Shown in pieces: positions 1 through 64,000 of a stretch of 64,000 nt of DNA (positions are counted from its first letter, which is position 1; the number at the start of each line of letters is the position of its first letter). Under the pieces are notes generated by a model, which had not been told where the DNA came from, did not search any database, and saw only the letters and a list, made by a program, of their open reading frames with translations. Position numbers and translations under genes: made by a program. The DNA comes from Paraburkholderia sp. BL10I2N1 (lineage in GTDB: Bacteria; Pseudomonadota; Gammaproteobacteria; Burkholderiales; Burkholderiaceae): assembly GCF_004361815.1 (NCBI RefSeq), contig NZ_SNWA01000001.1, forward strand, positions 620,001 to 684,000, read 5' to 3'.

Positions 1-2
1 GT

Positions 3-566
3 GGCGAGTGGGCCGACGTGCTGATCGTGGTTGGGTATGCGCTCGACGAACAGATCAATGCCGGCAAGGTCTTGCCTGACAGTAAGGTGGACTTCGCACG
101 CTCGGCAATCGGCATGGTGGTTCGCGAGGGGACGCCGAAGCCCGATATCAGCTCGGCCGACGCATTGCGGCGAGCGCTGCTCGCAGCGAAGTCGATCGTC
201 TATCCGGACAGCCCGAGTGACGTCTATGTCGGCAGCGAACTGTTTCGGCGTCTTGGCATCGCGGGGCCGATGGAGAGCAAGATCCGCATGATTCCGGACG
301 CGCAGGTCGCCGATGCCGTCGCGAATGGAGAAGCTGAGATCGGAATTCAGCAGGTCGTCGAACTGTTGCCGGTGAAGGGGGTGACGGTGGTCGGCAGTTT
401 GCCCGCAGAAGTGCAGAGGTACACGGTGTTCTCCGGGGGCGTCGCCACCAATGCGAAAAATCCGGCCGGCGCAGAGGCGCTGATCCATTTTCTGTCGTCG
501 CCGGACGCGGCGCCCGCGATTTCGAGGACCGGGCTCGAACCGCTTTCGGCGACGCCTGCGAAATGA
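3..566 (+). CDS. ModA-like periplasmic substrate-binding protein, C-terminal part
   Basis: The frame is open from the window edge, so the start lies upstream; about 187 residues are visible. The sequence resembles the C-terminal lobe of extracellular binding proteins of the molybdate/ModA type (SBP_bac_11): an early segment DVLIVVGYAL, a middle IVYPDSPSDVYVGSELFRRL hinge-like stretch, an EIGIQQVVELLP segment and a tail with FLSSPDAAPAI, which in this family packs near the C terminus. Such proteins deliver a ligand to an ABC importer or act alone as sensors in the periplasm. The ligand cannot be told from this part. No transporter gene follows on this side. The family call is fairly safe, the substrate is not. 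Confidence 0.7.
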   Translation, partial: GEWADVLIVVGYALDEQINAGKVLPDSKVDFARSAIGMVVREGTPKPDISSADALRRALLAAKSIVYPDSPSDVYVGSELFRRLGIAGPMESKIRMIPDAQVADAVANGEAEIGIQQVVELLPVKGVTVVGSLPAEVQRYTVFSGGVATNAKNPAGAEALIHFLSSPDAAPAISRTGLEPLSATPAK

Positions 567-844
567 GCGAAAACGCGTGTCCTATGCGCCGTTCGACCTG
601 AGTGGCCGGCGACTTTCCGGGAACGGCCAATCAGCGACATTCGAAACGCCGCTTCCGGACGACCTGTCCCGCGTTCGCTGGCAGGTACCTGCCCAGCTGT
701 AACCAGTATCACCGAATGCGGGACAGGCTGCCTATATCGCAAGATTGTCGGTCACGAACCGCGTCTCATCCGTGCTCGCGCCGGACAGCCAATTCACGTC
801 AAGCCACCTTCTAAAGCCCGACGCCATACAAGGGTTGCAGGTTC

Positions 845-1021
845 CTACTTGCCGCCGATGCCGACCTTGCCGCGCCCGACCTTTCGATGCGGCGCACAGG
901 GGCGCAGCCTCTTCCTGGAGCTAGCCGTCAACGTGACGTGCTCCGTAGGGTAGCGGGTCGTCCTGTGCAGCGCGGCCTGATAGGCGGAATGGCCCGGATC
1001 GATGCGCTTGATAGCTGACAT
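845..1021 (-). CDS. small basic hypothetical protein (58 aa)
   Basis: An ATG at 1021 on the minus strand follows a strong GAGGAGG ribosome binding site at about 1030-1036. The product begins MSAIKRIDPGHSAYQ and is rich in Arg and Lys toward the C terminus. I do not recognise it. The good ribosome binding site is the main reason for listing it; no homology can be asserted, and it may be the remnant of a longer gene near the insertion sequence. Confidence 0.35.
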   Translation of the reverse strand: MSAIKRIDPGHSAYQAALHRTTRYPTEHVTLTASSRKRLRPCAPHRKVGRGKVGIGGK

Positions 1022-1066
1022 GACTGACACCTCCTCAGAGGATTCTAGTCCGAAACGGCACGGCGG

Positions 1067-1174
1067 TTATGCCGCCTTCCTGAACATGCTGTAGTCGAAG
1101 TCCGCGACCCGGCGCTCGGCAAACCCGGGCGTGCGCTTGACGATTGCCATGCGCTCGTTCCGGTGGGTGCCCAT
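1067..1174 (-). CDS. tiny ORF (35 aa), doubtful
   Basis: Short minus-strand frame just upstream of the 58-aa ORF, ending FDYSMFRKAA then TAA. There is no convincing ribosome binding site for the first ATG; an internal ATG giving MAIVKRTPGFAERRV is also possible. Not recognised. It could be the end of a gene disrupted long ago. Confidence 0.2.
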   Translation of the reverse strand: MGTHRNERMAIVKRTPGFAERRVADFDYSMFRKAA

Positions 1175-1248
1175 AGGTAACTATTCGAGCGCGCGGCGCA
1201 CACGCGCGGGATTCTAGCCTTCAATCCAATCGGGACTCGTGCGCCCCC

Positions 1249-1257
1249 CTTCCGGGG
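1249..1257. repeat. 9-bp target site duplication, left copy
   Basis: CTTCCGGGG here is repeated exactly at 2764-2772, directly outside both ends of the insertion sequence. A 9-bp duplication is usual for this transposase family, so the insertion is probably recent. Confidence 0.9.
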
Positions 1258-2763
1258 CTCAGGATTACCCACAACTTTCCAGAAAGAGCGCTTGTAAACG
1301 GGCTCAGACGATGTTAACTTGCGAGCAAGTCCCGTAAAACCACACGCCATTGCCTTCTGTAGACGACGCCCATAACCATGACTGGGCCGACACCGAATTC
1401 GGTGCGGCCAATCTGGGCGATGCTCGTTTGACGAGTCGGCTGGTCGCGCTGGCAAGGCGGCTTGCGACCAGTCCCGACTGCTCCTTTCCGCGCTCGCTTG
1501 ATGCCGCCGAGCTCAAGGCTGCCTATCGTTTCTTCGACAACGAACAGGTCGATACCGACGGTGTTCTTGCCCCGCACGTCGAGCAAACGCTGCAGCGCAT
1601 GACACAGGTCCCGGTCGTGCTGGCAGTGCAGGACACGACCGAATTCAATCTGACGCACCTCGAGGCCACTGAAGGACTGGGCTACGGCACCGGCAACACA
1701 TCGCGTGGCTTCATGCTGCACAGCTTGCTGGCCGTGACGCCGGAGGGCTTGCCGCTCGGCGTGCTGGGCATGAAGACCTGGGCACGCCCGGACGCGAACC
1801 TGGGCAAGAAGAAGCAGCGCAAGCAGCGCCCGATCGAAGACAAGGAGAGTGCCAAATGGCTCGAAGGAGTCGAGCATCTGGCCGCGCTCAAGGCGCGCTG
1901 CCCCGATACCCGGATAGTGGCAACAGGGGACCGGGAAAGCGACGTCTACGAGGTGTTTGTGGCCGAGCGGCCGGCGGGCGTCGACTGGCTCGTGCGTGCG
2001 GCATGGGATCGCCGCACCGCCCACCCGGAGCGGTATCTGTGGGACACCGTGACCGCGACAGCGCCCATGGGCGAGACCGAACTGCAGGTGCCGGCGCAGC
2101 GCAACGCGGCGAAGCGCACTGCACGTCTGACGGTGCGGTGCACGCCAGTTCAGCTGCGCGCGCCGAAGCGACCTTCGCCCGGGCTCGCCGGAGTCGAAGT
2201 GTTTGCCATTCACGCACTCGAAACCGACCCGCCGGCAGGCGTTGAGCCACTCGAATGGATGCTGCTGAGTTCCGTGCCGACCATCACGCTGGAGGACGCG
2301 CTCGAGCGACTTGGCTGGTATGCGCGGCGGTGGACGATCGAGTCGTGGCACCGTGTGCTCAAGAGCGGATGCAGCATTGAAAAGCGTCAGTTCGGCAATC
2401 TGGACCGGTTCGTCCGGTCAACCGCGTTATTTGCCGTGATCGCCTGGCGCATCATGTACGCGACGTTGCTGGGCCGCGTCGATCCCCATCTGTCCTGCGC
2501 GGTGCTTCTGCAGCCCGACGAGTGGCGTGCGCTCTATAGCCGCGCTAACCGCACCTCCAAACCGCCGCCTCAAACACCCTCGCTCGGCGAAGTGGTGTTG
2601 TGGATTGCAAAACTCGGCGGCTATCTGAACCGCAAGCACGACCACCCACCCGGCCCCACCGTGATGTGGCGTGGCTTCCTGGTCCTGCATGAAATCACCG
2701 AGATGTATCGCATCTTCAGGCAGGACGAATAGATCGCTCAGCCGAAATGTGGGTAATCCTGAG
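1258..2763 (+). mobile_element. complete IS4-family insertion sequence, 1506 bp
   Basis: The element is bounded by perfect 16-bp terminal inverted repeats, CTCAGGATTACCCACA at 1258-1273 and its reverse complement at 2748-2763, with identical 9-bp flanks (CTTCCGGGG). It holds a single uninterrupted transposase gene. Intact ends, intact gene and an exact target duplication indicate a recent, possibly still mobile copy. It sits between unannotated segments and does not obviously interrupt a recognisable gene; the left flank has a C-run and the right flank a G-run. Confidence 0.93.
1350..2732 (+). CDS. IS4-family transposase
   Basis: A 460-residue protein of the IS4 family, resembling the IS50/Tn5-like branch. 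The N-terminal part (WADTEFGAANLGDARL, residues about 10-25) matches the transposase DNA-binding domain; the catalytic part has an early Asp in AVQDTTEF (about residue 92), a second Asp near ATGDRESDV (about 190) and a Glu in the YARRWTIESWH motif (about 330), which fits a DDE core with the YREK-like signature. The only usable start in frame is TTG at 1350, because a stop lies at 1335-1337. It makes DNA breaks at the inverted repeats and moves the element. Confidence 0.93.
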   Translation: MPSVDDAHNHDWADTEFGAANLGDARLTSRLVALARRLATSPDCSFPRSLDAAELKAAYRFFDNEQVDTDGVLAPHVEQTLQRMTQVPVVLAVQDTTEFNLTHLEATEGLGYGTGNTSRGFMLHSLLAVTPEGLPLGVLGMKTWARPDANLGKKKQRKQRPIEDKESAKWLEGVEHLAALKARCPDTRIVATGDRESDVYEVFVAERPAGVDWLVRAAWDRRTAHPERYLWDTVTATAPMGETELQVPAQRNAAKRTARLTVRCTPVQLRAPKRPSPGLAGVEVFAIHALETDPPAGVEPLEWMLLSSVPTITLEDALERLGWYARRWTIESWHRVLKSGCSIEKRQFGNLDRFVRSTALFAVIAWRIMYATLLGRVDPHLSCAVLLQPDEWRALYSRANRTSKPPPQTPSLGEVVLWIAKLGGYLNRKHDHPPGPTVMWRGFLVLHEITEMYRIFRQDE

Positions 2764-2772
2764 CTTCCGGGG
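2748..2772. repeat. right inverted repeat and right target duplication
   Basis: TGTGGGTAATCCTGAG (2748-2763) is the exact inverse of the left end, followed by the second copy of CTTCCGGGG (2764-2772). Confidence 0.9.
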
Positions 2773-3530
2773 GGGGGGCGGGACACGGCATGCCGTCGGG
2801 GCGAAAAAATCCGAATGTCGACGGGCACCCCATGCAACCCATCCTCTCGGCCATCGATCGCGACATCGCGAGCGTGCTGGACAGTCGGCTGATGCCGAAC
2901 CGGCCGCAGCACCCCGGCCGCGCATGAAGGGGCGGCTTCAGAATTCCGACAATAAAGCACGCTAAGCGGTGGATGCGGGTTGCCGGCCGCGCGTTCGTGT
3001 CCGCCTCTTGTCGGCTTTGCGGAACCGCCAGCCTATTCGAGCGATCGAGCGATCGGCCCGGACGAGACTCTCTCTCGGTCTCGACGCGCCGAAGTGGACG
3101 ATGGTGGATGATCTGACTTACGTTGTTCAGGCGAACCATCTGCCATGGAGCAACGGTGCGCGGGCAATCTGTGGTTCCTCGATTGGGCCACGTTCGCCGT
3201 GACGCAAGGACAGTTGCTCGCCAAGGTCCCTTGCTCCTGTGAGCCGATAGGCGTTCGGATTCGGCAAGATCTCAAATGTCGGCCAGAAAATTACAGAAGA
3301 GATGTTGCTTTATCTGGAAATGCCTCTATTTTTAAAATGGCCGATCGGCCGGTGATGGTTCCGAGCATTCATCGTGCTTGGAACACCCATGAGTGCGTCT
3401 CTGTTGCGACGACTACAAAGGAGCGCGCGTCTTACCTGTAATAACTCTCGTCCAGTTCAAGGTTATGACGCTGGAGCGTTAGGGTGTGGGTGACTGTTTA
3501 ACACATCTACCACCGGCCAGGAGACACGAC
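2773..3530. other. stretch without a recognisable gene
   Basis: About 750 bases between the insertion sequence and the cyanophycin island. It begins with a G-run and contains short open frames on both strands (for example 3145-3441 plus), none with a convincing ribosome binding site or a recognisable product. I see no RNA gene or terminator. Confidence 0.5.
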
Positions 3531-3824
3531 GTGAAGGCACCCTGCAGCATGTCCAGTCAGGTCCTCGCGCTCATCGAGCGCACCAGGTCAGGGCCAAAGA
3601 GAAAGAAGGCTAGTGCTGCTCATCTCGGCAACGCGCTGTCAAGGCGGAGTCGTTTCGTGGCGATGCTGTTCTGCCATCTTGGCCGAGTCCATTCCCTGCA
3701 TGAAAACGAAGGCCCGTCGAGTCACGTTAGTGCTTGCGGCTTCCCGGACAATGCTGGCGTGCACGATCCCCAATTTCGTCTCCTATCTACCTCACAACCG
3801 CATCAGACCAGGCCATGGCCGTAG
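3531..3824 (+). CDS. doubtful ORF upstream of cphA (97 aa)
   Basis: A GTG at 3531 follows a good AGGAGA site at about 3520-3525. The first 30 or so residues (MSSQVLALIERTRSG, then a Lys/Arg-rich segment) look gene-like, but the later part is not. It ends 60 bases before cphA and could be a leader or a decayed gene. Not recognised. Confidence 0.25.
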   Translation: MKAPCSMSSQVLALIERTRSGPKRKKASAAHLGNALSRRSRFVAMLFCHLGRVHSLHENEGPSSHVSACGFPDNAGVHDPQFRLLSTSQPHQTRPWP

Positions 3825-3883
3825 GGACTTCGTCGGCTTTGGAGAGTAATGGCCTGAAACGAGAGCTGCAAGGAGGTCATGAA

Positions 3884-6688
3884 ATGGAAGTCAAGTCAAT
3901 CGTAGCCTATCAAGGACCCAATATTCATGCCCATTTCCCGGTCATTCGATACACCATCGATCTGGGGGTGCTTGAAGAGTGGCCAACCGGGCGCCTCGGC
4001 CAAGGCTTCATCGATTGTCTCCTTGGCTATCTGCCCGGCCTTCGGCAACATGGCTGTTCCTATAAAGCCCCCGGTGGGTTCGTGCGGCGCATGTGCGAAG
4101 GCGAAGGAACGTGGCTGGGCCATGTCATGGAGCACGTAGCGATCGAGCTGCAGAAGGTGGCGGGCTCGGATGTGAGTTTTGGCAAGACGCGCGCCGCCGG
4201 GCCGTGCGGGCATTACGACATAGTCTACGAATACCTGGACGAGGATGTCGGTCGGCAGGCCGGAGACCTTTCCCTGGCTTTGCTCGAGCATCTGTTTCCT
4301 GAAGACCTGAAGCTGAAGCTGAAGCCGGAGCGGAACTCCGATGACGAATTCGACTTTGAACATGAACTGGATGAATTCATCCGTTATGCGCGGAGTTGCG
4401 ACGCGGGGCCTAGCACTGCCGCACTGGTGAGCGCCGCCATGAAGCGCGCGATTCCATGTACGCGCCTAAACCGCGGGAGCCTGATACGGCTCGGCTGCGG
4501 TCGCTTCCAGAAAAGCATTAAGGCTTCGCTCACCAGCGAGACCCGTCAGATCGCAGTAGACCTGGCTTCGGACAAGGGGGAGACCAACCGGATCCTGCGT
4601 GACGCGGGCCTGCCGGTGCCGAGGCAGCGCAAGGTCTATAGCGCCCGCGACGCCGTCCATAGTGCGGAACAGATCGGCTATCCCGTTGTGATCAAGCCAT
4701 TGGACTCTAATCACGGACAGGGAGTATCCGTTCAGGTCACAACCTCGGAGCAGGTGGAGCTCGCTTTTGAGAGGGCTCAGGAGTACAGCGAGGCAGTGCT
4801 CGTCGAAAGCTATATACCGGGGTCTGATTACCGCATGCTGGTCGTCAATGATCAATTGTTGGCAGTTGCCAGACGCATCCCCGCACATGTGTTGGGCGAC
4901 GGCGTTCACACCATCGAGGAGTTGGTGGAAGAGGTCAACAAGGATCCACGCCGGGGTGTGGGGCATGAAAACGTGCTTACCCGCGTGGAGCTCGACGGCA
5001 TGGCAGAACGCTTCCTGGCTGACAAGGGTTATGGTCCCGCGACGGTCCCTGAGCCGGGCGAGATCGTCTACTTGTGCGCCACCGCCAACCTCTCCACCGG
5101 GGGCACCGCCATCGATGTTACCGATAGCGTGCACCCGGACAACCGGGCGATGGCCGTCCGGGCCATCAGGGCCATCGGCCTGGACGTTGGGGGAGCTGAT
5201 TTCATTACCACGGATATCTCCGCGTCATATCGTGAGACCGGCGGGGCCATGTGCGAGGTGAATGCTTGCCCGGGTCTACGGATGCATCTGGCGCCAGCTG
5301 AAGGCATGCCCAGGGACGTTGCCGGACCCATCATCGATATGCTGTTTCCACCCGGTGCTCCCAGCACCATCCCCATTGCCAGCATTACCGGCACCAATGG
5401 CAAGACCACCACCTCGCGCATGCTCGCTCATATCATGAAGGTGGCGGGGTACACGGTGGGTTTGGGCACAACCGATGGCATCTATGTCGACGGGCTGCTG
5501 ACTGTGAAAGGTGACATGACCGGAATGACGTCCGCCCGCATGATTCTTGCGGACCCTGCCGTGGATGCCGCCGTACTGGAAACGGCCCGGGGCGGCCTGC
5601 TGCGGCGGGGTCTGGGCTATCCCGAATGCAGCGTGGCGGGCTGCCTCAATGTGACCGCCGATCACCTGGGCCTGCGCGGGGTCGAAACCGTGGAGCAAAT
5701 GGCGGAGGTCAAGCGCATCGTCATCGAGGTGGCGAAGGAGATGGCCGTCCTCAACGCTGACGACGCCTTGTGCCTGAAGATGGCGGATCATAGCCACGCA
5801 AACCGCCTGGGCTACGTGACCATGAATGCTGCTCACCCCTTGGTAAATGAGCACGTCCAGGCGGGCGGCGTGGCGGTCGTGCTGGAGGAACAGATAAACG
5901 GCCACATGGTCTGCCTGTGGGACAGCGGTCACCGTTTTCCATTGTTGTGGACTCACGTGATCCCGGCCACGGTGCACGGGCTCGCACTCCACAATGTGCA
6001 GAACGCGATGTTCGCTGCGGCCCTCGCCCACGGCCTCGGGATCGATCTCGAGAGCATCCGCCGTGGTCTACGCACCTTTGACAACACCTTCCTCCAGACC
6101 CCCGGTCGCCTGAACATCTACGATCAGCATCCCTTCAGGGTGATTTTGGACTATGCCCACAACCCCGCGGCCGTGAAAACCATGTGCGGTCTGGTAGACC
6201 GGTTGGGAGCCGAGCGTGCGAAGATCGTTTCGCTGACGGTTCCAGGCGACCGCCGTGACGAGGACATCCTGGAGATCGGGCGTGTCGCGGCGGGACACTT
6301 TGAGCACTACATCTGTCACCGGGACAGTGACTCGCGTGGGCGGGATCACCTTGAAGTGCCGGAAATGCTGCGGGAGTCACTACGCAAGAATGGAGTCGGG
6401 GCAGAGCAGATCGAGGTCATCGCCGATGAACAGACGGCGAATCAGTCGGCGCTCGAAATGGCCGGGCCTGGCGACTTGCTCCTCTTGTTGAGCGAAGACT
6501 ACACCCGTGCCTGGGAGCAGATCGTGCGTTTCAGGCCGAATCCGCAAACAGGGCACGCCATTGACAGTAGGCCGATCCCGGCCAAGATCCGTCTGGACGA
6601 CCTGGGCGGGTTCGAGTGGGACAGTAGTAGCATGGAGATCATCCGTGACGAGCGCGGCGTGCGGTTGGCGCGAGAGATCGAAGACTGA
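3884..6688 (+). CDS. cphA: cyanophycin synthetase
   Basis: Makes cyanophycin, a polymer with a poly-aspartate backbone whose side chains carry arginine, using ATP; a nitrogen and carbon store laid down as cytoplasmic granules. The ATG at 3884 is chosen because an AAGGAGGT site ends 7 bases before it; an open frame extends upstream to 3734 but has no such site. The 934-residue product has the family order: N-terminal domain (MEVKSIVAYQGPNIHAHFP), ATP-grasp domain (about residues 220-490, with VVIKPLDSNHGQGV), and a Mur-ligase-like domain with the P-loop GTNGKTT at about residue 503. It is slightly longer than cyanobacterial CphA. Two cyanophycinase genes lie 2.3 kb downstream on the other strand, so synthesis and breakdown are coupled in one island. 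Confidence 0.95.
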   Translation: MEVKSIVAYQGPNIHAHFPVIRYTIDLGVLEEWPTGRLGQGFIDCLLGYLPGLRQHGCSYKAPGGFVRRMCEGEGTWLGHVMEHVAIELQKVAGSDVSFGKTRAAGPCGHYDIVYEYLDEDVGRQAGDLSLALLEHLFPEDLKLKLKPERNSDDEFDFEHELDEFIRYARSCDAGPSTAALVSAAMKRAIPCTRLNRGSLIRLGCGRFQKSIKASLTSETRQIAVDLASDKGETNRILRDAGLPVPRQRKVYSARDAVHSAEQIGYPVVIKPLDSNHGQGVSVQVTTSEQVELAFERAQEYSEAVLVESYIPGSDYRMLVVNDQLLAVARRIPAHVLGDGVHTIEELVEEVNKDPRRGVGHENVLTRVELDGMAERFLADKGYGPATVPEPGEIVYLCATANLSTGGTAIDVTDSVHPDNRAMAVRAIRAIGLDVGGADFITTDISASYRETGGAMCEVNACPGLRMHLAPAEGMPRDVAGPIIDMLFPPGAPSTIPIASITGTNGKTTTSRMLAHIMKVAGYTVGLGTTDGIYVDGLLTVKGDMTGMTSARMILADPAVDAAVLETARGGLLRRGLGYPECSVAGCLNVTADHLGLRGVETVEQMAEVKRIVIEVAKEMAVLNADDALCLKMADHSHANRLGYVTMNAAHPLVNEHVQAGGVAVVLEEQINGHMVCLWDSGHRFPLLWTHVIPATVHGLALHNVQNAMFAAALAHGLGIDLESIRRGLRTFDNTFLQTPGRLNIYDQHPFRVILDYAHNPAAVKTMCGLVDRLGAERAKIVSLTVPGDRRDEDILEIGRVAAGHFEHYICHRDSDSRGRDHLEVPEMLRESLRKNGVGAEQIEVIADEQTANQSALEMAGPGDLLLLLSEDYTRAWEQIVRFRPNPQTGHAIDSRPIPAKIRLDDLGGFEWDSSSMEIIRDERGVRLAREIED

Positions 6689-6807
6689 ATGAGTTTTCGC
6701 CGTGGTTACGACGATATGCCAGGCGGTCGCAAGCTGACCTGGTGACAGGGCTTCAGGGCGGATGACGCATGAAGTCCATCCTTCATGGAATACCTTGGAG
6801 AGTCAAA

Positions 6808-7164
6808 ATGGATGAGAAACAGAAATTTCTTCTCTACAACGATAACGACGACACGCTGGATGCCTCCTCGAAGCGGAGGATGGCCGTCGAAATCGCCCTG
6901 GACCTGATACGTCATGAAGCAATGTGCGGGTCTTCGCGCAATCCCTTGGATTCTAATCTAAGGCACCTCTCGGACTTTGCCGATTTTATTCAAGAGGCCT
7001 TGAGAGGTGGTGAGCAAGAAGACTTGAGAGGCAGTGAGCGAGAAGACTTGAGAGGCAGTGAGCGAGAAGACCTCAGAGGCAGGGAGCGAGAAGACCTGAG
7101 AGGCAGGGAGAGGGAAGACCTGAGAGGCAGGGAGAGGGAAACGTCGAGAGGCCGGCAGCATTAG
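6808..7164 (+). CDS. small protein with acidic/basic octapeptide repeats
   Basis: A 118-residue protein, started at the ATG at 6808 after a TTGGAGAG site. Residues 1-62 (MDEKQKFLLYNDNDD onward) are unrecognised and probably helical. Residues 63-118 are seven tandem octapeptides: EALRGGEQ, EDLRGSER twice, EDLRGRER three times, then ETSRGRQH. The tail is made almost entirely of Asp, Glu, Arg, Gly and Leu and should be very soluble or helical with alternating charge. It lies between cphA and the transglutaminase-like gene in the same direction, so it is probably co-transcribed. Its composition, rich in acidic residues and Arg, recalls that of cyanophycin; a granule-binding or primer role is only a guess. 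Confidence 0.7.
   Translation: MDEKQKFLLYNDNDDTLDASSKRRMAVEIALDLIRHEAMCGSSRNPLDSNLRHLSDFADFIQEALRGGEQEDLRGSEREDLRGSEREDLRGREREDLRGREREDLRGRERETSRGRQH
6994..7161 (+). repeat. seven 24-bp tandem repeats inside the coding sequence
   Basis: Units start at 6994, 7018, 7042, 7066, 7090, 7114 and 7138. The second and third are identical and the outer ones are degenerate. Each unit encodes eight residues, so copy number can change without breaking the frame. Confidence 0.92.
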
Positions 7165-7314
7165 CGGTCTTGGTGGCTTGTGCGCAGAAGGCGCAGCGCA
7201 CACCATCAAGGAGTTCTATTGCGGTCTCAAGCGCCGCCTCGACAAGACTTGGAGAGAATGGGTCGGGCGTATGCCCGGCCCATGCCTCATCGATCACAAG
7301 GATCCGGGGGATTT

Positions 7315-9039
7315 GTGGTCACCTCGATAAAACCGTTTTTTGCAAAGAACATCACCTCAATAGATAGCAACGAGGAAGATGCTATCTTCGTCGTAGATCC
7401 GGAGCTTGGGGCTCTTGGCAAAATTGACGTTCGGACGGGATTCTTTCAAGGGGTTGTCAACTTCAGGAGCTTCAACGAGTTCAAGGGGGCAGGTGCCATA
7501 TTTATGCGACCGGATGGCATTATAAATTATTCGCGCTTTAATAGAATCTATGCGCTCGGGATAGAAAATGGGATGGTCTATGAAGTTATGGACACCATCA
7601 CAATCGATGAGGCAAAAGATGTTGTCGGCCTATATTGGAAAGGCGGTAGATATTACGTGGCTGACAGTAGCGGGATCTTGTTCATTCTGGATGAGGATCG
7701 GCCAATACGGTCAGTGGATGTGGGCAATAGAATAAACGACATTACCTTGCATGGGGATCGCCTCTTCATATTGAGTGACATTAGTCGGGCCATTTATATA
7801 TACAGTCTTGACGGGGCTCATCTGGCATCGCTGACGACACCCCATGAGGGGGCGTCTGGAATAGCTTCAGTTAAAACATCAGATATAGAAAGATCTGGCA
7901 TCTATATATACTACAATCAGAAAAGTTGGGACGTCTTTGATGATGCAGGCGCGAAGCCGGATGTCGACAACAGTCCAAATATAAAACTCAACAGGAACAT
8001 TTCAGATGGCTTTATAGAGAAACTTGATTATAAAATAATGGGGCTTGGTATGGCGGGAAATTTCGGGCTTTCGGATGGTTACGAAGTGGAATTTTCTTAT
8101 GCCGAAATGCTCAAGCCTGCCCGTGATATTCTGGAAAGGATCAAGGGCGTCAAGATGTGCGTCAGGTTGTCGATTCCGGTCGAGACGCGAAGGCAGAAGG
8201 TGAAATCAGTAAAAATTATTGGAGATGTTCCAGGGGTTATAAGAAGGGACGAAAGCGGCAACGAGATTGCGGAATTCGATTTTAGGGGCGTTGAGCTTGA
8301 TAAAGAACGCCGTTACTTCGGCTACAGTGCCGTAATTGAACTATATGGGATAAGGTTCAAGTTGAGTGCCCCGGATTCAGGCTATCCGGACGAAATTAAG
8401 ACGCGATTTCTTAAGGAAGAGCTCAGGTACGATATGGATAGGCAAGAGTTAAGACGCATTGCTGCGGACCTGATTTCGGCGATCCCGAGAAAAGAGCGCG
8501 GAAATGTAGTCAAGATTGCGAAAACCGTGCGTGAATATGTTTATAGCAGGTTGGGGTACCGCTACAACAACAGGTATACAAGTCCCGTTGAGACCTTGAG
8601 AAGCGGCGAAGGGACTTGCGGAAAGTACATGGAGCTGTTGATAGGATTAATGAGGCTTTGCGGGGTGGCATGCAGGCCGGTCGGGGATTTCAAGGTTCCC
8701 GAGTACAAACTGAGATATGCAGGGGTCAACTCGGTCTGTGCGCCGGATTATGATCATGCGTGGGTAGAGTTCTATGTCCCCGCGGTAGGATGGGTACCTA
8801 TGGAAAGCTCATCGGACAATCTGCCGGAAAGGCACGAAAGGTTTTTTGGCGCTCTGTCGTGGATCTATATAGAAAACAGCAGGACGGAAAAGATGTGCGA
8901 GATATGCAGGCCCGACTCCTGGGAAAAGGTCGGTAACGATCTGATGTATTCGGACTTTTTTGTACCTGACATTCAGATCAAGATTCTCCGGGAGGCCTCG
9001 TTGCACGAGTCGCTCCCTGACGGGATGAATGCGAATTAG
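7315..9039 (+). CDS. beta-propeller-like plus transglutaminase-like protein
   Basis: A 574-residue protein when started at GTG 7315, where codon use switches from GC-rich to AT-rich; the frame stays open to 7180 but the extra part looks non-coding. Residues about 10-250 contain repeated blade-like units (AIFVVDPELGALGKIDV, YYVADSSGILFILDE, LFILSDISRAIYIYS). Residues about 395-510 are a transglutaminase-like (TGc) domain: Cys435 in EGTCGKYMELL, His481 in YDHAWVEFY, then an acidic residue near 497 in PMESSSD, the expected Cys-His-Asp/Glu order of papain-fold enzymes. No signal peptide, so cytoplasmic. ATA, AGA and AGG codons are frequent, unlike the neighbours, which suggests transfer. Its stop overlaps the stop of the convergent cyanophycinase gene. 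The substrate is unknown; an amide or peptide bond, perhaps in cyanophycin, is possible. Confidence 0.75.
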   Translation: MVTSIKPFFAKNITSIDSNEEDAIFVVDPELGALGKIDVRTGFFQGVVNFRSFNEFKGAGAIFMRPDGIINYSRFNRIYALGIENGMVYEVMDTITIDEAKDVVGLYWKGGRYYVADSSGILFILDEDRPIRSVDVGNRINDITLHGDRLFILSDISRAIYIYSLDGAHLASLTTPHEGASGIASVKTSDIERSGIYIYYNQKSWDVFDDAGAKPDVDNSPNIKLNRNISDGFIEKLDYKIMGLGMAGNFGLSDGYEVEFSYAEMLKPARDILERIKGVKMCVRLSIPVETRRQKVKSVKIIGDVPGVIRRDESGNEIAEFDFRGVELDKERRYFGYSAVIELYGIRFKLSAPDSGYPDEIKTRFLKEELRYDMDRQELRRIAADLISAIPRKERGNVVKIAKTVREYVYSRLGYRYNNRYTSPVETLRSGEGTCGKYMELLIGLMRLCGVACRPVGDFKVPEYKLRYAGVNSVCAPDYDHAWVEFYVPAVGWVPMESSSDNLPERHERFFGALSWIYIENSRTEKMCEICRPDSWEKVGNDLMYSDFFVPDIQIKILREASLHESLPDGMNAN

Positions 9040-9860
9040 CGCCTTATGCTCGCCATATGCGCTGTCAAATCATACAGGCTGCCTTCAACCAGTATGTCCA
9101 GGTGCAGGCCAACTACGCTTACTGGGGCATGGCGGCGATCCGGATGTATGGCGGAGTGTTGCAGTTGGGAGGGGTCCACAATGGTGATGCCGCCGCTGCC
9201 CAGGACCTGCAGCCTATGATCCGGACCGATAAAGGCGGCGGTGTCTTCATCCAGGCCGATGCCGATGGCAAGTGGGTTGTAAGTCAAGGCCATGAGCAGA
9301 CGCCCGAGCCGGTCCTGGTGGCGAAAGTGCTGATCGATGATCAATCGCTCGATCAGGCCCAAGCCCGGTGCTAGTTGAACAATATCAGCACGCGGCGTAG
9401 TGCCACTCTCACCGGCCGCAATCATCTGCCCGGGCAGGAACGCTGCGCCAGCGGAGGTGCCGGCCACGTGCATACCCTGTGCATTCCGGATGCGAATTTT
9501 CTGCGCCATTGAAGTACTGCCTAGCGTCTCGGAAAGATGGACCGGGTCGCTCCCCGTGAGGAAAAGCCCGTCGACACTATCGAGCACGTCCAGGTTTCGC
9601 TTCGCCTCGCAGTCGGTTCGGGTCTCAAATTTGAGGGCACTGACCCGATCACCCCCCAGATCGCGGAACGCCCTTTCATAACGGCGGCCGGCGTCCTTGG
9701 TCGCGGAGCCCGTAGAGATGATGCCGATATGCGCGCGGGAGCCGCCGCAAATTTCGATGAAGCGGCGCAGGATGGCAGCGTTTCGTATTAGCCTTCCGTC
9801 GCCACCGATAGGGACGATAAAGCCTCGTGTACCGCCAATGGGCGCCTTTGCACGACTCAA
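9036..9860 (-). CDS. cphB: cyanophycinase paralogue 1 (peptidase S51), altered active site
   Basis: Cyanophycinases cut cyanophycin to beta-Asp-Arg dipeptides in the cytoplasm. This 274-residue protein starts at TTG 9860, supported by a GGAG six bases upstream; no ATG fits. The nucleophile elbow GTSAGA is present, and the segment DQHFRHQDRLGRLL holds the conserved Asp-Gln-His. Two positions differ from the usual enzyme: the TGGDQ loop reads TGSDP, replacing a conserved Gln, and the Arg after DQHF-x-x is Gln. Those residues are kept in the neighbouring paralogue at 10110-10985. This copy may therefore have a changed substrate preference or reduced activity. The stop codon overlaps that of the convergent transglutaminase-like gene by three bases. 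Confidence 0.88.
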   Translation of the reverse strand: MSRAKAPIGGTRGFIVPIGGDGRLIRNAAILRRFIEICGGSRAHIGIISTGSATKDAGRRYERAFRDLGGDRVSALKFETRTDCEAKRNLDVLDSVDGLFLTGSDPVHLSETLGSTSMAQKIRIRNAQGMHVAGTSAGAAFLPGQMIAAGESGTTPRADIVQLAPGLGLIERLIIDQHFRHQDRLGRLLMALTYNPLAIGIGLDEDTAAFIGPDHRLQVLGSGGITIVDPSQLQHSAIHPDRRHAPVSVVGLHLDILVEGSLYDLTAHMASIRR

Positions 9861-10040
9861 CTTTCACTCCGCATAGAGTGCCAAATCGCGAAGTAGCCCC
9901 GGTCTCGTGCAGCCACCACGTAATCCACTTTTCCGCCCCGAGCTTTGTTACTGCCGGGCTCGAATCAGCTGACGCCTTTCCTTTGCGTCGTCCGAGTCAT
10001 TGATGCCCGATATGCGATTTTATATCAGCAAGCGGAACGT

Positions 10041-10076
10041 GAAGCGGGGCAGCGCAGATATGCGCTGCCCCGCTTC
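10041..10076. terminator. strong hairpin between the two cyanophycinase genes
   Basis: A perfect 16-bp stem (arms 10041-10056 and 10061-10076) with a GATA loop, lying 34 bases past the stop of the second cyanophycinase gene. There is no clean T-run directly after it on the minus strand, although TATAAAA follows some 15-20 bases later. It could end transcription of the upstream gene or protect its mRNA. Confidence 0.6.
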
Positions 10077-10109
10077 GTGGATGATCCGACTTTTGCCTCT
10101 TCTAACCGA

Positions 10110-10985
10110 TCATGTCAGAGCGGTGGCGGTCGATTCACCGGGGGCGTAGCTCCTCGCGGACAACGTACCGCCCACCAGGCTATGCGTCCCGAGATGATAC
10201 ATATTGCCATCAACCAGGATATGCAGACGGATCCCGGTCAAGCCTACCGGGTCGTCATGGCGGACGGAATCCGCTGCAGAATTGCGCAGAGTCGACCCGT
10301 CGATGATGGTGACGCCGCCGCTGCCTACCACCTCCAGCGTGTCGTCTGGACCGATGAATGCGGCCGTATCCTCGTCCAGCCCAATGCCCGCCCCAAACGG
10401 GATGGAAGCCACTGCCGTGAGCAGGCGTCCGAGCCGATCCCGCTGGCTGAAGTGTTGGTCGATAACAAAGCGACTGATGAGCCCCAAGCCTGGTGCCAGA
10501 TCGACCATCCCGGCGCGGGGCGTGGCCCCGCTCTTCCCCCCGGCAATCATGGCAGCGGACATGGCGGAGGCACCGGCCGAGGTCCCGGCTACGTGCATGC
10601 CGTGTGCGTTGCGGCTACGAAGCTTGTCCGCCGCAGGTGTGTCGCTCAGCATCTCGGCGAGGCGTATCTGGTCGCCTCCAGTCATGAAGACCCCATCGGC
10701 GCGATCAAGCACCTTCAGGTATCTGTCCGATTCGCAGTCGCGGCGTGTCTTGAATGGCAGGATACTGACTCGGTCAGCCCCGAGATCGCGGAACACCGAC
10801 TCATAGAGATCCCCAGTGTCATCCAGCGAGGAGGCAGTGGGGATGACTGCAATGTGCGCGCGTGACCCACCGCAAAGTTTCACGAAGCGGCGCAGGATAA
10901 CCGGGTTCTGAACCCGATTTTCCGCGCCGCCAATAGGGATAATAAAGCCTCGCGTGGCACCCTTCGGCGATCTTCCGGTACGCAT
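10110..10985 (-). CDS. cphB: cyanophycinase paralogue 2 (peptidase S51)
   Basis: A 291-residue cyanophycinase. The ATG at 10985 is preferred over the GTG at 10994 because GAAGGAG lies eight bases before it, while it would touch the GTG. All expected features are present: FIIPIGG start, MTGGDQ loop, GTSAGAS nucleophile elbow, and DQHFSQRDRLGRLL with its three Arg. This is the copy best suited to break down the polymer made by cphA. It is transcribed in the same direction as paralogue 1 and separated from it by 249 bases with a strong hairpin, so the two may be expressed at different levels. Confidence 0.92.
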   Translation of the reverse strand: MRTGRSPKGATRGFIIPIGGAENRVQNPVILRRFVKLCGGSRAHIAVIPTASSLDDTGDLYESVFRDLGADRVSILPFKTRRDCESDRYLKVLDRADGVFMTGGDQIRLAEMLSDTPAADKLRSRNAHGMHVAGTSAGASAMSAAMIAGGKSGATPRAGMVDLAPGLGLISRFVIDQHFSQRDRLGRLLTAVASIPFGAGIGLDEDTAAFIGPDDTLEVVGSGGVTIIDGSTLRNSAADSVRHDDPVGLTGIRLHILVDGNMYHLGTHSLVGGTLSARSYAPGESTATALT

Positions 10986-12046
10986 ACCATTCACTCCTTC
11001 TCAAAGCTTGACCGGCGACCGTGGCGGTCCGCCCCCCAGGCACGGCAATCGCAGCTATCTGCCCGATGATTCGAGCAGCGCCACGACCATGCTGAATCAG
11101 TCGGGCAGCACCTTCGTGAGCGCTGTGCAGCAACCCGCGAACCTGAGGCCTGCAGCAATACGTGGACAGATTTGCATCCTCCTCGCGTCACACCAGATCT
11201 GCACCCGCCCACTCCTTACAATATTTTAAAGCAAAAAATGCACCAACGTTTTTGTTCGCATGGGTTGGCGCGAACCCTTGGCGCGCATTGCGATTGCGAA
11301 CGAGTTCGCGAGAACTTCGGCCCGCCGCGGAAGCGCATGAATGGCATATGCACGCAGTAAGTGCATATTTGAACCGATGTGGTGCGATGCTGACACATCG
11401 ATTCAAGTATGCAGTGGCGCTTGGCGCCGGAGCGTCGCAATTCGTCGGTTACCAGCCGACGTACCCGGCAGATCGGTTAGACGCCTGCCGCCCGGGCCAA
11501 ATCTTCTGTATCACACTCAGCCGCTGTCCTTTTCGGCAAACGTGACTGTTATTGGGTCGGGGTGCTCCCTCAATATTCTCGGAAGTGGACGTCGGGGTCA
11601 CGGCGCTGGTCGACCATTGCCCGCGATCCGCAACCGCTCGGAAAGGAAAAGCATACTTGCCGGCCGACACAAAGGCGCGGATGACCGTTGAATCCTGGAA
11701 GCTGCCATTGAAGGGGCGCGGGATCCAGTGGCCGGATCGGGTCGTCAACCGCCTATCGCTGAGCTTTCCCTTTGGCGCGCGACGGACAGCCTTTAACGTA
11801 ATTGCGATAACGGGAGATGCTGAATCGTCCGGAACTGGATTTGCCAATACATTCTCGTCGACAGTTGCCCGACGTTCGTCGCAGGCATTTGACTGCCGGG
11901 TTGCGTACGGAATCGTGGAATGACGCACGGACAATCGAGGCGGGAATGCCTCCGGGGGAGACATTACGGAAGCGACTCAGCGAACCGCCCGCAACCCTTC
12001 CGGCCTGCTAGGCTGGAAGCTACCCATGCAAACCATGGAGGGTGAC
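10986..12046. other. about 1 kb without a confident gene
   Basis: Holds several overlapping short frames. The best are 11552-11923 plus (which I cannot identify) and its antisense partner 11449-11964 minus; neither has a clear ribosome binding site. An AT-rich patch at about 11220-11245 could hold the promoter for the cyanophycinase genes. The notable structure is the pair of inverted repeats at 11346-11413, listed separately. Confidence 0.45.
11346..11413. repeat. nested inverted repeats
   Basis: A long imperfect inverted repeat has 20-base arms at 11362-11381 and 11394-11413 with 18 of 20 positions pairing and a 12-base loop. A second perfect 8-bp inverted repeat (ATATGCAC at 11346-11353, GTGCATAT at 11361-11368) shares bases with the first arm, so the two hairpins exclude each other. 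No gene lies within 300 bases downstream on the minus strand except the cyanophycinase gene at 10985. Confidence 0.6.
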
Positions 12047-12235
12047 ATGATGTCCGTCTATGTGGTGAAGACCGGTGAGCAGTTCCTCTGCACCGCCGAG
12101 GACGGCGACATCGGCATGGCATCGGCGATTGAAAATGCCACGTCCTTTCTTTCGTATGAGGAAGCGGAAAAAGCGGCGAACGAGCACGCTGACCCCGGAT
12201 ACGAAATCGTGGCCGTCTGCGTTATCAGACACTGA
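12047..12235 (+). CDS. small acidic hypothetical protein (62 aa)
   Basis: The ATG at 12047 follows GGAGGG with a five-base gap. The product (MMSVYVVKTGEQFLCTAEDGD onward) is acidic, with a helix-like EEAEKAANEHAD segment and a hydrophobic end EIVAVCVIRH. It has no signal peptide or membrane segment. I do not recognise a named family. Its good start signal and normal codon use make it a likely real gene. Confidence 0.6.
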   Translation: MMSVYVVKTGEQFLCTAEDGDIGMASAIENATSFLSYEEAEKAANEHADPGYEIVAVCVIRH

Positions 12236-12237
12236 CG

Positions 12238-12889
12238 CGGAGTCCGCTGCTGGGCGCTCAGCGAGGGAGGCCACTGCCAATTTCGCTGGCGCCATGCGAT
12301 ATGGTGCTCCGGTTGACTGCGTCCAAAATCATCTGCGAATGGGCCTGCGTTGCGCATCGAGATTCGCACGATACGGTCAACGCGCGCGTTGATCGCCTTC
12401 ATCACGGGCTCATGGCCGCGAACGACGAACCGTCTTCCACGAACGCTCTCAGAAGCGCCGCAAGCCCTTCATAACTTGCGGTAGAGAGTGGGGCGCAAGG
12501 AGACCCGTCACCCTGGCTATTCACCCAACACCCCACCGCCGTTTCCGTGGCGTGGTGAATACCGCCACTGGGCGGCCGCCACGGTCTCGCGCGCCTCGTG
12601 AGCACGGCGCTGCTTTGTCTCAGTGCGGCCATGAAACGTCATTCACTCATCCCGTCGATCGGACGTTCAGACGTCGGCTCCGCTCTGCTTCCGCTCATCC
12701 GATTAGCGAAGACGAGCGCACCTTCGTCAGCCATATCGGTCATCTGCGCGGCTTGTGACTTGCGCTCGTTGAATGGCGGGTTTCGGGGTCGTAGTCAACC
12801 GAACCCCTGTCGCTCGTCTTCGTGCAGCGCCTGGGACGACTTCCCAGGTACAGCGGTCATCCATAGGCGTGACCCGATCTCCGCGACGC
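12238..12889. other. 650 bases without a confident gene
   Basis: A minus-strand frame at 12402-12632 has a gene-like stretch (EGLAALLRAFVEDG) but no start signal and may be a remnant. A weak 7-bp stem (12830-12836 with 12842-12848) lies 40 bases past the porin stop and could be its terminator; no T-run follows it. Confidence 0.4.
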
Positions 12890-14035
12890 TCAGAACGCGT
12901 GACGCATGCCCAGCATGACCGCCGTGGTCCCCATTCCTGGCGCGGCTGGCTGGCCGTACGCAATCGTCTGGGTCATATCGCCATGGTTATTGACCCAACC
13001 CACCTGGCCGTAGACCACCGTACTCTTGGACAGGCTGTACTCCGCGCCCCCGGCCACCTCGAGCGATTTGTTGTCCGAGTTGTTCCTGTCCTTCAGGTAG
13101 TAGACGCCGCTGGTGACCTTCAATGCGGCCGACACCTGATAGCCGAGACCGGCTGAATACATGTCAAGGCTCGTGCCACCAAAAGGATTCGATGCGCTCT
13201 TCGCAGCCGGGTTCGCGCCGTTGCTGTACGACGCGGACATCGAGATGCCATTGAGCGTCGTATATTTCGCCCCAAGATACCAGAAGCGGTTGTTCTGGAG
13301 ACCGGTGGCGATGCTCGTCGGACCAGGGTTGGTGTCATGTCCGCTGTAGTACACGGCGGACAGGTTAAGCCCATAGTTCGAGTACTTCAGCACCGCCGAC
13401 TCACGCGTGCCGCCCTGGAAGCTCCCCGCGACGCCGCCGGGCGCGTATTCGAGCAAAGCGCTCGCGCCGTGGAATTTCGGCGACTCATAGACGATCGCAT
13501 TGCTGTCGTACAGCGCGCCGATCGGCCCGTTGGTGCTGGTGCCGGGCCATCCTGCCGCGGTGTTCATGCCGATCCACGCGGTCAGGATGCTGCCGAAGTA
13601 ATTCGCCGAACGAACGTCGGTCTCAGCCATGGCGTAGGCCATCGGCACGATCTGCCGCCCGGCTGTGACGGAGCCGAACGGGCTGGACACGCCGACAGTC
13701 GCCACCTGGTTGAAGATTGCAGTGGCGCCCGCCGTATCGGCGAGACCAAACTTGCCCGTGCCGCTGTCGAACGACCCTTGCAGCCTGAAGTTGACGTGAT
13801 AGCCACCGCCAATATCCTCGGTACCCTTCATGCCCCAGATACTCGAGTAGATACCGCCATCCTTGTAGCGATATACCGCGCCCAGGTTGGGCGCTTTAGG
13901 ATTAAACGAGGCCGCCGCCGTGCTTTGATATAACAGCCCCGAATCGGTGACGCCATACAGCGTCACCGATGATTGCGCGTGCGCCGTGCCGCCGACTGCA
14001 GCCAACGCGGCCGCCGCTACCCATTTCAGTTTCAT
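12890..14035 (-). CDS. Gram-negative outer-membrane porin
   Basis: A 381-residue porin of the Burkholderia/Neisseria general type. It starts with a signal peptide (MKLKWVAAAALAAVGGTAHA, then QSSVTLYG, the typical first strand) and ends with a C-terminal Phe (GMRHAF) used for outer-membrane insertion. A constriction-loop-like segment lies around residues 130-165. It forms trimeric channels for small solutes. It stands 75 bases behind the acyl-CoA ligase gene in the same direction and may be the last gene of that operon, providing outer-membrane uptake of its substrate. A broken relative lies at 20984-21116. Confidence 0.93.
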   Translation of the reverse strand: MKLKWVAAAALAAVGGTAHAQSSVTLYGVTDSGLLYQSTAAASFNPKAPNLGAVYRYKDGGIYSSIWGMKGTEDIGGGYHVNFRLQGSFDSGTGKFGLADTAGATAIFNQVATVGVSSPFGSVTAGRQIVPMAYAMAETDVRSANYFGSILTAWIGMNTAAGWPGTSTNGPIGALYDSNAIVYESPKFHGASALLEYAPGGVAGSFQGGTRESAVLKYSNYGLNLSAVYYSGHDTNPGPTSIATGLQNNRFWYLGAKYTTLNGISMSASYSNGANPAAKSASNPFGGTSLDMYSAGLGYQVSAALKVTSGVYYLKDRNNSDNKSLEVAGGAEYSLSKSTVVYGQVGWVNNHGDMTQTIAYGQPAAPGMGTTAVMLGMRHAF

Positions 14036-14110
14036 TGCGTCTCCAGTTTTATAGCTCTAAAACAACCCGTAACGACCTACGTCCATGCTCAACACAACAG
14101 GCCTGCCCGT

Positions 14111-15751
14111 TCACGAGGGCAGCAGATAGTCCTGAAACTCTTCGCGCAGCTGGTTTTTCAGCACCTTGCCGGTGGCGCCCAGGGGCACCGCATCGACAAA
14201 TACGACGGCGTCGGGGGTCCACCACTTCGCGATTTTTCCTTCGAGGAACGCCAGCAATTGCTCTGCCGTCACCTGTGCATCGGGCACTTTCACGGCGACT
14301 AGCAGCGGCCGCTCATCCCACTTCGGATGCCTTGCCGCAATGCAGGCCGCACTCGCTATCGCGGGGTGCGCCGCTGCAATGTTCTCGATTTCGATCGAGC
14401 TGATCCACTCGCCGCCGGACTTGATCACGTCCTTGCTGCGATCCGTGATCTGCATGAAGCCGTCAGCATCGATGGTCGCGACATCGCCGGTCGGGAACCA
14501 GCCATGCGTATCGGCATCGATGCGCAGCGGGTTGCCGCCCTCGTTCCGGAAGTAGTTGCGCACCACCCATGGGCCGCGCACCAGCAGGTCGCCTGAAGTC
14601 GCGCCATCCCATGGCAGTTCCTGACCGTCTGCGCCGATAATTTTCATATCGACGCCAAACACGGCACGACCTTGCTTCGACTGCACAGCGCAACGGTCTT
14701 CCGGGCGCATCGCCAGGTGTTTCTGTTTCAGTGCGCCGACCGTCCCGAGCGGACTCAGTTCGGTCATGCCCCACGCGTGCAATACCTCAACGCCGTAGCC
14801 ATCCTGAAACCTGTGCAGCATGGCGGGCGGACAGGCTGCGCCGCCAACGACGGTGCGCTTCAGGGTCGAGAACTTCAGGCCGGCCTGTTCGAGGTGGGTC
14901 AGCAGGCCTTGCCATACGGTTGGCACGCCGGCCGCAAATGTCACCTGCTCGGCTTCAAGAAGCTCGTGCAGCGATTCGCCATCCAGCCCGGGACCGGGGA
15001 AAACCAGCTTGGCCCCGACCATGCACGCGACGTACGGGAGGCCCCAGGCGTTGACATGGAACATCGGCACCACCGGCAGGATCACGTCGCGCGCCGAGCA
15101 GTTCAGCGCATCCGGCAAGGCTGCGGCATAGGTGTGCAGCAGCGCCGAGCGATGGGAGTACAGCACGCCCTTCGGGTTTCCCGTCGTGCCCGACGTGTAG
15201 CACAGCGTACAGGCGGAATCCTCGTCGAAGTTCGGCCACGCGTAAGTGGCGGAACTCCGCTCAAGCAGATCCTCGTAGCACAGCAGGTTGACGATGCCAG
15301 TATCCCGCGGCATATGTGCGAGGTCGGTCATCGCGATGAACGCCTTGACCGTCTTGCAGCGGGCGGCAATGGCCTTGACCAGTGGCAGGAACGTCAGGTC
15401 GAAGAACAGATACTGGTCCTCCGCATGGTCGATGATGTAGGCGATCTGGTCTGCGTGCAGGCGCGGATTGATCGTATGCATCACTGCGCCCATGCCGGAT
15501 ATGCTGTAGTACAGCTCCATGTGGCGATAGCCGTTCCACGCCAGCGTGCCGATGCGGTCGGACTCCTTGACGCCGAGACGGGTCAGCGCATTGGCCATCT
15601 GCCGGGCGCGGCGGTGACAGTCGCGGAAGGTGTAGCGATGGATGTCACCCTCGACCCGGCGTGACACGATCTCCGTATCGCCATGATGGCGATCGGCGTG
15701 CACGATCAGCGAGGAAATCAGCAACTGCTTTTGCAGCATCAAACCGTTCAT
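14111..15751 (-). CDS. acyl-CoA ligase (fatty-acid-CoA ligase type)
   Basis: A 546-residue member of the AMP-forming ANL superfamily. Motifs in order: YTSGTTGNPKGV (ATP-binding loop, about residues 187-198), the MTELSP adenine-binding segment, WFPTGDVA (ribose-binding Asp), RSKDVIKSGGEWIS hinge, and the C-terminal catalytic Lys in GATGKVLK. It activates a carboxylic acid with ATP and CoA. The closest type is medium/long-chain fatty-acid ligases such as AlkK; the true substrate is not known. It overlaps the DUF1289 gene by four bases (ATGA), so the two are translationally coupled in the operon. Confidence 0.92.
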   Translation of the reverse strand: MNGLMLQKQLLISSLIVHADRHHGDTEIVSRRVEGDIHRYTFRDCHRRARQMANALTRLGVKESDRIGTLAWNGYRHMELYYSISGMGAVMHTINPRLHADQIAYIIDHAEDQYLFFDLTFLPLVKAIAARCKTVKAFIAMTDLAHMPRDTGIVNLLCYEDLLERSSATYAWPNFDEDSACTLCYTSGTTGNPKGVLYSHRSALLHTYAAALPDALNCSARDVILPVVPMFHVNAWGLPYVACMVGAKLVFPGPGLDGESLHELLEAEQVTFAAGVPTVWQGLLTHLEQAGLKFSTLKRTVVGGAACPPAMLHRFQDGYGVEVLHAWGMTELSPLGTVGALKQKHLAMRPEDRCAVQSKQGRAVFGVDMKIIGADGQELPWDGATSGDLLVRGPWVVRNYFRNEGGNPLRIDADTHGWFPTGDVATIDADGFMQITDRSKDVIKSGGEWISSIEIENIAAAHPAIASAACIAARHPKWDERPLLVAVKVPDAQVTAEQLLAFLEGKIAKWWTPDAVVFVDAVPLGATGKVLKNQLREEFQDYLLPS

Positions 15752-15981
15752 TTCGGCAGTCCATTCTCTGAAACAGGGTCGCAGGGTGACGCCACCGTCG
15801 ACACCCTTAAGCTTCGACGGTGCTCAAGCAGTTCTGCAAGCTCGGCTTTTCGCTGGTCAGTCATCTGGTCCCAGAGGCCGATTTCGACCGGCGTTCTCCA
15901 GCATCCCTGGCATAACTTATCGTTCTGGTCCATCCTGCAAAGATTGATGCAGGGATTTCCAACGGCTTCGCTTGGGGTCAT
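15748..15981 (-). CDS. DUF1289 small Cys-rich protein
   Basis: A 77-residue protein whose N-terminal half carries the DUF1289 signature: NPCINLCRMD, then LCQGCWRT, four Cys in a C-x3-C-x8-C-x2-C pattern that probably binds a metal or an Fe-S cluster, followed by EIGLWDQMTDQRKAEL. Proteins of this kind often sit beside oxidoreductases; the function is not known. It lies 13 bases after the SDR gene and overlaps the ligase gene by four bases. Confidence 0.88.
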   Translation of the reverse strand: MTPSEAVGNPCINLCRMDQNDKLCQGCWRTPVEIGLWDQMTDQRKAELAELLEHRRSLRVSTVASPCDPVSENGLPK

Positions 15982-15994
15982 GCGGCTCTTGCGG

Positions 15995-16831
15995 TCAAAT
16001 CACGGCACCGCCGTTCGGGCTGAGCACCTGGCCGACGAGGTAGTGATCGCCGCACAGGTAGGTCACGATCGATGCGTATTCCTGCATCGTGCCGAGGCGC
16101 CCGGCCGGCACGAGCTGCCAGAACTGGTTGCGCTTTTCCTCACCGGCGGCCTCGAAGTACTTCGTGAATTCCGGCGTGGCCACGCCGCCCGGTGCCATCG
16201 CATTCACGAAGACATTGGCACCGGCCACTTCGGCCGCAACCGACTTCGTGAAGGCGACCACGGCTCCCTTGGTGGCGCTGTAATGCGGGCTATGCGCGCT
16301 CATAGCCGAGATGCCGGCAATCGATGCGATGTTGACGATCTTGCCGTCGCGCTGCGGCTCCATCAACTTCAGCGCTTCGCGGGTGCAATAAAAGAGGCCG
16401 TGCACATTCACGTCCCAGTAGCGATGCCACTCTTCGTCGCTGATGCTGCTGGTGAAACCCAGCGACTGCCGCGGCATGGGCGTGGTGATATAGGCGTAAT
16501 GCCTGTTGCGGCGCTCCGTATCGATCGGCGTGTTCGGCACAAGCGCGGCGTTGTTGACGAGAATGTGCAAGGTGCCGAAGCGCTCGGCGATCGCGGCGAA
16601 CAGGTTGGCGACTTCGCTGCTGGACGACACATCGCAGCGTAGCGCCAGACACGAGGCACCGGCTGCTTCCACTGCGGCGCGCGTTTCTTCGAGGGCCGGC
16701 ATGTCGATGTCGCAGATCGCGACCCGTGCACCAGCGCGGGCCAGGTCGACGGCGATGGCACCGCCCATGCCGCGACCGGCGCCGGTAACGAGGGCTACAC
16801 GCCCTTCCAGATTCTGAGGTTGGTTTTGCAT
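15995..16831 (-). CDS. short-chain dehydrogenase/reductase
   Basis: A 278-residue SDR with all classical elements: TGAGRGMG nucleotide-binding loop (about residues 16-23), Asp after beta-2 (CDIDM, favouring NAD), NNAA (about 92), catalytic Ser in NIASIAG and the YSATK Tyr-Lys pair (about 185-189). It probably oxidises a hydroxy acid or hydroxyacyl-CoA to the keto form that the cleavage enzyme in this operon uses. The frame stays open far upstream, but the ATG at 16831 follows a GAGG site and the MFS stop by five bases. Confidence 0.93.
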   Translation of the reverse strand: MQNQPQNLEGRVALVTGAGRGMGGAIAVDLARAGARVAICDIDMPALEETRAAVEAAGASCLALRCDVSSSSEVANLFAAIAERFGTLHILVNNAALVPNTPIDTERRNRHYAYITTPMPRQSLGFTSSISDEEWHRYWDVNVHGLFYCTREALKLMEPQRDGKIVNIASIAGISAMSAHSPHYSATKGAVVAFTKSVAAEVAGANVFVNAMAPGGVATPEFTKYFEAAGEEKRNQFWQLVPAGRLGTMQEYASIVTYLCGDHYLVGQVLSPNGGAVI

Positions 16832-16836
16832 CTTGA

Positions 16837-18114
16837 TTACCTCGCAGGTTGTACGTTTTTCATCGCAACCGCGCGCTGCTTGCCTGTGGCGCGTGCCGCG
16901 AGTGCGAAGAACAGGGCTGAGCTGATCGCCAGCACGTCGGTGGCGATCAGCACGCCTGTTAGAGGAGCGCTGGCCCCGGCCTTGATGAAATGGTCGGCGA
17001 CCATGCCGACAACGACGTTGCCAATGGCGAAAGCGAATACATTGATCGACAGCATCGTGAAACCGAAGATCGTCGAGCGCATTTTCTGCGGCGCCATGCT
17101 CGTGATGGCAGCAGCAGCCGGGCCATACACCGCCAGCGGCAGGAAGAATCCGGCGCACATGCCGATGTAGAACAGCGGCGAACCGGCCGGCACGAAACGG
17201 TACGCCAGCATCATCGGCGCGCAGAGCACGACGAGCAGCGCCATGAAGCTCGCGCGTCCTCCCCGCAATTTCGCAGCAAGGCGATCGGCTATGACACCGC
17301 CCACCAGCGCGCCAAGCGTGCCGAACGCCAGTTGCAGCGCGCCGATCCGGGTCGCAATGCCGGCTGAGTTCATACCACGCTCGTTGACGAGCCATAGCTG
17401 CGTGAACGAGAAGCTGGCAAACACCAGGTGGACCAGCACAAAGCCGACGATCGTGAAGCACAGCGCACGATCGCTGCTGACCGTACGCATCACCGCCAGC
17501 GTCTGCGGAACGAAGGGAGCGCCGCGCTCCTGCGGTGCGAGCTTGCTGCGGTCTTCCTTCAGAAGCCCCAGCGGCAACGCGATGGCAATGCCGAGGATGC
17601 CCAGCACATAGAATGTGATCCGCCAGCCATGCGTGGCGCCGAAGCTGCCGGCGAGCAGGAAGCTGCAGCCGACACCTAAAGGAATCCCCATGAAGAACAA
17701 CCCCATGGCGGTGCCGCGCTTCTTCTCGGAGAAGAGTTCCGTGAGCAGGGCCGCAGCAGCAGGTACCAGTGCCGCCTCGCCGCTGGCCACGAAGAAGCGC
17801 GCGACCGCCAGTTGCTCGAAGGTCTGCGCGTGGCCCGAGGCCAGCGTGCACGCGCTCCAGATCAGCACGCCGGCGGCGATGACCCGTGGACGGCTGAAGC
17901 GATCCGCAAGGGAACCCATCACCATCGCCATCACGCCGAAGCTCATCACCCATACTGCGCCGACCAGAAAGCCGTATTGCGCATTGCTGAGCGCCAGATC
18001 TTTGACAATCTGCGGCGAGAAACCGAGCAGCATATTGCGGTCGATGTGCGCCAGCAGATGAATCACCATGAGCGACACCAGAACTGCAGGGGGGCTTTTC
18101 TTCCAGAACATCAT
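16837..18114 (-). CDS. MFS transporter of the catabolic operon
   Basis: A 425-residue major facilitator protein with about 12 hydrophobic segments. The loop between helices 2 and 3 reads GSLADRFSRPRVI, the typical MFS motif A (G-x-x-x-D-R). The N terminus (LMVIHLLAHIDRNMLLGFSPQIVKDL) resembles carboxylate/aromatic-acid carriers with an Asp in helix 1. It most likely brings the operon's acid substrate across the inner membrane. It is followed within five bases by the SDR gene. Confidence 0.9.
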   Translation of the reverse strand: MMFWKKSPPAVLVSLMVIHLLAHIDRNMLLGFSPQIVKDLALSNAQYGFLVGAVWVMSFGVMAMVMGSLADRFSRPRVIAAGVLIWSACTLASGHAQTFEQLAVARFFVASGEAALVPAAAALLTELFSEKKRGTAMGLFFMGIPLGVGCSFLLAGSFGATHGWRITFYVLGILGIAIALPLGLLKEDRSKLAPQERGAPFVPQTLAVMRTVSSDRALCFTIVGFVLVHLVFASFSFTQLWLVNERGMNSAGIATRIGALQLAFGTLGALVGGVIADRLAAKLRGGRASFMALLVVLCAPMMLAYRFVPAGSPLFYIGMCAGFFLPLAVYGPAAAAITSMAPQKMRSTIFGFTMLSINVFAFAIGNVVVGMVADHFIKAGASAPLTGVLIATDVLAISSALFFALAARATGKQRAVAMKNVQPAR

Positions 18115-18191
18115 CTGTCTCCATGCCTGAGGGATTCATTGCAAGCGAGGCAGGATGCGATACGCTGCCGCAGGCCGCCTCTTTATCCCGA

Positions 18192-19247
18192 TCAGGCGAC
18201 CTTGCGCGCCGGCACGTCGCATTGACCGATTGTCCTGTTTGGCGGCATGCGCAAGTTGTCCAGCGTCTCATCGACCGAACCCCATTGCGTGCCGGTCTGA
18301 TAGATACGGTGTGCGTCTTCGCCGCTCGCGATATCGCGGTTGAGCTCACGCGCAATGCGCACCATCTTCTGGATCTGCTGCACCGAAGTCGCCCGTTCGC
18401 CGTTGGGACCGAACAGCGTGTCTTCGATACCGACCCGTACGTGCAGGCCCAGGGCAATGGCCAGCGTATTCATCGGCACGACATTGCGGTTCAGCGTTTC
18501 GAACGTGAGCACCGCGCCGTCCGGCGTACGGCGGGCGAACTCGATCATGTCGGCGGGATGCAGCCCGGCCGCACCGCCACCGATTGCCACGTAATTGAGG
18601 TTCAGTGGACCGCTATACGCGCCGTTGCGGATCAGGCGCTCGAGCGTTTCCAGTTGCGCCAGATTCCCCAGCATGAACTGCGGCTGGATACCGTTTGCGA
18701 CGAGGCGCCTGATGTGCTCGACGTGCCACGACGGATTGGACGGCACGATCATGTCGCGATAAGCCGCCTGAAGCGCCGGATTCATGAGCGACGTGCCCGC
18801 GATGTCAGCTTCGGTCATCAGTTCCATTACGTTCATCTGGCTGGTATTGATCGCGACGGTGACCTGATCCGGCCGCGGGTCCAGCTCCGCGAGCATATGA
18901 CGCGTATCGTCGTTCTGCCATTTGGCGGCTTCGCCTTCATTCTCCGGCGCGAACGAGATCGAGCCGCCGACCTGCAGCACCATGTTCGGCACCGCGTCGC
19001 GCAGGCGCGCCAGCATCTCGTTGAACTTCGACAGGCGCTTGCTGCCCTTGCCGTCCTCTTCGCGCACGTGCACGTGCAGCACGGTCGCGCCCGCGTTGTA
19101 GCAGTCGACGGCTTTCTGGACCTGCTCGTCCATCGTGACCGGAATATCGTCCGAATCGCCGGGGATCCATTGCGGTCCGTAGGGCGCGACCTGAATCACG
19201 AGTTTTTCCTGATTTTCAGGCAGCAGGGAGTCGTCCAGGAAATGCAT
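18192..19247 (-). CDS. beta-keto acid cleavage enzyme (BKACE, DUF849)
   Basis: A 351-residue member of the BKACE/3-keto-5-aminohexanoate cleavage family. These Zn enzymes transfer the acyl part of a beta-keto acid to acetyl-CoA, releasing acetoacetate and a new acyl-CoA. The metal-binding LHVHVREEDG motif (about residues 57-66) is present, with MLGNLAQLETL and NYVAIGGGAAGLHP loops later and a C-terminal GPNGERATSVQQIQKM segment. Start ATG 19247 follows GAGGAAC. Family members differ in the side chain they accept, and nothing here fixes it. It is the key step of this operon. Confidence 0.9.
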   Translation of the reverse strand: MHFLDDSLLPENQEKLVIQVAPYGPQWIPGDSDDIPVTMDEQVQKAVDCYNAGATVLHVHVREEDGKGSKRLSKFNEMLARLRDAVPNMVLQVGGSISFAPENEGEAAKWQNDDTRHMLAELDPRPDQVTVAINTSQMNVMELMTEADIAGTSLMNPALQAAYRDMIVPSNPSWHVEHIRRLVANGIQPQFMLGNLAQLETLERLIRNGAYSGPLNLNYVAIGGGAAGLHPADMIEFARRTPDGAVLTFETLNRNVVPMNTLAIALGLHVRVGIEDTLFGPNGERATSVQQIQKMVRIARELNRDIASGEDAHRIYQTGTQWGSVDETLDNLRMPPNRTIGQCDVPARKVA

Positions 19248-19290
19248 GATGTGTGTTCCTCTTTGAAAATTTGTGGAGTGACGGCGCTGG

Positions 19291-19698
19291 TCAGGCAGCG
19301 GCCTGCGCAGCATCGGCGTTTGCCTTCTCGAAGGCGGCCAGTTCTTCCAGCAGGATCGGCGCGCCGAGGCTGGAGGAATGAATGCCCAGGACGCTGACCG
19401 CCTGCAGGACCGCAGCGATCTCTTCCCTGGTGGCGCCCAGTTCGAGCGCGCGGCGGATGTGACGGCGTGTGCCCGGCGCATACATATGCGTGCAGGACGC
19501 GTCGACGGCGATGGCAAGGAATTCCAGCACCTTCGGTTCCAGCACGCCCGACATCACGGTGTGCATGCCCATCGCCATGAATTTCTCGGCCCAGACGGGA
19601 TCGAGTTCGGCAAAGGCGTCCCAGGCAGGATTCCAGGTGCCCGTGGCACGCAGTTGATCGCAAATTGGTGTCACGCTGCTGCCCGTCTCATTGCTCAT
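19291..19698 (-). CDS. carboxymuconolactone decarboxylase / AhpD-like protein
   Basis: A 135-residue all-helical protein of the CMD family, with the segment EFLAIAVDASCTHMYAPGTRRHIRRALELGATREEIAAVL in the place of the usual E-x(n)-C-x-x-C-x3-H. Only one Cys is present there, so it is not a peroxiredoxin-type AhpD and may act as a decarboxylase, lactonase or binding partner. It is the first gene of the operon, 141 bases from the divergent AraC-type regulator. Confidence 0.85.
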   Translation of the reverse strand: MSNETGSSVTPICDQLRATGTWNPAWDAFAELDPVWAEKFMAMGMHTVMSGVLEPKVLEFLAIAVDASCTHMYAPGTRRHIRRALELGATREEIAAVLQAVSVLGIHSSSLGAPILLEELAAFEKANADAAQAAA

Positions 19699-19754
19699 TT
19701 GTTTCGTCTCCTCAACAGTCTCGAATCGCGCGGTGCGGTGGTGCGTCGCGTCTC

Positions 19755-19826
19755 TGGAGACAAGTATCAGCTACTGGCAAATTGCCGTTTGACAACTTGA
19801 GACAAATAATTTACATTTTGGGACAA
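19755..19826. promoter_or_regulatory. phased direct repeats, candidate AraC-type operator
   Basis: Near-identical 9-mers TGGAGACAA (19755-19763), TTGAGACAA (19797-19805) and TTGGGACAA (19818-19826) lie in the gap between the regulator and the operon. Their starts are 42 and 21 bases apart, that is four and two helical turns. A related TTTGACAA lies at 19788-19795. AraC-type regulators commonly bind phased direct repeats. The last repeat ends 13 bases before the regulator start, which suggests autoregulation. Confidence 0.55.
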
Positions 19827-19839
19827 CGGGGAAAACCAT

Positions 19840-20871
19840 ATGTCCTATCTGCTTCGCAGCGCGGCCCTGACCAATTACGTCGAAGTGGCGCGATCGGTGG
19901 GCCTCGATCCCTATCGCAAGCTGAGCGATGCCGGGATCAATCGGTCTGTGCTGCTGGACCCCGACATCATGATTCCGGCCGAGGCGGTAGCGAGGTTGCT
20001 GGAGAGATCGGCACGGGCCGGCGCGATCGAGGATTTCGGACTTCGCATGGCCGAAACGCGCCAGCTCTACAACCTGGGTCCGCTTGGTTTCGCGATGCGT
20101 GAGCAGCCGACGTTGCGCCGCGCGCTCGGATCGATGGCGCACTACCTGAGGCTACAGAACGAAGCGGTCGTCATGCGCATCGAGGAAACGGAAGGACTCG
20201 CCATCATCCGCGAAGACCTCATGGGCGTTGTGCCCGGCTCGATGCGCCAGGCAACGGAGTTGGTGCTCGCCGTGTTGTACCGGGTGCTGAGCATGGTGCT
20301 CGGCGCGACCTGGAAGCCCCGCACCATCTGTTTCACGCACAGTGCCCCAGCCAGCCTCGCCATGCACACGCGTGTATTTGGCGCTCCGGTCGAGTTCAAC
20401 CAGGATTTCGACGGCATCGTGTGCCTCGCAGCCGATCTCGACGCCGCCATTCCTGCTTACGATCCGGTCATGGCGCAGCAGGTGCGCCGATATCTGGATT
20501 CGATGCTGCTTCAGGCCAACGCGACAACGTCCGACAAGGTCCGGAAAATGGTCGTCGCGCTGCTGCCGTCCGGCACCTGTTCGGTCGACCGGATAGCGCA
20601 GCACCTGGGCGTGGATCGCAGGACCATACATCGTCATCTCGCGCAGCACGGCGACAGCTACCTGTCGATTGTCGATACGGTGCGTGTCGAACTGGTGATG
20701 CGTTATGTCGATAGCGACGACCGGCCGTTGTCCGAAGTCGCGGCGTTGGTGGGCTTCTCGTCGCTCAGCGCGTTTTCCCGCTGGTTCGGCGGCCGTTTCG
20801 GTTGCAGCGTTTCAACGTGGCGCCGCAAAAACGCACAACGAAATGCGGGCGCCCGCGATGCGTCCGCCTAG
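19840..20871 (+). CDS. AraC-family transcriptional regulator
   Basis: A 343-residue regulator. Residues about 20-205 match the Arabinose_bd-type ligand domain of OruR/ArgR-like AraC proteins (AALTNYVEVARSVGLDPYRKL start, NLGPLGFAMREQPTLRRAL). Residues about 235-330 are the double helix-turn-helix domain (RIAQHLGVDRRTIHRHLAQHG and PLSEVAALVGFSSLSAFSRWF). It is divergent from the seven-gene catabolic operon and is its likely activator, responding to the operon's substrate or an intermediate. Confidence 0.92.
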   Translation: MSYLLRSAALTNYVEVARSVGLDPYRKLSDAGINRSVLLDPDIMIPAEAVARLLERSARAGAIEDFGLRMAETRQLYNLGPLGFAMREQPTLRRALGSMAHYLRLQNEAVVMRIEETEGLAIIREDLMGVVPGSMRQATELVLAVLYRVLSMVLGATWKPRTICFTHSAPASLAMHTRVFGAPVEFNQDFDGIVCLAADLDAAIPAYDPVMAQQVRRYLDSMLLQANATTSDKVRKMVVALLPSGTCSVDRIAQHLGVDRRTIHRHLAQHGDSYLSIVDTVRVELVMRYVDSDDRPLSEVAALVGFSSLSAFSRWFGGRFGCSVSTWRRKNAQRNAGARDASA

Positions 20872-20983
20872 AGGCACCCTTCAAACAAAGCCCTCGGTAT
20901 ACCTGACTGCATTTGAGCGCAAAGTCCTCAAGATCAGTTGCATCAGGCTGTTCTGGCTTTGTGTTGTTGATAGAGCGTGCCAG

Positions 20984-21116
20984 TTGTACAGCGGACATGA
21001 CATCAACCCTAAGCCGAGGACCATCGCCACTGGCCTCTAGAACAACCGCTTATCGTATCGGGGGGCAAATATACGACGCTGAATGGGCTCTCGATGTCCG
21101 CGTCGTACAGCGATGA
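20984..21116 (+). pseudogene. fragment of a porin gene
   Basis: The plus strand encodes LYSGHDINPKPRTIATGL, a TAG, NNRLSYRGA, and after a one-base frame change KYTTLNGLSMSASYS. This matches residues about 225-275 of the intact porin at 12890-14035 (YSGHDTNPGPTSIATGL, NNRFWYLGAKYTTLNGIS). The stop and the frameshift show it is dead. Only about 130 bases are recognisable and both ends of the gene are missing. Confidence 0.88.
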
Positions 21117-22036
21117 ATGGCCAGTCTCGCGAAAGCCGGTGGTCGTAGTCAATGCAACTCGGCCGATCGCGCGGCGATATACGGACGACCGTTTGACTCT
21201 GAAAACGGCCATTACTTGGACGATATGCTGTGGGACCGCTATAATGGGTCGTCAGCAGTCGGTCCCCGGCCCGGCTGCCATACTCCCGAATCCAGGCAGT
21301 CTCACTAATTCCGTTTCCCTGCAATACGAAGGCTCCGTTCGGGCAGCAGAAAGGGGGACGGCAAACGGATAGACGTTCTACATGAGAACCGCGTTGGGTA
21401 GATCAGAACCCATGCTGTTATGGGTTTGCCCGAACACGACGAATCACCGCGCATCATTTATACGTGCTATTTCCCGCGTTCAGCGGCGCATGTTAAGGAA
21501 GGTCAGCTGCGCCGATAGCGACGCAGGTTGCGGCGGAGCGCATTTCGACGGCCCAGCATGCACACCAGCGCCTCGGCGCCCGACACGAATGCGGTTATCA
21601 GGGCCACCGCGAACCCAAACGCGACGGTGAGCCGAACCAAAACACTCAAAAGCTCAGCCAATTACATCTCCCGGTTGCGTCACCCTGCTCATTCCTTCCT
21701 ACTATTGCGTTTGCTATGTCGATACCTTGTTACGATCGCCGCCATTGTAACGACTTGTTAGATCAGGAAAACCCTACTTAACCTCGGCGAAATCGGTAAT
21801 TTTTTCGATGCGCCCGTCCTGCAAGGCTGCCGAGGCGGTGTGCGATGAAAAGCGGCGTTTTATAGGCCCTTTTCGGCGGAAGGATGACGCTTTTTTGCAA
21901 CGGTTCGCTGACCATATCGGTGAGGTTTGCCGTCATGCAGCTGTATTGCATGCATGCTTCAAACGCCGTTGCTCACATTTAGCCAAACGCCTTACATTTT
22001 TAGTGCACTTTGCGAGCGCTGCCGACCACGTAAGCA
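21117..22036. other. mostly gene-free stretch
   Basis: Apart from the small membrane protein candidate at 21503-21661, I see no supported gene. Frames such as 21808-22215 plus have no start signal and an unlikely composition. The region is the scar between the porin fragment and the tcu locus. Confidence 0.45.
21503..21661 (-). CDS. small membrane protein candidate (52 aa)
   Basis: Starts at TTG 21661 after GGGAGATG, encoding MAELLSVLVRLTVAFGFAVA, a single long hydrophobic segment (about residues 4-35), then a strongly basic tail (LGRRNALRRNLRRYRRS). This arrangement fits a single-pass inner-membrane protein with the positive end in the cytoplasm. No family is recognised. Charge pattern and ribosome binding site favour a real gene, but length and the TTG start make it uncertain. 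Confidence 0.4.
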   Translation of the reverse strand: MAELLSVLVRLTVAFGFAVALITAFVSGAEALVCMLGRRNALRRNLRRYRRS

Positions 22037-22300
22037 ATGCCCCATATGGGCGCGTCGTATGCATCGCATGCGTTCCTTGCGATCCGAACCGCGCTCCGGC
22101 GCAAGGTTCTGCTTGCGCTGATGCGAGTCTGGGACGGTCAGAAGGATTCGGTTCGACTCAAACTCGTGATCGCCGCGATTGGCGACAACGAATTCATCGA
22201 TGCGCTCGTCGCTGACCGCATGGGCACGCTACGTCAACAGAGCAACATGACGCTGACCGGATTCGAAGATCAAGTACGGGCAACTATCCAAAGGGGCTAG
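22037..22300 (+). CDS. hypothetical protein (87 aa), doubtful
   Basis: A plus-strand frame with a gene-like middle and end (KLVIAAIGDNEFIDALVADRMG, GFEDQVRATIQRG) but no clear ribosome binding site at the first ATG. Not recognised. It could be the 3' part of a decayed gene. Confidence 0.3.
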   Translation: MPHMGASYASHAFLAIRTALRRKVLLALMRVWDGQKDSVRLKLVIAAIGDNEFIDALVADRMGTLRQQSNMTLTGFEDQVRATIQRG

Positions 22301-22370
22301 CGAGGCAATCGCGGTATTTGACAGATGGGCACCGGGCGGTGCTGATTCAGACGTACGTGAAAGGCTTGGT

Positions 22371-22700
22371 CTAATGCGGAATCAGAATCTTGCGCATCGG
22401 CAGATCGAGGCGAGCGTGGATCAATAAAGGTGCGAGCCCCAATACCGCGCGAGCGGTTTCGTCCTCGGGTCGTTCGAGGACATTCGCACCTCTCGTGGCC
22501 CGCGTTGCGGCGCTTGGTCGTCTGCAGCGCCGAGCATGTTGTGCAGCGCGAGGAAGGTTTTGAGATGGTAGTGCATTACCGGAATGAACCCGCTGCGCAT
22601 GTCTGGGAAGCGTTGCGCGAGCGAGTGCGTCTCGTGGATCGCATGCGATGGATAGCGGCAGGCTCGTCGATCGTGCTTTATTCGATTCTGACCGATGCGA
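22371..22700 (-). pseudogene. frameshifted gene remnant divergent from tcuR
   Basis: On the minus strand a segment HSLAQRFPDMRSGFIPVMHY continues with KTFLALHNMLGAADDQ in one frame, and the end (ARAVLGLAPLLIHARLDLPM) is in another. Third-position GC bias favours the minus strand over the antisense plus frame. This looks like one gene with a frameshift and no proper 5' end. I cannot name the family. Confidence 0.35.
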
Positions 22701-22853
22701 AGAACCGGGAAGCACTCCGGATCGTGGCTGCGGCTTTCCGTGAACAACCCTCGGCTTCGCCGTGAGCGGATCCGACGGGGGCCGGGAGTACTGGTCGCGT
22801 GTTTTCCCACTTCCTGCGAAAATGCGACGCATGGCTTATCGCACGGGGAATCG

Positions 22854-23771
22854 GTGGAACTGCGGCAGTTGCGATATTTCGTCTGCGTCGTCGAGCATGG
22901 CAGCATGGGCAAGGCTGCCTTGGAGCTCGGCGTCGCCACATCGGCATTGAGTCAGCAGATCAGCCGGCTCGAGAGCGAGCTGTCGACGCGCCTGCTGCAA
23001 CGCACGTCCAGCGGCGTCGTGCCGACCGATGCGGGGCTCGCGTTCTGGCGGCAGGCGCAGCTTGCACTGCGTCACGCCGACGATGCCGTGCTTGCGGCAC
23101 GCGAAGCGCGGCTCTCTGGCCATGTCAGCGTCGGATTGGCGCCGAGCACGACCGGCGTGCTCGGTCTCGCCTTCATGAAGGCGATGCGTGAGCGCTATCC
23201 CGATGTGCGCTTGCGGATGGTGGAGAGCCTGTCCGGCCATCTCGGTTCGATGCTCGGGGCAAGGCAGATCGACCTGGCCATTCTGTTTGAAGAGCCCGCG
23301 CAACGCTGGAGCGTCATGCCGTTGCTCGACGAACGCTTGTTCGTGATCGGCAACCCTGATCTTCGAGGCATGCCTGAGGGACCGGACGTGCGCCTCGCCG
23401 AGCTCGGCGAGCTGCCGCTCATCGTGCCCAGCGGCCCGCACGGGCTCAGGCCGCTGCTTGATGCTTCGTTCAAGCGTGCGAGATGCGAACCTCGCATCGT
23501 AGCCGAAGTGGACGGTCTCGCCATGTTGATGGATGCCGTGCGCGGCGGTCTCGGTGCCACCATACAGCCCGGCGCCGCGCTTGCCCGTGCCGGGAACGCT
23601 TCGCTTGCAAGCGTGCAGATTGCGGAAGCCGATGCGATCAGGCCCAATCTGATTGTCAGCGTGTCCGACGACGAACTGTCGCCCGCGGGACTGGCGGCGC
23701 GCGTCGTGCTCGCCGATGTGGCGCGAGCGCTTGTTGCCGAAGGCCGCTGGTCAGGCGCGACCTTGCGTTAG
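22854..23771 (+). CDS. tcuR: LysR-family regulator, probably TcuR
   Basis: A 305-residue LysR-type regulator. Start GTG 22854 gives MELRQLRYFVCVVEHGSMGK, the usual first helix; the frame extends upstream but without similarity. The winged helix-turn-helix (AALELGVATSALSQQISRLESEL) is at about residues 20-45 and the ligand domain follows. It is placed directly before a tcuA start and a tcuC-like carrier, the order of tricarballylate utilisation loci, so TcuR is the likely identity. In such loci the regulator activates tcuABC in the presence of tricarballylate. Here most of its target operon is gone. Confidence 0.82.
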   Translation: MELRQLRYFVCVVEHGSMGKAALELGVATSALSQQISRLESELSTRLLQRTSSGVVPTDAGLAFWRQAQLALRHADDAVLAAREARLSGHVSVGLAPSTTGVLGLAFMKAMRERYPDVRLRMVESLSGHLGSMLGARQIDLAILFEEPAQRWSVMPLLDERLFVIGNPDLRGMPEGPDVRLAELGELPLIVPSGPHGLRPLLDASFKRARCEPRIVAEVDGLAMLMDAVRGGLGATIQPGAALARAGNASLASVQIAEADAIRPNLIVSVSDDELSPAGLAARVVLADVARALVAEGRWSGATLR

Positions 23772-23866
23772 ATCGTCTTCACGAAAACTTAAGACCTGTT
23801 ACCGCTTTGCCGATGGCGGCCTGGACCGTCGACTAATAGAGTTCGTATCAAAGGAGACAAACTCAA

Positions 23867-24001
23867 ATGGTTGACGTTCTTGTCATCGGTGGAGGCAATG
23901 CGGCGCTCTGCGGGGCGCTCATGGCGCGCGAGGCCGGCGGCCTCGCTGCCACGGTCAGTCCCGCTTGCGCGTTCCTGCCCGACGAGGTTTATCACCGGTA
24001 G
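23867..24001 (+). pseudogene. tcuA: truncated tcuA fused to a peptide-gene fragment
   Basis: An ATG after AAAGGAGAC encodes MVDVLVIGGGNAALCGALMA and then REAG, the FAD-binding N terminus of tricarballylate dehydrogenase TcuA. After about 24 codons it switches to GLAATVSPACAFLPDEVYHR and stops. The second part is a degenerate copy of the end of the small peptide gene at 24048-24167 (GLAAYVSPAYAFPP): bases 23936-23983 match 24102-24149 at about 40 of 48 positions. The remaining 400 or so residues of TcuA and all of TcuB are absent, so tricarballylate oxidation cannot work from here. Confidence 0.85.
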
Positions 24002-24047
24002 CGGCCGGATCCCCGGGCCGCCACCCTTCTACCGTATGGAGGGTCCT

Positions 24048-24167
24048 ATGAGCAAAACCAAACGCCTGATCATGTCCCTGCTGGCAGTCGCGTTCCTGGG
24101 CGGCGGCCTCGCTGCCTATGTCAGTCCTGCATACGCGTTCCCGCCCAACCCTTGTTTCGGGTGGTGA
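24048..24167 (+). CDS. secreted micropeptide precursor (39 aa)
   Basis: An ATG at 24048 after GGAGGG encodes a Sec-type signal peptide: KTKR basic start, a hydrophobic core (LIMSLLAVAFLGGGLAAYV) and an SPAYA cleavage motif, leaving a mature peptide of about nine residues, FPPNPCFGW. A perfect 9-bp hairpin follows 11 bases after the stop. A second, damaged copy of its 3' half is fused to tcuA just upstream, so the gene was duplicated. I know of no family with this peptide. Possible roles include a signal, a metal-binding or modified peptide; none is supported beyond the sequence. It lies upstream of tcuC and 2 kb before pqqA. Confidence 0.6.
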   Translation: MSKTKRLIMSLLAVAFLGGGLAAYVSPAYAFPPNPCFGW

Positions 24168-24178
24168 ATCCCAACGCT

Positions 24179-24204
24179 CAGGTTCGGGTTACGAGCCGAA
24201 CCTG
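24179..24204 (+). terminator. hairpin after the micropeptide gene
   Basis: CAGGTTCGG (24179-24187) pairs perfectly with CCGAACCTG (24196-24204) across an 8-base loop. No T-run follows, so it may be an attenuator or an mRNA-stabilising stem between the peptide gene and tcuC. Confidence 0.5.
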
Positions 24205-24356
24205 CATTCGATGCCAAGGCATCCTTGTTGAAAGCGCCAATCGAGAAACGTCAAACGAGCGGCCCGCAATTGGGCTCGGACTGACCTGGACTGACAAGCA
24301 CGGCCTGGCGGGCCGTACCGCCATAGAAATATATCGAAACTGAAGGAGACGTCAGC

Positions 24357-25691
24357 GTGAACCCGTCCACATCGGCCATCGCAACGGCGGCTCCCTCGCG
24401 CGCGTCGCTGGCCGCCGCGGTCTTGCGTGTAACGAGCGGCAATTGCCTCGAGCAGTTCGACTTCTTTCTGTTCGGGTTTTATGCGACGTACATCTCGAAG
24501 GTATTCTTTCCGGCAGGCAGCGAGTTCGTTTCGCTGATGCTGACGTTCGCCGTGTTCGGCGCCGGCTTTCTGATGCGGCCGCTCGGCGCGATCTTCCTCG
24601 GCGCATACATCGACGAAGTAGGGCGCCGCAAGGGGCTCATCGTGACGCTCTCGATCATGGCAAGCGGCACAATCCTGATCGCATGCGTGCCGGGGTACGC
24701 GACGATCGGCCTCGTCGCACCGGTGCTCGTGCTGATCGGCCGGCTGTTGCAGGGGTTCTCGGCCGGCGCCGAGCTCGGCGGCGTATCGGTCTATCTCTCG
24801 GAGATAGCGACGCCGGGCCGCAAGGGCTTTTATACGAGCTGGCAATCGGCGAGCCAGCAGGTCGCCATCGTGGCCGCCGCGGCGCTCGGCTATGCGCTCA
24901 ACAGCTCGATGACGGCGCGCGATATTGGCGCATGGGGCTGGCGTATTCCGTTTTTCATCGGCTGCGCGATCGTGCCGCTCCTCTTTGTCTTGCGGCGCTC
25001 GCTGCAGGAGACGGAAGCGTTCAAGGCGCGCGTGCATCACCCGGCCGCGCCGGAAGTGTTCCGCACATTGCTGCGGAACTGGAAGCTCGTCCTGGCCGGC
25101 ATGTTGCTGGTGGCGATGACCACGACGACGTTCTATTTGATCACCGTCTACACGCCGACCTTCGGCAAGGCGGTGCTGAAGCTGACCACTGCGGACAGTC
25201 TGATGGTGACGCTATGCGTCGGCATCTCGAACTTCGTCTGGTTACCCATCGGCGGTGCGATCTCCGATCGCGTGGGGCGACGACCCCTGCTGATCGGGAT
25301 CACGGTACTTGCCATTTGCACGTCGTATCCCGCGCTCGCCTGGCTCGCGGCGGCGCCGAGCTTCGGCCGCATGCTGATCGTGCTGCTCTGGCTGTCGTTC
25401 TTCTTCGGCATGTACAACGGCGCGATGCAAGCTGCGCTGACCGAAGTCATGCCCGTCAATATCCGCGTGGCGGGATTCTCGCTGGCATTCAGTCTTGCCA
25501 CGGCGGTGTTCGGCGGATTTACGCCCGCGATATCGACCTACCTCATCGAGGTTACCGGTGACAAGGCTGCCCCCGGCTACTGGCTGACGTTCGCGGCGGT
25601 ATGCGGGCTTGGCGCTACCCTGGTCCTCTATCGCCGCCTTGCAGGGCAGCCTTCGCCGGAGAAATGTCGCGGTACCGCCGCTCGAAAATGA
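24357..25691 (+). CDS. tcuC: tricarballylate/citrate:H+ symporter (MHS family MFS)
   Basis: A 444-residue MFS protein of the metabolite:H+ symporter family, similar to CitA/TcuC: N-terminal [19 protein letters not shown], the first-loop motif [31 protein letters not shown] in helix 4-5, and [14 protein letters not shown] in the second half. Start GTG 24357 follows GAAGGAG. It imports tri- or dicarboxylates with protons. It appears intact although the dehydrogenase it would feed is destroyed, so it may serve citrate or another acid, or be on its way to loss. Confidence 0.88.
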
Positions 25692-25702
25692 GGAGAACAA
25701 GA

Positions 25703-25806
25703 ATGGCCTGTTCAAGCAATGGATACGCGGGCGGCGACAGGCTCATCGCAGGAATCGTGCTCGCAGTCGTCACGTTCTGGCTGTTCGCTCAGACCACGTT
25801 CAACGT
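25703..25806 (+). pseudogene. N-terminal fragment of an MFS transporter
   Basis: After GAGGAGAAC an ATG encodes a start such as GGDRLIAGIVLAVVTFWLFA then QTTFNVLP, which resembles the first membrane helix of a drug/proton antiporter-type MFS protein. After about 35 codons the similarity ends abruptly and the frame continues through unrelated sequence, in phase, into pqqA. The rest of the transporter is missing. The junction lies near 25806. Confidence 0.65.
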
Positions 25807-26083
25807 TTTACCTTGGAATCATCCAACCTGCAGGGCTGTTTCACTACTGTTCAGTTTTTGGGCACCCCTGCGTCATTGCGCAACAACCCGCGACGGTTCT
25901 CCTCTCCTCGCGCCGGCACTTTCAGCGCAGCGCCATCTCATCGCAAGAATCCGTGGCGCGATCGAATGGCCGCATGCTGTTCTACCCTGGGTGCTTTGCC
26001 CCTCGGCACAGAGCTTGCGTTTAAAGCGTCGGCCGCTCTTCACATGCGGTCCGTCATACACGCACTTCACCAAGGAGACAGTC

Positions 26084-26158
26084 ATGCAGTGGACCACCCC
26101 TACGTACACCGACCTTCGCTTCGGCTTCGAGATCACGATGTACATCGCGACACGTTGA
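26084..26158 (+). CDS. pqqA: PQQ precursor peptide PqqA
   Basis: A 24-residue peptide, MQWTTPTYTDLRFGFEITMY then IATR, with the conserved Glu16 and Tyr20 (E-x-x-x-Y) whose side chains are joined by PqqE and become the cofactor pyrroloquinoline quinone. The ATG at 26084 follows AAGGAGAC. It is also the in-frame end of a longer open frame starting in the MFS fragment at 25703, but its own ribosome binding site shows independent translation. A hairpin follows directly and pqqD comes next. pqqB, pqqC and pqqE are not in the window. Confidence 0.95.
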   Translation: MQWTTPTYTDLRFGFEITMYIATR

Positions 26159-26175
26159 CGTAGTAACGCGAGCGT

Positions 26176-26209
26176 CGCCGCTACGTGTGCCTTATCGGAC
26201 GTAGCGGCG
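26176..26209 (+). terminator. hairpin between pqqA and pqqD
   Basis: CGCCGCTACGT (26176-26186) pairs perfectly with ACGTAGCGGCG (26199-26209) across a 12-base loop, 17 bases after the pqqA stop. No T-run follows. Stems here in pqq operons are thought to let pqqA mRNA accumulate over the downstream genes. Confidence 0.65.
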
Positions 26210-26273
26210 TCCTGACACTTCAGGCGCGATGCCCCTTGCCAACATGCAGGTCTATCGACAAGGCGTACCCCGT

Positions 26274-26555
26274 ATGAACTCGCCGAACAACGACAGCAAC
26301 ACGAGTCAGCGCCCGCGTCTGCGAACCATGTTCCGGCTGCACCGGGAATTCGTGCAGGATGGCTACGTGCTCCTCTATCCCCAGGGATCGATCAACCTCA
26401 ATCCGAGCGCCGGCGAAATACTCGCGCGTTGCGACGGTACGCGCGAGCTCGACGACATCATCGATGAACTCGAAGACCTGTTCGGCGCCTCCGATCTAGC
26501 CGCCGATGTTTACCGCTTTCTCGATCACGCACGCCAGCGCGGCTGGCTGGAATGA
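26274..26555 (+). CDS. pqqD: PQQ biosynthesis chaperone PqqD
   Basis: A 93-residue PqqD. The typical core is present: RPRLRTMFRLHREFVQDGYV, LLYPQGSINLNPSAGEIL, RCDGTRELDDIIDELE and the end FLDHARQRGWLE. PqqD binds the PqqA peptide and presents it to the radical-SAM enzyme PqqE. The start at 26274 gives the usual length; the frame is open to 26229. In most pqq operons pqqB and pqqC stand between pqqA and pqqD and pqqE follows; here they are absent and only 115 bases separate the two genes. Confidence 0.95.
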   Translation: MNSPNNDSNTSQRPRLRTMFRLHREFVQDGYVLLYPQGSINLNPSAGEILARCDGTRELDDIIDELEDLFGASDLAADVYRFLDHARQRGWLE

Positions 26556-26680
26556 CAAGCAAAGCGGCGCGTTGACCCTCCCGTAACATCCGGCAAGGCA
26601 AACGCGCCTGACAGTCCAGCCTTGAATTACCGCTGCGCGAAGTACCCAACCGCGACATGCGGCAGGTACTCCGCCTTCCA

Positions 26681-27916
26681 CTAGTGCGACGTACCCGCGT
26701 TGAGCGGCGTCGAAGATGCACGGGCACTGTCTGCGGTCAGCTTCGCACTGCTGGCCCGATAGCCGTTGGAGTACAAAAGAAACGACATGATGTCCGCGTA
26801 GTCCTGCGGTTTCATCTTGCCGGGACGATCGGCCGGCATGTTGGAAGCCATATAGCCGAACACGCCGCCGATAGTCAGATGCGCATTCGCTGCAGGTGCA
26901 AAAGCTGGCCCCTTCAGCGCCGGCGCGTTGACCCCCTGAAGCTCCGCGCCGTGGCACTTCGCGCACGATCCCGAATAGAGACTCTTGCCATGCGCTACCT
27001 GGGCGCTGTCGAACGACGGCGCGTCGGCAGACGAGCTTGAGTCGACCTTGATAAACCCGCCATGCTGCCGGCCCGCCGCACTCGCCAGTTGCGCGCGCAA
27101 CGCACTCACACGGCCGGATGCCGGTCCGTCGCGGTACGCAAATGAAGGCTGCGAAGGTTGGGCTGCCTGCGTTGATTCGGGCAGTGCCCATTTGCGTGTG
27201 AGTTCAGCTAACCGGCCGTCCGAGGCCATTCTGTCCAGCGCGGTATCGATGCGTTGCCGCATCGCCGTGCCGTTTGCGCCGAAGGCAAACACAAGATGCC
27301 AGTCTGCGTACGGCGACGTGGAGCCTGCCACGTCGAACTGTTGCTGTGGATGCTTTGCCGTATAAGCCACCACTGCCGGATACCAGACGATCGCACTCCG
27401 TGCATGCCCTTTGACGACCGCATCGACGGTAAGCTCCGGTGTGTTCTCGATATCAAGCGTGACGTCGCGTTGCTGCACGGCGATCAACTGCGCCGGGCTC
27501 GCATACGTGGCGGCGACCACATTAGCGGCTGTCTGCGCCGCAGAGGGATTCTTCTTCGTCACGCTTACGTAGCCTGAGCGCAGATAGCCACGAGAGAACA
27601 ACAGCTTGCTGCCCGAGCCATCCGCGACCGTCGAGCGCGGAAATCCCGCGATCACGTCGCAACTGTGTCGCAGCGCCTCGTTGAGTTCCTTGACCGAGAC
27701 GCCGTCGTCGTCGCTGCCGTCAAAGCCGCCCGCAGCAAGCGAAGCCGCAATGCCCGCCGTCTTGAAGGCTTCGCGTGCGACGGCCTGATCGAGCACTGTC
27801 GACGGGCTGCCGGGAAAGGTGCAGACGCGCACGCCCGCGGTCGCTACGCCTGATGCAAACGGGACGCCCGCCATGGCGAGGCTGGCCCATGCAATGAATC
27901 TGAGTGGTGTTTTCAT
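26681..27916 (-). CDS. fused periplasmic binding protein (XoxJ-like) and cytochrome c
   Basis: A 411-residue exported protein (signal peptide MKTPLRFIAWASLAMAGVPF, then ASGVATA). Residues about 28-260 resemble the quinoprotein-associated binding proteins XoxJ/MoxJ (RVCTFPGSPSTVLDQA, CDVIAGFPR, YADWHLVFAFG). After a Pro/Ser-rich linker, residues about 305-395 form a class I cytochrome c with CAKCH at 318-322 and an axial Met probably in MASNMPADRPGKM. In known clusters these are two proteins, the activator and the electron acceptor of the alcohol dehydrogenase. Here they are one chain, coded 79 bases behind the dehydrogenase gene. Converges on pqqD. Confidence 0.88.
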   Translation of the reverse strand: MKTPLRFIAWASLAMAGVPFASGVATAGVRVCTFPGSPSTVLDQAVAREAFKTAGIAASLAAGGFDGSDDDGVSVKELNEALRHSCDVIAGFPRSTVADGSGSKLLFSRGYLRSGYVSVTKKNPSAAQTAANVVAATYASPAQLIAVQQRDVTLDIENTPELTVDAVVKGHARSAIVWYPAVVAYTAKHPQQQFDVAGSTSPYADWHLVFAFGANGTAMRQRIDTALDRMASDGRLAELTRKWALPESTQAAQPSQPSFAYRDGPASGRVSALRAQLASAAGRQHGGFIKVDSSSSADAPSFDSAQVAHGKSLYSGSCAKCHGAELQGVNAPALKGPAFAPAANAHLTIGGVFGYMASNMPADRPGKMKPQDYADIMSFLLYSNGYRASSAKLTADSARASSTPLNAGTSH

Positions 27917-27995
27917 GACAACGCTTCCGATGTAAGCCCGGCTGCCACGGCCTATCCGCTTGCGCGACTGCGGCACCGTGGCCATGCCGCAAAAA

Positions 27996-29723
27996 TCAGC
28001 CGTGGTTGAGCGCGAATACGTAGAGCGTGCCGCCGCGCGGCACCTTCTCCGCCACCTTTGCCATCGGGCCGCCCCAGATAGGATTGGCGCCGCCGTAGCC
28101 CGCGAGAATCGCGACATACTCCTTGCCGTCGATTTCGAACACCGACGGCTGCGCGATGACGCCGCTGGCCAGCTTCGGGCTTTGCCAGAGGACCTTGCCG
28201 GTGGTTTCATCGAAGGCATAGAGGTGGCCGTCGAGCGATCCGCTAAACGCGACGCCACCCGCAGTGGTCGCGACACCGCCGTTCCACGGCAGTTTGGACC
28301 AGTGACTCCAGACCTTCTCGCCCGTGTTCACGTCGATTGCCTGCAACTCGCCGTAGCCTTTGCTGCCAGGTTCGGGCTTGATCTCGAAGCCTTCGCCGAG
28401 ATACGGCAAGCCCTCCATGTAGTTCACCGACTTGCCCGACAGCGACATGCACGCGTGCAGTGTCGGCACGATCGCGAGATGCTTCTCAGGATCGTACGAA
28501 ACCGACCACCAGTTCTTGCCGCCGAGGAAGCTCGGACACGTCTCGATCGTCGTGCCGGCTTTCGGATACTTCGAGTCGTCCTGGATCGGCGCGCCTTCGC
28601 TGGTATAGCCCGTCACCGACGTGGCCTTCACGAACGGCTTTGCATAGATCAGCTTGCCGTTGGTGCGATCGATCGCGTGAAAGAAGCCGTTGCGGTCTGC
28701 GTGAATGATCGCGTCGTAGTCCTTGTTCTGGTACTTGATGTTCGCGAGGACGGGGGTATTGACGCCGTCATAGTCCCAGCTGTCGTGTCTGGTGTACTGG
28801 TAGTGCCATTTGAGATCGCCCGTTTTTGGATCGAGCGCGAGCAGCGAATCGGAATACAGGTTGTCGCCCGGACGCAGGTCCGCAAGCCACGGCCCCGGAT
28901 TGCCCACGCCCCAGTACAGCGTCTTCGATGCGGGATCGTAGGTGCCCGTGAGCCACGCCGGCGCGCCGCCGTGCTCCTGCATGCCCTTGGGCCATGTGTC
29001 GCCGTGTTTCTCGTTCGCTCCGGGTATCGTGAAGCGCTTCCAGAGCACGTTGCCATTGTCGGGATTCAGTGCGGCGATAAAGCCGCGCGCACCATACTCG
29101 CCGCCTGCACTGCCGACGACCAGCGCGCCGTCAAGGGCGAGCGGCGCGAGCGAGAACGCGTAACCGATGCCCGGCTCGAACATCTGTTTCTTCCACACGA
29201 CTGCGCCGGTCTGCGCATCCAGCGCCGCAACCTCGCCACTCAGCATCGCGACATAGACGTTCTTCCCATACAGCGCCACACCGCGATTGATCACGTCGCA
29301 GCAGGCGGTCTTGTACGATTCCGGGCCGAGATTGGGCTCGTATTTCCACAACTGCTTGCCCGTCGTCGCATCGAATGCGTAGACGTTGTCCTTGGGTGTG
29401 GTCACGAACAGGAAGCGCCCGTTAACGATCGGCGTTGCTTCGAAACCCTGTTGCAGATCGGCGGGAAATTTGTAGCTCCACACCTGCTTGAGATCCTTCA
29501 CGTTGGACGTGTTGACTTCCTTGAGCGGCGAATGCGCCTGGCCGTTATAGGTGCGGTAGTACGTGAGCCAGCCGGGGTCCGCCTGCGCAGAGCTCAGTCG
29601 CTCGTAGGTAACGGGCGGATAGGCGTCTGCAAATACGGCCGATCCGGGCGCCAGACCGGCCGCGACGGCGATGCTCATCGCAAGCGCCCTCTTTCGCGTC
29701 ATCGAAGCTGAACGTGCTTTCAT
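27996..29723 (-). CDS. PQQ-dependent alcohol dehydrogenase, lanthanide type
   Basis: A 575-residue periplasmic quinoprotein without a cytochrome domain. The ATG at 29723 follows AGGGAGA and gives a signal peptide (KRALAMSIAVAAGLAPGSAVFA). The eight-bladed propeller shows W-motif repeats such as DAQTGAVVWKK and DPKTGDLKWHY. PQQ-pocket features are the vicinal Cys141-Cys142 pair (TACCDV), Glu in GGEYGARGF and Asn in GVGNPGPW. The catalytic Asp317 is followed by Asp319 in WDYDG; the second Asp is the known mark of lanthanide-dependent enzymes (XoxF, ExaF/PedH), while Ca enzymes have Ala, Ser or Thr there. It oxidises a primary alcohol to the aldehyde, which the divergent dehydrogenase at 30161 can oxidise further. 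Confidence 0.93.
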   Translation of the reverse strand: MKARSASMTRKRALAMSIAVAAGLAPGSAVFADAYPPVTYERLSSAQADPGWLTYYRTYNGQAHSPLKEVNTSNVKDLKQVWSYKFPADLQQGFEATPIVNGRFLFVTTPKDNVYAFDATTGKQLWKYEPNLGPESYKTACCDVINRGVALYGKNVYVAMLSGEVAALDAQTGAVVWKKQMFEPGIGYAFSLAPLALDGALVVGSAGGEYGARGFIAALNPDNGNVLWKRFTIPGANEKHGDTWPKGMQEHGGAPAWLTGTYDPASKTLYWGVGNPGPWLADLRPGDNLYSDSLLALDPKTGDLKWHYQYTRHDSWDYDGVNTPVLANIKYQNKDYDAIIHADRNGFFHAIDRTNGKLIYAKPFVKATSVTGYTSEGAPIQDDSKYPKAGTTIETCPSFLGGKNWWSVSYDPEKHLAIVPTLHACMSLSGKSVNYMEGLPYLGEGFEIKPEPGSKGYGELQAIDVNTGEKVWSHWSKLPWNGGVATTAGGVAFSGSLDGHLYAFDETTGKVLWQSPKLASGVIAQPSVFEIDGKEYVAILAGYGGANPIWGGPMAKVAEKVPRGGTLYVFALNHG

Positions 29724-30160
29724 GCTTGTCTCCCTGTTGAGTTGTTGACGCGATGCCGTGCGGCGCCCTCGTCTGGTCTTTCGCAGCATGGCTGCGCACC
29801 CATCAAGGCAAATCGCGTGCCATTTGTGTCGCTACGGCTTCGAGGCGGGCCGCCGTCGAAGGAAGGGGCGACGCGACCGTTATCCAGCGACCGTAGCCGC
29901 CGTCACGGTGTTGCACCTTGATACATCGCACGCCGTTTGTGTTGCTAAAGAAGACACCTGACACGTCGCTGCGCAGTCCTTCCGAAAGCCATCTGACCTG
30001 ATCTGCTCAGGACGGCCTTTGCCTCGTCGGCTCGTTCTCGAATGGCACGGTTCTCGCTGACTGTGGACTCACGATGAAGCGCATCCGCGCGGCGAGCCTG
30101 TTTCATGCAACCGGTTTGCGCCCCATCGCATCAGTCACACAATTACTGGAGGAGTCAGGC
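29724..30160. other. divergent control region of the alcohol and aldehyde dehydrogenase genes
   Basis: A 437-base gap between two divergent genes. A candidate sigma-54 promoter toward the aldehyde dehydrogenase lies at 30043-30058. I do not see a clear sigma-70 promoter for the quinoprotein gene. Short frames in it have no support. Confidence 0.5.
30043..30058 (+). promoter_or_regulatory. candidate sigma-54 promoter of the aldehyde dehydrogenase gene
   Basis: TGGCACGGTTCTCGCT matches the -24/-12 consensus TGGCACR-N4-TTGCW except for one base (TCGC for TTGC). The key GG and GC pairs are ten bases apart, as required. It lies about 100 bases before the start codon. Acetaldehyde dehydrogenase genes of this type are often under an enhancer-binding activator and sigma-54. 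Confidence 0.5.
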
Positions 30161-31681
30161 ATGAATCACGCAGACATGCAGTTTCTCAACGTCGAATTCC
30201 CGTACAAAAAGCAGTATGGCAATTTCATCGGTGGCGAATGGGTGGCGCCCGTCGGTGGCGAATACTTCGACAACCTCTCGCCGATCACCGGCGAGCCGTT
30301 CACGTCGATTCCCCGTTCACGCGAAGCCGATATCGAACTCGCGCTCGACGCCGCACATCGTGCGAAGGTCGCCTGGGGCAAGACCTCGACCACCGATCGC
30401 GCGAACATCCTGAACCGCATCGCCGATCGCATGGAAGCGAACCTGCAGCGTATCGCCGTCGCGGAAACCATCGACAACGGCAAGCCGCTGCGCGAAACGA
30501 TGGCCGCCGACATCCCGCTCGCCATCGATCACTTCCGCTACTTCGCGGGCTGTGTGCGTGCGCAGGAAGGTTCGATCTCCGAGATCGACGACGACACGGT
30601 GGCGTATCACTTCCATGAGCCGCTCGGCGTGGTCGGCCAGATCATTCCGTGGAATTTCCCGATCCTGATGGCGGTGTGGAAGCTCGCGCCCGCGCTGGCC
30701 GCCGGCAACTGCGTCGTGCTCAAGCCCGCCGAGCAGACTCCGGCGTCGATTCTCGTGCTGATGGAGGTCATCCACGACCTGCTGCCCCCGGGCGTGGTGA
30801 ACATCGTCAACGGCTTTGGCCTGGAAGCCGGCAAGCCGCTCGCGTCGAGCCGGCGCATCGCCAAGATCGCCTTCACCGGTGAAACGACGACCGGCCGTCT
30901 GATCATGCAGTACGCGAGCCAGAACATCATTCCGGTGACGCTCGAACTCGGCGGCAAGAGCCCGAACATCTTCTTTGCCGACGTGATCGACCACGACGAC
31001 AGCTACTTCGACAAGGCGCTCGAAGGCTTCGCGATGTTCGCGCTGAATCAGGGTGAAGTGTGCACATGCCCGTCGCGCGTGCTGATCGACGAAAAGATCT
31101 ACGACCGCTTCATGGAACGCGCGCTCAAGCGGGTGGCCGCCATCACGCAGGGGCATCCGCTCGACACGAAGACGATGATCGGCGCGCAGGCTTCACAGGA
31201 GCAGCTCGAGAAGATCCTCTCGTATGTCGATCTTGGCAGGCAGGAAGGCGCGCAATGCCTGATCGGTGGGGAGCGCACCACGCTGGCCGGTGAGCTGAGC
31301 AAGGGCTACTACGTGAAGCCGACCGTGTTCCGCGGCCACAACAAGATGCGCATCTTCCAGGAAGAGATCTTCGGACCGGTCGTTTCCGTGACGACCTTCA
31401 AGACCGAGGAAGAAGCGCTGGAGATCGCCAACGACACGCTCTACGGTCTCGGCGCCGGCGTCTGGACCCGCGACGGCACGCGCGCCTATCGCTTCGGCCG
31501 GCAGATCCAGGCCGGGCGCGTGTGGACCAACTGCTATCACGCGTATCCCGCGCACGCGGCATTCGGCGGCTACAAGCAGTCGGGCATCGGTCGCGAGAAC
31601 CACAGGATGATGCTCGACCACTACCAGCAAACGAAGAACCTCCTCGTCAGCTACAGCGACAAGCCGCTCGGCTTCTTCTGA
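30161..31681 (+). CDS. NAD-dependent aldehyde dehydrogenase (acetaldehyde type)
   Basis: A 506-residue aldehyde dehydrogenase similar to ExaC/AldB/AcoD. The ATG at 30161 follows GGAGGAG, whereas the open frame begins at 30074. Motifs: IIPWNFPIL (NAD site, about residue 165), FTGETTTGR, the general-base Glu in ELGGKSPN (about 265) and the catalytic Cys in [11 protein letters not shown] (about 303). It oxidises aldehydes to acids in the cytoplasm. Its position, divergent from the PQQ alcohol dehydrogenase, fits a two-step alcohol oxidation. Confidence 0.94.
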
Positions 31682-31733
31682 ACCTGCTGCGCCTGCAACT
31701 GCCAACGGCCAGCGTCGGCTGGCCCGTCCGGAC

Positions 31734-31760
31734 GGTGCGTCATGGCAGCCATGACGCACC
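31734..31760. terminator. convergent hairpin terminator
   Basis: A perfect 12-bp stem, GGTGCGTCATGG (31734-31745) with CCATGACGCACC (31749-31760), three-base loop, between the convergent aldehyde dehydrogenase and lacI-type genes. It can serve both directions. No long T-run is present. Confidence 0.65.
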
Positions 31761-31767
31761 ACGCGCG

Positions 31768-32781
31768 TCAGACCTGCGGCGGCGCTGCGACCGATGCCCG
31801 CATCGTCACCGTCAATGGAAAGTCGCGGAGAATGTCCCACGATGTGCCGTAGCACTGGTTCACCAGCCAGCGAACGGCATTCTGCGTCAGTTCGGCGGTT
31901 GGAATATGTACCGAAGTCAGCGCGGGCGCGGTGTAGGCTGCGGAATAGTCGTCGTCGTAGCCGATCACGGACACGTCGTCCGGCACCGAAATGCCCGCCT
32001 GCTGCAGACGCGACAGCGCGCTGACAGCCATGGTGTCGTTGGCGCAAAAGAGACCCGTGAAGCGTCGCTTCGAATCGAGCAGCGTCTGCACGCCGGCGTA
32101 GCCACCCTCATGCGAGAAATCCGATTCGACAAACGGCACCGACGCCCGATCGATTCCATGCCGCGCCAGCTCGGCGAAAAAGCCGTCGATCCGCGCGACG
32201 TTATCCGAAGCCGTAGACGGCCCAGAAATCACGGCGATATCGCAATGCCCGTGCTCGATCAGTGTGCGCGCGGCAAGCACGCCGCCGCGATGATGGTCCG
32301 CGCAAAACGACGCCTCCGGCAACTCGTCGAACGCGCGGTTCAGAAACGCGATCTTCGGATGCATCCGATGCAGCATCACCAGATCTTCGTCATGCAGATC
32401 GTGGCTGACCACCACCACCCCGTCGCAATCGCGCGCGATCAGAAAGCGCACCGCCTCGATCGCCAGTTCGCGCGGCGACGACTCGCCGCAGCCGGTCGCG
32501 ACCACCACGTGGCGGTTGACCTCGCGCAGTTCGGTATCGGTCTGCTTCAGGATCGTGCCGTAATACGAGCCGAAAAACGTCGGCACGAAGAGGCCGATCA
32601 TGCCGAGCGACTGCGTTGCCATCGCGCGGCCGATCGACGACGGGCGGAAGTTCAGCTGCTCGATCGCTGCCTGCACCCGCGCAGCGGCGTCGGCCGATAC
32701 CGGGCCTTTGCCGGAAATTACCCGCGATGCCGTCGACATACCCACGCCGGCCAGTGCCGCGACGTCTTTCAGGGTGGTCAC
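31768..32781 (-). CDS. LacI-family regulator of the beta-glucoside operon
   Basis: A 337-residue LacI/GalR-type repressor. The start GTG at 32781 (MTTLKDVAALAGVGMSTASR) follows GGAGAA. Residues 1-50 are the helix-turn-helix and hinge (VSADAAARVQAAIEQLNFRPS); the rest is the periplasmic-binding-like sensor domain (IGLFVPTFFGSYYG, NDTMAVSALSRLQQAGISVPDDVSVIGYDD). It is the last gene behind the ABC importer genes and probably binds the palindrome at 38422-38435. Confidence 0.93.
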   Translation of the reverse strand: MTTLKDVAALAGVGMSTASRVISGKGPVSADAAARVQAAIEQLNFRPSSIGRAMATQSLGMIGLFVPTFFGSYYGTILKQTDTELREVNRHVVVATGCGESSPRELAIEAVRFLIARDCDGVVVVSHDLHDEDLVMLHRMHPKIAFLNRAFDELPEASFCADHHRGGVLAARTLIEHGHCDIAVISGPSTASDNVARIDGFFAELARHGIDRASVPFVESDFSHEGGYAGVQTLLDSKRRFTGLFCANDTMAVSALSRLQQAGISVPDDVSVIGYDDDYSAAYTAPALTSVHIPTAELTQNAVRWLVNQCYGTSWDILRDFPLTVTMRASVAAPPQV

Positions 32782-32825
32782 GTATTCTCCGTTGATCCAG
32801 GTGCACTCAATGCGGCGAGATACCG

Positions 32826-33908
32826 CTAAAGACGCGCGCCGCCTGCCTCGTCGAACAGCGACACGTGCTCGCCATCGAGTGAGAACGCTGCGACTTCGTC
32901 TACTGCGATCGAGATCTTGTCCTGCACGATCGATGCGATCTGGGCGCCATGATAATCGACCCACATGACGCGATGGTTGCCCATCGGCTCGACCAGCGAA
33001 ACCGTTCCCTGATACGCACGACCTGCGCCAACCTTCACGTCCTCCGGACGGATGCCCAGCACGCAGGCGGTATTCACGTCGGGCAGCGTCCTGAACGGAT
33101 AGTGCGACACGTCGAGTTCGAAATGCGGATGGCGAAACCACACGCCGTCTTCGCGCCGCTCCAGGTGCCCCTTCAGCAGATTCATCGGCGGCGAGCCGAG
33201 AAACGTCGCAACGAACAGGTTCACTGGCTTCGCGTAGATCTGCGCGGGCGTGCCGATCTGCTGGATCACGCCGCCGCGCATCACGGCCATGCGGGTCGCG
33301 AGCGTCATCGCTTCGACCTGATCGTGCGTCACATAGATCATCGTCGCGCCGAGTTGCCGGTGCAGATGTTTCAACTCGCGGCGCAGTTCGGTGCGCAACT
33401 TCGCGTCGAGGTTCGACAGCGGCTCGTCGAACAGAAACACATCGGCCTCGCGCACGATCGCACGGCCGATCGCCACCCGTTGACGCTGTCCGCCCGACAG
33501 TTGCGCTGGCCGGCGCTTCAGCAGCGGTCCGAGTTGCAGCATGTCCGCCGCCCGCGTAACACGCCGTTCGATTTCCGCTTTCGGCGTGCCGTTGATCCGC
33601 AACGCGAACGACAGATTGCGCTTGACGTTCATCGTCGGATAGAGCGCATACGACTGGAATACGAGGGCAATGCGACGATCCTTCGGATCGGCCCACGTCA
33701 TATCCTGCCCGCCGATTTCGATGCTGCCGTCGCTGACGTCGATCAGGCCGGCGATGCTATGCAGGAGCGTGGACTTGCCGCATCCGGAAGGGCCGAGCAG
33801 CACGAGAAATTCGCCGGGCTCGACTTCGAGATCGAGCGCTTCGATGACGGTATTCGCACCCAGCTGGATCCTGAGATTGCGGATCGACACATTCGAAACG
33901 TTGGACAT
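32826..33908 (-). CDS. sugar ABC transporter ATPase (MalK/UgpC type)
   Basis: A 360-residue ABC ATPase. Walker A GPSGCGKST (about residues 39-47), Q-loop VFQSYALYP, signature LSGGQRQRVAIGRA, Walker B VFLFDEP and the switch His in YVTHDQ are all present. The C-terminal OB-type regulatory domain (VLGIRPEDVKVG) is typical of carbohydrate importers. It powers the two permeases encoded directly upstream in the operon. Confidence 0.95.
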   Translation of the reverse strand: MSNVSNVSIRNLRIQLGANTVIEALDLEVEPGEFLVLLGPSGCGKSTLLHSIAGLIDVSDGSIEIGGQDMTWADPKDRRIALVFQSYALYPTMNVKRNLSFALRINGTPKAEIERRVTRAADMLQLGPLLKRRPAQLSGGQRQRVAIGRAIVREADVFLFDEPLSNLDAKLRTELRRELKHLHRQLGATMIYVTHDQVEAMTLATRMAVMRGGVIQQIGTPAQIYAKPVNLFVATFLGSPPMNLLKGHLERREDGVWFRHPHFELDVSHYPFRTLPDVNTACVLGIRPEDVKVGAGRAYQGTVSLVEPMGNHRVMWVDYHGAQIASIVQDKISIAVDEVAAFSLDGEHVSLFDEAGGARL

Positions 33909-33911
33909 GCG

Positions 33912-34799
33912 TTAGCCCTTGACCGCGCCGGAAGCAATGCCGCGTACAAACCAGCGGCCCGAGATGAAGTAGATCGCGAGCGGCACCATCGACGTGAGGA
34001 TCGTCGCTGCCATGTTCACGTTGTAGAGCCGCTCGCCGGTTGTCGTGTTGATGATGTTGTTCAGCTGCACCGTCATCGGCAGGTTCTTCGTGCCGGCGAA
34101 CACCAGCCCGAGTATGAAGTCGTTCCAGATGCCCGTCACCTGCATGATGACCGCGACAACGATGATCGGCACCGACATCGGCAGCATCAGTTGCAGAAAG
34201 ATGCGCCAGAAGCCGCCGCCGTCGATGCGCGCCGCCTTGAACAGCTCGAGCGGAATCGACGCGTAATAGTTGCGGAACAGGAGCGTCATCACCGGCATGC
34301 CGAAGATCGTATGAATGACCACGATGCCTGGCAGCGAACTGAAGAGATGCACGCTGGCAAGCACGCGCACCAGCGGATACACCATCACCTGAACCGGAAT
34401 GAACGCACCGACCAACAGGATCGCGAAGAGCGCGCCCGCGCCGCGCGGACGCCAGAACGATAGCGCGTACCCATTGATCGCGCCGATCAGGATCGACAGG
34501 ATCGTACTCGGTACGACGATACGCACCGAATTCCAGAAACCGACCTGAATGCCATCGCAATCGAGCCCTGTACACGCGGACTGCCAGGCCGTGCTCCACG
34601 GTTCAAGCGTGAAGTGCACCGGCAGCGACAGCAAGTTACCCAGCCGGATTTCGGCCATCGGCTTGACCGACGTCACGAGCATTGCATAGAGCGGCAGTAG
34701 AAAAAACAACGCGGCGGTCAGCAGAAACGCGTACACGCCGATACGCGCCGGCGTGAAATGCGAGCGCCTCTTGGCAGGAGAGCGAGGCGTGTTCATCAC
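33912..34799 (-). CDS. sugar ABC transporter permease (MalG type)
   Basis: A 295-residue inner-membrane permease with six hydrophobic segments and the cytoplasmic EAA loop (PLELFKAARIDGGGFWRIFLQ, about residues 180-200). The N-terminal end overlaps the stop of the MalF-type gene by four bases. It pairs with that permease to form the pore. Confidence 0.94.
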   Translation of the reverse strand: MMNTPRSPAKRRSHFTPARIGVYAFLLTAALFFLLPLYAMLVTSVKPMAEIRLGNLLSLPVHFTLEPWSTAWQSACTGLDCDGIQVGFWNSVRIVVPSTILSILIGAINGYALSFWRPRGAGALFAILLVGAFIPVQVMVYPLVRVLASVHLFSSLPGIVVIHTIFGMPVMTLLFRNYYASIPLELFKAARIDGGGFWRIFLQLMLPMSVPIIVVAVIMQVTGIWNDFILGLVFAGTKNLPMTVQLNNIINTTTGERLYNVNMAATILTSMVPLAIYFISGRWFVRGIASGAVKG

Positions 34800-35704
34800 A
34801 CGTCCTTTCGCAACGCGGCGCGGCTGCGGACATAGAAGAACGGCGCAAGAATCGCGAGCACGGTCGCAAGAAGCACGATCGATGCAGCCGATGCCAGTCC
34901 GATATTCGCGCGTCCGAACAGATAGTCCATGATGAACTTCGCGGGCACTTCGCTGGCGGTGCCGGGACCGCCCTGCGTCATCGCGACGACAGCGTCATAG
35001 AGCTTCACGACCATCACGAACAGCAGCACGAACGCAGTCGACAGCGATGGCCCCAGCATCGGCACGACGATACTCGCGTAGACCCGCCAGCGCGGAATGC
35101 CGTCGATGCGCGCGGCTTTCCAGATCTCGTCGTCGATACCGCGCAGGCCCGCCAGCAGCAGCGCCATCACGAGCCCCGACGCCTGCCACACCGTGGCGAC
35201 GACGATCGTGTAGATCACCCAGTCCTGATCGATGATCCAGTCGAAGCGCACATGCTCGAAGCCCATCCTGTGCAGCACCGCCTGCACGCCGAGCTGCGGG
35301 TTCAGGATCCACTGCCACACGAGGCCCGTTGCGACGAACGACATGGCATACGGATACAGGAACACCGTGCGCAACGCGCCTTCCGCCACCACGCGCTGAT
35401 CGATGAAGATCGCCAGCAACAAACCAATCACCATGCACGCGACAATGAAGCACGCACCATAGATCACGATGTTCTGCAGCGACAGCAGCCAGCGGTCGTT
35501 GTGGAAAAGCCGCGCGTACTGCAGCGCGCCCGCAAAGTCGCCGGAAGGGAACGTCCGCGAATTGCTGAGCGAGACCCGTGCGGTCCACAACATCGTGCCG
35601 AGATACGCGAAGACGACCGTCAACAGCATCGGCATCATCGCGACCCAGGCAGTCAGCGGAAACCGCCTGCGTCGCAACGGGAGCGCGCGCATCGCTACGC
35701 TCAT
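34796..35704 (-). CDS. sugar ABC transporter permease (MalF type)
   Basis: A 302-residue permease with about six membrane segments and the EAA loop DDEIWKAARIDGIPRWRVYA (about residues 190-210). It overlaps both neighbours by four bases, the binding-protein gene before it and the MalG-type gene after it, so all are translationally coupled. Confidence 0.94.
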   Translation of the reverse strand: MSVAMRALPLRRRRFPLTAWVAMMPMLLTVVFAYLGTMLWTARVSLSNSRTFPSGDFAGALQYARLFHNDRWLLSLQNIVIYGACFIVACMVIGLLLAIFIDQRVVAEGALRTVFLYPYAMSFVATGLVWQWILNPQLGVQAVLHRMGFEHVRFDWIIDQDWVIYTIVVATVWQASGLVMALLLAGLRGIDDEIWKAARIDGIPRWRVYASIVVPMLGPSLSTAFVLLFVMVVKLYDAVVAMTQGGPGTASEVPAKFIMDYLFGRANIGLASAASIVLLATVLAILAPFFYVRSRAALRKDV

Positions 35705-36942
35705 CCTTTCAGCGCGCTGGCAAACGCCTTTTGCGCATCGTCGGCCGACTGGTCCTTGTTCCAGAAGTTGGTGATCACGTCCTGCAACGCGCCTTGCACG
35801 TCCGGCGGAATCAGCATTTCCGGATTAGGCAGCTGGCGCGACTTGTCCTTCATGATCGCAATGCCCTCTTTCGCGCAGACGTCGAGGCTCGACGTGTCGA
35901 CATCCGGGCGGATCGGAATCGAGCCCTTCTTCGCGCTGAACGCGACCTGCGCTTCCGGCGACGTCATGACGGTCGCGAGCAGGTTCTGCGCCTTGATGGC
36001 GGCGGCATTGTCCGTTTTCGGGAACACGAAGACATCGCCCGCGACCATGTACGGCGAATGCGCACCGAAGCCCGGGAAGCAGCCGAAGTCCTTGCCCGGC
36101 TCCTGCTTCGCCGCGGAGAACTCGCCCTTGGCCCAGTCGCCCATGATCTGCACGCCGGCCTTGCCCGAAATCACCAGCGCCGTCGCATCGTTCCAGTTGC
36201 GGTTAGGCGAACCCGGATCGACGTAGTTGTGCAGACGCTTGAAGGTGGTCAGCACGTTCCTGAACGCAGGCGATTTCACGGCGTTCGCGTCGCGGTCCCG
36301 ATACACCTTCAGGTACAGATCCGTGCCGCCGACATAGGAAAGCACCGCGTCGAACGTGATCTTCTCCTGCCAGGCCTGACCGCCAAGCGCGAGCGGGATC
36401 AGGCCCGCCGCCTTGAGCTTGTCGAGGTCGCCGAAGAATTCATCGAAGGTCTTGGGTTCTCCCGCAATGCCGGCTTTCTGGAACGCTGGCTTCGAATAGA
36501 AAAACCAGTTCTGCATGTGAATGTCGACTGGCGCGGCGTAATAGTGCCCATTCACCTTGATGCTGTTCAGGATCGATTCCGGAAAGATGCCGCTCCAGTT
36601 CTCCTTCGCAGCCACGGCATCGACGTTGTTCAGCAGGCCCTGATCGATCAGGTCGTGAAACTGCTTCGATGTGTTGAACTGCGCGGCCGTCGGTGGATCG
36701 CCGCCGACGATGCGGTTGATCGCCGTCGAGCGCGCCTGGTCGGCGCCGGCCACCGCGTTGTCGACCCACTGCCCGCCGGCCTTGTTGTAGGCGTCCGCAA
36801 ACTGGCGGATCGCGGCAGACTCGCCGCCCGAGGTCCACCAGTGAATCACGTTCGCCTTCAACGGCTCGGCCGCGTGCGCGACGAGGCCGTTCATCACCAG
36901 CGCTGCGACCATGCAGGTCACGATCTTTCTCTTGCTGTTCAT
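35701..36942 (-). CDS. sugar ABC transporter binding protein
   Basis: A 413-residue family 1 extracellular binding protein (signal peptide KRKIVTCMVAALVMNGLVAHA, then AEPLKANVIHWWTSGGES). Start ATG 36942 follows GGAGGAG. Its segments (IHMQNWFFYSKPAFQKAGI, GKAGVQIMGDWAKGEF) are typical of importers for glucosides and oligosaccharides. The adjacent beta-glucosidase suggests a beta-linked glucoside such as cellobiose as the ligand. Confidence 0.92.
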   Translation of the reverse strand: MNSKRKIVTCMVAALVMNGLVAHAAEPLKANVIHWWTSGGESAAIRQFADAYNKAGGQWVDNAVAGADQARSTAINRIVGGDPPTAAQFNTSKQFHDLIDQGLLNNVDAVAAKENWSGIFPESILNSIKVNGHYYAAPVDIHMQNWFFYSKPAFQKAGIAGEPKTFDEFFGDLDKLKAAGLIPLALGGQAWQEKITFDAVLSYVGGTDLYLKVYRDRDANAVKSPAFRNVLTTFKRLHNYVDPGSPNRNWNDATALVISGKAGVQIMGDWAKGEFSAAKQEPGKDFGCFPGFGAHSPYMVAGDVFVFPKTDNAAAIKAQNLLATVMTSPEAQVAFSAKKGSIPIRPDVDTSSLDVCAKEGIAIMKDKSRQLPNPEMLIPPDVQGALQDVITNFWNKDQSADDAQKAFASALKG

Positions 36943-37003
36943 TCCGTCTCCTCCAGGCTTCACGCCTGTGTTTGCAGACCGATACAGGGAAAAACCAGTG
37001 AAC

Positions 37004-38383
37004 TCAGGAGCGTGCGTTGCGCTCTGTCAGAAACTTTGCGATCAGTTCAGCGCTGTGCTTGAGGGTGCGCTTCTGCGTGTCGTAATCGACGTGCACGACG
37101 CCAAAGCGCCGCTCATAGCCAAACGCCCATTCGAAGTTATCCATCAGCGACCACACGAAATAGCCGCGGATATCGACCCCCGCCTTGATCGCCGCGTCGA
37201 CGGCGGTAAGGTGGCGCTTCAGGAACGAGATACGCTGCGGATCGTCGACGCGGCCGTCGATCACCTTGTCGTCCGACGCCATGCCGTTTTCGGTGATGTA
37301 GATCGGCGGCAAGCTGGCGTAGGTACGATTAAACCCGATCAGCAGGTCACGCAGACCATCGGGATACACCTCCCAGCCCATCTGCGTGCGCTCGACGCCC
37401 GCCAGCGGCACTTCAACAAAGCCGTGCGCCCCGTCGCTCTTCACATTCGTGCGGAAATAATAGTTGATGCCAAGGAAATCGAGCGGCTCGGCGATCTTCC
37501 GCATGTCGCCTTCCAGCACCAGCGGATCGGTGCCGGGCCACAATTCGAAAAGATCCTCGGGATACGCGTCTTTGAAGAGCGGATCGAGAATCCACGCGTT
37601 GTGCTGAACCTCGAAGAGATGCGCCGCACGTCGATCGGCTTCGCTATCCGAATTCGCCGTGCCGCGGCCGACGTTCGCGACGATGCCCTTCTTCGAGGCG
37701 GGATCGTTCGCCCTCAACACCGGGATCGCGCTGCCGTGCGCGAGCAGCAGATGATGCATCGCCTGCGTTGCGAAACGCCCGTTCGCGAGGCCCGGCGCGT
37801 GATGGCCATTGCCATAGCCGAGATACGCCGAACACCACGGCTCATTGAGGGTCGCCCATGCATCGACCTGGCCCGCCAGTTCGCGGCTCATCAGATCGGC
37901 ATAGTCGGCGAAGCGGTACACGATGTCGCGATTGAGCCAGCCGCCGCGATCTTCGAGATGCTGCGGCAGGTCCCAGTGATACAGCGTGACAAAAGTCTTG
38001 AGGCCCTTCTCTTTCAGGCGGCCAAGCAGACGTTTATAGAAATCGAGACCCATCTGGTTCGGCCGGCCTGCTGCGTCCATCACGCGCGGCCAGGCAATCG
38101 ACAGCCGGTAGCCGTCGACATTCAGTGCCGACAGCAGATCGAGGTCGGATTCCCAGCGATGGTAGTGGTCGCAGGCAACAGCGCCCGTGTCACCGGCCAG
38201 CACCTTGCCAGGCGTTGCGGAGAACGTGTCCCAGATCGACGGCAGGCGGCCATCTTCATTGGCGGCGCCTTCGATCTGATAGGCCGCCGTCGCGGCGCCG
38301 AGCAGGAAATCTTTGCGCCAGAGCGCGGAGTCGGCCGGCGGCGAAAACGGGTCGACAGGCAAAGCGGATACGTCGTTAGCCAC
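37004..38383 (-). CDS. GH1 beta-glucosidase
   Basis: A 459-residue family 1 glycoside hydrolase with the acid/base Glu181 in TLNEPW and nucleophile Glu365 in YITENG, plus the sugar-binding YQIEGA and MDNFEWAFGY segments. No signal peptide, so it works in the cytoplasm on glucosides brought in by the ABC importer. Start GTG 38383 is chosen for its GAGGAA site. It is the first gene of the operon, 39 bases after the operator. Confidence 0.94.
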   Translation of the reverse strand: MANDVSALPVDPFSPPADSALWRKDFLLGAATAAYQIEGAANEDGRLPSIWDTFSATPGKVLAGDTGAVACDHYHRWESDLDLLSALNVDGYRLSIAWPRVMDAAGRPNQMGLDFYKRLLGRLKEKGLKTFVTLYHWDLPQHLEDRGGWLNRDIVYRFADYADLMSRELAGQVDAWATLNEPWCSAYLGYGNGHHAPGLANGRFATQAMHHLLLAHGSAIPVLRANDPASKKGIVANVGRGTANSDSEADRRAAHLFEVQHNAWILDPLFKDAYPEDLFELWPGTDPLVLEGDMRKIAEPLDFLGINYYFRTNVKSDGAHGFVEVPLAGVERTQMGWEVYPDGLRDLLIGFNRTYASLPPIYITENGMASDDKVIDGRVDDPQRISFLKRHLTAVDAAIKAGVDIRGYFVWSLMDNFEWAFGYERRFGVVHVDYDTQKRTLKHSAELIAKFLTERNARS

Positions 38384-38421
38384 GAGTTTTCCTCACGCAA
38401 AACCGTTGAACGAGCGCTGGG

Positions 38422-38435
38422 TGGAAGCGCTTCCA
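38422..38435. promoter_or_regulatory. LacI-family operator
   Basis: TGGAAGCGCTTCCA is a perfect 14-bp palindrome with the central CG typical of LacI/GalR operators. It lies 39 bases before the first gene of the beta-glucoside operon, which also encodes a LacI-type protein. Confidence 0.85.
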
Positions 38436-38740
38436 CAAGACCAGCGAACGATAGCAGTGGCCCATTCATTGCAGCAATCAGGGTTTCTCTTGATAAGGGC
38501 TGCGCGGCCGACTTCGATACGCTTCAACCGCTGCGGTACGCCGTGAAAGGCACGGGCGGAGCCGTTTCATCAGGCGCCCCCCACCGTATCAGGTCGCGCC
38601 AGACCCGCGCGTCTGAAGGATTCAGACGCAAGTTGTCTCGCTGAAAAAAGTAATGATGCGCGACAGCAGGGCCGAATCAGCGCACACTGGTGAGGTGCTC
38701 GAACCATCTGGCGAGCGTCCACAACAACGGGAGCAGGGTC
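38436..38740. other. upstream region without a gene
   Basis: About 300 bases between the divergent beta-glucoside operon and the small basic protein gene. It must hold the operon promoter near 38440-38480, but I cannot point to clear -35 and -10 boxes. Confidence 0.4.
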
Positions 38741-38881
38741 ATGGCAAAAGGTCAACTACGAAGCAATCGCGAAGCGAAAAAACCCAAGCAGCCGAAGAAG
38801 GCAGCGCCCGCTTCGGGTCCGCTTAGCGCGAATCCGATCAAGGTAGCACCGCGTCTGTCCGAAACGGAGAAGAAGCGCTAG
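38741..38881 (+). CDS. small Lys/Pro-rich basic protein (46 aa)
   Basis: Begins MAKGQLRSNREAKKPKQPKK and ends with KVAPRLSETEKKR. It is highly charged, has no membrane segment and is probably disordered; it may bind nucleic acid. The start is after GGAGCAGGG. I recall short proteins with this kind of sequence in Burkholderiales genomes, without known function. Confidence 0.6.
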   Translation: MAKGQLRSNREAKKPKQPKKAAPASGPLSANPIKVAPRLSETEKKR

Positions 38882-38910
38882 GGCTCGCTGAGCCGCATAA
38901 AAAAACGGCA

Positions 38911-38934
38911 TCCGGGCGGCTCGGTCCGCCCGGA
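38911..38934 (-). terminator. hairpin with T-run on the minus strand
   Basis: TCCGGGCGG (38911-38919) pairs with CCGCCCGGA (38926-38934). On the minus strand it is followed, after five bases, by seven T. It suits an intrinsic terminator for minus-strand transcription from the rarD side; it also lies just past the small basic gene on the plus strand. Confidence 0.6.
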
Positions 38935-39119
38935 CATCAGGCAGGTCAATCGAAGCTCCCGGGTGCGTCGTTAGCGTTTTACGCGTCGGCCGGCTCTGTC
39001 AATTCAGTGGTTCGCTGTCCCTTCGTTCACCAGAAACTTATGCATCGTCGGGTCTTCGCACAGGCCGATTGCGCGATCGCGTGCCGCCTTTGCCTCCGTC
39101 ATGCGCTGTCCACATTTCG

Positions 39120-39497
39120 CTATGCGCGCCGGACTTTCGCGCGCCACAGTCTTTCGAGTGCATACACCGCGAGCGCGATCCAGATCGCCCCAAAGCCGAT
39201 CAGTTGCACCTGACCGAATGGCTCGCGATGGATCACGACGCCGATCAGGAACTGCAACGTCGGGACCACATACTGGATCAGACCGAACATCGACGGTGGA
39301 ATGCGCCGCGCGCCAGGCGCAAAAAGCAGAAGCGGGATCGCAGTGATGAGGCCTGCCAGCATGAGCAACGCCTCGGCGCTCAACGAAGCGTTGACAAAGA
39401 CGTCCGCCCCACGCGAAGCCTTGCGCTTTTGCGCAACCGGGTCGGTGCGACGTGTGAAGCCGGCAGCCGCGTGATAAAGCGGCATCCTGAAGTTCAT
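39120..39497 (-). pseudogene. partial duplicate of rarD (C-terminal part)
   Basis: The last 95 or so residues (from VFVNAS through LLMLAG, IPLLLFAPGARRIPPSM, HREPFGQVQLIGFG, ERLWRAKVRRA) are closely similar to the C terminus of the neighbouring RarD protein. The first 30 residues are unrelated. The matching segments are offset by 570 bases (39133 and 39703). It contains about three membrane helices, too few for this transporter type. An ATG at 39497 with a weak GAGAGA site could still allow expression. Confidence 0.75.
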
Positions 39498-39689
39498 CGC
39501 TGTCTCTCGAAGGTACAAACGCAATTTGCGCTCAATACAATGACGTGCCAGCGAGCGGCACTTCGACAACGCGAACAAAAAATTTCGCTACTTGTTGGCA
39601 ACCGGCGCTGTGCAGCGCCTGTGAATAGCACCGGTTCTGCGCCCCGCCGGGTCACGCGCCCTGACTATCCGCGCGCCTTTCGCATTGCG

Positions 39690-40565
39690 CTATGCACGCC
39701 GGAATTTCGCGCGCCACAGCCCGTCCAGCGAATACACCGCGAGCGCAATCCAGATCGCACCATAGCCGATCAGCTGAACCTGACCGAATGGCTCGCGATA
39801 GATCACGACGCCGATCAGCAGCTGCAACGTCGGGGTCACATACTGGATCAGGCCGAGCATCGACAGTGGAATGCGCCGGGCGCCAGCCGCAAAAAGCAGC
39901 AGCGGGATCGCCGTGATCGGCCCTGCCAGCATGAGCAGCACCTCGACGCCCCATGAAGCGTTGACAAACGCGTTCGTCCCGCGCAAGGCGAGGAGCGTGA
40001 GATAGAGCAACGCGACTGGAAAGAGCAGCACAGTCTCGAGCGTCAGCCCTTCGAGGGCGCCGAGCCTCGCGGTCTTGCGCAGGAGCCCGTAGCCCGCGAA
40101 GCTGACCGCCAGCGCAAGGCTAATCCATGGCGGCTGACCGTTTTCCCACGTCAGCCAGAGCACGCCGGCCGCAGCTATCGCCACCGCCAGCCACTGCACC
40201 CGACGCAGGCGCTCATTCAGGAATGCGAGGCCGAACAGCACATTGATCAGCGGATTGATGAAGTACCCGAGACTCGCCTCGACGATATGCCCCGCGTTGA
40301 CGGCCCAGATATAGATGCCCCAGTTGGTCGACAACAGCACTGCGCTCGCCGCGAAGCGCCCGAGCAAATGCCGGTCGCGCAGCACCGGACCGAGCCAGCG
40401 CCATTGCTGACGCACCGTCAGCACGACGAACAGGAAAAGCATCGACCAGACCATCCGGTGCGCGAGCATCTCGAGCGCGGAGATCTGGTGCAGAGCCTTG
40501 AAATAGAAGGGAAACAGCCCCCAGAGCGTGAATGCGAGAAATGCGTAGACGGCGCCGGGATTCAT
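39690..40565 (-). CDS. rarD: EamA/RarD-type permease
   Basis: A 291-residue drug/metabolite transporter with ten predicted helices. The start MNPGAVYAFLAFTLWGLFPF is the typical RarD N terminus; the ATG at 40565 is inside a longer open frame reaching 40757. RarD was named for chloramphenicol sensitivity but its substrate is not established. Confidence 0.88.
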   Translation of the reverse strand: MNPGAVYAFLAFTLWGLFPFYFKALHQISALEMLAHRMVWSMLFLFVVLTVRQQWRWLGPVLRDRHLLGRFAASAVLLSTNWGIYIWAVNAGHIVEASLGYFINPLINVLFGLAFLNERLRRVQWLAVAIAAAGVLWLTWENGQPPWISLALAVSFAGYGLLRKTARLGALEGLTLETVLLFPVALLYLTLLALRGTNAFVNASWGVEVLLMLAGPITAIPLLLFAAGARRIPLSMLGLIQYVTPTLQLLIGVVIYREPFGQVQLIGYGAIWIALAVYSLDGLWRAKFRRA

Positions 40566-40784
40566 TTTTATCGGTGTGCGGGACGAGAGCCAACGTGTCT
40601 CGCAGCCAGCCACGGCCAGCGAAAACAGACGATGCGATGTCGGCCATGGCGCGCGCCCAATACGCGACACCGCCGGTTTTTGCGACAATAGCGGATTTTC
40701 ACCGCGCACGACCTCGAGTGTCCACCCCGGCACATCGCGTTCGACGCGGTTCGCCACCCGATCAGGCCGCCCGCGGTTAGCACG

Positions 40785-41573
40785 ATGCCACTACCCCATA
40801 TCAACCTGTTGTATTCCGCATCCGGCCTCGGCGTCGGCTTTCTCGTCGGGCTGACGGGCGTCGGCGGCGGCTCGCTGATGACACCGCTCCTCGTGCTGCT
40901 GTTCGGTATCCACCCGGCGACTGCTGTCGGCACCGACCTGCTCTACGCGGCCGCGACCAAGGCGACGGGCACGCTCGTGCATGGGCTGAAAGGCTCGATC
41001 GAGTGGCGTATCACGCTGCGCCTCGCCTGCGGCAGCGTGCCGGCCGCCACCATCACGCTGATCCTGCTGCATCGCTATGGCATGGACACCCCGCGCACGA
41101 GTTCGCTGATCCAGATCGTGCTGGGCGTCGCGCTCTTGATCACCGCAGTGGCGCTCGTGTTCCGGCCGCAACTTGCCGCCTTCGCGGCGCGCCACCAGCG
41201 GGCGCCTGCTCCGGTACGCACCTTCTGGCTGACCATCCTGACGGGCGCCGTGCTGGGCGCGCTGGTGTCGTTGACCTCGGTGGGAGCGGGCGCAATCGGC
41301 GTAACGGTACTGTTGCTGCTGTACCCGACACTGACGACGACGCGCATCGTCGGCTCCGACATCGCCCACGCGGTGCCGCTGACGCTGCTCGCGGGCGCGG
41401 GCCACTGGCTGCTGGGTTCGATCGACTGGTCGCTGCTGCTGTCGTTGCTGGTGGGCTCGCTGCCGGGCATTGCGCTCGGCAGCTATCTGTCGTCACGGGC
41501 CCCGGACGCGTTGTTGCGCAACATCCTCGCCGCCACGCTGACGCTCGTCGGCGTGAAGCTGGTGATGGCCTGA
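40785..41573 (+). CDS. TauE/SafE-family sulfite/organic anion exporter
   Basis: A 262-residue membrane protein with about eight helices in two similar halves. The first half has GFLVGLTGVGGGSLMTPLL and the second LTGAVLGALVSLTSVGAGAI, the paired G-x-G-G-G-type loops of the family. Such proteins export sulfite, sulfoacetate or similar anions. No sulfur gene is adjacent. Confidence 0.9.
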   Translation: MPLPHINLLYSASGLGVGFLVGLTGVGGGSLMTPLLVLLFGIHPATAVGTDLLYAAATKATGTLVHGLKGSIEWRITLRLACGSVPAATITLILLHRYGMDTPRTSSLIQIVLGVALLITAVALVFRPQLAAFAARHQRAPAPVRTFWLTILTGAVLGALVSLTSVGAGAIGVTVLLLLYPTLTTTRIVGSDIAHAVPLTLLAGAGHWLLGSIDWSLLLSLLVGSLPGIALGSYLSSRAPDALLRNILAATLTLVGVKLVMA

Positions 41574-41608
41574 TGACGATGCCTGATGGCCCGCCGCGGC
41601 CAGCGCCG

Positions 41609-41860
41609 CTACTTGAAGAACCGGCAGGTCAGGTCGACCTCGAACTCCCTGACCCACTGGCCGACGCAGTCCGCGTGGTAAGACTGCGCGCGGCCACCGT
41701 AGCGCCGGACCGTCACAAAACGGCCGTGCGCAACGTCGGTCTCTTCGGTGAACCCCGTGATCTCGAACTGTGTCGGCGCAAAGCCGTAGCGTTCGCATGC
41801 CAGTTCGAACGCCGCCTGCTCACCGGCCGGCAGTTCGCGGAAACCCTGTCGCTGTTCCAT
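41609..41860 (-). CDS. conserved-type hypothetical protein (83 aa)
   Basis: The ATG at 41860 follows GGAGGAAC. The protein (MEQRQGFRELPAGEQAAFEL onward) has mixed charge, contains FVTVRRYGGRAQSYHADCV and ends LTCRFFK. Small soluble domain, no signal peptide, unknown function. It converges on the TauE/SafE gene. Confidence 0.65.
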   Translation of the reverse strand: MEQRQGFRELPAGEQAAFELACERYGFAPTQFEITGFTEETDVAHGRFVTVRRYGGRAQSYHADCVGQWVREFEVDLTCRFFK

Positions 41861-42233
41861 GTCGTTCCTCCAGCAGAGTTCGCATCAGGCGTTATCAGAG
41901 TATGCCCCGAATAACCGATCTTCTGTGGCCCGGCGCACCCAGGACGAACGCGACACCGCGAGGCACGCTTCAAACAACCGCCGGAACTGGCTCGCGGCGC
42001 GTGCGCTGCCGCCCTGACAGGGATCGCACGGCCCGCCTGAAAGGAGGACTGGAACACGTCTGCACAGGTAAAAACGGGTCCCGGTTTTCACCGGGACCCG
42101 CTCGTCATCAGGTTCACCATCGGCACCAGTGCCCCAGCCGCACGCGCGCGGCTATGTGACAAAGGCGTGACCGGCGTCGTCAGGACGCTTCAGGGCATTC
42201 CGGGCACCCTGCCCGCCACCGGCGAACTGCCGC
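41861..42233. other. gap with one terminator
   Basis: About 370 bases. The only clear element is the intrinsic terminator at 42070-42100. Short frames have no support. Confidence 0.5.
42070..42100 (-). terminator. intrinsic terminator of the BON-protein gene
   Basis: CGGGTCCCGGT (42075-42085) pairs perfectly with ACCGGGACCCG (42090-42100), four-base loop, followed on the minus strand by five T (42070-42074). It lies 134 bases after the stop of the BON-domain gene. Confidence 0.85.
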
Positions 42234-42581
42234 TTACTGCTCCTTCAGCGACAGCTTGTTCGTGACCGAAGTCACGCCAGCGACACCCTGCGCCACCGTG
42301 CCCGCCTTTTCGATCTGATCGGCTTCAGGCACCTTGCCGGTCAGCGTCACGACGCCGCCGCGCGCCCGCACGTCCACGCTCGACACGTCGATATTGCCCT
42401 TGGAGAGCGCCTTACGCACGGCGAGGCCGAGCGAACGATCCGCCTTCTTCGTGCTCGTCGCACCGGGAGCGGCCATCGTACCGCTCGCGGCCATGGCGTC
42501 GCTCGATTGCGCATACGCATTGCACGCCAGCACCACACACACCACTCCACCCAGCGCCTTCAAAAAGTCGACCGATTTCAT
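42234..42581 (-). CDS. periplasmic BON-domain protein
   Basis: A 115-residue secreted protein: signal peptide (ALGGVVCVVLACNAYA), a Ser/Ala/Met-rich linker, then one BON domain (DRSLGLAVRKALSKGNIDVSS, VRARGGVVTLTGKVPEADQ, GVAGVTSVTNKL). BON domains bind phospholipid surfaces; OsmY-type proteins protect against osmotic or envelope stress. Start ATG 42581 follows AAGGAGA. Confidence 0.9.
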   Translation of the reverse strand: MKSVDFLKALGGVVCVVLACNAYAQSSDAMAASGTMAAPGATSTKKADRSLGLAVRKALSKGNIDVSSVDVRARGGVVTLTGKVPEADQIEKAGTVAQGVAGVTSVTNKLSLKEQ

Positions 42582-43160
42582 GATTTCTCCTTTTGCTTCG
42601 GTTTTGGACCGCATCAACCGCGCGGCTTCGTTACGACTACCGGCGGCCTGTCGCGGCGCTCACGGGGCGCAGCTTTGCGACGGCCGACTTTGACTTCGAC
42701 ACGGTTTGCGAGAGGCAAGCGGGGCGGCGGCCGGCGCGAACCGCTGGGCGAGCGCTGGCCTGCCTGCCGCGAAGTCGCACAGCACGCCCGGTTCGTCTCT
42801 GAACGCCGGGTCGCGCTGCGCAATAGTTGATCGCGGCAGCGATGCCAATTTAATCCACGCGCGACAGAAGCGCAAAGGGTTTACAGGACACTGTTTCGTC
42901 ACGTGAAACGAAGCGGGTGCGCAACGCGACCGCATTTCACGCCTGGGTTCCGGCGCGTTTGACGCCCGCTTGACATCCGTTTCGCACCGGCTGCACGCTC
43001 GTTTCACGTTTTGTTACGCGTTTGTCCCGGCAGCGGCCGCCTGGCGTGCCGTTGCGGGACGAATCTCAGGTACCATCGGCGCGAGCATGCCCCGCCTGCC
43101 CTGTCGCAGGACGTGGCGACCTTTCACCGTCTCTGTTGCAATCAGCCGTCAGCCGATCCG
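42582..43160. other. 580-base gap without a gene
   Basis: Several imperfect inverted motifs based on TTTCGT/ACGAAA occur between 42890 and 43015 (for example around TTCGTCACGTGAAACGA), which could be regulator sites for the divergent genes. No gene or RNA is recognised. Confidence 0.4.
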
Positions 43161-44642
43161 ATGAAGTCTCCCAACGGCCCCCAAGGCCCCAATGATCCTA
43201 ACGACTCTTCCACCCCCGCCAGACGGAAACCACCTCGTCTCGTCGCCCGCTTCGTGGCCATTTCGTGGCGTGACCTCGCGGTGTCGTTCGGACCCATCCT
43301 GCTCATCAGCGCCGCCGCGATCTGGCTTGCCGTGCGTCTCATCCAGCCGGCGCCGCCCAGCACCCTGACGATCAGCGCGGGCCCCGAAGGCAGCACATTC
43401 TGGAACGCCGCGCAGAAGTACAAGGCCATCCTCGCGCGCAACCGCATCACGCTCAACGTGCTGTCGTCGGAAGGCTCGCTCGACAACCTCAAGCGCCTCA
43501 CCGATCCCAACTCGAACGTCGATGTCGGCTTCGTGCAGGACGGCGTCGCGCCAGCCGGCATGATCAAGGGCGTGATGTCACTCGGCAGCGTGTCGTATAT
43601 CCCGCTCGCGATCTTCTATCACGGCCCGTTCGTCGCGCGGCTGTCGGAATTCAAGGGTCAGCGCATCGCCATCGGCGCCGAAGGAAGCGGCACACGCGAA
43701 CTCGCGCTCACGCTGCTGAAGGCGAACGGCATCGTGCCGGGCGGCCCAACGAAGCTGCTGCCGCTTTCCGGCGACGACGCCGCGCAGGCGTTGATCGACG
43801 GGAAGATAGACGCGGCGTTTCTGACCGGCGACTCCGCGCAACCGCCCGTGATGGGCAAGCTCTACCGCACGCCGAACATCACGTTCTACAGCTTCACGCA
43901 GATCGACGCCTTCACGCGGCGCTTCCCTTACCTGACCGCAGTCACCCTGCCGACGGGCTCATTCGACCTTGGCCGGAATCAGCCTGCGCTGGACATCCAT
44001 ACGGTCGCGCCGACCGCCGAACTGATCGCGCGCGATTCGCTGCATCCGGCGCTCTCCGATCTGCTGATCGAGGCGGCCCGTGAAGTGCATGGCAATGCGA
44101 CCATCCTACAGCGCGCCGGTGAATTCCCGGCGCCGCGCGCGCAAGACTTCCCGATCAGCGACGACGCCGCTCGCTATTACAAGTCGGGCAAGAGCTTTCT
44201 CTACCGCACGCTGCCGTTCTGGCTCGCGAGCCTCGCCGACCGGCTGCTCGTGCTGCTCGTGCCGATCATCGTCGTGCTGATTCCGGGCTTGCGGCTGGTG
44301 CCGTCGCTGTACGCATGGCGCGTGAAGTCGCGCATCTACCGCTGGTATGGCGCGCTGATTGCGATCGAGCGTGAGGCGATGGGTGAAACTTCGCCAGCGG
44401 ACCGCAAGGCGCTGCTGGCGCGGATCGATGCAATCGAAGATTCGGTCAACGGTCTCAAGATGCCGCTCGCGTACGCCGACCAGTTCTATGTGCTGCGCGA
44501 GCATATCGGCTTTGTCCGCGGGCGCCTCATCCATCCGCTCGAAACGGCGATGGAGGAGACGCCGCAAGCATCGTCTGACGCGGTGCCATCAGGCGCTGCC
44601 GGCAGCGACGACCGTACCGCTCCGCCAGCCAGGCCGGCTTGA
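43161..44642 (+). CDS. TAXI-family TRAP-type solute receptor with membrane anchors
   Basis: A 493-residue protein. After a Pro-rich cytoplasmic start, one membrane segment (about residues 37-60, DLAVSFGPILLISAAAIWLA), then a TAXI-type binding domain (LTISAGPEGSTFWNAAQKY, VDVGFVQDGVAPAG, GQRIAIGAEGSGTRELAL, IDAAFLTG). A second membrane segment follows (LADRLLVLLVPIIVVLIPGL, about 355-375) and a cytoplasmic helical tail. The domain is therefore held between two membrane spans, unlike free periplasmic receptors. No TRAP permease gene is adjacent, so it may sense rather than carry its ligand. Confidence 0.85.
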   Translation: MKSPNGPQGPNDPNDSSTPARRKPPRLVARFVAISWRDLAVSFGPILLISAAAIWLAVRLIQPAPPSTLTISAGPEGSTFWNAAQKYKAILARNRITLNVLSSEGSLDNLKRLTDPNSNVDVGFVQDGVAPAGMIKGVMSLGSVSYIPLAIFYHGPFVARLSEFKGQRIAIGAEGSGTRELALTLLKANGIVPGGPTKLLPLSGDDAAQALIDGKIDAAFLTGDSAQPPVMGKLYRTPNITFYSFTQIDAFTRRFPYLTAVTLPTGSFDLGRNQPALDIHTVAPTAELIARDSLHPALSDLLIEAAREVHGNATILQRAGEFPAPRAQDFPISDDAARYYKSGKSFLYRTLPFWLASLADRLLVLLVPIIVVLIPGLRLVPSLYAWRVKSRIYRWYGALIAIEREAMGETSPADRKALLARIDAIEDSVNGLKMPLAYADQFYVLREHIGFVRGRLIHPLETAMEETPQASSDAVPSGAAGSDDRTAPPARPA

Positions 44643-44795
44643 ACGACCGGGCGACCTGGCCATTAGGCGCGCGCTGAAAAGATAAAGCAATGCATGCGCG
44701 CTGCGCATTGGGGTGCGCGTTTGCGTAAGATCTAATCGGAATCGCCAGGCGAGCAGACATTGCGCCCTGGGAACAGGGAAATCAGGGAGACCCAC

Positions 44796-45443
44796 ATGAC
44801 TCACCCCATCGACCCCACGCACCCGATGTGGTTTTACGACGTTGGTTCGCCGTTCACCTATCTGCTGCTCGAACAGCACGACAAGTGGCCGGGGATGCCA
44901 TTCGTTTTTACGCCGGTGGTGCTGGCCGACCTGTACAGGCACTGGGGGCAACTCCCGGCGTCGGCCGTGCCGGAGAAGCGTGTGTTCATCTATCGGCACG
45001 CGCTGTTCAGGGCGGAGCAGCTTGGTATTCCGTTCAAGATGCCACCCGCTCATCCGTTCGATACGACGAAAGTCATGCGGCTCGCCACTGCACTGAAGGC
45101 GGACGTCGCGTGCGCGCTCGAGATTTTTCGCTTCATCTGGCACGACGGCCGTGATCCGACCACCGACGAAGGCTTTGCCGCGCTGTGTGAGCGCGTGGGT
45201 GCGCCGGACGGCGCTGCACTCGTCGAACTGGAGGAAACGAAGGAGCAGTTGCGCCGGAACACTGCCGACGCGGCCGCGCTAGGCGTGTTCGGCGTCCCGA
45301 CCTTCTGGCTCAATAAACAGCTCTTCTGGGGCGAGGACGCGTTGCCAATGGTGCTGTACTGCGCGCGCACACCCAACTGGCTGGACTCGAAGGAAGTGAA
45401 GCGGATCAGTACACTGCCGTCGGGTCTGAAGAAAGACTCGTGA
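44796..45443 (+). CDS. DsbA-family isomerase (2-hydroxychromene-2-carboxylate isomerase-like)
   Basis: A 215-residue thioredoxin-fold protein of the kappa-class GST/HCCA isomerase type. N-terminal WFYDVGSPFTYLLLEQ carries the Ser that replaces the Cys pair; GVFGVPTFWLNKQLFWGEDAL is the typical cis-Pro and C-terminal motif. Start ATG 44796 follows CAGGGAGA. It probably uses glutathione. No naphthalene pathway genes are nearby, so its substrate is open. Confidence 0.88.
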   Translation: MTHPIDPTHPMWFYDVGSPFTYLLLEQHDKWPGMPFVFTPVVLADLYRHWGQLPASAVPEKRVFIYRHALFRAEQLGIPFKMPPAHPFDTTKVMRLATALKADVACALEIFRFIWHDGRDPTTDEGFAALCERVGAPDGAALVELEETKEQLRRNTADAAALGVFGVPTFWLNKQLFWGEDALPMVLYCARTPNWLDSKEVKRISTLPSGLKKDS

Positions 45444-45700
45444 TGGGCGCTGCTGGCTGACGCGTCGCCAGCCAGCGCAGCTGATTTGGATGACGCGTCG
45501 CTGGGGCTCGAAGGACAGCGGCCGCTCTACTCTCCCGTGATGCCGGCCATACCACGTACGCTATGGCCGGCGCGTGGCGAAGAGGCCTAAGGTTATGGAC
45601 TTCGGTGAGGGACTTTGCGCGCCTCGCGCCCGGTTACGTACGACACACCACCTGGGTTCCCTTGCCTGCTGATCTTGCCGGCTCATCTGCCTACCCGAGT

Positions 45701-46693
45701 ATGGACGACACCGCCGCCTCACTGGATATCTGGCTCGTGCGCGTGCTGCGCACGCTGCTTGTCGAGCGTAGCGTCACGCAAACCGCCCTGCGGCTGAACC
45801 AGACGCAGCCCGCGATCAGCACCGCCTTGCGCAGACTGCGCGAAACGCTGAACGATCCGATTCTCGTGCGGGGCAAGGCCGGCATGGTGCCGACCGAATA
45901 CGGCGAGTCGTTGCTCGCTTCGGCACAGCGGGTACTGCGTGACGTGGATTTCGTTGCCACGCCGCACGGCGACTTCGATCCGGCGCGCTCGCGGCGCACG
46001 TTCCGGGTCGCGGCGCCCGACTATCTGAACGATTTTTTCATGCCGACCGTGATCGCCCGTTTCCGGGAAGCGGCGCCCCATGCGCGTCTGGAGATCGACT
46101 CGCTGTATCCGACGCTCGATCACACGGCCGCCCTCGACGCAGGCGAACTCGATCTGGTGATCGGCAACTGGCCCAGGCCTGATACGCGCTTCGAACGCAG
46201 CGACCTCTTCTCCGACACCGTGGTCTGCCTGATGCGCGCCAATCACCCGCTCGCGCTGGCCCCGCTCACGCGCGAAGCGTATCTGGCTGCCGCGCACCTC
46301 GCGCCCACGCCGTACACCGGCGCGAGCGCCAGCGCGATCGATCTCGGTCTCGCGAAAGCGGGGGTCGCGCGGCGTATCGTGACCACGCTGCCCTACTTCG
46401 GGCTCGTACCTCAGGTGCTGCTGCAATCGGATCTGATCTTTACGACGACACGCCGCTTCGCTACGCACTACGCGAACATCCTGCCGCTGGCGGTCGTGGA
46501 GGCGCCGGTCGCGTTTCCGCGCATCAAGTGTTATCAGATGTGGCATCCGCAGCCGGACCGGCCAAGCGATGTCGGCTGGCTGCGTGGATTGATGGCGCGG
46601 GTGTCGGACGAACTGGTGACGCGCGGGACGGGGCGGGCGAGGAAGCGCGCCCTGTCGGTGAAGGCGGTGAAGGCGGCCTCTGCGGTCAGTTGA
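45701..46693 (+). CDS. LysR-family regulator
   Basis: A 330-residue LysR regulator. Starting at ATG 45701 gives MDDTAASLDIWLVRVLRTLL, the standard first helix; the open frame starts at 45563 without similarity. The helix-turn-helix (QTALRLNQTQPAISTALRRLRE) lies at about residues 25-48, followed by the type 2 periplasmic-binding-like sensor domain. It resembles the NahR/NodD-like branch. Target unknown; it is convergent with xdhC. Confidence 0.92.
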   Translation: MDDTAASLDIWLVRVLRTLLVERSVTQTALRLNQTQPAISTALRRLRETLNDPILVRGKAGMVPTEYGESLLASAQRVLRDVDFVATPHGDFDPARSRRTFRVAAPDYLNDFFMPTVIARFREAAPHARLEIDSLYPTLDHTAALDAGELDLVIGNWPRPDTRFERSDLFSDTVVCLMRANHPLALAPLTREAYLAAAHLAPTPYTGASASAIDLGLAKAGVARRIVTTLPYFGLVPQVLLQSDLIFTTTRRFATHYANILPLAVVEAPVAFPRIKCYQMWHPQPDRPSDVGWLRGLMARVSDELVTRGTGRARKRALSVKAVKAASAVS

Positions 46694-46777
46694 GTACCGC
46701 GAAGGGCAAGCGTCGATCGGCGTCACGCGGCGGCGTCGTGCGACCGCGGGCGACCTGCTTCGGGTGATAACGCTTCC

Positions 46778-47347
46778 TCAAACCCTTTCCAGCGAAGCGA
46801 CGCAAGGCACACGCGCCGCCTGTTGCGACCGCACCTTGAACAGTTCGGCGGACACGGCAACCGCGATCGACGTCGGCGCCTTGTCAACGATGCCGGGCAA
46901 ACCGATCGGACAGGTCATCTCGCAGAGCCGTTCCGGATCGATGCCGCGTCCAATCAGCCTGCGCTCGAATTTCACGCGCTTTGTCTTCGACCCGATCATT
47001 CCGAAGTAGGTGAAGTCGCGCCGCCGCATGATGCGCGCCGCGAGCGAAAAATCGAGCGCGTGGTTGTGCGTCATCACGAGGAAGTACGCGCCTTGTGGTG
47101 CGTCGTCGACGATGGCTTCGGGCGTGTCGGTGGCTTCGATCTGCACGTTTGCCGGCACTTCGTCGGGGAACAGTTCGTCACGTTCGTCCACCCACTGCAC
47201 CACGCACGGCAGGCGCCCCAGCAGCGCCACCAGCGCGTGGCCGACATGACCCGCGCCGAACAGCACGACGCGCATCGGCGGCAGAACCGGTGCGGCCAGG
47301 CCGCGCCGGCCGATCTGGACGGGAGGGTGTGCGTTCATTGCCAGCAT
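46778..47347 (-). CDS. xdhC: XdhC, C-terminal domain only (molybdenum cofactor insertion)
   Basis: XdhC binds, sulfurates and delivers the molybdenum cofactor to xanthine dehydrogenase. This 189-residue protein contains the Rossmann-type C-terminal domain (MRVVLFGAGHVGHALVALLG, VQWVDERDELFP, YFLVMTHNHALDF, YFGMIGSKTKR, CPIGLPGI). The N-terminal XdhC/CoxI domain of about 120-150 residues, with its conserved Cys region, is missing: xdhB stops 17 bases before the ATG, leaving no room for it. The start follows GGAG. It may be partly functional, or a half supplied elsewhere may be used. Confidence 0.85.
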   Translation of the reverse strand: MLAMNAHPPVQIGRRGLAAPVLPPMRVVLFGAGHVGHALVALLGRLPCVVQWVDERDELFPDEVPANVQIEATDTPEAIVDDAPQGAYFLVMTHNHALDFSLAARIMRRRDFTYFGMIGSKTKRVKFERRLIGRGIDPERLCEMTCPIGLPGIVDKAPTSIAVAVSAELFKVRSQQAARVPCVASLERV

Positions 47348-47364
47348 CTTTGCGACTCCAGCTT

Positions 47365-49734
47365 TCAGCGACGATCCGCTGTCGCGGCCCGCACTGCGTT
47401 GACGGCCTTGAGAATTTCCTCGCTGGTCGCGGGCGCGTTGAGTGCCGGATTGACCTTGTAGTCGCCGACGCTCGCCACCGCATCGCGGATCGCAAAGAAC
47501 ACCGAGAACGGCAGCAGCAACGGCGGCTCGCCGACCGCCTTCGAGCGGTGGATGCTGTCTTCCGCATTCCGGTTCTTGAAGAGGTTGACGCGGAAGTCCG
47601 GCGGCGTGTCGTTGACGGTCGGAATCTTGTAGGTGGACGGCGCGTGCGTCATCAGCTTACCGCCAGGGTTCCACCACAGTTCTTCGGTCGTGAGCCACCC
47701 CATACCCTGAATGAAGCCGCCTTCAACCTGACCCACATCGAGCGCCGGATTCAGCGACGCGCCCACATCGTGCAGCGCGTCGGCGCGCAGCACGCGCATT
47801 TCGCCGGTGAGCGTGTCGATCACGACTTCCGACACAGCCGCGCCATACGAGTAATAGTAGAACGGGCGGCCCTGCAGCTTCGCCTGGTCCCAGTAGAGCT
47901 TGGGCGTCGCATAGAAGCCGTCCGACCACAACTGCACGCGCGCAAGATACGCCTTCGCGACGATCTCTTCGAACGGCACGACGGCATCGCCCACCACGAC
48001 GCTATCGGCGGCAAAGCGCACGCTCGCGGCGCTCACCTCGCCCGCGCCGAAGCGCTCGGCGGCGAACGCTGCAAGGCGTTCGCGCAACTGGCGTGCGGCA
48101 TCCTGCGCGGCCTTGCCGTTCAGGTCGGAACCTGTCGATGCGGCCGTCGCGGAGGTATTCGCCACCTTGCTCGTGTCGGTCGCGGTGACGCGCACGCGGC
48201 TGAACGGAATGCCGAGTTCGTGCGCGACGACCTGCGCCACCTTCGTGTTCAGCCCCTGGCCCATCTCGGTGCCGCCGTGATTCACGAGCACCGAACCGTC
48301 GGTGTAGATATGAACGAGCGCACCCGCCTGGTTGAAGTGCGTGACGTTGAATGCGATGCCGAACTTGACCGGCGTCAGCGCGAGACCCTTCTTCAGCACC
48401 GTGTTGCTTGCGTTGAATTCGCGCACGGCGTCGCGGCGGGCGCGGTAGTCGCTGGTGGCTTCGAGCTCGTCGAGGAGTTCGTGGATCACGTTGTCTTCGA
48501 CGGTCTGGCCATACGGCGTCAGATTGCGTTCGGTCTTGCCGTAGAGGTTCCTGCGGCGCACATCGAGCGAATCGAGCCCGAGCGAGCGCGCCACATCGTC
48601 GATGACGTATTCGATCGCGAAGCCGCCCTGCGGTCCGCCGAAACCGCGAAACGCGGTGTTCGACTGCGTGTTCGTCTTGCCGCAGAAACCGGCGATAGAC
48701 ACATCCGGCAGCCAGTACGCGTTGTCGAAGTGACAGACAGCGCGCGTCATCACCGGGCCGGACAAGTCGGCGGAAAAGCCGCAGCGCGAGGTCATGTCGA
48801 CCGATACGCCGGCGATCAGGCCGTCGTCGTCGTAGCCCACTTCATACGTGTAGTGGAAATCGTGGCGCTTGCCCGTGACCATCATGTCGTCGTCGCGGTC
48901 CGGGCGCAGCTTCACGGGGCACAACAGCTTCCATGCAGCGAGCGCTGCACAGCAGGCAAAGAGGCCCGATTGCGACTCCTTGCCGCCGAAGCCGCCGCCC
49001 ATGCGCCGGCATTCGACCAGCACGTTATGCGACTGCACGCCGAGCAGGTGCGCGACGAGATGCTGCATTTCGCTTGGGTGCTGCGTCGAGCACCAGACAT
49101 GGATGCCGTCGTCGTCCTTCGGCACCGCGTACGAGATCTGACCTTCAAGGTAGAACTGTTCCTGTCCGCCAAGCGTCATCTCGCCGGCATCGCGATGCGC
49201 CGCGCGCGCGATTTTCGTGCAGGCGTCGCCGCGCGCGAGTTTCATCGGCGGCAGCACGTACGAATTCGCGGCGCGCGCCTGCTGCGCGGTCAGGATCGCC
49301 GGCAGTTCTTCATAGACGACCTGCGCCCGGCGCGCAGCGAGCCGTGCCGTTTCGTGCGAGGTCGCAACGACAATGAACATCGGTTGACCGACGTATTGCA
49401 CGACGCCGTCCGCGAGCACCGGGTCGTCATGGATGATCGGGCCGCAGTCGTTGGCGCCGGGAATGTCGTCGGCCGTGAAAACGGCGACGACGCCGGGCGT
49501 TGCGCGCACCGCGTCGAACGACATCGACACGATTCTCGCGTGCGCCTTCGCCGACAGACCGAGCGCGGCATGCAGCGTGCCGGCGACGACCGGAATGTCA
49601 TCGGTATAGGTGGCGCGGCCGCTCACATGCAGATGCGCGGATTCATGGGGGCGCGACACATGGACCTGCGTGAAATTCTTGAGGTCCTCGAGCTCTCGGG
49701 CGTCCGTCAGGAACGGTTCGGCGTGCTGGTTCAT
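47365..49734 (-). CDS. xdhB: xanthine dehydrogenase, molybdopterin subunit
   Basis: A 789-residue large subunit. It oxidises hypoxanthine to xanthine and urate at a molybdenum centre. Evident motifs are RMGGGFGGKESQ (cofactor binding), FRGFGGPQGGF, NHGGTEMGQGLNTK and the catalytic Glu in KAVGEPPLLLPF near the C terminus. The full usual length is present. It lies 30 bases behind xdhA and works with it as a heterodimer unit. Confidence 0.95.
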   Translation of the reverse strand: MNQHAEPFLTDARELEDLKNFTQVHVSRPHESAHLHVSGRATYTDDIPVVAGTLHAALGLSAKAHARIVSMSFDAVRATPGVVAVFTADDIPGANDCGPIIHDDPVLADGVVQYVGQPMFIVVATSHETARLAARRAQVVYEELPAILTAQQARAANSYVLPPMKLARGDACTKIARAAHRDAGEMTLGGQEQFYLEGQISYAVPKDDDGIHVWCSTQHPSEMQHLVAHLLGVQSHNVLVECRRMGGGFGGKESQSGLFACCAALAAWKLLCPVKLRPDRDDDMMVTGKRHDFHYTYEVGYDDDGLIAGVSVDMTSRCGFSADLSGPVMTRAVCHFDNAYWLPDVSIAGFCGKTNTQSNTAFRGFGGPQGGFAIEYVIDDVARSLGLDSLDVRRRNLYGKTERNLTPYGQTVEDNVIHELLDELEATSDYRARRDAVREFNASNTVLKKGLALTPVKFGIAFNVTHFNQAGALVHIYTDGSVLVNHGGTEMGQGLNTKVAQVVAHELGIPFSRVRVTATDTSKVANTSATAASTGSDLNGKAAQDAARQLRERLAAFAAERFGAGEVSAASVRFAADSVVVGDAVVPFEEIVAKAYLARVQLWSDGFYATPKLYWDQAKLQGRPFYYYSYGAAVSEVVIDTLTGEMRVLRADALHDVGASLNPALDVGQVEGGFIQGMGWLTTEELWWNPGGKLMTHAPSTYKIPTVNDTPPDFRVNLFKNRNAEDSIHRSKAVGEPPLLLPFSVFFAIRDAVASVGDYKVNPALNAPATSEEILKAVNAVRAATADRR

Positions 49735-49764
49735 TCGAATGGGTCTCCGTATCCTCGAGGTTCT

Positions 49765-51276
49765 TCAGGCGCCTGCGGCTTGCACTGCGCGCACGTCGAG
49801 CGCTTCCTTCGGCAGCGGATCGTGCGGACGCGTTTCAAGCCAGAAGCGGTACAACGTGTTCTTCGCCGCGTCGAGGCGATACGTGTCCGTCGCGCGCATG
49901 TCGGAGAGCGGCGCGTAGTCGTTCGCGAGCGCGATCATCGCGACCTGCGCGGTGGCTTCGTGCCAGTCGGCGTCTTTCAGCACGGCTTCGGCGTGCGTCG
50001 CGCGCTTCGGCGTCGCGGCCATGCCGCCGAACGCGATGCGTGGTTCGCGGATCGTTTCGCCATCGGCGATAAACGAAAACGCCGCGCAGACCGCCGAGAT
50101 GTCGGAGTCGAAACGCTTCGAGATCTTGTAGGTGCGGAACTGGAGATTCTTCCGGGCGCCGGTGCGCGTCGGCACCTTCAGGCCGACGACGAATTCGTGC
50201 TCCGCCATATCCTTCTTCTGATAGGCGAGGTACAGATCTTCGAGCGGCAGTTCACGTTCAGTTTCACCGCCACGCAGCACGACGCACGCACCAAGCGCGA
50301 TCAGGCCCGGCATCGAATCGCCGATCGGCGAGCCGTTCGCGATGTTGCCGCCGAGCGTGCCCGCGTTGCGGATCGGCAGCGACGCGAAGCGCTGCCACAT
50401 TTCCGTCAGTTCGGGATAGTGATTCGCGAGTTCGCCATAAGCGCTTTCGACGGTCACGCCCGCGCCGATCTCGATCCAGTCAGCCGAAGTCGCGATCCGC
50501 TGCAGCGCTTCGATCTGGCCGACGTAGACGATGTTGCCGAGATCGCGCATCTGCTTCGTGACCCACAGGCCGATGTCGGTGCTGCCCGCGAGAATGCGCG
50601 TGGCTGGCTGCGCGGACTTGATCTGCGCGAGTGCACCGATCGTGCGCGGCGCCTCGAACTGCTGGCCGGCATGTTCATAGTGGAAGGTGTGGTCGCGTCC
50701 GAGCGTGGCGAGCGTGCGCGCGAGTGCGGCGACATCGACCGGCGCTTTCGGCGCGGGCGCCTCGAACATGCGCACCGCGGCATCGACGATCGGCCGGTAG
50801 CCGGTGCAGCGGCACAGGTTGCCCGTCAGCGCGTTGCTGATATCGGCGCGCGACGGCACCGTTTTGTTCGCGCAGCTTTGTTCGTGACCATGCTTCTCGT
50901 ACAGCGCCCACATCGACATCACGAAGCCCGGCGTGCAAAAGCCGCATTGCGAGCCGTGACAGTCGACCATCGCCTGCTGCACCGGATGCAGCGAGCCGTC
51001 AGGCTGGCGCAGGTCTTCGACCGTGAACAGAGCGCGGCCATCGAGCGTCGGCAGGAACTGGATGCAGGCGTTGACCGCCTTGAAGTTGACGCCGCCCGCT
51101 TCGTCGCGCTCGCCGATCACGACCGTGCAGGCGCCACAGTCGCCTTCGGCACAGCCTTCCTTGGTGCCGGTACAGTGCGCGTCCTCGCGCAGGTATTGCA
51201 GGACGGTACGGGTGACAGGCGCATCGCTGACTTCGCGAATCGCGTTGCGGTGGTAAAAGCGGATCGGCTGGCTCAT
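49765..51276 (-). CDS. xdhA: xanthine dehydrogenase, FeS/FAD subunit
   Basis: A 503-residue small subunit. The N-terminal ferredoxin-like [2Fe-2S] domain has CAEGDCGACTVVIG, the second cluster has GFCTPGFVMS and NLCRCTGYRPI (about residues 110-160), and the C-terminal half is the FAD domain (RILAGSTDIGLWV, LGGNIANGSPIGDS). It passes electrons from the molybdenum site to NAD. It is the first gene of the xdhABC operon. Confidence 0.95.
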   Translation of the reverse strand: MSQPIRFYHRNAIREVSDAPVTRTVLQYLREDAHCTGTKEGCAEGDCGACTVVIGERDEAGGVNFKAVNACIQFLPTLDGRALFTVEDLRQPDGSLHPVQQAMVDCHGSQCGFCTPGFVMSMWALYEKHGHEQSCANKTVPSRADISNALTGNLCRCTGYRPIVDAAVRMFEAPAPKAPVDVAALARTLATLGRDHTFHYEHAGQQFEAPRTIGALAQIKSAQPATRILAGSTDIGLWVTKQMRDLGNIVYVGQIEALQRIATSADWIEIGAGVTVESAYGELANHYPELTEMWQRFASLPIRNAGTLGGNIANGSPIGDSMPGLIALGACVVLRGGETERELPLEDLYLAYQKKDMAEHEFVVGLKVPTRTGARKNLQFRTYKISKRFDSDISAVCAAFSFIADGETIREPRIAFGGMAATPKRATHAEAVLKDADWHEATAQVAMIALANDYAPLSDMRATDTYRLDAAKNTLYRFWLETRPHDPLPKEALDVRAVQAAGA

Positions 51277-51659
51277 GGTTCTTCCCGGTTTTGTGCGTCC
51301 ACGGGGTCAGTGCTACGCAATGGTTCGAAAACTAACACCATCAATATTCACAACCCATAGGCTGAATCGCATGCGGGACATATCGTCAGCGCGATAAATT
51401 GCGTAAGGAATTTCCGTACGCGCTTATGCAGACATGTCGTTTTCAGACTGTTTTTGGCTTATTTATTGATTTTCTGCAGGCGACGTCGGCACGGCGGACT
51501 GCGTGCAAACCGCGCCGCCAGGCGGATTGGCGCGCCTAAGACTCAAATTGCGTTCGGCACCTGTTTTTCTGACCGCGAATAAATTAAGCAGCTTCTGCAC
51601 AAGAACCGGTTCCATGGGAAAATCACGCCTTCCTGCCGTTTTCAAGTCTCGTTTTCCCC
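51277..51659. other. divergent region between xdhA and an MFS gene
   Basis: A 380-base AT-richer gap that should contain promoters for both directions. I see no exact palindrome that would identify an operator. No gene is supported. Confidence 0.4.
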
Positions 51660-52871
51660 ATGTCCGCCGACTCAGCCACATCCCGCAGCGAATTTGCGAC
51701 CACGCTCCATATCATTCCGGTCGTGTTTTTCACGTTCCTTTGCTATCTGACGATCGGAATTCCGCTCGCGGTCCTGCCGGGCTACGTACACAACGACCTC
51801 GGATACAGCGCGATCCTCGCGGGACTGGCGATCAGCGTGCAGTACTTCGCGACGCTCGCGTCGCGCCCTCTCGCGGGGCGCTCGGCCGATACGCTCGGGC
51901 CGAAGAAGACCGTCTCGATCGGCCTGGTCGGCTGCGGGGTGAGTGGCGTGCTGCTGCTGCTCGCCGTGCTGTGCGGACGTTGGCCTGTGGCGAGCCTGAC
52001 GCTTCTGGTGCTCAGCCGGCTTGTGCTCGGCTTCGGCGAGAGCCTGTGCGGTACCGGCGCGATTCTGTGGGGCATCGGCCGGGTCGGTACGACGAATAAC
52101 GCGCGGGTGATTTCGTGGAACGGCATCGCGACCTACGGCGCGCTCGCGATCGGCGCGCCGCTTGGCGTGGCGATCGTTCATGCGGTCGGATTCGAGGCGC
52201 TGGGCCTTGTGGTGGTCACGCTCGCGGCGCTTGGCTACTACCTCGCCCGGCTGATTGCCGCGGTGCCGCTGGTACACGGCGAGCGGATGTCGTATCGCAG
52301 CGTGTTCACCTGTGTGCTGCCGCATGGGATCGGGCTCGCACTCGGCTCGGCCGGCTTCGGCTCCATTGCGACCTTCATCACGCTGTTCTATGCCGCCAGG
52401 CACTGGCCGAATGCGGCACTTTCGCTGACCGTGTTCGGCACCATGTTCGTCGGCTCACGCCTCCTGTTCGCCAATACGATCAAGACGTATGGCGGGTTTC
52501 GCGTGGCAATAGCGTCGTTTTCGTTTGAATGCGTGGGCTTACTGATGTTGTGGCTCGCGCCTGAGCCTCATTTTGCGCTTGCCGGTGCAGCGTTGACGGG
52601 CTTCGGTTTCGCGCTGGTTTTCCCCGCTCTCGGTGTCGAAGCGGTCGCGCTCGTGCCGCCGGCGAGCCGTGGGGCGGCGCTGTCGGCCTATTCCGTGTTT
52701 CTCGATCTGTCGCTGGGAATTACCGGGCCGCTCGCGGGATATATCGCTGGAGAGTTCGGGTACGGGTCGGTGTTTCTGTTCGCCGCGGTCGCCTCGGCCG
52801 CAGCCGTCGCGCTTTCGACCATGCTGTATCTGCGCCACACGCGGGTGCCGAATGCACCCGCAGCGACCTGA
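51660..52871 (+). CDS. MFS transporter (sugar-efflux/YhhS-like)
   Basis: A 403-residue MFS protein with about 12 membrane helices; the helix 2-3 loop reads [16 protein letters not shown], typical of the YhhS/AraJ-like drug and metabolite exporters. The ribosome binding site is weak. Divergent from xdhABC, so it could be linked to purine metabolism, but nothing in its sequence proves this. Confidence 0.85.
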
Positions 52872-52954
52872 CCTTCCTGCAGGCCTCGCTTAAGGCCCAC
52901 GCAATAGTCAACGGGCGATACGCGCGGCAGCACGGCACGCGTATCCGTTCACTT

Positions 52955-54172
52955 TCAGCGCGCCGCCGAAGCGCGCGAACCACCTGATAGCGACTTCTCC
53001 AGCGCCGCCACGCCCGCCGGCAGATCGACTGCCACGCCGAGATCGACCATTGTGCGGCCCAGCGCGTGAAGCGTCCTGAACAGGTTGTGCTCCCGGCACT
53101 GCTCGCCCATCTGTCCGATGCGCACAATCGGCAAGCCGAACGATCCTGAGATTTCCACCTGATGCTGCCGCGAGATGTGGCCGCAGATGTCGCCCGGACT
53201 CAGTCCCGCCGGCACCTCGATACCGACCACCGAATTCAGACGGCAATCGCGCGGTGTATAGAGTTGCAGGCCGAGCGCCGTGACGCCCTCCTGCAGAGCG
53301 ACTGAGCACTTCAGATGGCGGGCGAAACGCCTCTCGAGCGTTTCCGCGCACACGAGCCGCAACGCCTCGTGCAACGCGAGGACGCCCGACACCGGTGCCG
53401 TGTAGTGATAGCCGGCGTTGTGCCAGAAGTTTTCCGCGAGCGATGCATCGAGGCACCAGTGTGCATTCGGCTGGCTGCGGTTTTTGACGCGCTCCCAGGC
53501 GGTATCGGAAAACGCGATCAGCGACACACCGGGAATCGACGACAGGCCCTTCTGCCCACCCGTGATCACTGCATCGATACCCCAGGCGTCCATTTCGAGG
53601 GGCATGGTGCTGAGCGTGCAGACCGCATCGACGACGACGAGCGCGCCTGCTGCCTTCGCCAGCGCGGCGACATCTTTCAGATGGTGATTCCAGACCGTGT
53701 TCGACGTTTCGCCCTGGACGATCGTGACGATTTCCGGACGCTCGCGGCGAATGGCATCAGCTACCTGTTCGAGGCTGGCCACGGATCGATCCGCGACGTC
53801 GAGGATGGCGACGTGTGCACCGACGCGACGACCCATTTCAGCCATCCGTTCGCTGAAGAAACCGTTCTTGATCGCGAGTACACGCGTGCCCGTCCAGGCG
53901 AGATTGGAGATGGCCATTTCCATCGCGGCCGAACCTGGGCCCGCGACGCCGAGCACCCATTTCGAATGAGTCTGAAAGACGTAACGCGCCATCGTTTTGA
54001 CCTGGCCGATCACCTTGACCATCGTGCCACCCAGGTGATTGATGACGATCGTGTTCGCCTTGGCCACCGCGGCGGGAATCGGCACCGGGCCTGCGCCCAT
54101 CATCAACAGCGGTTCTTCGGGGAGGATGGCGTCGAGGGATTCGACATCGGGGCAAGGGATGGTTGTCGACAT
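52955..54172 (-). CDS. class V aminotransferase (alanine/ureidoglycine-glyoxylate type)
   Basis: A 405-residue PLP enzyme of the alanine-glyoxylate aminotransferase family. It has MMGAGPVPIP at the start, GPGSAAMEMAI (phosphate binding), VVVDAVCTLS (Asp contacting the PLP nitrogen), and the Schiff-base Lys in TGGQKGLSSIPG (about residue 200). Start ATG 54172 gives the expected length; the upstream open frame is low-complexity. With xdhABC nearby, a role in purine breakdown, such as (S)-ureidoglycine-glyoxylate transamination (PucG), is plausible. Pyridoxamine-pyruvate transaminase is another relative. Confidence 0.85.
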   Translation of the reverse strand: MSTTIPCPDVESLDAILPEEPLLMMGAGPVPIPAAVAKANTIVINHLGGTMVKVIGQVKTMARYVFQTHSKWVLGVAGPGSAAMEMAISNLAWTGTRVLAIKNGFFSERMAEMGRRVGAHVAILDVADRSVASLEQVADAIRRERPEIVTIVQGETSNTVWNHHLKDVAALAKAAGALVVVDAVCTLSTMPLEMDAWGIDAVITGGQKGLSSIPGVSLIAFSDTAWERVKNRSQPNAHWCLDASLAENFWHNAGYHYTAPVSGVLALHEALRLVCAETLERRFARHLKCSVALQEGVTALGLQLYTPRDCRLNSVVGIEVPAGLSPGDICGHISRQHQVEISGSFGLPIVRIGQMGEQCREHNLFRTLHALGRTMVDLGVAVDLPAGVAALEKSLSGGSRASAAR

Positions 54173-54613
54173 GGTGAGATCGGGTGCTTTTTGCCTTGCA
54201 GGCGGCTGGTTTTGCGGGCTGCTGGCCGTGGTGGCGGGAATCGTTGATGATTCACCCATCTGGGGGTTTGTGCAAGTTTCCTGGTTTTGGTTTGGTGCCT
54301 TTCCTTGATTTGTTGCCTTTCCTTGAATTGCTTCTGGTTTATTGGCGTCGCCCCTGTGCGGGGCGGCACCTACTTTTCTTTGCCTTGCCAAAGAAAAGTA
54401 GGCAAAAGAAAGGCGCCGAAAACTCGTCTATTCCTGGTGTGCGGCCAACGGGGAATGGCAACTCATGAAGTGTCGCCCTCGCAAGGAAGCGACACAGGTG
54501 CTACGCCAGACCGTCCCTCGCACAGCAGCGCCAGCGACAAAGGGCTCATTCATCCGACTCCGCACTGCGTGCGTCGCCGTGCGGCACCGCGCCTTTTGCA
54601 TATCTCTTCGCAG
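54173..54613. other. low-complexity gap with a repeat
   Basis: Contains repeated TTGGTTT/CCTTTCCTTG tracts, the inverted repeat at 54370-54401 and a scar next to the broken aspT gene. No gene is supported. Confidence 0.5.
54370..54401. repeat. CTACTTTTCTTTG inverted repeat
   Basis: CTACTTTTCTTTG (54370-54382) pairs perfectly with CAAAGAAAAGTAG (54389-54401) across a six-base loop, followed by GCAAAAGAAAGGCG. I recall this motif as a frequent intergenic repeat in Burkholderia genomes. Confidence 0.7.
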
Positions 54614-55080
54614 CCAATATTGGCCTGCAGCCGCACGGTTTCGGCGTCGCTGAGCCCGAGCTTCGCGATCGCTTGAGACGCCGTGCCCATCACGGCGGAT
54701 TCGGTCGCCGCGCCGGCGAGCAGTCCGGAAGCTGTGCCCGGGTCTAACCCAAGCAACGCCACCGCGATCATGACGAGTGCCGTCACGGAAACGATTTCAA
54801 CGACGGATAACAGCCCGTAACGCCACCCTCGTCCAATATTGGCAAAGAACTGCGCACCGCCAGTAAAACCCGGCGCAAAAATGAATAGCGCGAATGCAAT
54901 GTTTTTAAGGTCGAGGGCAATGCGGGCGCCGGTCTGCCCGAGTACCAAAGCGACGATCAGCGTGCCGCATACGCCGCCCAGCTGGATCGGACCGATCTTG
55001 AAGGAGCCGATGAAGTATCCGAGCGCGAGGCTTGCGAACAGCGCAATCTCTGGTTGAAACCTGAGCAAATCAGCGATCAT
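54614..55080 (-). pseudogene. aspT: 5' fragment of an aspartate-alanine antiporter gene
   Basis: Begins MIADLLRFQPEIALFASLAL and continues with GYFIGSFKIGPIQLGGVCGT, ALFIFAPGFTGGAQFFANIG and LLAGAATESAVMGTASQAIA, the N-terminal half of AspT/YidE-type transporters. About 155 of roughly 560 residues remain; after QANI the sequence becomes unrelated and basic. AspT exchanges aspartate for alanine. The break lies at about 54615 within GCCAATATTGGC, a motif that also occurs at 54830-54840 inside the fragment as CCAATATTGGC. Confidence 0.85.
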
Positions 55081-55452
55081 ATGCCGGTTTGCTCTTTAAC
55101 CGGGTTATTTAGCAAAAAGCATAAAAAATGCGAAATAAAACGATGTCAAATGAATCGGTTACAACTTACGAACGAGCGCAATCATTCCGGCACGGAGGCT
55201 GAATAACCTTGATTGCATTCAATATTTATTCCGCTGCGATGGCGGAACCAGCAGATGCCCGGCGGATGCAGGGTAAAAGCGACAATGGCGCGAACCACTC
55301 GTCTGGCGTGTCAGACATCGATTCCTCGTGAAGTTGTCCAGCAACTCGGGAAAACCGCTATCCGTACTGATAAGCCGTATATATGTCGATTCGATTACCG
55401 TAAGCCAACAACTTTTCTGGCGGTCCATTACCGCGAAGCAACACGCCGGCTT

Positions 55453-55472
55453 GTGAAATTGTCAAATTTCAC
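55453..55472. promoter_or_regulatory. palindromic site, candidate operator
   Basis: GTGAAATT-GTCA-AATTTCAC has perfect 8-bp arms around a four-base spacer, with the T-N11-A form often seen at LysR sites. It lies 160 bases before the LysR gene and 370 before the broken aspT start. Confidence 0.5.
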
Positions 55473-55597
55473 CGCTGTTTTAACTAAATATTGTAAATCC
55501 TCGCAACTGTCAATATTATTTTTAACCGGAGACGCATTTTTGCAGACGAGCCGATCGTTCTGGTAATCGGCCCGCTGAATGCCGTAAGGCCAACTCC

Positions 55598-55614
55598 GCA
55601 CGGCTTTGCCGTGC
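55598..55614 (+). promoter_or_regulatory. leader hairpin before the LysR gene
   Basis: GCACGGC (55598-55604), loop TTT, GCCGTGC (55608-55614): a perfect 7-bp stem 19 bases before the ATG at 55634, close to the ribosome binding site. Confidence 0.45.
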
Positions 55615-55633
55615 AAATACGAGGCGAAATCCC

Positions 55634-56608
55634 ATGAACCAGATTCATGCCATGCGCGTATTTGTCAGAGTCGCCGAGACCCAAAGTTTTCGCCGCGCAG
55701 CCCAGCAGCTCGATGTATCGAATGCGCTCGTCACCCGATACGTAGCCATGCTCGAAGCCCATCTGCAGACCAGGCTCATTAACCGCACAACCCGCAACCT
55801 CGCTCTGACCGAAGCCGGCAACCGCTACCTGGAAGGATGCCGCGGACTGCTAGAGGAACTCGATCACCTGGAAAGCACCGTCGCCCACTCCGACCGCGAG
55901 CCGAGTGGCACGTTGCGCGTGGTGGCCTCGGGCGAGTTGTCGCTGCTGGCGCTCACGCCTTTGCTTAACGGCTATAGCCGCCTCTATCCGAAAGTCCGGA
56001 TCCGCCTCACGGTCGCGGAGCGTCATGTCGATCTGGTTGAAGACGGCTACGACGTCGGCATCGTTACCGCGTTCATGGTGACGGGCACGGAACTGGTCGA
56101 ACGGCCGATCGGCACCAACACGCTCGTGCCGTGTGCGTCGCCTGCCTGGCTCGCCGAACACGGCGAGCCGCGCACGCCTCAGCAGCTCGCGCAGCATGCG
56201 TTCGTCGCGCTGCCCGCCGACCAGCGCAGCCCGACGTGGCATTTCGCGAGCGCCAACGGACCAGCCGAACAGGTCACGTTGCAACCGTCCTATACCGTCA
56301 ACAGCGCGTTGATGGTGCGCCTTGCGGCGCTCGCCGGCATGGGGGTGGCGATCCTGCCGTCGCAACTCGTCGCTGATGATCTGGCCTCGGGTGCCCTGAA
56401 GCGTGTCGTGCCGGACTACACGGTGGATGATCCCGAGGCGAAAGTGTCGATCGTCTATCCGAGCCGGCAATACCTGCCCACGAGGACGCGCGCGTTCATC
56501 GATTACGCGCTCGAGCACTTCGCTCTCGGCAAGGCCACGTCGGCTGCGCCCGCGCCTGCGCCCGCAGAACCGGTCCTCGCGGATCTGCATGAGATACCGG
56601 GCGTATAG
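55634..56608 (+). CDS. LysR-family regulator
   Basis: A 324-residue LysR protein of the CrgA/DsdC-like branch: MNQIHAMRVFVRVAETQSFR, helix-turn-helix AAQQLDVSNALVTRYVAMLE (about residues 20-40), INRTTRNLALTEAG, then the sensor domain (SGTLRVVASGELSLLALTPL). A Pro/Ala-rich tail (SAAPAPAPAEP) follows at the C terminus. Target unknown; an ldhA fragment follows directly. Confidence 0.92.
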   Translation: MNQIHAMRVFVRVAETQSFRRAAQQLDVSNALVTRYVAMLEAHLQTRLINRTTRNLALTEAGNRYLEGCRGLLEELDHLESTVAHSDREPSGTLRVVASGELSLLALTPLLNGYSRLYPKVRIRLTVAERHVDLVEDGYDVGIVTAFMVTGTELVERPIGTNTLVPCASPAWLAEHGEPRTPQQLAQHAFVALPADQRSPTWHFASANGPAEQVTLQPSYTVNSALMVRLAALAGMGVAILPSQLVADDLASGALKRVVPDYTVDDPEAKVSIVYPSRQYLPTRTRAFIDYALEHFALGKATSAAPAPAPAEPVLADLHEIPGV

Positions 56609-56637
56609 CGGGCATATAGCGGGCGTATCGTCATCGC

Positions 56638-56862
56638 TGGGGGTACGGGGAAGAGGGTGGGATCTTTTTCGAAGATCACTCGAACCTGCCGCTGCAGGAC
56701 GACGTGCTTGCGCGCCTCTTGATGTTCCCGAACGTGATCGTCACGGCGCATCAGGCGTTCTTCACCCGCGAAGCGATGAACGAAATCGCCCAGACGACGC
56801 TCAACAACGTGAAGGCATGGCGCGAATTTGCGCCTGTGAACGTCGTTCAGGGGCGCAACTGA
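56638..56862 (+). pseudogene. ldhA: 3' fragment of a D-lactate dehydrogenase gene
   Basis: The frame reads [20 protein letters not shown], then [20 protein letters not shown] and [16 protein letters not shown], ending VVQGRN and TGA. This matches the C-terminal end of fermentative D-lactate dehydrogenases, including the catalytic His in VTAHQAFFT. About 70 of 330 residues remain; the upstream part is missing and the LysR gene stands in its place. Confidence 0.88.
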
Positions 56863-57386
56863 GCGGCGGTGGCCGCTTCGACGGCCGCCCGCGCCTCGTC
56901 GGACGCACCGCACATCTGGTGCAGCAACGCCGCTTCGCGCTCATGCACTTCGACCGGAAAGCAGCGGGCGCCCGCGGCCTCCAGATAGCGGGCACGGTGC
57001 TGGCCATTGCGAAATCCCACCACGCCTTCGCGCTCCAGTCCGACCCATCCGGACAGTCCGCGCGCGCGACGGGTCGTGACGGTGACATACGGCATCTCCG
57101 GCACGCGCACGTTGTCCGGATCGAGAAACTCACGGATGCCGCGTATCTTCCCGGAATGCCATTCGTTGACCGGTCTGAGCACGTAATCGGTGTCATCGCG
57201 ATCGGCGCATACGAGCAACCGGCGAGCGTCCACCAGCACGACTTCGTGGCGTGCGCCTTCGGCGGCGAAGACACGCTTCAGGCGCACGTGGTCGTAATAC
57301 GGATGGGCGCCGAGCGGCACGATCCAGAACGGTTGGGCAACCGGCTGCACTGCATTCGACCCGGACAGGTTATTGGACACTGGCAC
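56847..57386 (-). CDS. possible ParB/Srx-fold protein (plasmid fertility inhibition factor-like)
   Basis: A 179-residue soluble protein. The segment [20 protein letters not shown] (about residues 122-141) has the G-x-H-R pattern of ParB/sulfiredoxin-fold proteins, and upstream [10 protein letters not shown] and RGIREFLD fit the same layout. NCBI names some Burkholderia relatives of this type as plasmid fertility inhibition factor family, and the FiwA/Osa proteins that block conjugal transfer have this fold. No plasmid genes are nearby. The 3' end overlaps the ldhA fragment by 16 bases on the other strand. Confidence 0.5.
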
Positions 57387-57556
57387 GGCGGCCTCAATAT
57401 GCCGGGCTCAGGCAACCGGCCAGTTAAAAAGCTGCTCACAATAGTGTTCGAATGTGAAAATCATGTGACATCAGGCCCCCACTCACTACATTTGAGCACC
57501 GCCAGGGTGCGCGCGCTTGCCTCTTCCGCGGCCTGACGCGAGGCACGGAGACAGTC

Positions 57557-58351
57557 ATGACCACGGAAGCCTTCGGTGAACACGTCCGGATCGAACCTGC
57601 CGACGCCGTCGCCACCATCGTCCTCGAGCGGCCGGCGCGCCGCAACGCGGTCGACCGTCCGACCGCCGAGGCGCTCAGCGCCGCGTTCCAGCGCTTCGAG
57701 ACAAACGCCGCGTGGCACGCGGCGGTGCTGTTCGGCGCAGGCGGTACGTTCTGCGCGGGCGCGGACCTGACCGCGCTCGCCGACGACACCCGCCGCAACG
57801 AACTGCATCCCGATGGCAGCGGCCCGGGGCCGATGGGTCCGACGCGCATGGCGCTCACGAAACCGGTCATCGCCGCTATTGCAGGATACGCCGTCGCGGG
57901 CGGTCTCGAACTGGCGGCAATGTGCGATCTGCGGGTCGTCGAGGACGATGCCGTGCTCGGCGTATTCTGCCGGCGCGTCGGCATTCCGCTGATCGACGGA
58001 GGGACGATCCGGCTGCCCCGGCTGATTGGCCTGTCACGGGCGCTGGATCTGATCCTGACCGGCAGGCCGGTCGATGCGCATGAAGCGCTCGCTTTCGGCC
58101 TCGCGAACCGAGTGGTGCCGACAGGCACCGCGCGCAAGGCGGCCGAACAACTGGCCGCGGAACTGGCGGCCCTTCCCCAGGCCGCCCTGCTCGCCGACCG
58201 GCGCTCCGCGCTCGACAACAGCCCGCTCGACGATCTGGCCGAAGCGTTACGCCGCGAAGGTGCGGGAGGCTACCCGGCCGTGTTCGAAGAAGGTGTCGCT
58301 GGCGCCGCGCGCTTCGCGGGTGGTGCCGGGCGACACGGGGATGTCGTATAG
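57557..58351 (+). CDS. enoyl-CoA hydratase/isomerase family protein
   Basis: A 264-residue crotonase-fold protein: ATIVLERPARRNAVDRP at the start, the oxyanion-hole segment GGTFCAGADL (about residues 62-71) and GYAVAGGLELAAMCDLRVV (about 112-130) with a Glu at the place of the catalytic residue. It hydrates or isomerises an enoyl-CoA. It stands alone with no beta-oxidation genes adjacent, so the exact substrate is unclear. Confidence 0.9.
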   Translation: MTTEAFGEHVRIEPADAVATIVLERPARRNAVDRPTAEALSAAFQRFETNAAWHAAVLFGAGGTFCAGADLTALADDTRRNELHPDGSGPGPMGPTRMALTKPVIAAIAGYAVAGGLELAAMCDLRVVEDDAVLGVFCRRVGIPLIDGGTIRLPRLIGLSRALDLILTGRPVDAHEALAFGLANRVVPTGTARKAAEQLAAELAALPQAALLADRRSALDNSPLDDLAEALRREGAGGYPAVFEEGVAGAARFAGGAGRHGDVV

Positions 58352-58610
58352 GTCCCCCGGCCCCCCGGCCAGCGCATGACACGTATCTCCGGACAGCCCA
58401 GCCGATTCCCGTAGAAACGCCTCGCCCCTGCTCGCCCAGCCAGGCGCGCCAGGGCGCGGTATGTCGCGAAAAAATAACAGGTCGATCCGTCCCCAGCACC
58501 TTACTATTGGCTTAGGTACAATCCCCTACTGATTTACCCTTGCCGGCGCTTGCGCTCTTCGCCCCGAAAACGCACGCCCGCTCCTGCCTGCCGCGCCGAA
58601 GCTCCCCATC

Positions 58611-59792
58611 ATGCCTTTGCCCCTCCTTGCCCTTGCTGTTGCCGCGTTTGGAATCGGTACCACTGAATTCGTCATCATGGGCCTCCTGCCCGACGTCGCG
58701 CGCGATCTGTCCGTGTCGATTCCGGCCGCCGGCATGCTGGTGTCTGCTTACGCGCTCGGCGTGACGATCGGTGCGCCGATCGTCGCGATCGCAGTGGCGA
58801 ACATGCCGCGCAAGAAGGCGCTGATGAGCCTGATCGGCGTGTTCATCGTCGGCAATCTGCTGTGCGCGGTGGCGCCGGGTTATGGCGTGCTGATGGCCGC
58901 GCGCATCGTCACCGCGTTCTGTCACGGCGCGTTCTTTGGCATCGGCTCGGTGGTGGCCGCTGGTCTCGCGGCGCCCAACCGTCGCGCGCAGGCAATCGCG
59001 CTGATGTTCACCGGCCTCACGCTCGCCAACGTGCTCGGCGTGCCGCTCGGCACCGCGCTCGGCCAGGCGGTGGGCTGGCGGGCGACGTTCTGGGCGGTGA
59101 CGGGTATCGGCGTGCTGGCCGCAGCGGCGCTCGCTGTCTGCCTGCCGGCGAAAATCGAGATGCAAAAGGCAAGCCTCCTGCATGAATTCAGCGTGCTGAA
59201 AAACCCGCAGGTGCTGATGGTGATGGGCATCAGCGTGCTCGCTTCGGCAAGCCTCTTCTCGGTGTTCACCTACATCACGCCGATTCTCGAAGACGTCACC
59301 GGCTTCACGCCGCACGCCGTCACGATGGTGCTGCTGCTGTTCGGGCTCGGGCTGACCGTCGGCAGCACGCTCGGCGGCAAGCTGGCGGACTGGCGGCTGA
59401 TGCCGTCGCTGCTCGCGTTCCTGCTTGCGCTCGGCATGGTCCTGACCGTGTTCGCCGGTACGATGCACGCCGCGGTTCCCGCGATGATCACGATCTTCGT
59501 CTGGGGCGTGCTCGCCTTTGCAATCGTGCCGCCGCTGCAGATCCTGATCGTCGACCGCGCGAGCGCCGCGCCGAATCTGGCCTCGACGCTCAATCAGGGC
59601 GCCTTCAATCTCGGCAATGCGACGGGCGCGTGGCTCGGCGGCATGGCGATCGGCGCGGGCTTGCCCTTGACGTCGCTGCCGTGGGTCGGTGTCACGATGG
59701 TGAGCGGCGCACTCGCGTTGACACTCTGGTCCGTGTCGCTCGAGCGCCGCGCGCAACGGACCGCCCTTCCGGGATCGGCTGGAGCAGCCTGA
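58611..59792 (+). CDS. MFS transporter (AraJ/YdhP-like exporter)
   Basis: A 393-residue MFS protein. The N terminus (LALAVAAFGIGTTEFVIMGL, then LPDVARDLSVSIPAAGML) is typical of AraJ/YdhP-type exporters, and the helix 4 segment FCHGAFFGIGSVVAAGLA matches too. About 12 helices, inner membrane. It may export sugars or drugs. The next MFS gene starts 31 bases later and is probably co-transcribed. Confidence 0.9.
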   Translation: MPLPLLALAVAAFGIGTTEFVIMGLLPDVARDLSVSIPAAGMLVSAYALGVTIGAPIVAIAVANMPRKKALMSLIGVFIVGNLLCAVAPGYGVLMAARIVTAFCHGAFFGIGSVVAAGLAAPNRRAQAIALMFTGLTLANVLGVPLGTALGQAVGWRATFWAVTGIGVLAAAALAVCLPAKIEMQKASLLHEFSVLKNPQVLMVMGISVLASASLFSVFTYITPILEDVTGFTPHAVTMVLLLFGLGLTVGSTLGGKLADWRLMPSLLAFLLALGMVLTVFAGTMHAAVPAMITIFVWGVLAFAIVPPLQILIVDRASAAPNLASTLNQGAFNLGNATGAWLGGMAIGAGLPLTSLPWVGVTMVSGALALTLWSVSLERRAQRTALPGSAGAA

Positions 59793-59823
59793 ACACGACA
59801 TCCGCGTAGTAGCATCTGGCCCG

Positions 59824-60981
59824 ATGAAGGCTATCTTTACGCGCGATTTTCTCGCGCTGATCCTGAGCGTCGCGGTCGTCGGACTGGGTACCGGCGCGAC
59901 GCTTCCCCTTACCGCATTGGCCCTGACGCAGGCAGGCTACGGCAGCGATGTCGTCGGCCTGCTGACGGCTGCGCAGGCCGGCGGCGGCCTCATCGTCGTA
60001 CCGTTTGCCGGCTGGATCGCGGTGCGATTCGGCGGACGACGGGTCATCGTTGCCACGGTGGTGATCGTCGCTATCGCCACCGCGTTGATGCAGGTCACGT
60101 CGAACCTCTTCGTCTGGGCTGTGCTGCGCGTGCTGTGCGGCGCCGCGCTGATGATGCTCTTCACCATCAGCGAAGCCTGGGTCAACCAGCTCGCCGACGA
60201 TGCGTCGCGCGGCCGAGTTGTCGCGATCTATGCGACCAATTTCACGCTGTTCCAGATGGCGGGGCCGGTGCTGGTGAGCCAGATTTCGAATCTGACGGAC
60301 TGGCGCTTCCTGCTATGCGGCGTGATCTTTCTGACGGCGCTGCCGATGCTGGCGACGATCCGCGTCGCGCCGCACGCAGGCGGACAGAAAGAAGCCCACG
60401 ACAGCTGGAAGCGTGTGTTGCCGCAGATGCCGGCGATTGTGATCGGCACGGGCTTTTTCGCGCTGTTCGACACGATCGCGCTGTCGTTGATGCCGCTCTT
60501 CGCAATGTCGCATGGGATGGAGGCCGAAGTCGCGGTGCTGTTTGCATCGGCGATCCTGCTCGGCGATACGACGATGGCTTTCCCGATCGGCTGGCTGGCT
60601 GACCATCTCGGCCGCGAGCGCGTGCATATCGGTTGCGCGGTGATTGTCGTACTCCTGTTGCCCTTGCTGCCCTGGGCGGTGTCATCGCCATGGCTATGCT
60701 GGCCGCTGCTTTATGTGCTCGGCGCGGCGGCTGGGGCCATCTATACGCTTTCGCTCGTCGCGTGCGGTGAGCGGTTTCGCGACGCGGCGCTGGTGTCGGC
60801 CAGTTCGCTCGTGGGTGCTTCGTGGAGCGCGGCCAGTTTCGGCGGCCCGCTCGTGGCCGGCGCGTTGATGAAGAGCGAAGGCAATGACGCGATGGTCGGC
60901 GTGCTGCTTGCCAGTGCGCTGGCGTTTCTCGGCGCGGCGCTGTGGGAGCGGCGGCGAATGGCGGTGCGCGCCTCGCAGTAA
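59824..60981 (+). CDS. MFS transporter (YcaD-like)
   Basis: A 385-residue MFS protein resembling the YcaD group: SVAVVGLGTGATLPLTALAL, motif A as GWIAVRFGGRRVI, SEAWVNQLADDASRGRVVAI (a hallmark segment in helix 4-5), and GWLADHLGRERVH in the second half. Twelve helices. Substrate unknown. Confidence 0.9.
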   Translation: MKAIFTRDFLALILSVAVVGLGTGATLPLTALALTQAGYGSDVVGLLTAAQAGGGLIVVPFAGWIAVRFGGRRVIVATVVIVAIATALMQVTSNLFVWAVLRVLCGAALMMLFTISEAWVNQLADDASRGRVVAIYATNFTLFQMAGPVLVSQISNLTDWRFLLCGVIFLTALPMLATIRVAPHAGGQKEAHDSWKRVLPQMPAIVIGTGFFALFDTIALSLMPLFAMSHGMEAEVAVLFASAILLGDTTMAFPIGWLADHLGRERVHIGCAVIVVLLLPLLPWAVSSPWLCWPLLYVLGAAAGAIYTLSLVACGERFRDAALVSASSLVGASWSAASFGGPLVAGALMKSEGNDAMVGVLLASALAFLGAALWERRRMAVRASQ

Positions 60982-61062
60982 CGCCGGCTCGTGCGCGCGC
61001 GCCACCTCACAGGCGCCTGGAAGAACAGGGGAAACCGCAGCGGCCGGTCTCCCTTCCCCCGC

Positions 61063-62367
61063 TCACCGATGCGCCGGCAGAATCTCTCCGGCGCAAGTGC
61101 CAAAACCCACCCGGTAGCCGTTGCCCTGACACCAGCCGCCGAGCGTCAGCTCGTCGCCGTCCTCGATGAAGGTGCGGGTGCCGCCTTCCTTCAGCTCGAG
61201 CGGCTTCTTGCCGTTCCACGTCAGTTCCAGCAGACTGCCGAACGAGTCTTCCGTGGGTCCGCTGATCGTCCCCGATCCCATCAGATCGCCAACCCGCGTG
61301 TTGCACCCCGACACCGTGTGATGCGCAAGTTGCTGCGCCATCGTCCAGTACATGTGACGGAAGTTCGTGCGCGCGATGGTGGTCACCTGGGATGCCGCTT
61401 TCGGCTTCAGTTGCACTTCAAGGGCGATATCGAACGCATGCGGGCCGTCGTGATGTAGGTAGTCGAGCGGCTGCGGTTCCTGCGCCGGCTGCGCGACGCG
61501 GAACGGTTCGAGCGCGTCGAGCGTGACGATCCACGGCGAGATCGTTGTCGCGAAGGTCTTCGCGTTGAACGGCCCGAGCGGCACGTATTCCCACTGCTGG
61601 ATATCACGTGCGCTCCAGTCGTTCAGGAGCACCATGCCGAAAATATGCGCCTCAGCGTCCTTGCACGCGACCGGCTCGCCGAGCGCATTGCCGCGCCCGA
61701 TGATGAAGCCCGTCTCCAGTTCGATGTCGAGCTTCCGGCACGCGCCGAACACCGGGCGCTCCGCGTCGGGCAGCTTCAGCTGTCCGTTCGGGCGCCGCAC
61801 CGGCGTGCCGCTCACGACCACTGACGACGCCCTTCCGTTGTACCCGATCGGCATCTCCGACCAGTTCGGCAGCAGCGCATTCTTCGGGTCGCGGAACATC
61901 GAGCCGACGTTCGTTGCATGCTCCTTTGACGAATAGAAATCCGTGTAACCGGGAATCTCGACGGGCAGATACAGCGCCGCATCGGCGAGACGCACCAGCG
62001 CACGGTCGCGCAATGCGGCGTCATCGCGCAACGTTGCAGTGTCGCGCGCGAGCAGGCTGCTCAACTGGATCCGCACGCTGCGCCATGCGTCGCGACCCAG
62101 TGAGATGAAATCGTTGAGCGCATCACGTTCGAACACGCCTTGCGCCGACGCCGGCAGGCGCAGCAAGCCAGCGTTTTCCAGAACCGGCAGATCGACGACA
62201 CAATCGCCGATCGCCACACCCACGCGCTTCGCGGGATTCTTCCTGTCACTGAAGATACCGAACGGCAGGTTCTGGATCGAAAAGTCGCAGGCGGGATGGT
62301 TTGCCGTCTCGACCCAGCTTTTGCGCGACGGATCGAGCGTCGCCTGAAGATCGCTCAATGCGTTCAT
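61063..62367 (-). CDS. fahA: fumarylacetoacetase
   Basis: A 434-residue fumarylacetoacetate hydrolase, the last enzyme of tyrosine/homogentisate breakdown, giving fumarate and acetoacetate. N-terminal SH3-like part ([12 protein letters not shown]), the metal-binding region ([15 protein letters not shown], then [20 protein letters not shown] segment [16 protein letters not shown]) and [20 protein letters not shown] with [12 protein letters not shown] 62367 overlaps the hmgA stop by four bases, so the two are coupled. Confidence 0.95.
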
Positions 62368-63689
62368 CGTTGCTCCGGATTGAAGTGTTTCTTGAGACCC
62401 TGCCAGCACTCGAAGTAATGCGCCTGCAGTTGCGCGGTTTCGAGCGCGAAGCGCGTCGGCCTGATCAGGTTGCGGGTTTCGAACATGAAGGCCATCGTGT
62501 CGCCGACCTTGTGCGGCTTCGACGTGTCGCCGTGCGACGCCTTCTCGAACGTCTCCGCGTCGGGACCATGCCCCGACATGCAGTTGTGCAGGCTCGCGCC
62601 GCCCGGCAAGAAACCTTCGGCCTTGGCGTCGTACACACCGTGCACGAGGCCCAGGAACTCGCTCGCGACATTGCGGTGAAACCAGGGTGGGCGGAACGTA
62701 TCTTCGGCGGCAAGCCAGCGCGGCGGGAAGATCACGAAGTCGAGCGTATCAACGCCCGGCGTGTCGCTTTGCGCCTGCAGCACCAGGAAGATCGACGGAT
62801 CAGGATGATCGAAGCTGATCGAGCCGATCGTGTTGAAGCGGCGCAGGTCGTATTTGTATGGCGCGTAGTTGCCGTGCCAGGCGACCACATCGAGCGGCGA
62901 ATGGCCGATATCCGCGCGCCACAGGTGGCCGTTCATTTTCGCCACCAGTTCGAACGCGCCCTCGTGATCTTCGTAGGCAGCATGCGGCGTGAGGAAATCG
63001 CGCGGATTGGCGAGGCCGTTCGAGCCGATCGGCCCGAGATCCGGCAGGCGCAACTGCGCGCCGAAGTTCTCGCAGATATAGCCGCGCGCCGCGCCGTCCG
63101 GCAGCGCGACCGAGAAGCGCACGCCGCGCGGAATGACGGCGATCTCGAAGGGTTCGATATCGAGGCGGCCGAGTTCGGTTGCGATATGGAGACGCCCGTC
63201 CTGCGGCACGATCAGCAGTTCGCCGTCGGCCGTGTAGAAAAAGCGGTCTTTCATCGACCGGTTCGCAGCGTACAGATGAATCGCGCAGCCGTTCATCGCT
63301 TCTGCCGAGCCGTTGCCGGCCATCGTCACCCAGCCGTCGATGAAATCAGTCGGCTCCACAGGCATCGGCAACGGGTCCCAGCGCAGCTGGTTGGGCGGCG
63401 TCGGCGGCATGTCGGCGAAATTCGCCACCAGCTGGTGCGACGGTATCGGCGTGAACGGCGGATGCACGGCCGCCGGGCGGATGCGGTACAGCCACGAGCG
63501 GCGGTTGTGGCCGCGCGGCGCAGTGAACGCCGTGCCCGAGAGCTGCTCCGCATACAGCCCATAGGCCGCGCGCTGCGGCGAGTTGCGCCCGCGCGGCAAC
63601 GCGCCGGGCAGCGCCTCAGTCGCAAATTCGTTGCCGAAGCCCGACTGATAGCCGAGTTCGATTTCATGTCGCGTAGACGTGTTGTTCAT
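62364..63689 (-). CDS. hmgA: homogentisate 1,2-dioxygenase
   Basis: A 441-residue Fe(II) dioxygenase that opens the ring of homogentisate. Evident parts are [20 protein letters not shown] at the start, [20 protein letters not shown] with iron-binding His and Glu, and [18 protein letters not shown] near the C terminus. The ATG at 63689 follows GGAGACACTG. The IS605-type hairpin starts only 17 bases before the start codon, so the native promoter has been displaced or replaced. hmgA and fahA form a two-gene operon. Confidence 0.95.
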
Positions 63690-63705
63690 CAGTGTCTCCG
63701 AGAAA

Positions 63706-63725
63706 CCTCGGCCTTCAGGCCGGGG
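63706..63725. repeat. subterminal hairpin of an IS200/IS605-type element
   Basis: CCTCGGCC (63706-63713), loop TTCA, GGCCGGGG (63718-63725): an 8-bp stem with one T-G pair. Hairpins of this look mark the ends of TnpB-carrying elements. It sits between the hmgA start and the tnpB start, so the element end is at or near 63700-63730. Confidence 0.6.
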
Positions 63726-63802
63726 AGGTAAGGAGACGGTTTTGACGTTGCTTCCGTGCTCCATTTAACGTCTTCAAGCATGCCCATGGTATTGTGTGAA
63801 GA

Positions 63803-64000
63803 ATGGACATCAAGCGTGCATACCGATTCCGGTTCTATCCCACGCCCCAGCAGGAAGTGATTCTTGCCCGGACGTTTGGATGCGCACGCTTCGCCTATAA
63901 CCACATGCTCCGGCAACGCACCGATGCGTGGTATGAGCGGCAGGAACGCATGGGTTATCACGAGACCTCCGCGGCGTTGACGGCGCTCAAAAGGACCGAA
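63803..64000 (+). CDS. tnpB: TnpB/OrfB protein of an IS200/IS605-family element, 5' part
   Basis: The first 66 residues are visible before the window ends. MDIKRAYRFRFYPTPQQEVI and then ARTFGCARFAYNHML is the typical N-terminal helix-turn-helix region of TnpB (FYPTPEQ, GxxRFVYNW pattern). TnpB proteins are RNA-guided nucleases that help keep the element in place. Whether the protein is complete cannot be seen. The gap from 63726 to 63802 holds nothing else recognisable. Confidence 0.92.
   Translation, partial: MDIKRAYRFRFYPTPQQEVILARTFGCARFAYNHMLRQRTDAWYERQERMGYHETSAALTALKRTE

What the first reader, a model, noticed from the sequence alone, without database searches (positions are those of the whole stretch)
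3884..10985. Cyanophycin island with a transglutaminase-like protein and a repeat protein of unknown role
cphA and two cyanophycinase genes bracket two genes not part of the classical set: a 118-aa protein with octapeptide repeats and a 574-aa beta-propeller/transglutaminase-like protein. The papain-fold domain keeps its Cys-His-acid residues. A locus that builds and breaks a polyamide and also carries an intact amide-bond enzyme suggests an extra step such as cross-linking, trimming or attachment of the polymer. Gene order is seen; the function is inference.
Basis: partly seen in the sequence, partly recalled or inferred. Interest (0 to 1): 0.8.

Follow-up and report, generated by a model that had tools for sequence, protein, structure and literature searches.

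The report
Cyanophycin cassette with papain-fold enzyme
A few Paraburkholderia bacteria carry a compact gene cassette for the nitrogen-storage polymer cyanophycin that includes an unstudied papain-fold enzyme and an unusual second cyanophycinase, hinting at an extra, still unknown step in how the polymer is handled.

Summary
cphA (3884-6688), a 118-aa octad-repeat protein (6808-7164), a 574-aa transglutaminase-like protein "TG" (7315-9039) and two cyanophycinase-family genes (9036-9860, 10110-10994) form one cassette. The link recurs: of 144 Paraburkholderia genomes the same 7 have CphA and TG. Similarity to diverged copies spans 3853-11000 and stops there. The genes look selected. In a 200-genome family sample 77 other genomes have CphA, none TG. 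TG keeps Cys435 and His481; the acid is Glu497. New here: CphB1 lacks pocket residues Gln101 and Arg178 in 6 of 6 copies; CphB2 keeps both in 7 of 7. The repeat tails hold 0-1 lysine, which speaks against cross-linking. Best reading: TG is an amide hydrolase serving cyanophycin use; its substrate is unproven. Against: IaaA is present in all six other cassette genomes, the context of distant TGs could not be read, and TG persists where cphB1 has decayed. No structure model was obtained. Ten paper searches listed no description of it.

The parts
3853..11000 (.). Cassette: the stretch alike in the diverged copies L042 and L043, whose flanks are unrelated to the window's
   Evidence: blastn between window and loci
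3884..6688 (+). cphA, cyanophycin synthetase 1, 934 aa; keeps Cys and HxxEH of the N-domain metal site (spacing 21, not 19)
   Evidence: TIGR02068 1092 bits; motif in 6 of 6 copies; aligned with 7lg5
6808..7164 (+). Repeat protein, 118 aa: conserved 65-residue head and charge-balanced RGxEREDL octad tail (16 Arg, 17 Asp/Glu, no Lys in the window's copy)
   Evidence: repeats
7315..9039 (+). TG, transglutaminase-like (papain-fold) protein, 574 aa, GTG start; Cys435, His481, Glu497
   Evidence: PF01841 67.9 bits; residues invariant in 23 of 23 aligned sequences; start supported by relatives
9036..9860 (-). cphB1, cyanophycinase-family (S51) hydrolase with Gln101 and Arg178 of the substrate pocket replaced; TTG start
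   Evidence: TIGR02069 212.5 bits; alignment with 3en0
10110..10994 (-). cphB2, cyanophycinase with the known catalytic and pocket residues; GTG start
   Evidence: TIGR02069 259.4 bits; alignment with 3en0

Best explanation
The stretch is a self-contained, horizontally spread cyanophycin cassette. CphA makes the polymer and probably its own primers; CphB2 is the ordinary exo-cyanophycinase. TG is most likely a cytoplasmic cysteine hydrolase, not a cross-linker: Cys435 attacks an amide of cyanophycin or of its beta-Asp-Arg products and water releases the acyl group. It would serve mobilisation or trimming of the polymer, beside CphB1, a cyanophycinase relative with a changed pocket. The repeat protein, whose tail carries nearly equal Arg and Asp/Glu, probably sits on the granule. 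Shown: gene order, co-occurrence, catalytic residues, pocket changes, low dN/dS. Inferred: every substrate and role of TG, CphB1 and the repeat protein. My split: TG serves cyanophycin metabolism 0.75; it hydrolyses an amide of the polymer or its products 0.4.
For: The same 7 of 144 genus genomes have CphA and TG, and these 7 also have the repeat protein. The order cphA-repeat-TG-cphB1-cphB2 is complete in 5 of 8 cassette copies. Diverged copies share 3853-11000 and nothing outside. dN/dS is below 0.37 for cphA, TG, cphB1 and cphB2 in every pair with finite dS. TG keeps Cys435, His481 and Glu497 in 23 of 23 sequences. TG was found in none of the 77 other CphA-bearing genomes of the 200-genome family sample. 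CphB1 lost Gln101 and Arg178 in 6 of 6 copies, residues called critical in PMC3235067 (passages). Two TG and two CphA homologs share contig length and source (8,558 and 14,935 bases). The window's genome has no match to IaaA (PF01112) or IadA (TIGR01975).
Against: No activity is shown. IaaA is present in all six other cassette genomes (107 of 144 genus genomes), so TG is not generally needed for the last step. The eleven distant TG homologs (36-44%) have no known context. In L044 and L007/L047 TG stays open where cphB1 is a remnant, so the two are not an obligate pair. The cassette moves as a block, so co-occurrence is partly one event inherited together; there are only about three main sequence types. 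TG and the repeat gene have lower GC3 than their neighbours, so they may be late additions.
Confidence: 0.4

Rival explanations
1. TG is a protease for a protein of the system: it processes the repeat protein, CphA or another granule protein and so controls granule growth or breakdown.
For: The N-terminal half (about residues 1-230) is conserved apart from the catalytic core and looks weakly propeller-like, fit for recognising a protein. The nearest solved relatives include one named 'putative cysteine protease' (3isr, E 0.023). The repeat protein is encoded just upstream in 5 of 8 copies.
Against: The two contigs that seem to carry TG and CphA at lower identity (14,935 and 8,558 bases) gave no repeat-protein hit, so the repeat protein is not an obligate partner. 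In L008 the version beside TG has no repeats.
Confidence: 0.25
2. TG is a transamidase: it cross-links cyanophycin chains or attaches them to the repeat protein.
For: The fold is that of transglutaminases (PF01841) with Cys and His in place; a beta-aspartyl amide is one carbon shorter than a glutamine amide (chemistry, inference).
Against: The repeat tails have 0 or 1 Lys and 0 to 3 Gln; cyanophycin consists of Asp and Arg (PMC10206079), with Lys only as a minor substitute in some enzymes. Most bacterial members of the superfamily are held to be hydrolases (recalled, not tested).
Confidence: 0.12
3. Hitchhiker: TG has nothing to do with cyanophycin and merely travels in the same block.
For: Few independent lineages (about three main sequence types); block transfer into unrelated flanks; lower GC3 than its neighbours; distant homologs with no known cph link.
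Against: Low dN/dS over long divergence, dS saturated in 9 of 28 TG pairs. TG was not found without CphA in 144 genus genomes or in the 200-genome family sample. TG stays open where cphB1 has decayed.
Confidence: 0.18

Closest known systems
cphA1-cyanophycinase gene clusters, sometimes with iadA or iaaA (PMC10206079; parts 1-2 and discussion read)
   Same: Synthetase and cyanophycinase side by side; in that paper 81% of genomes with both have them clustered.
   Different: Adds TG, the repeat protein and a second, pocket-altered cyanophycinase; lies in beta-proteobacteria, where that paper finds a cyanophycinase in 2.8% of 903 cphA1 genomes. The word transglutaminase does not occur in its main text.
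Tandem cphA pair of other Burkholderiaceae (77 genomes of the family sample)
   Same: Cyanophycin synthetase homologs.
   Different: Two matches per genome at roughly 36-43% identity; TG absent from the sample outside the window's genome.
CphB cyanophycinase of Synechocystis (3en0)
   Same: CphB2 keeps the nine residues checked; CphB1 keeps Ser132, Asp172, Gln173, His174, Arg180, Arg183 and Glu201.
   Different: CphB1 has Pro or Thr for Gln101 and Gln for Arg178.
Transglutaminase-like superfamily, nearest solved chains 6g49 (TgpA, name recalled) and 3isr
   Same: Core domain with Cys and His.
   Different: Glu497 instead of Asp; about 370 residues of unassigned sequence before the core; E-values only 0.003 and 0.023.
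Cyanophycin dipeptide hydrolase (named CphZ in PMC12661447, passages; M14/aspartoacylase-type in PMC10206079 discussion)
   Same: Precedent for an unexpected hydrolase found through cph neighbourhoods.
   Different: Metallopeptidase-type family, not papain-fold. It was not searched for in the window's genome.

Membership tests
Cyanophycin synthetase 1 (CphA1) | Equivalog model TIGR02068 above its cut-off | tested here: met
   1092 bits, cut-off 850
Cyanophycin synthetase 1 (CphA1) | N-domain metal motif Cx19HxxEH (PMC9262961 passages; kept by about 80% of CphA1s) | tested here: met
   Cys and HxxEH kept in 6 of 6 copies, but with 21 residues between instead of 19
Cyanophycinase CphB (as CphB2) | TIGR02069 cut-off, catalytic Ser132-His174-Glu201 and pocket residues | tested here: met
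   259.4 bits; all nine residues checked kept in 7 of 7 copies
Cyanophycinase CphB (as CphB1) | TIGR02069 cut-off and catalytic Ser-His-Glu | tested here: met
   212.5 bits; Ser132, His174, Glu201 kept in 6 of 6 copies
Cyanophycinase CphB (as CphB1) | Pocket residues Gln101 and Arg178, called critical in PMC3235067 (passages) | tested here: not met
   Pro in 4 and Thr in 2 for Gln101; Gln in 6 of 6 for Arg178. So it is filed as a relative, not as a canonical cyanophycinase.
Transglutaminase-like superfamily (PF01841) | Core domain above cut-off with Cys and His | tested here: met
   67.9 bits, cut-off 23; Cys435 and His481 in 23 of 23
Transglutaminase-like superfamily (PF01841) | Third catalytic residue Asp | tested here: not met
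   Glu497 in 23 of 23, opposite Asp of 6g49; a conservative change
Transglutaminase (transamidating enzyme) | Transfer of an acyl group to an amine | not testable with these tools
   Needs an enzyme assay
Beta-propeller (N-terminal half of TG) | Several similar four-stranded blades | tested here: inconclusive
   Weak Pfam hits in 1 or 2 members each; no self-repeat; structure job failed and tool then switched off
Known beta-Asp-Arg hydrolases (IaaA, IadA) in the window's genome | PF01112 or TIGR01975 match | tested here: not met
   0 matches each in the own genome; PF01112 rang in 5 of 14 controls, E. coli among them, TIGR01975 in 12 of 14 (over cut-off in 1)

The most novel reading that the evidence does not exclude
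These bacteria make a chemically edited cyanophycin: TG attacks the beta-Asp-Arg side-chain amide as if it were a glutamine amide and removes or replaces Arg, and CphB1, with its rebuilt pocket, is the hydrolase for the edited units while CphB2 handles the ordinary ones.
Probability: 0.09. Interest if true: 0.85.

Novelty: new variant of a known kind. Interest (0 to 1): 0.57.

Why it matters
Cyanophycin breakdown in beta-proteobacteria is poorly understood: PMC10206079 (parts read) finds a recognisable cyanophycinase in about 3% of their cphA1 genomes and says that further enzymes of the pathway remain undiscovered. A conserved cassette that adds a papain-fold enzyme and a pocket-altered cyanophycinase gives two named candidates that can be purified and tested. 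If TG trims or edits the polymer, it would be a new kind of enzyme for a biopolymer of industrial interest.

Tried and rejected
Primer maker: I asked whether TG replaces the endo-cyanophycinase site of the CphA N-domain; its motif is kept in 6 of 6 copies, so I dropped this. Missing last step: the own genome has no match to IaaA or IadA, but IaaA is in all six other cassette genomes, so I keep this only as a remark. Plasmid carriage: no TG match in the plasmid collection of 72,556 records. Viral contigs: 21 pattern matches, none a relative. Wider taxonomy: a TG profile found only the window's own genome among 398 of the phylum. Rfam in 1-16000: none at gathering scores; tRNA genes in the window: none. 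The genomic context of the eleven distant TG homologs could not be reached with the tools left. The micro-ORF behind cphA was not pursued beyond.

Rows left out: the dN/dS run used one representative per locus, for L008 the upstream repeat-bearing copy of the repeat gene, and no cphA from L006, L007 and L044; one repeat-gene pair with dS 0 and nine TG pairs with saturated dS have no ratio. One search aligned 33 of the 66 repeat-protein hits (the window's own among them). One search printed only pieces over 80 bases (window) or 400 bases (between loci).
Full report
What is there. Five genes lie between 3884 and 10994: cphA, a 118-aa repeat protein, a 574-aa transglutaminase-like protein (TG) and, on the other strand, two cyanophycinase-family genes, here called cphB1 and cphB2. 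cphA passes TIGR02068 at 1092 bits (cut-off 850); cphB1 and cphB2 pass TIGR02069 at 212.5 and 259.4 bits (cut-off 126.6); TG passes PF01841 at 67.9 bits (cut-off 23); the repeat protein matches no Pfam or NCBIfam family. The window lies in a 9.2-Mb, four-contig genome at C1:620001-684000. That the genus is Paraburkholderia follows from the named relatives.

The link recurs. In 144 genomes of the genus CphA is found in 7 and TG in 7, and they are the same genomes; the repeat protein is found in 9, the same 7 plus two weak matches to the repeats only. Reading the loci, there are 8 cassette copies in 7 genomes. The order cphA, repeat gene, TG, cphB1, cphB2 is complete in 5 of 8 (window, L005, L006, L009, L043; in L006 only the end of cphA is on the contig, the rest on L041). 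L008 has a repeat-free version of the repeat protein between cphA and TG and a repeat-bearing copy upstream. L007/L047 and L044 are rearranged: a 5' piece of cphA lies between the repeat gene and TG, and cphB1 is reduced to a remnant, yet TG stays open. One genome (G299) has two copies, L043 and L044.

Controls. In a draw of 200 genomes of the family 78 have CphA; the 77 others have two matches each, at roughly 36-43% identity in the rows listed, side by side in those whose two places I compared by eye. The TG search on 200 family genomes, which by their handles are the same draw, found only the window's genome. In 398 genomes of the phylum a TG profile found only the window's genome. So TG is not a general companion of betaproteobacterial cphA; it belongs to this cassette.

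A unit that moves. Between the window and the diverged copies L042 and L043, similarity runs from 3853 to 11000 and then stops; the flanks are unrelated. GC3 is 0.72-0.75 for cphA and 0.67-0.76 for the cphB genes, but 0.54-0.70 for TG and 0.60-0.71 for the repeat gene, so TG and the repeat gene may have joined later from another source (inference). Of the 120 CphA homologs listed (of 7999 found), those from P0035 down are 61-66% identical, and those that carry an organism name are called Gammaproteobacteria or Woeseiaceae. Pairwise dN/dS (Nei-Gojobori counting, own script) is 0.121-0.245 for cphA (10 pairs), 0.123-0.575 for the repeat gene (27 of 28 pairs), 0.105-0.363 for TG (19 of 28 pairs; dS saturated in 9), 0.145-0.257 for cphB1 (15 pairs) and 0.102-0.199 for cphB2 (21 pairs). 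These pairs are not independent; there are about three main sequence types.

TG. The protein search gave 22 homologs covering 94-99% of the query: eleven at 57-96% identity and eleven at 36-44%, one of the latter named as a Victivallales bacterium. Cys435, His481 and Glu497 are invariant in all 23 aligned sequences. Against 6g49 (E 0.003) Cys and His align and Glu497 falls at the Asp position. I see no signal peptide (by eye; not tested). Two TG homologs at 57% share contig length and source with two CphA homologs at 70-72% (8,558 and 14,935 bases), so the TG-CphA link probably holds there too; identical length is an indirect sign. For the eleven more distant homologs I have no context.

CphB1 is not canonical. 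Aligned with the Synechocystis enzyme (3en0; chain index minus 20 gives the published numbers), CphB2 keeps Gln101, Ser132, Asp172, Gln173, His174, Arg178, Arg180, Arg183 and Glu201 in 7 of 7 copies. CphB1 keeps seven of these nine but has Pro (4 copies) or Thr (2 copies) for Gln101 and Gln for Arg178 (6 of 6). PMC3235067 (passages read, citing Law et al. 2009) describes Gln101, Asp172, Gln173, Arg178, Arg180 and Arg183 as critical for activity and forming the binding pocket. The changes are shared by three diverged lineages and the gene shows low dN/dS, so CphB1 is probably an active hydrolase with another substrate preference (inference).

Repeat protein. The first 65 residues are strongly conserved; the tail is built of octads such as RGSEREDL, and common lengths in the family are 94, 102, 110 and 118, steps of eight. 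Named sources of the hits are Paraburkholderia and Caballeronia, plus one Thermoanaerobaculia MAG, which at 85% identity I take for a binning error (inference). In the window the 53-residue tail has 16 Arg against 17 Asp/Glu, no Lys and 2 Gln; across eight copies Lys is 0 or 1. It resembles cyanophycin in charge pattern, which suggests binding to the granule (inference).

Pathway completeness. CphA keeps Cys and HxxEH of the primer-making site described in PMC9262961 (passages read), with spacing 21 instead of 19. The window's genome shows no match to IaaA (PF01112) or IadA (TIGR01975); the first rang in 5 of 14 control genomes, E. coli among them, the second in 12 of 14 (over the cut-off in 1). 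It has a strong NifH-family match on contig C3 (431 bits), so it is probably a nitrogen fixer (inference). IaaA is in 107 of 144 genus genomes, including all six other cassette genomes, so a missing last step filled by TG is at most a feature of this genome. The M14-type cyanophycin dipeptide hydrolase (PMC10206079, discussion read) was not searched for.

Literature. Ten searches, combining cyanophycin with transglutaminase, Paraburkholderia, gene cluster, nodulation, granule-associated protein, Lentisphaera, CphZ or Burkholderia/cphA/cphB, and two on cyanophycinase structure and ATP-grasp neighbourhoods, listed no paper that by title and start of abstract describes this cassette; the library lacks most subscription papers. 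PMC10206079 was read in parts and searched for words. PMC7522526, PMC12661447, PMC3235067, PMC11915815, PMC4431377 and PMC9262961 were seen as passages; the others only as listings.

Verdict. The function stays inferred. I favour amide hydrolysis in cyanophycin use over cross-linking, and I regard the altered CphB1 as the most useful new clue.

Noticed in passing
6689-6745 (+): An 18-codon ORF starts directly behind the cphA stop (TGA ATG) and stays open with the same end in 7 of 8 loci examined, absent in L008; several of its changes alter residues, so coding is not shown.
   Followed up: partly
7179-7202 (+): A short hairpin (TGTGCGC / GCGCACA) between the repeat gene and TG; L009 seems to keep it with a paired T-A to C-G change (seen by eye in the alignment).
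   Followed up: no
10041-10076: A strong GC-rich palindrome between cphB2 and cphB1, present in the window, L005 and L006 and missing in L009 and L043.
   Followed up: no
1244-2777: An insertion sequence beside the cassette: a Tn5-type transposase ORF at 1350-2732 (PF14706, PF02281) between inverted repeats.
   Followed up: no
L007 and L044: In these rearranged copies the end of cphA (about the last 20 residues) is read in another frame, and an extra 5' piece of cphA, about 245 codons, sits in front of TG.
   Followed up: partly
G000:C3:156928-157740: A NifH-family gene (PF00142, 431 bits) in the window's genome on another contig; two of the named cassette species, P. tuberum and P. podalyriae, are legume nodulators (recalled).
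   Followed up: no
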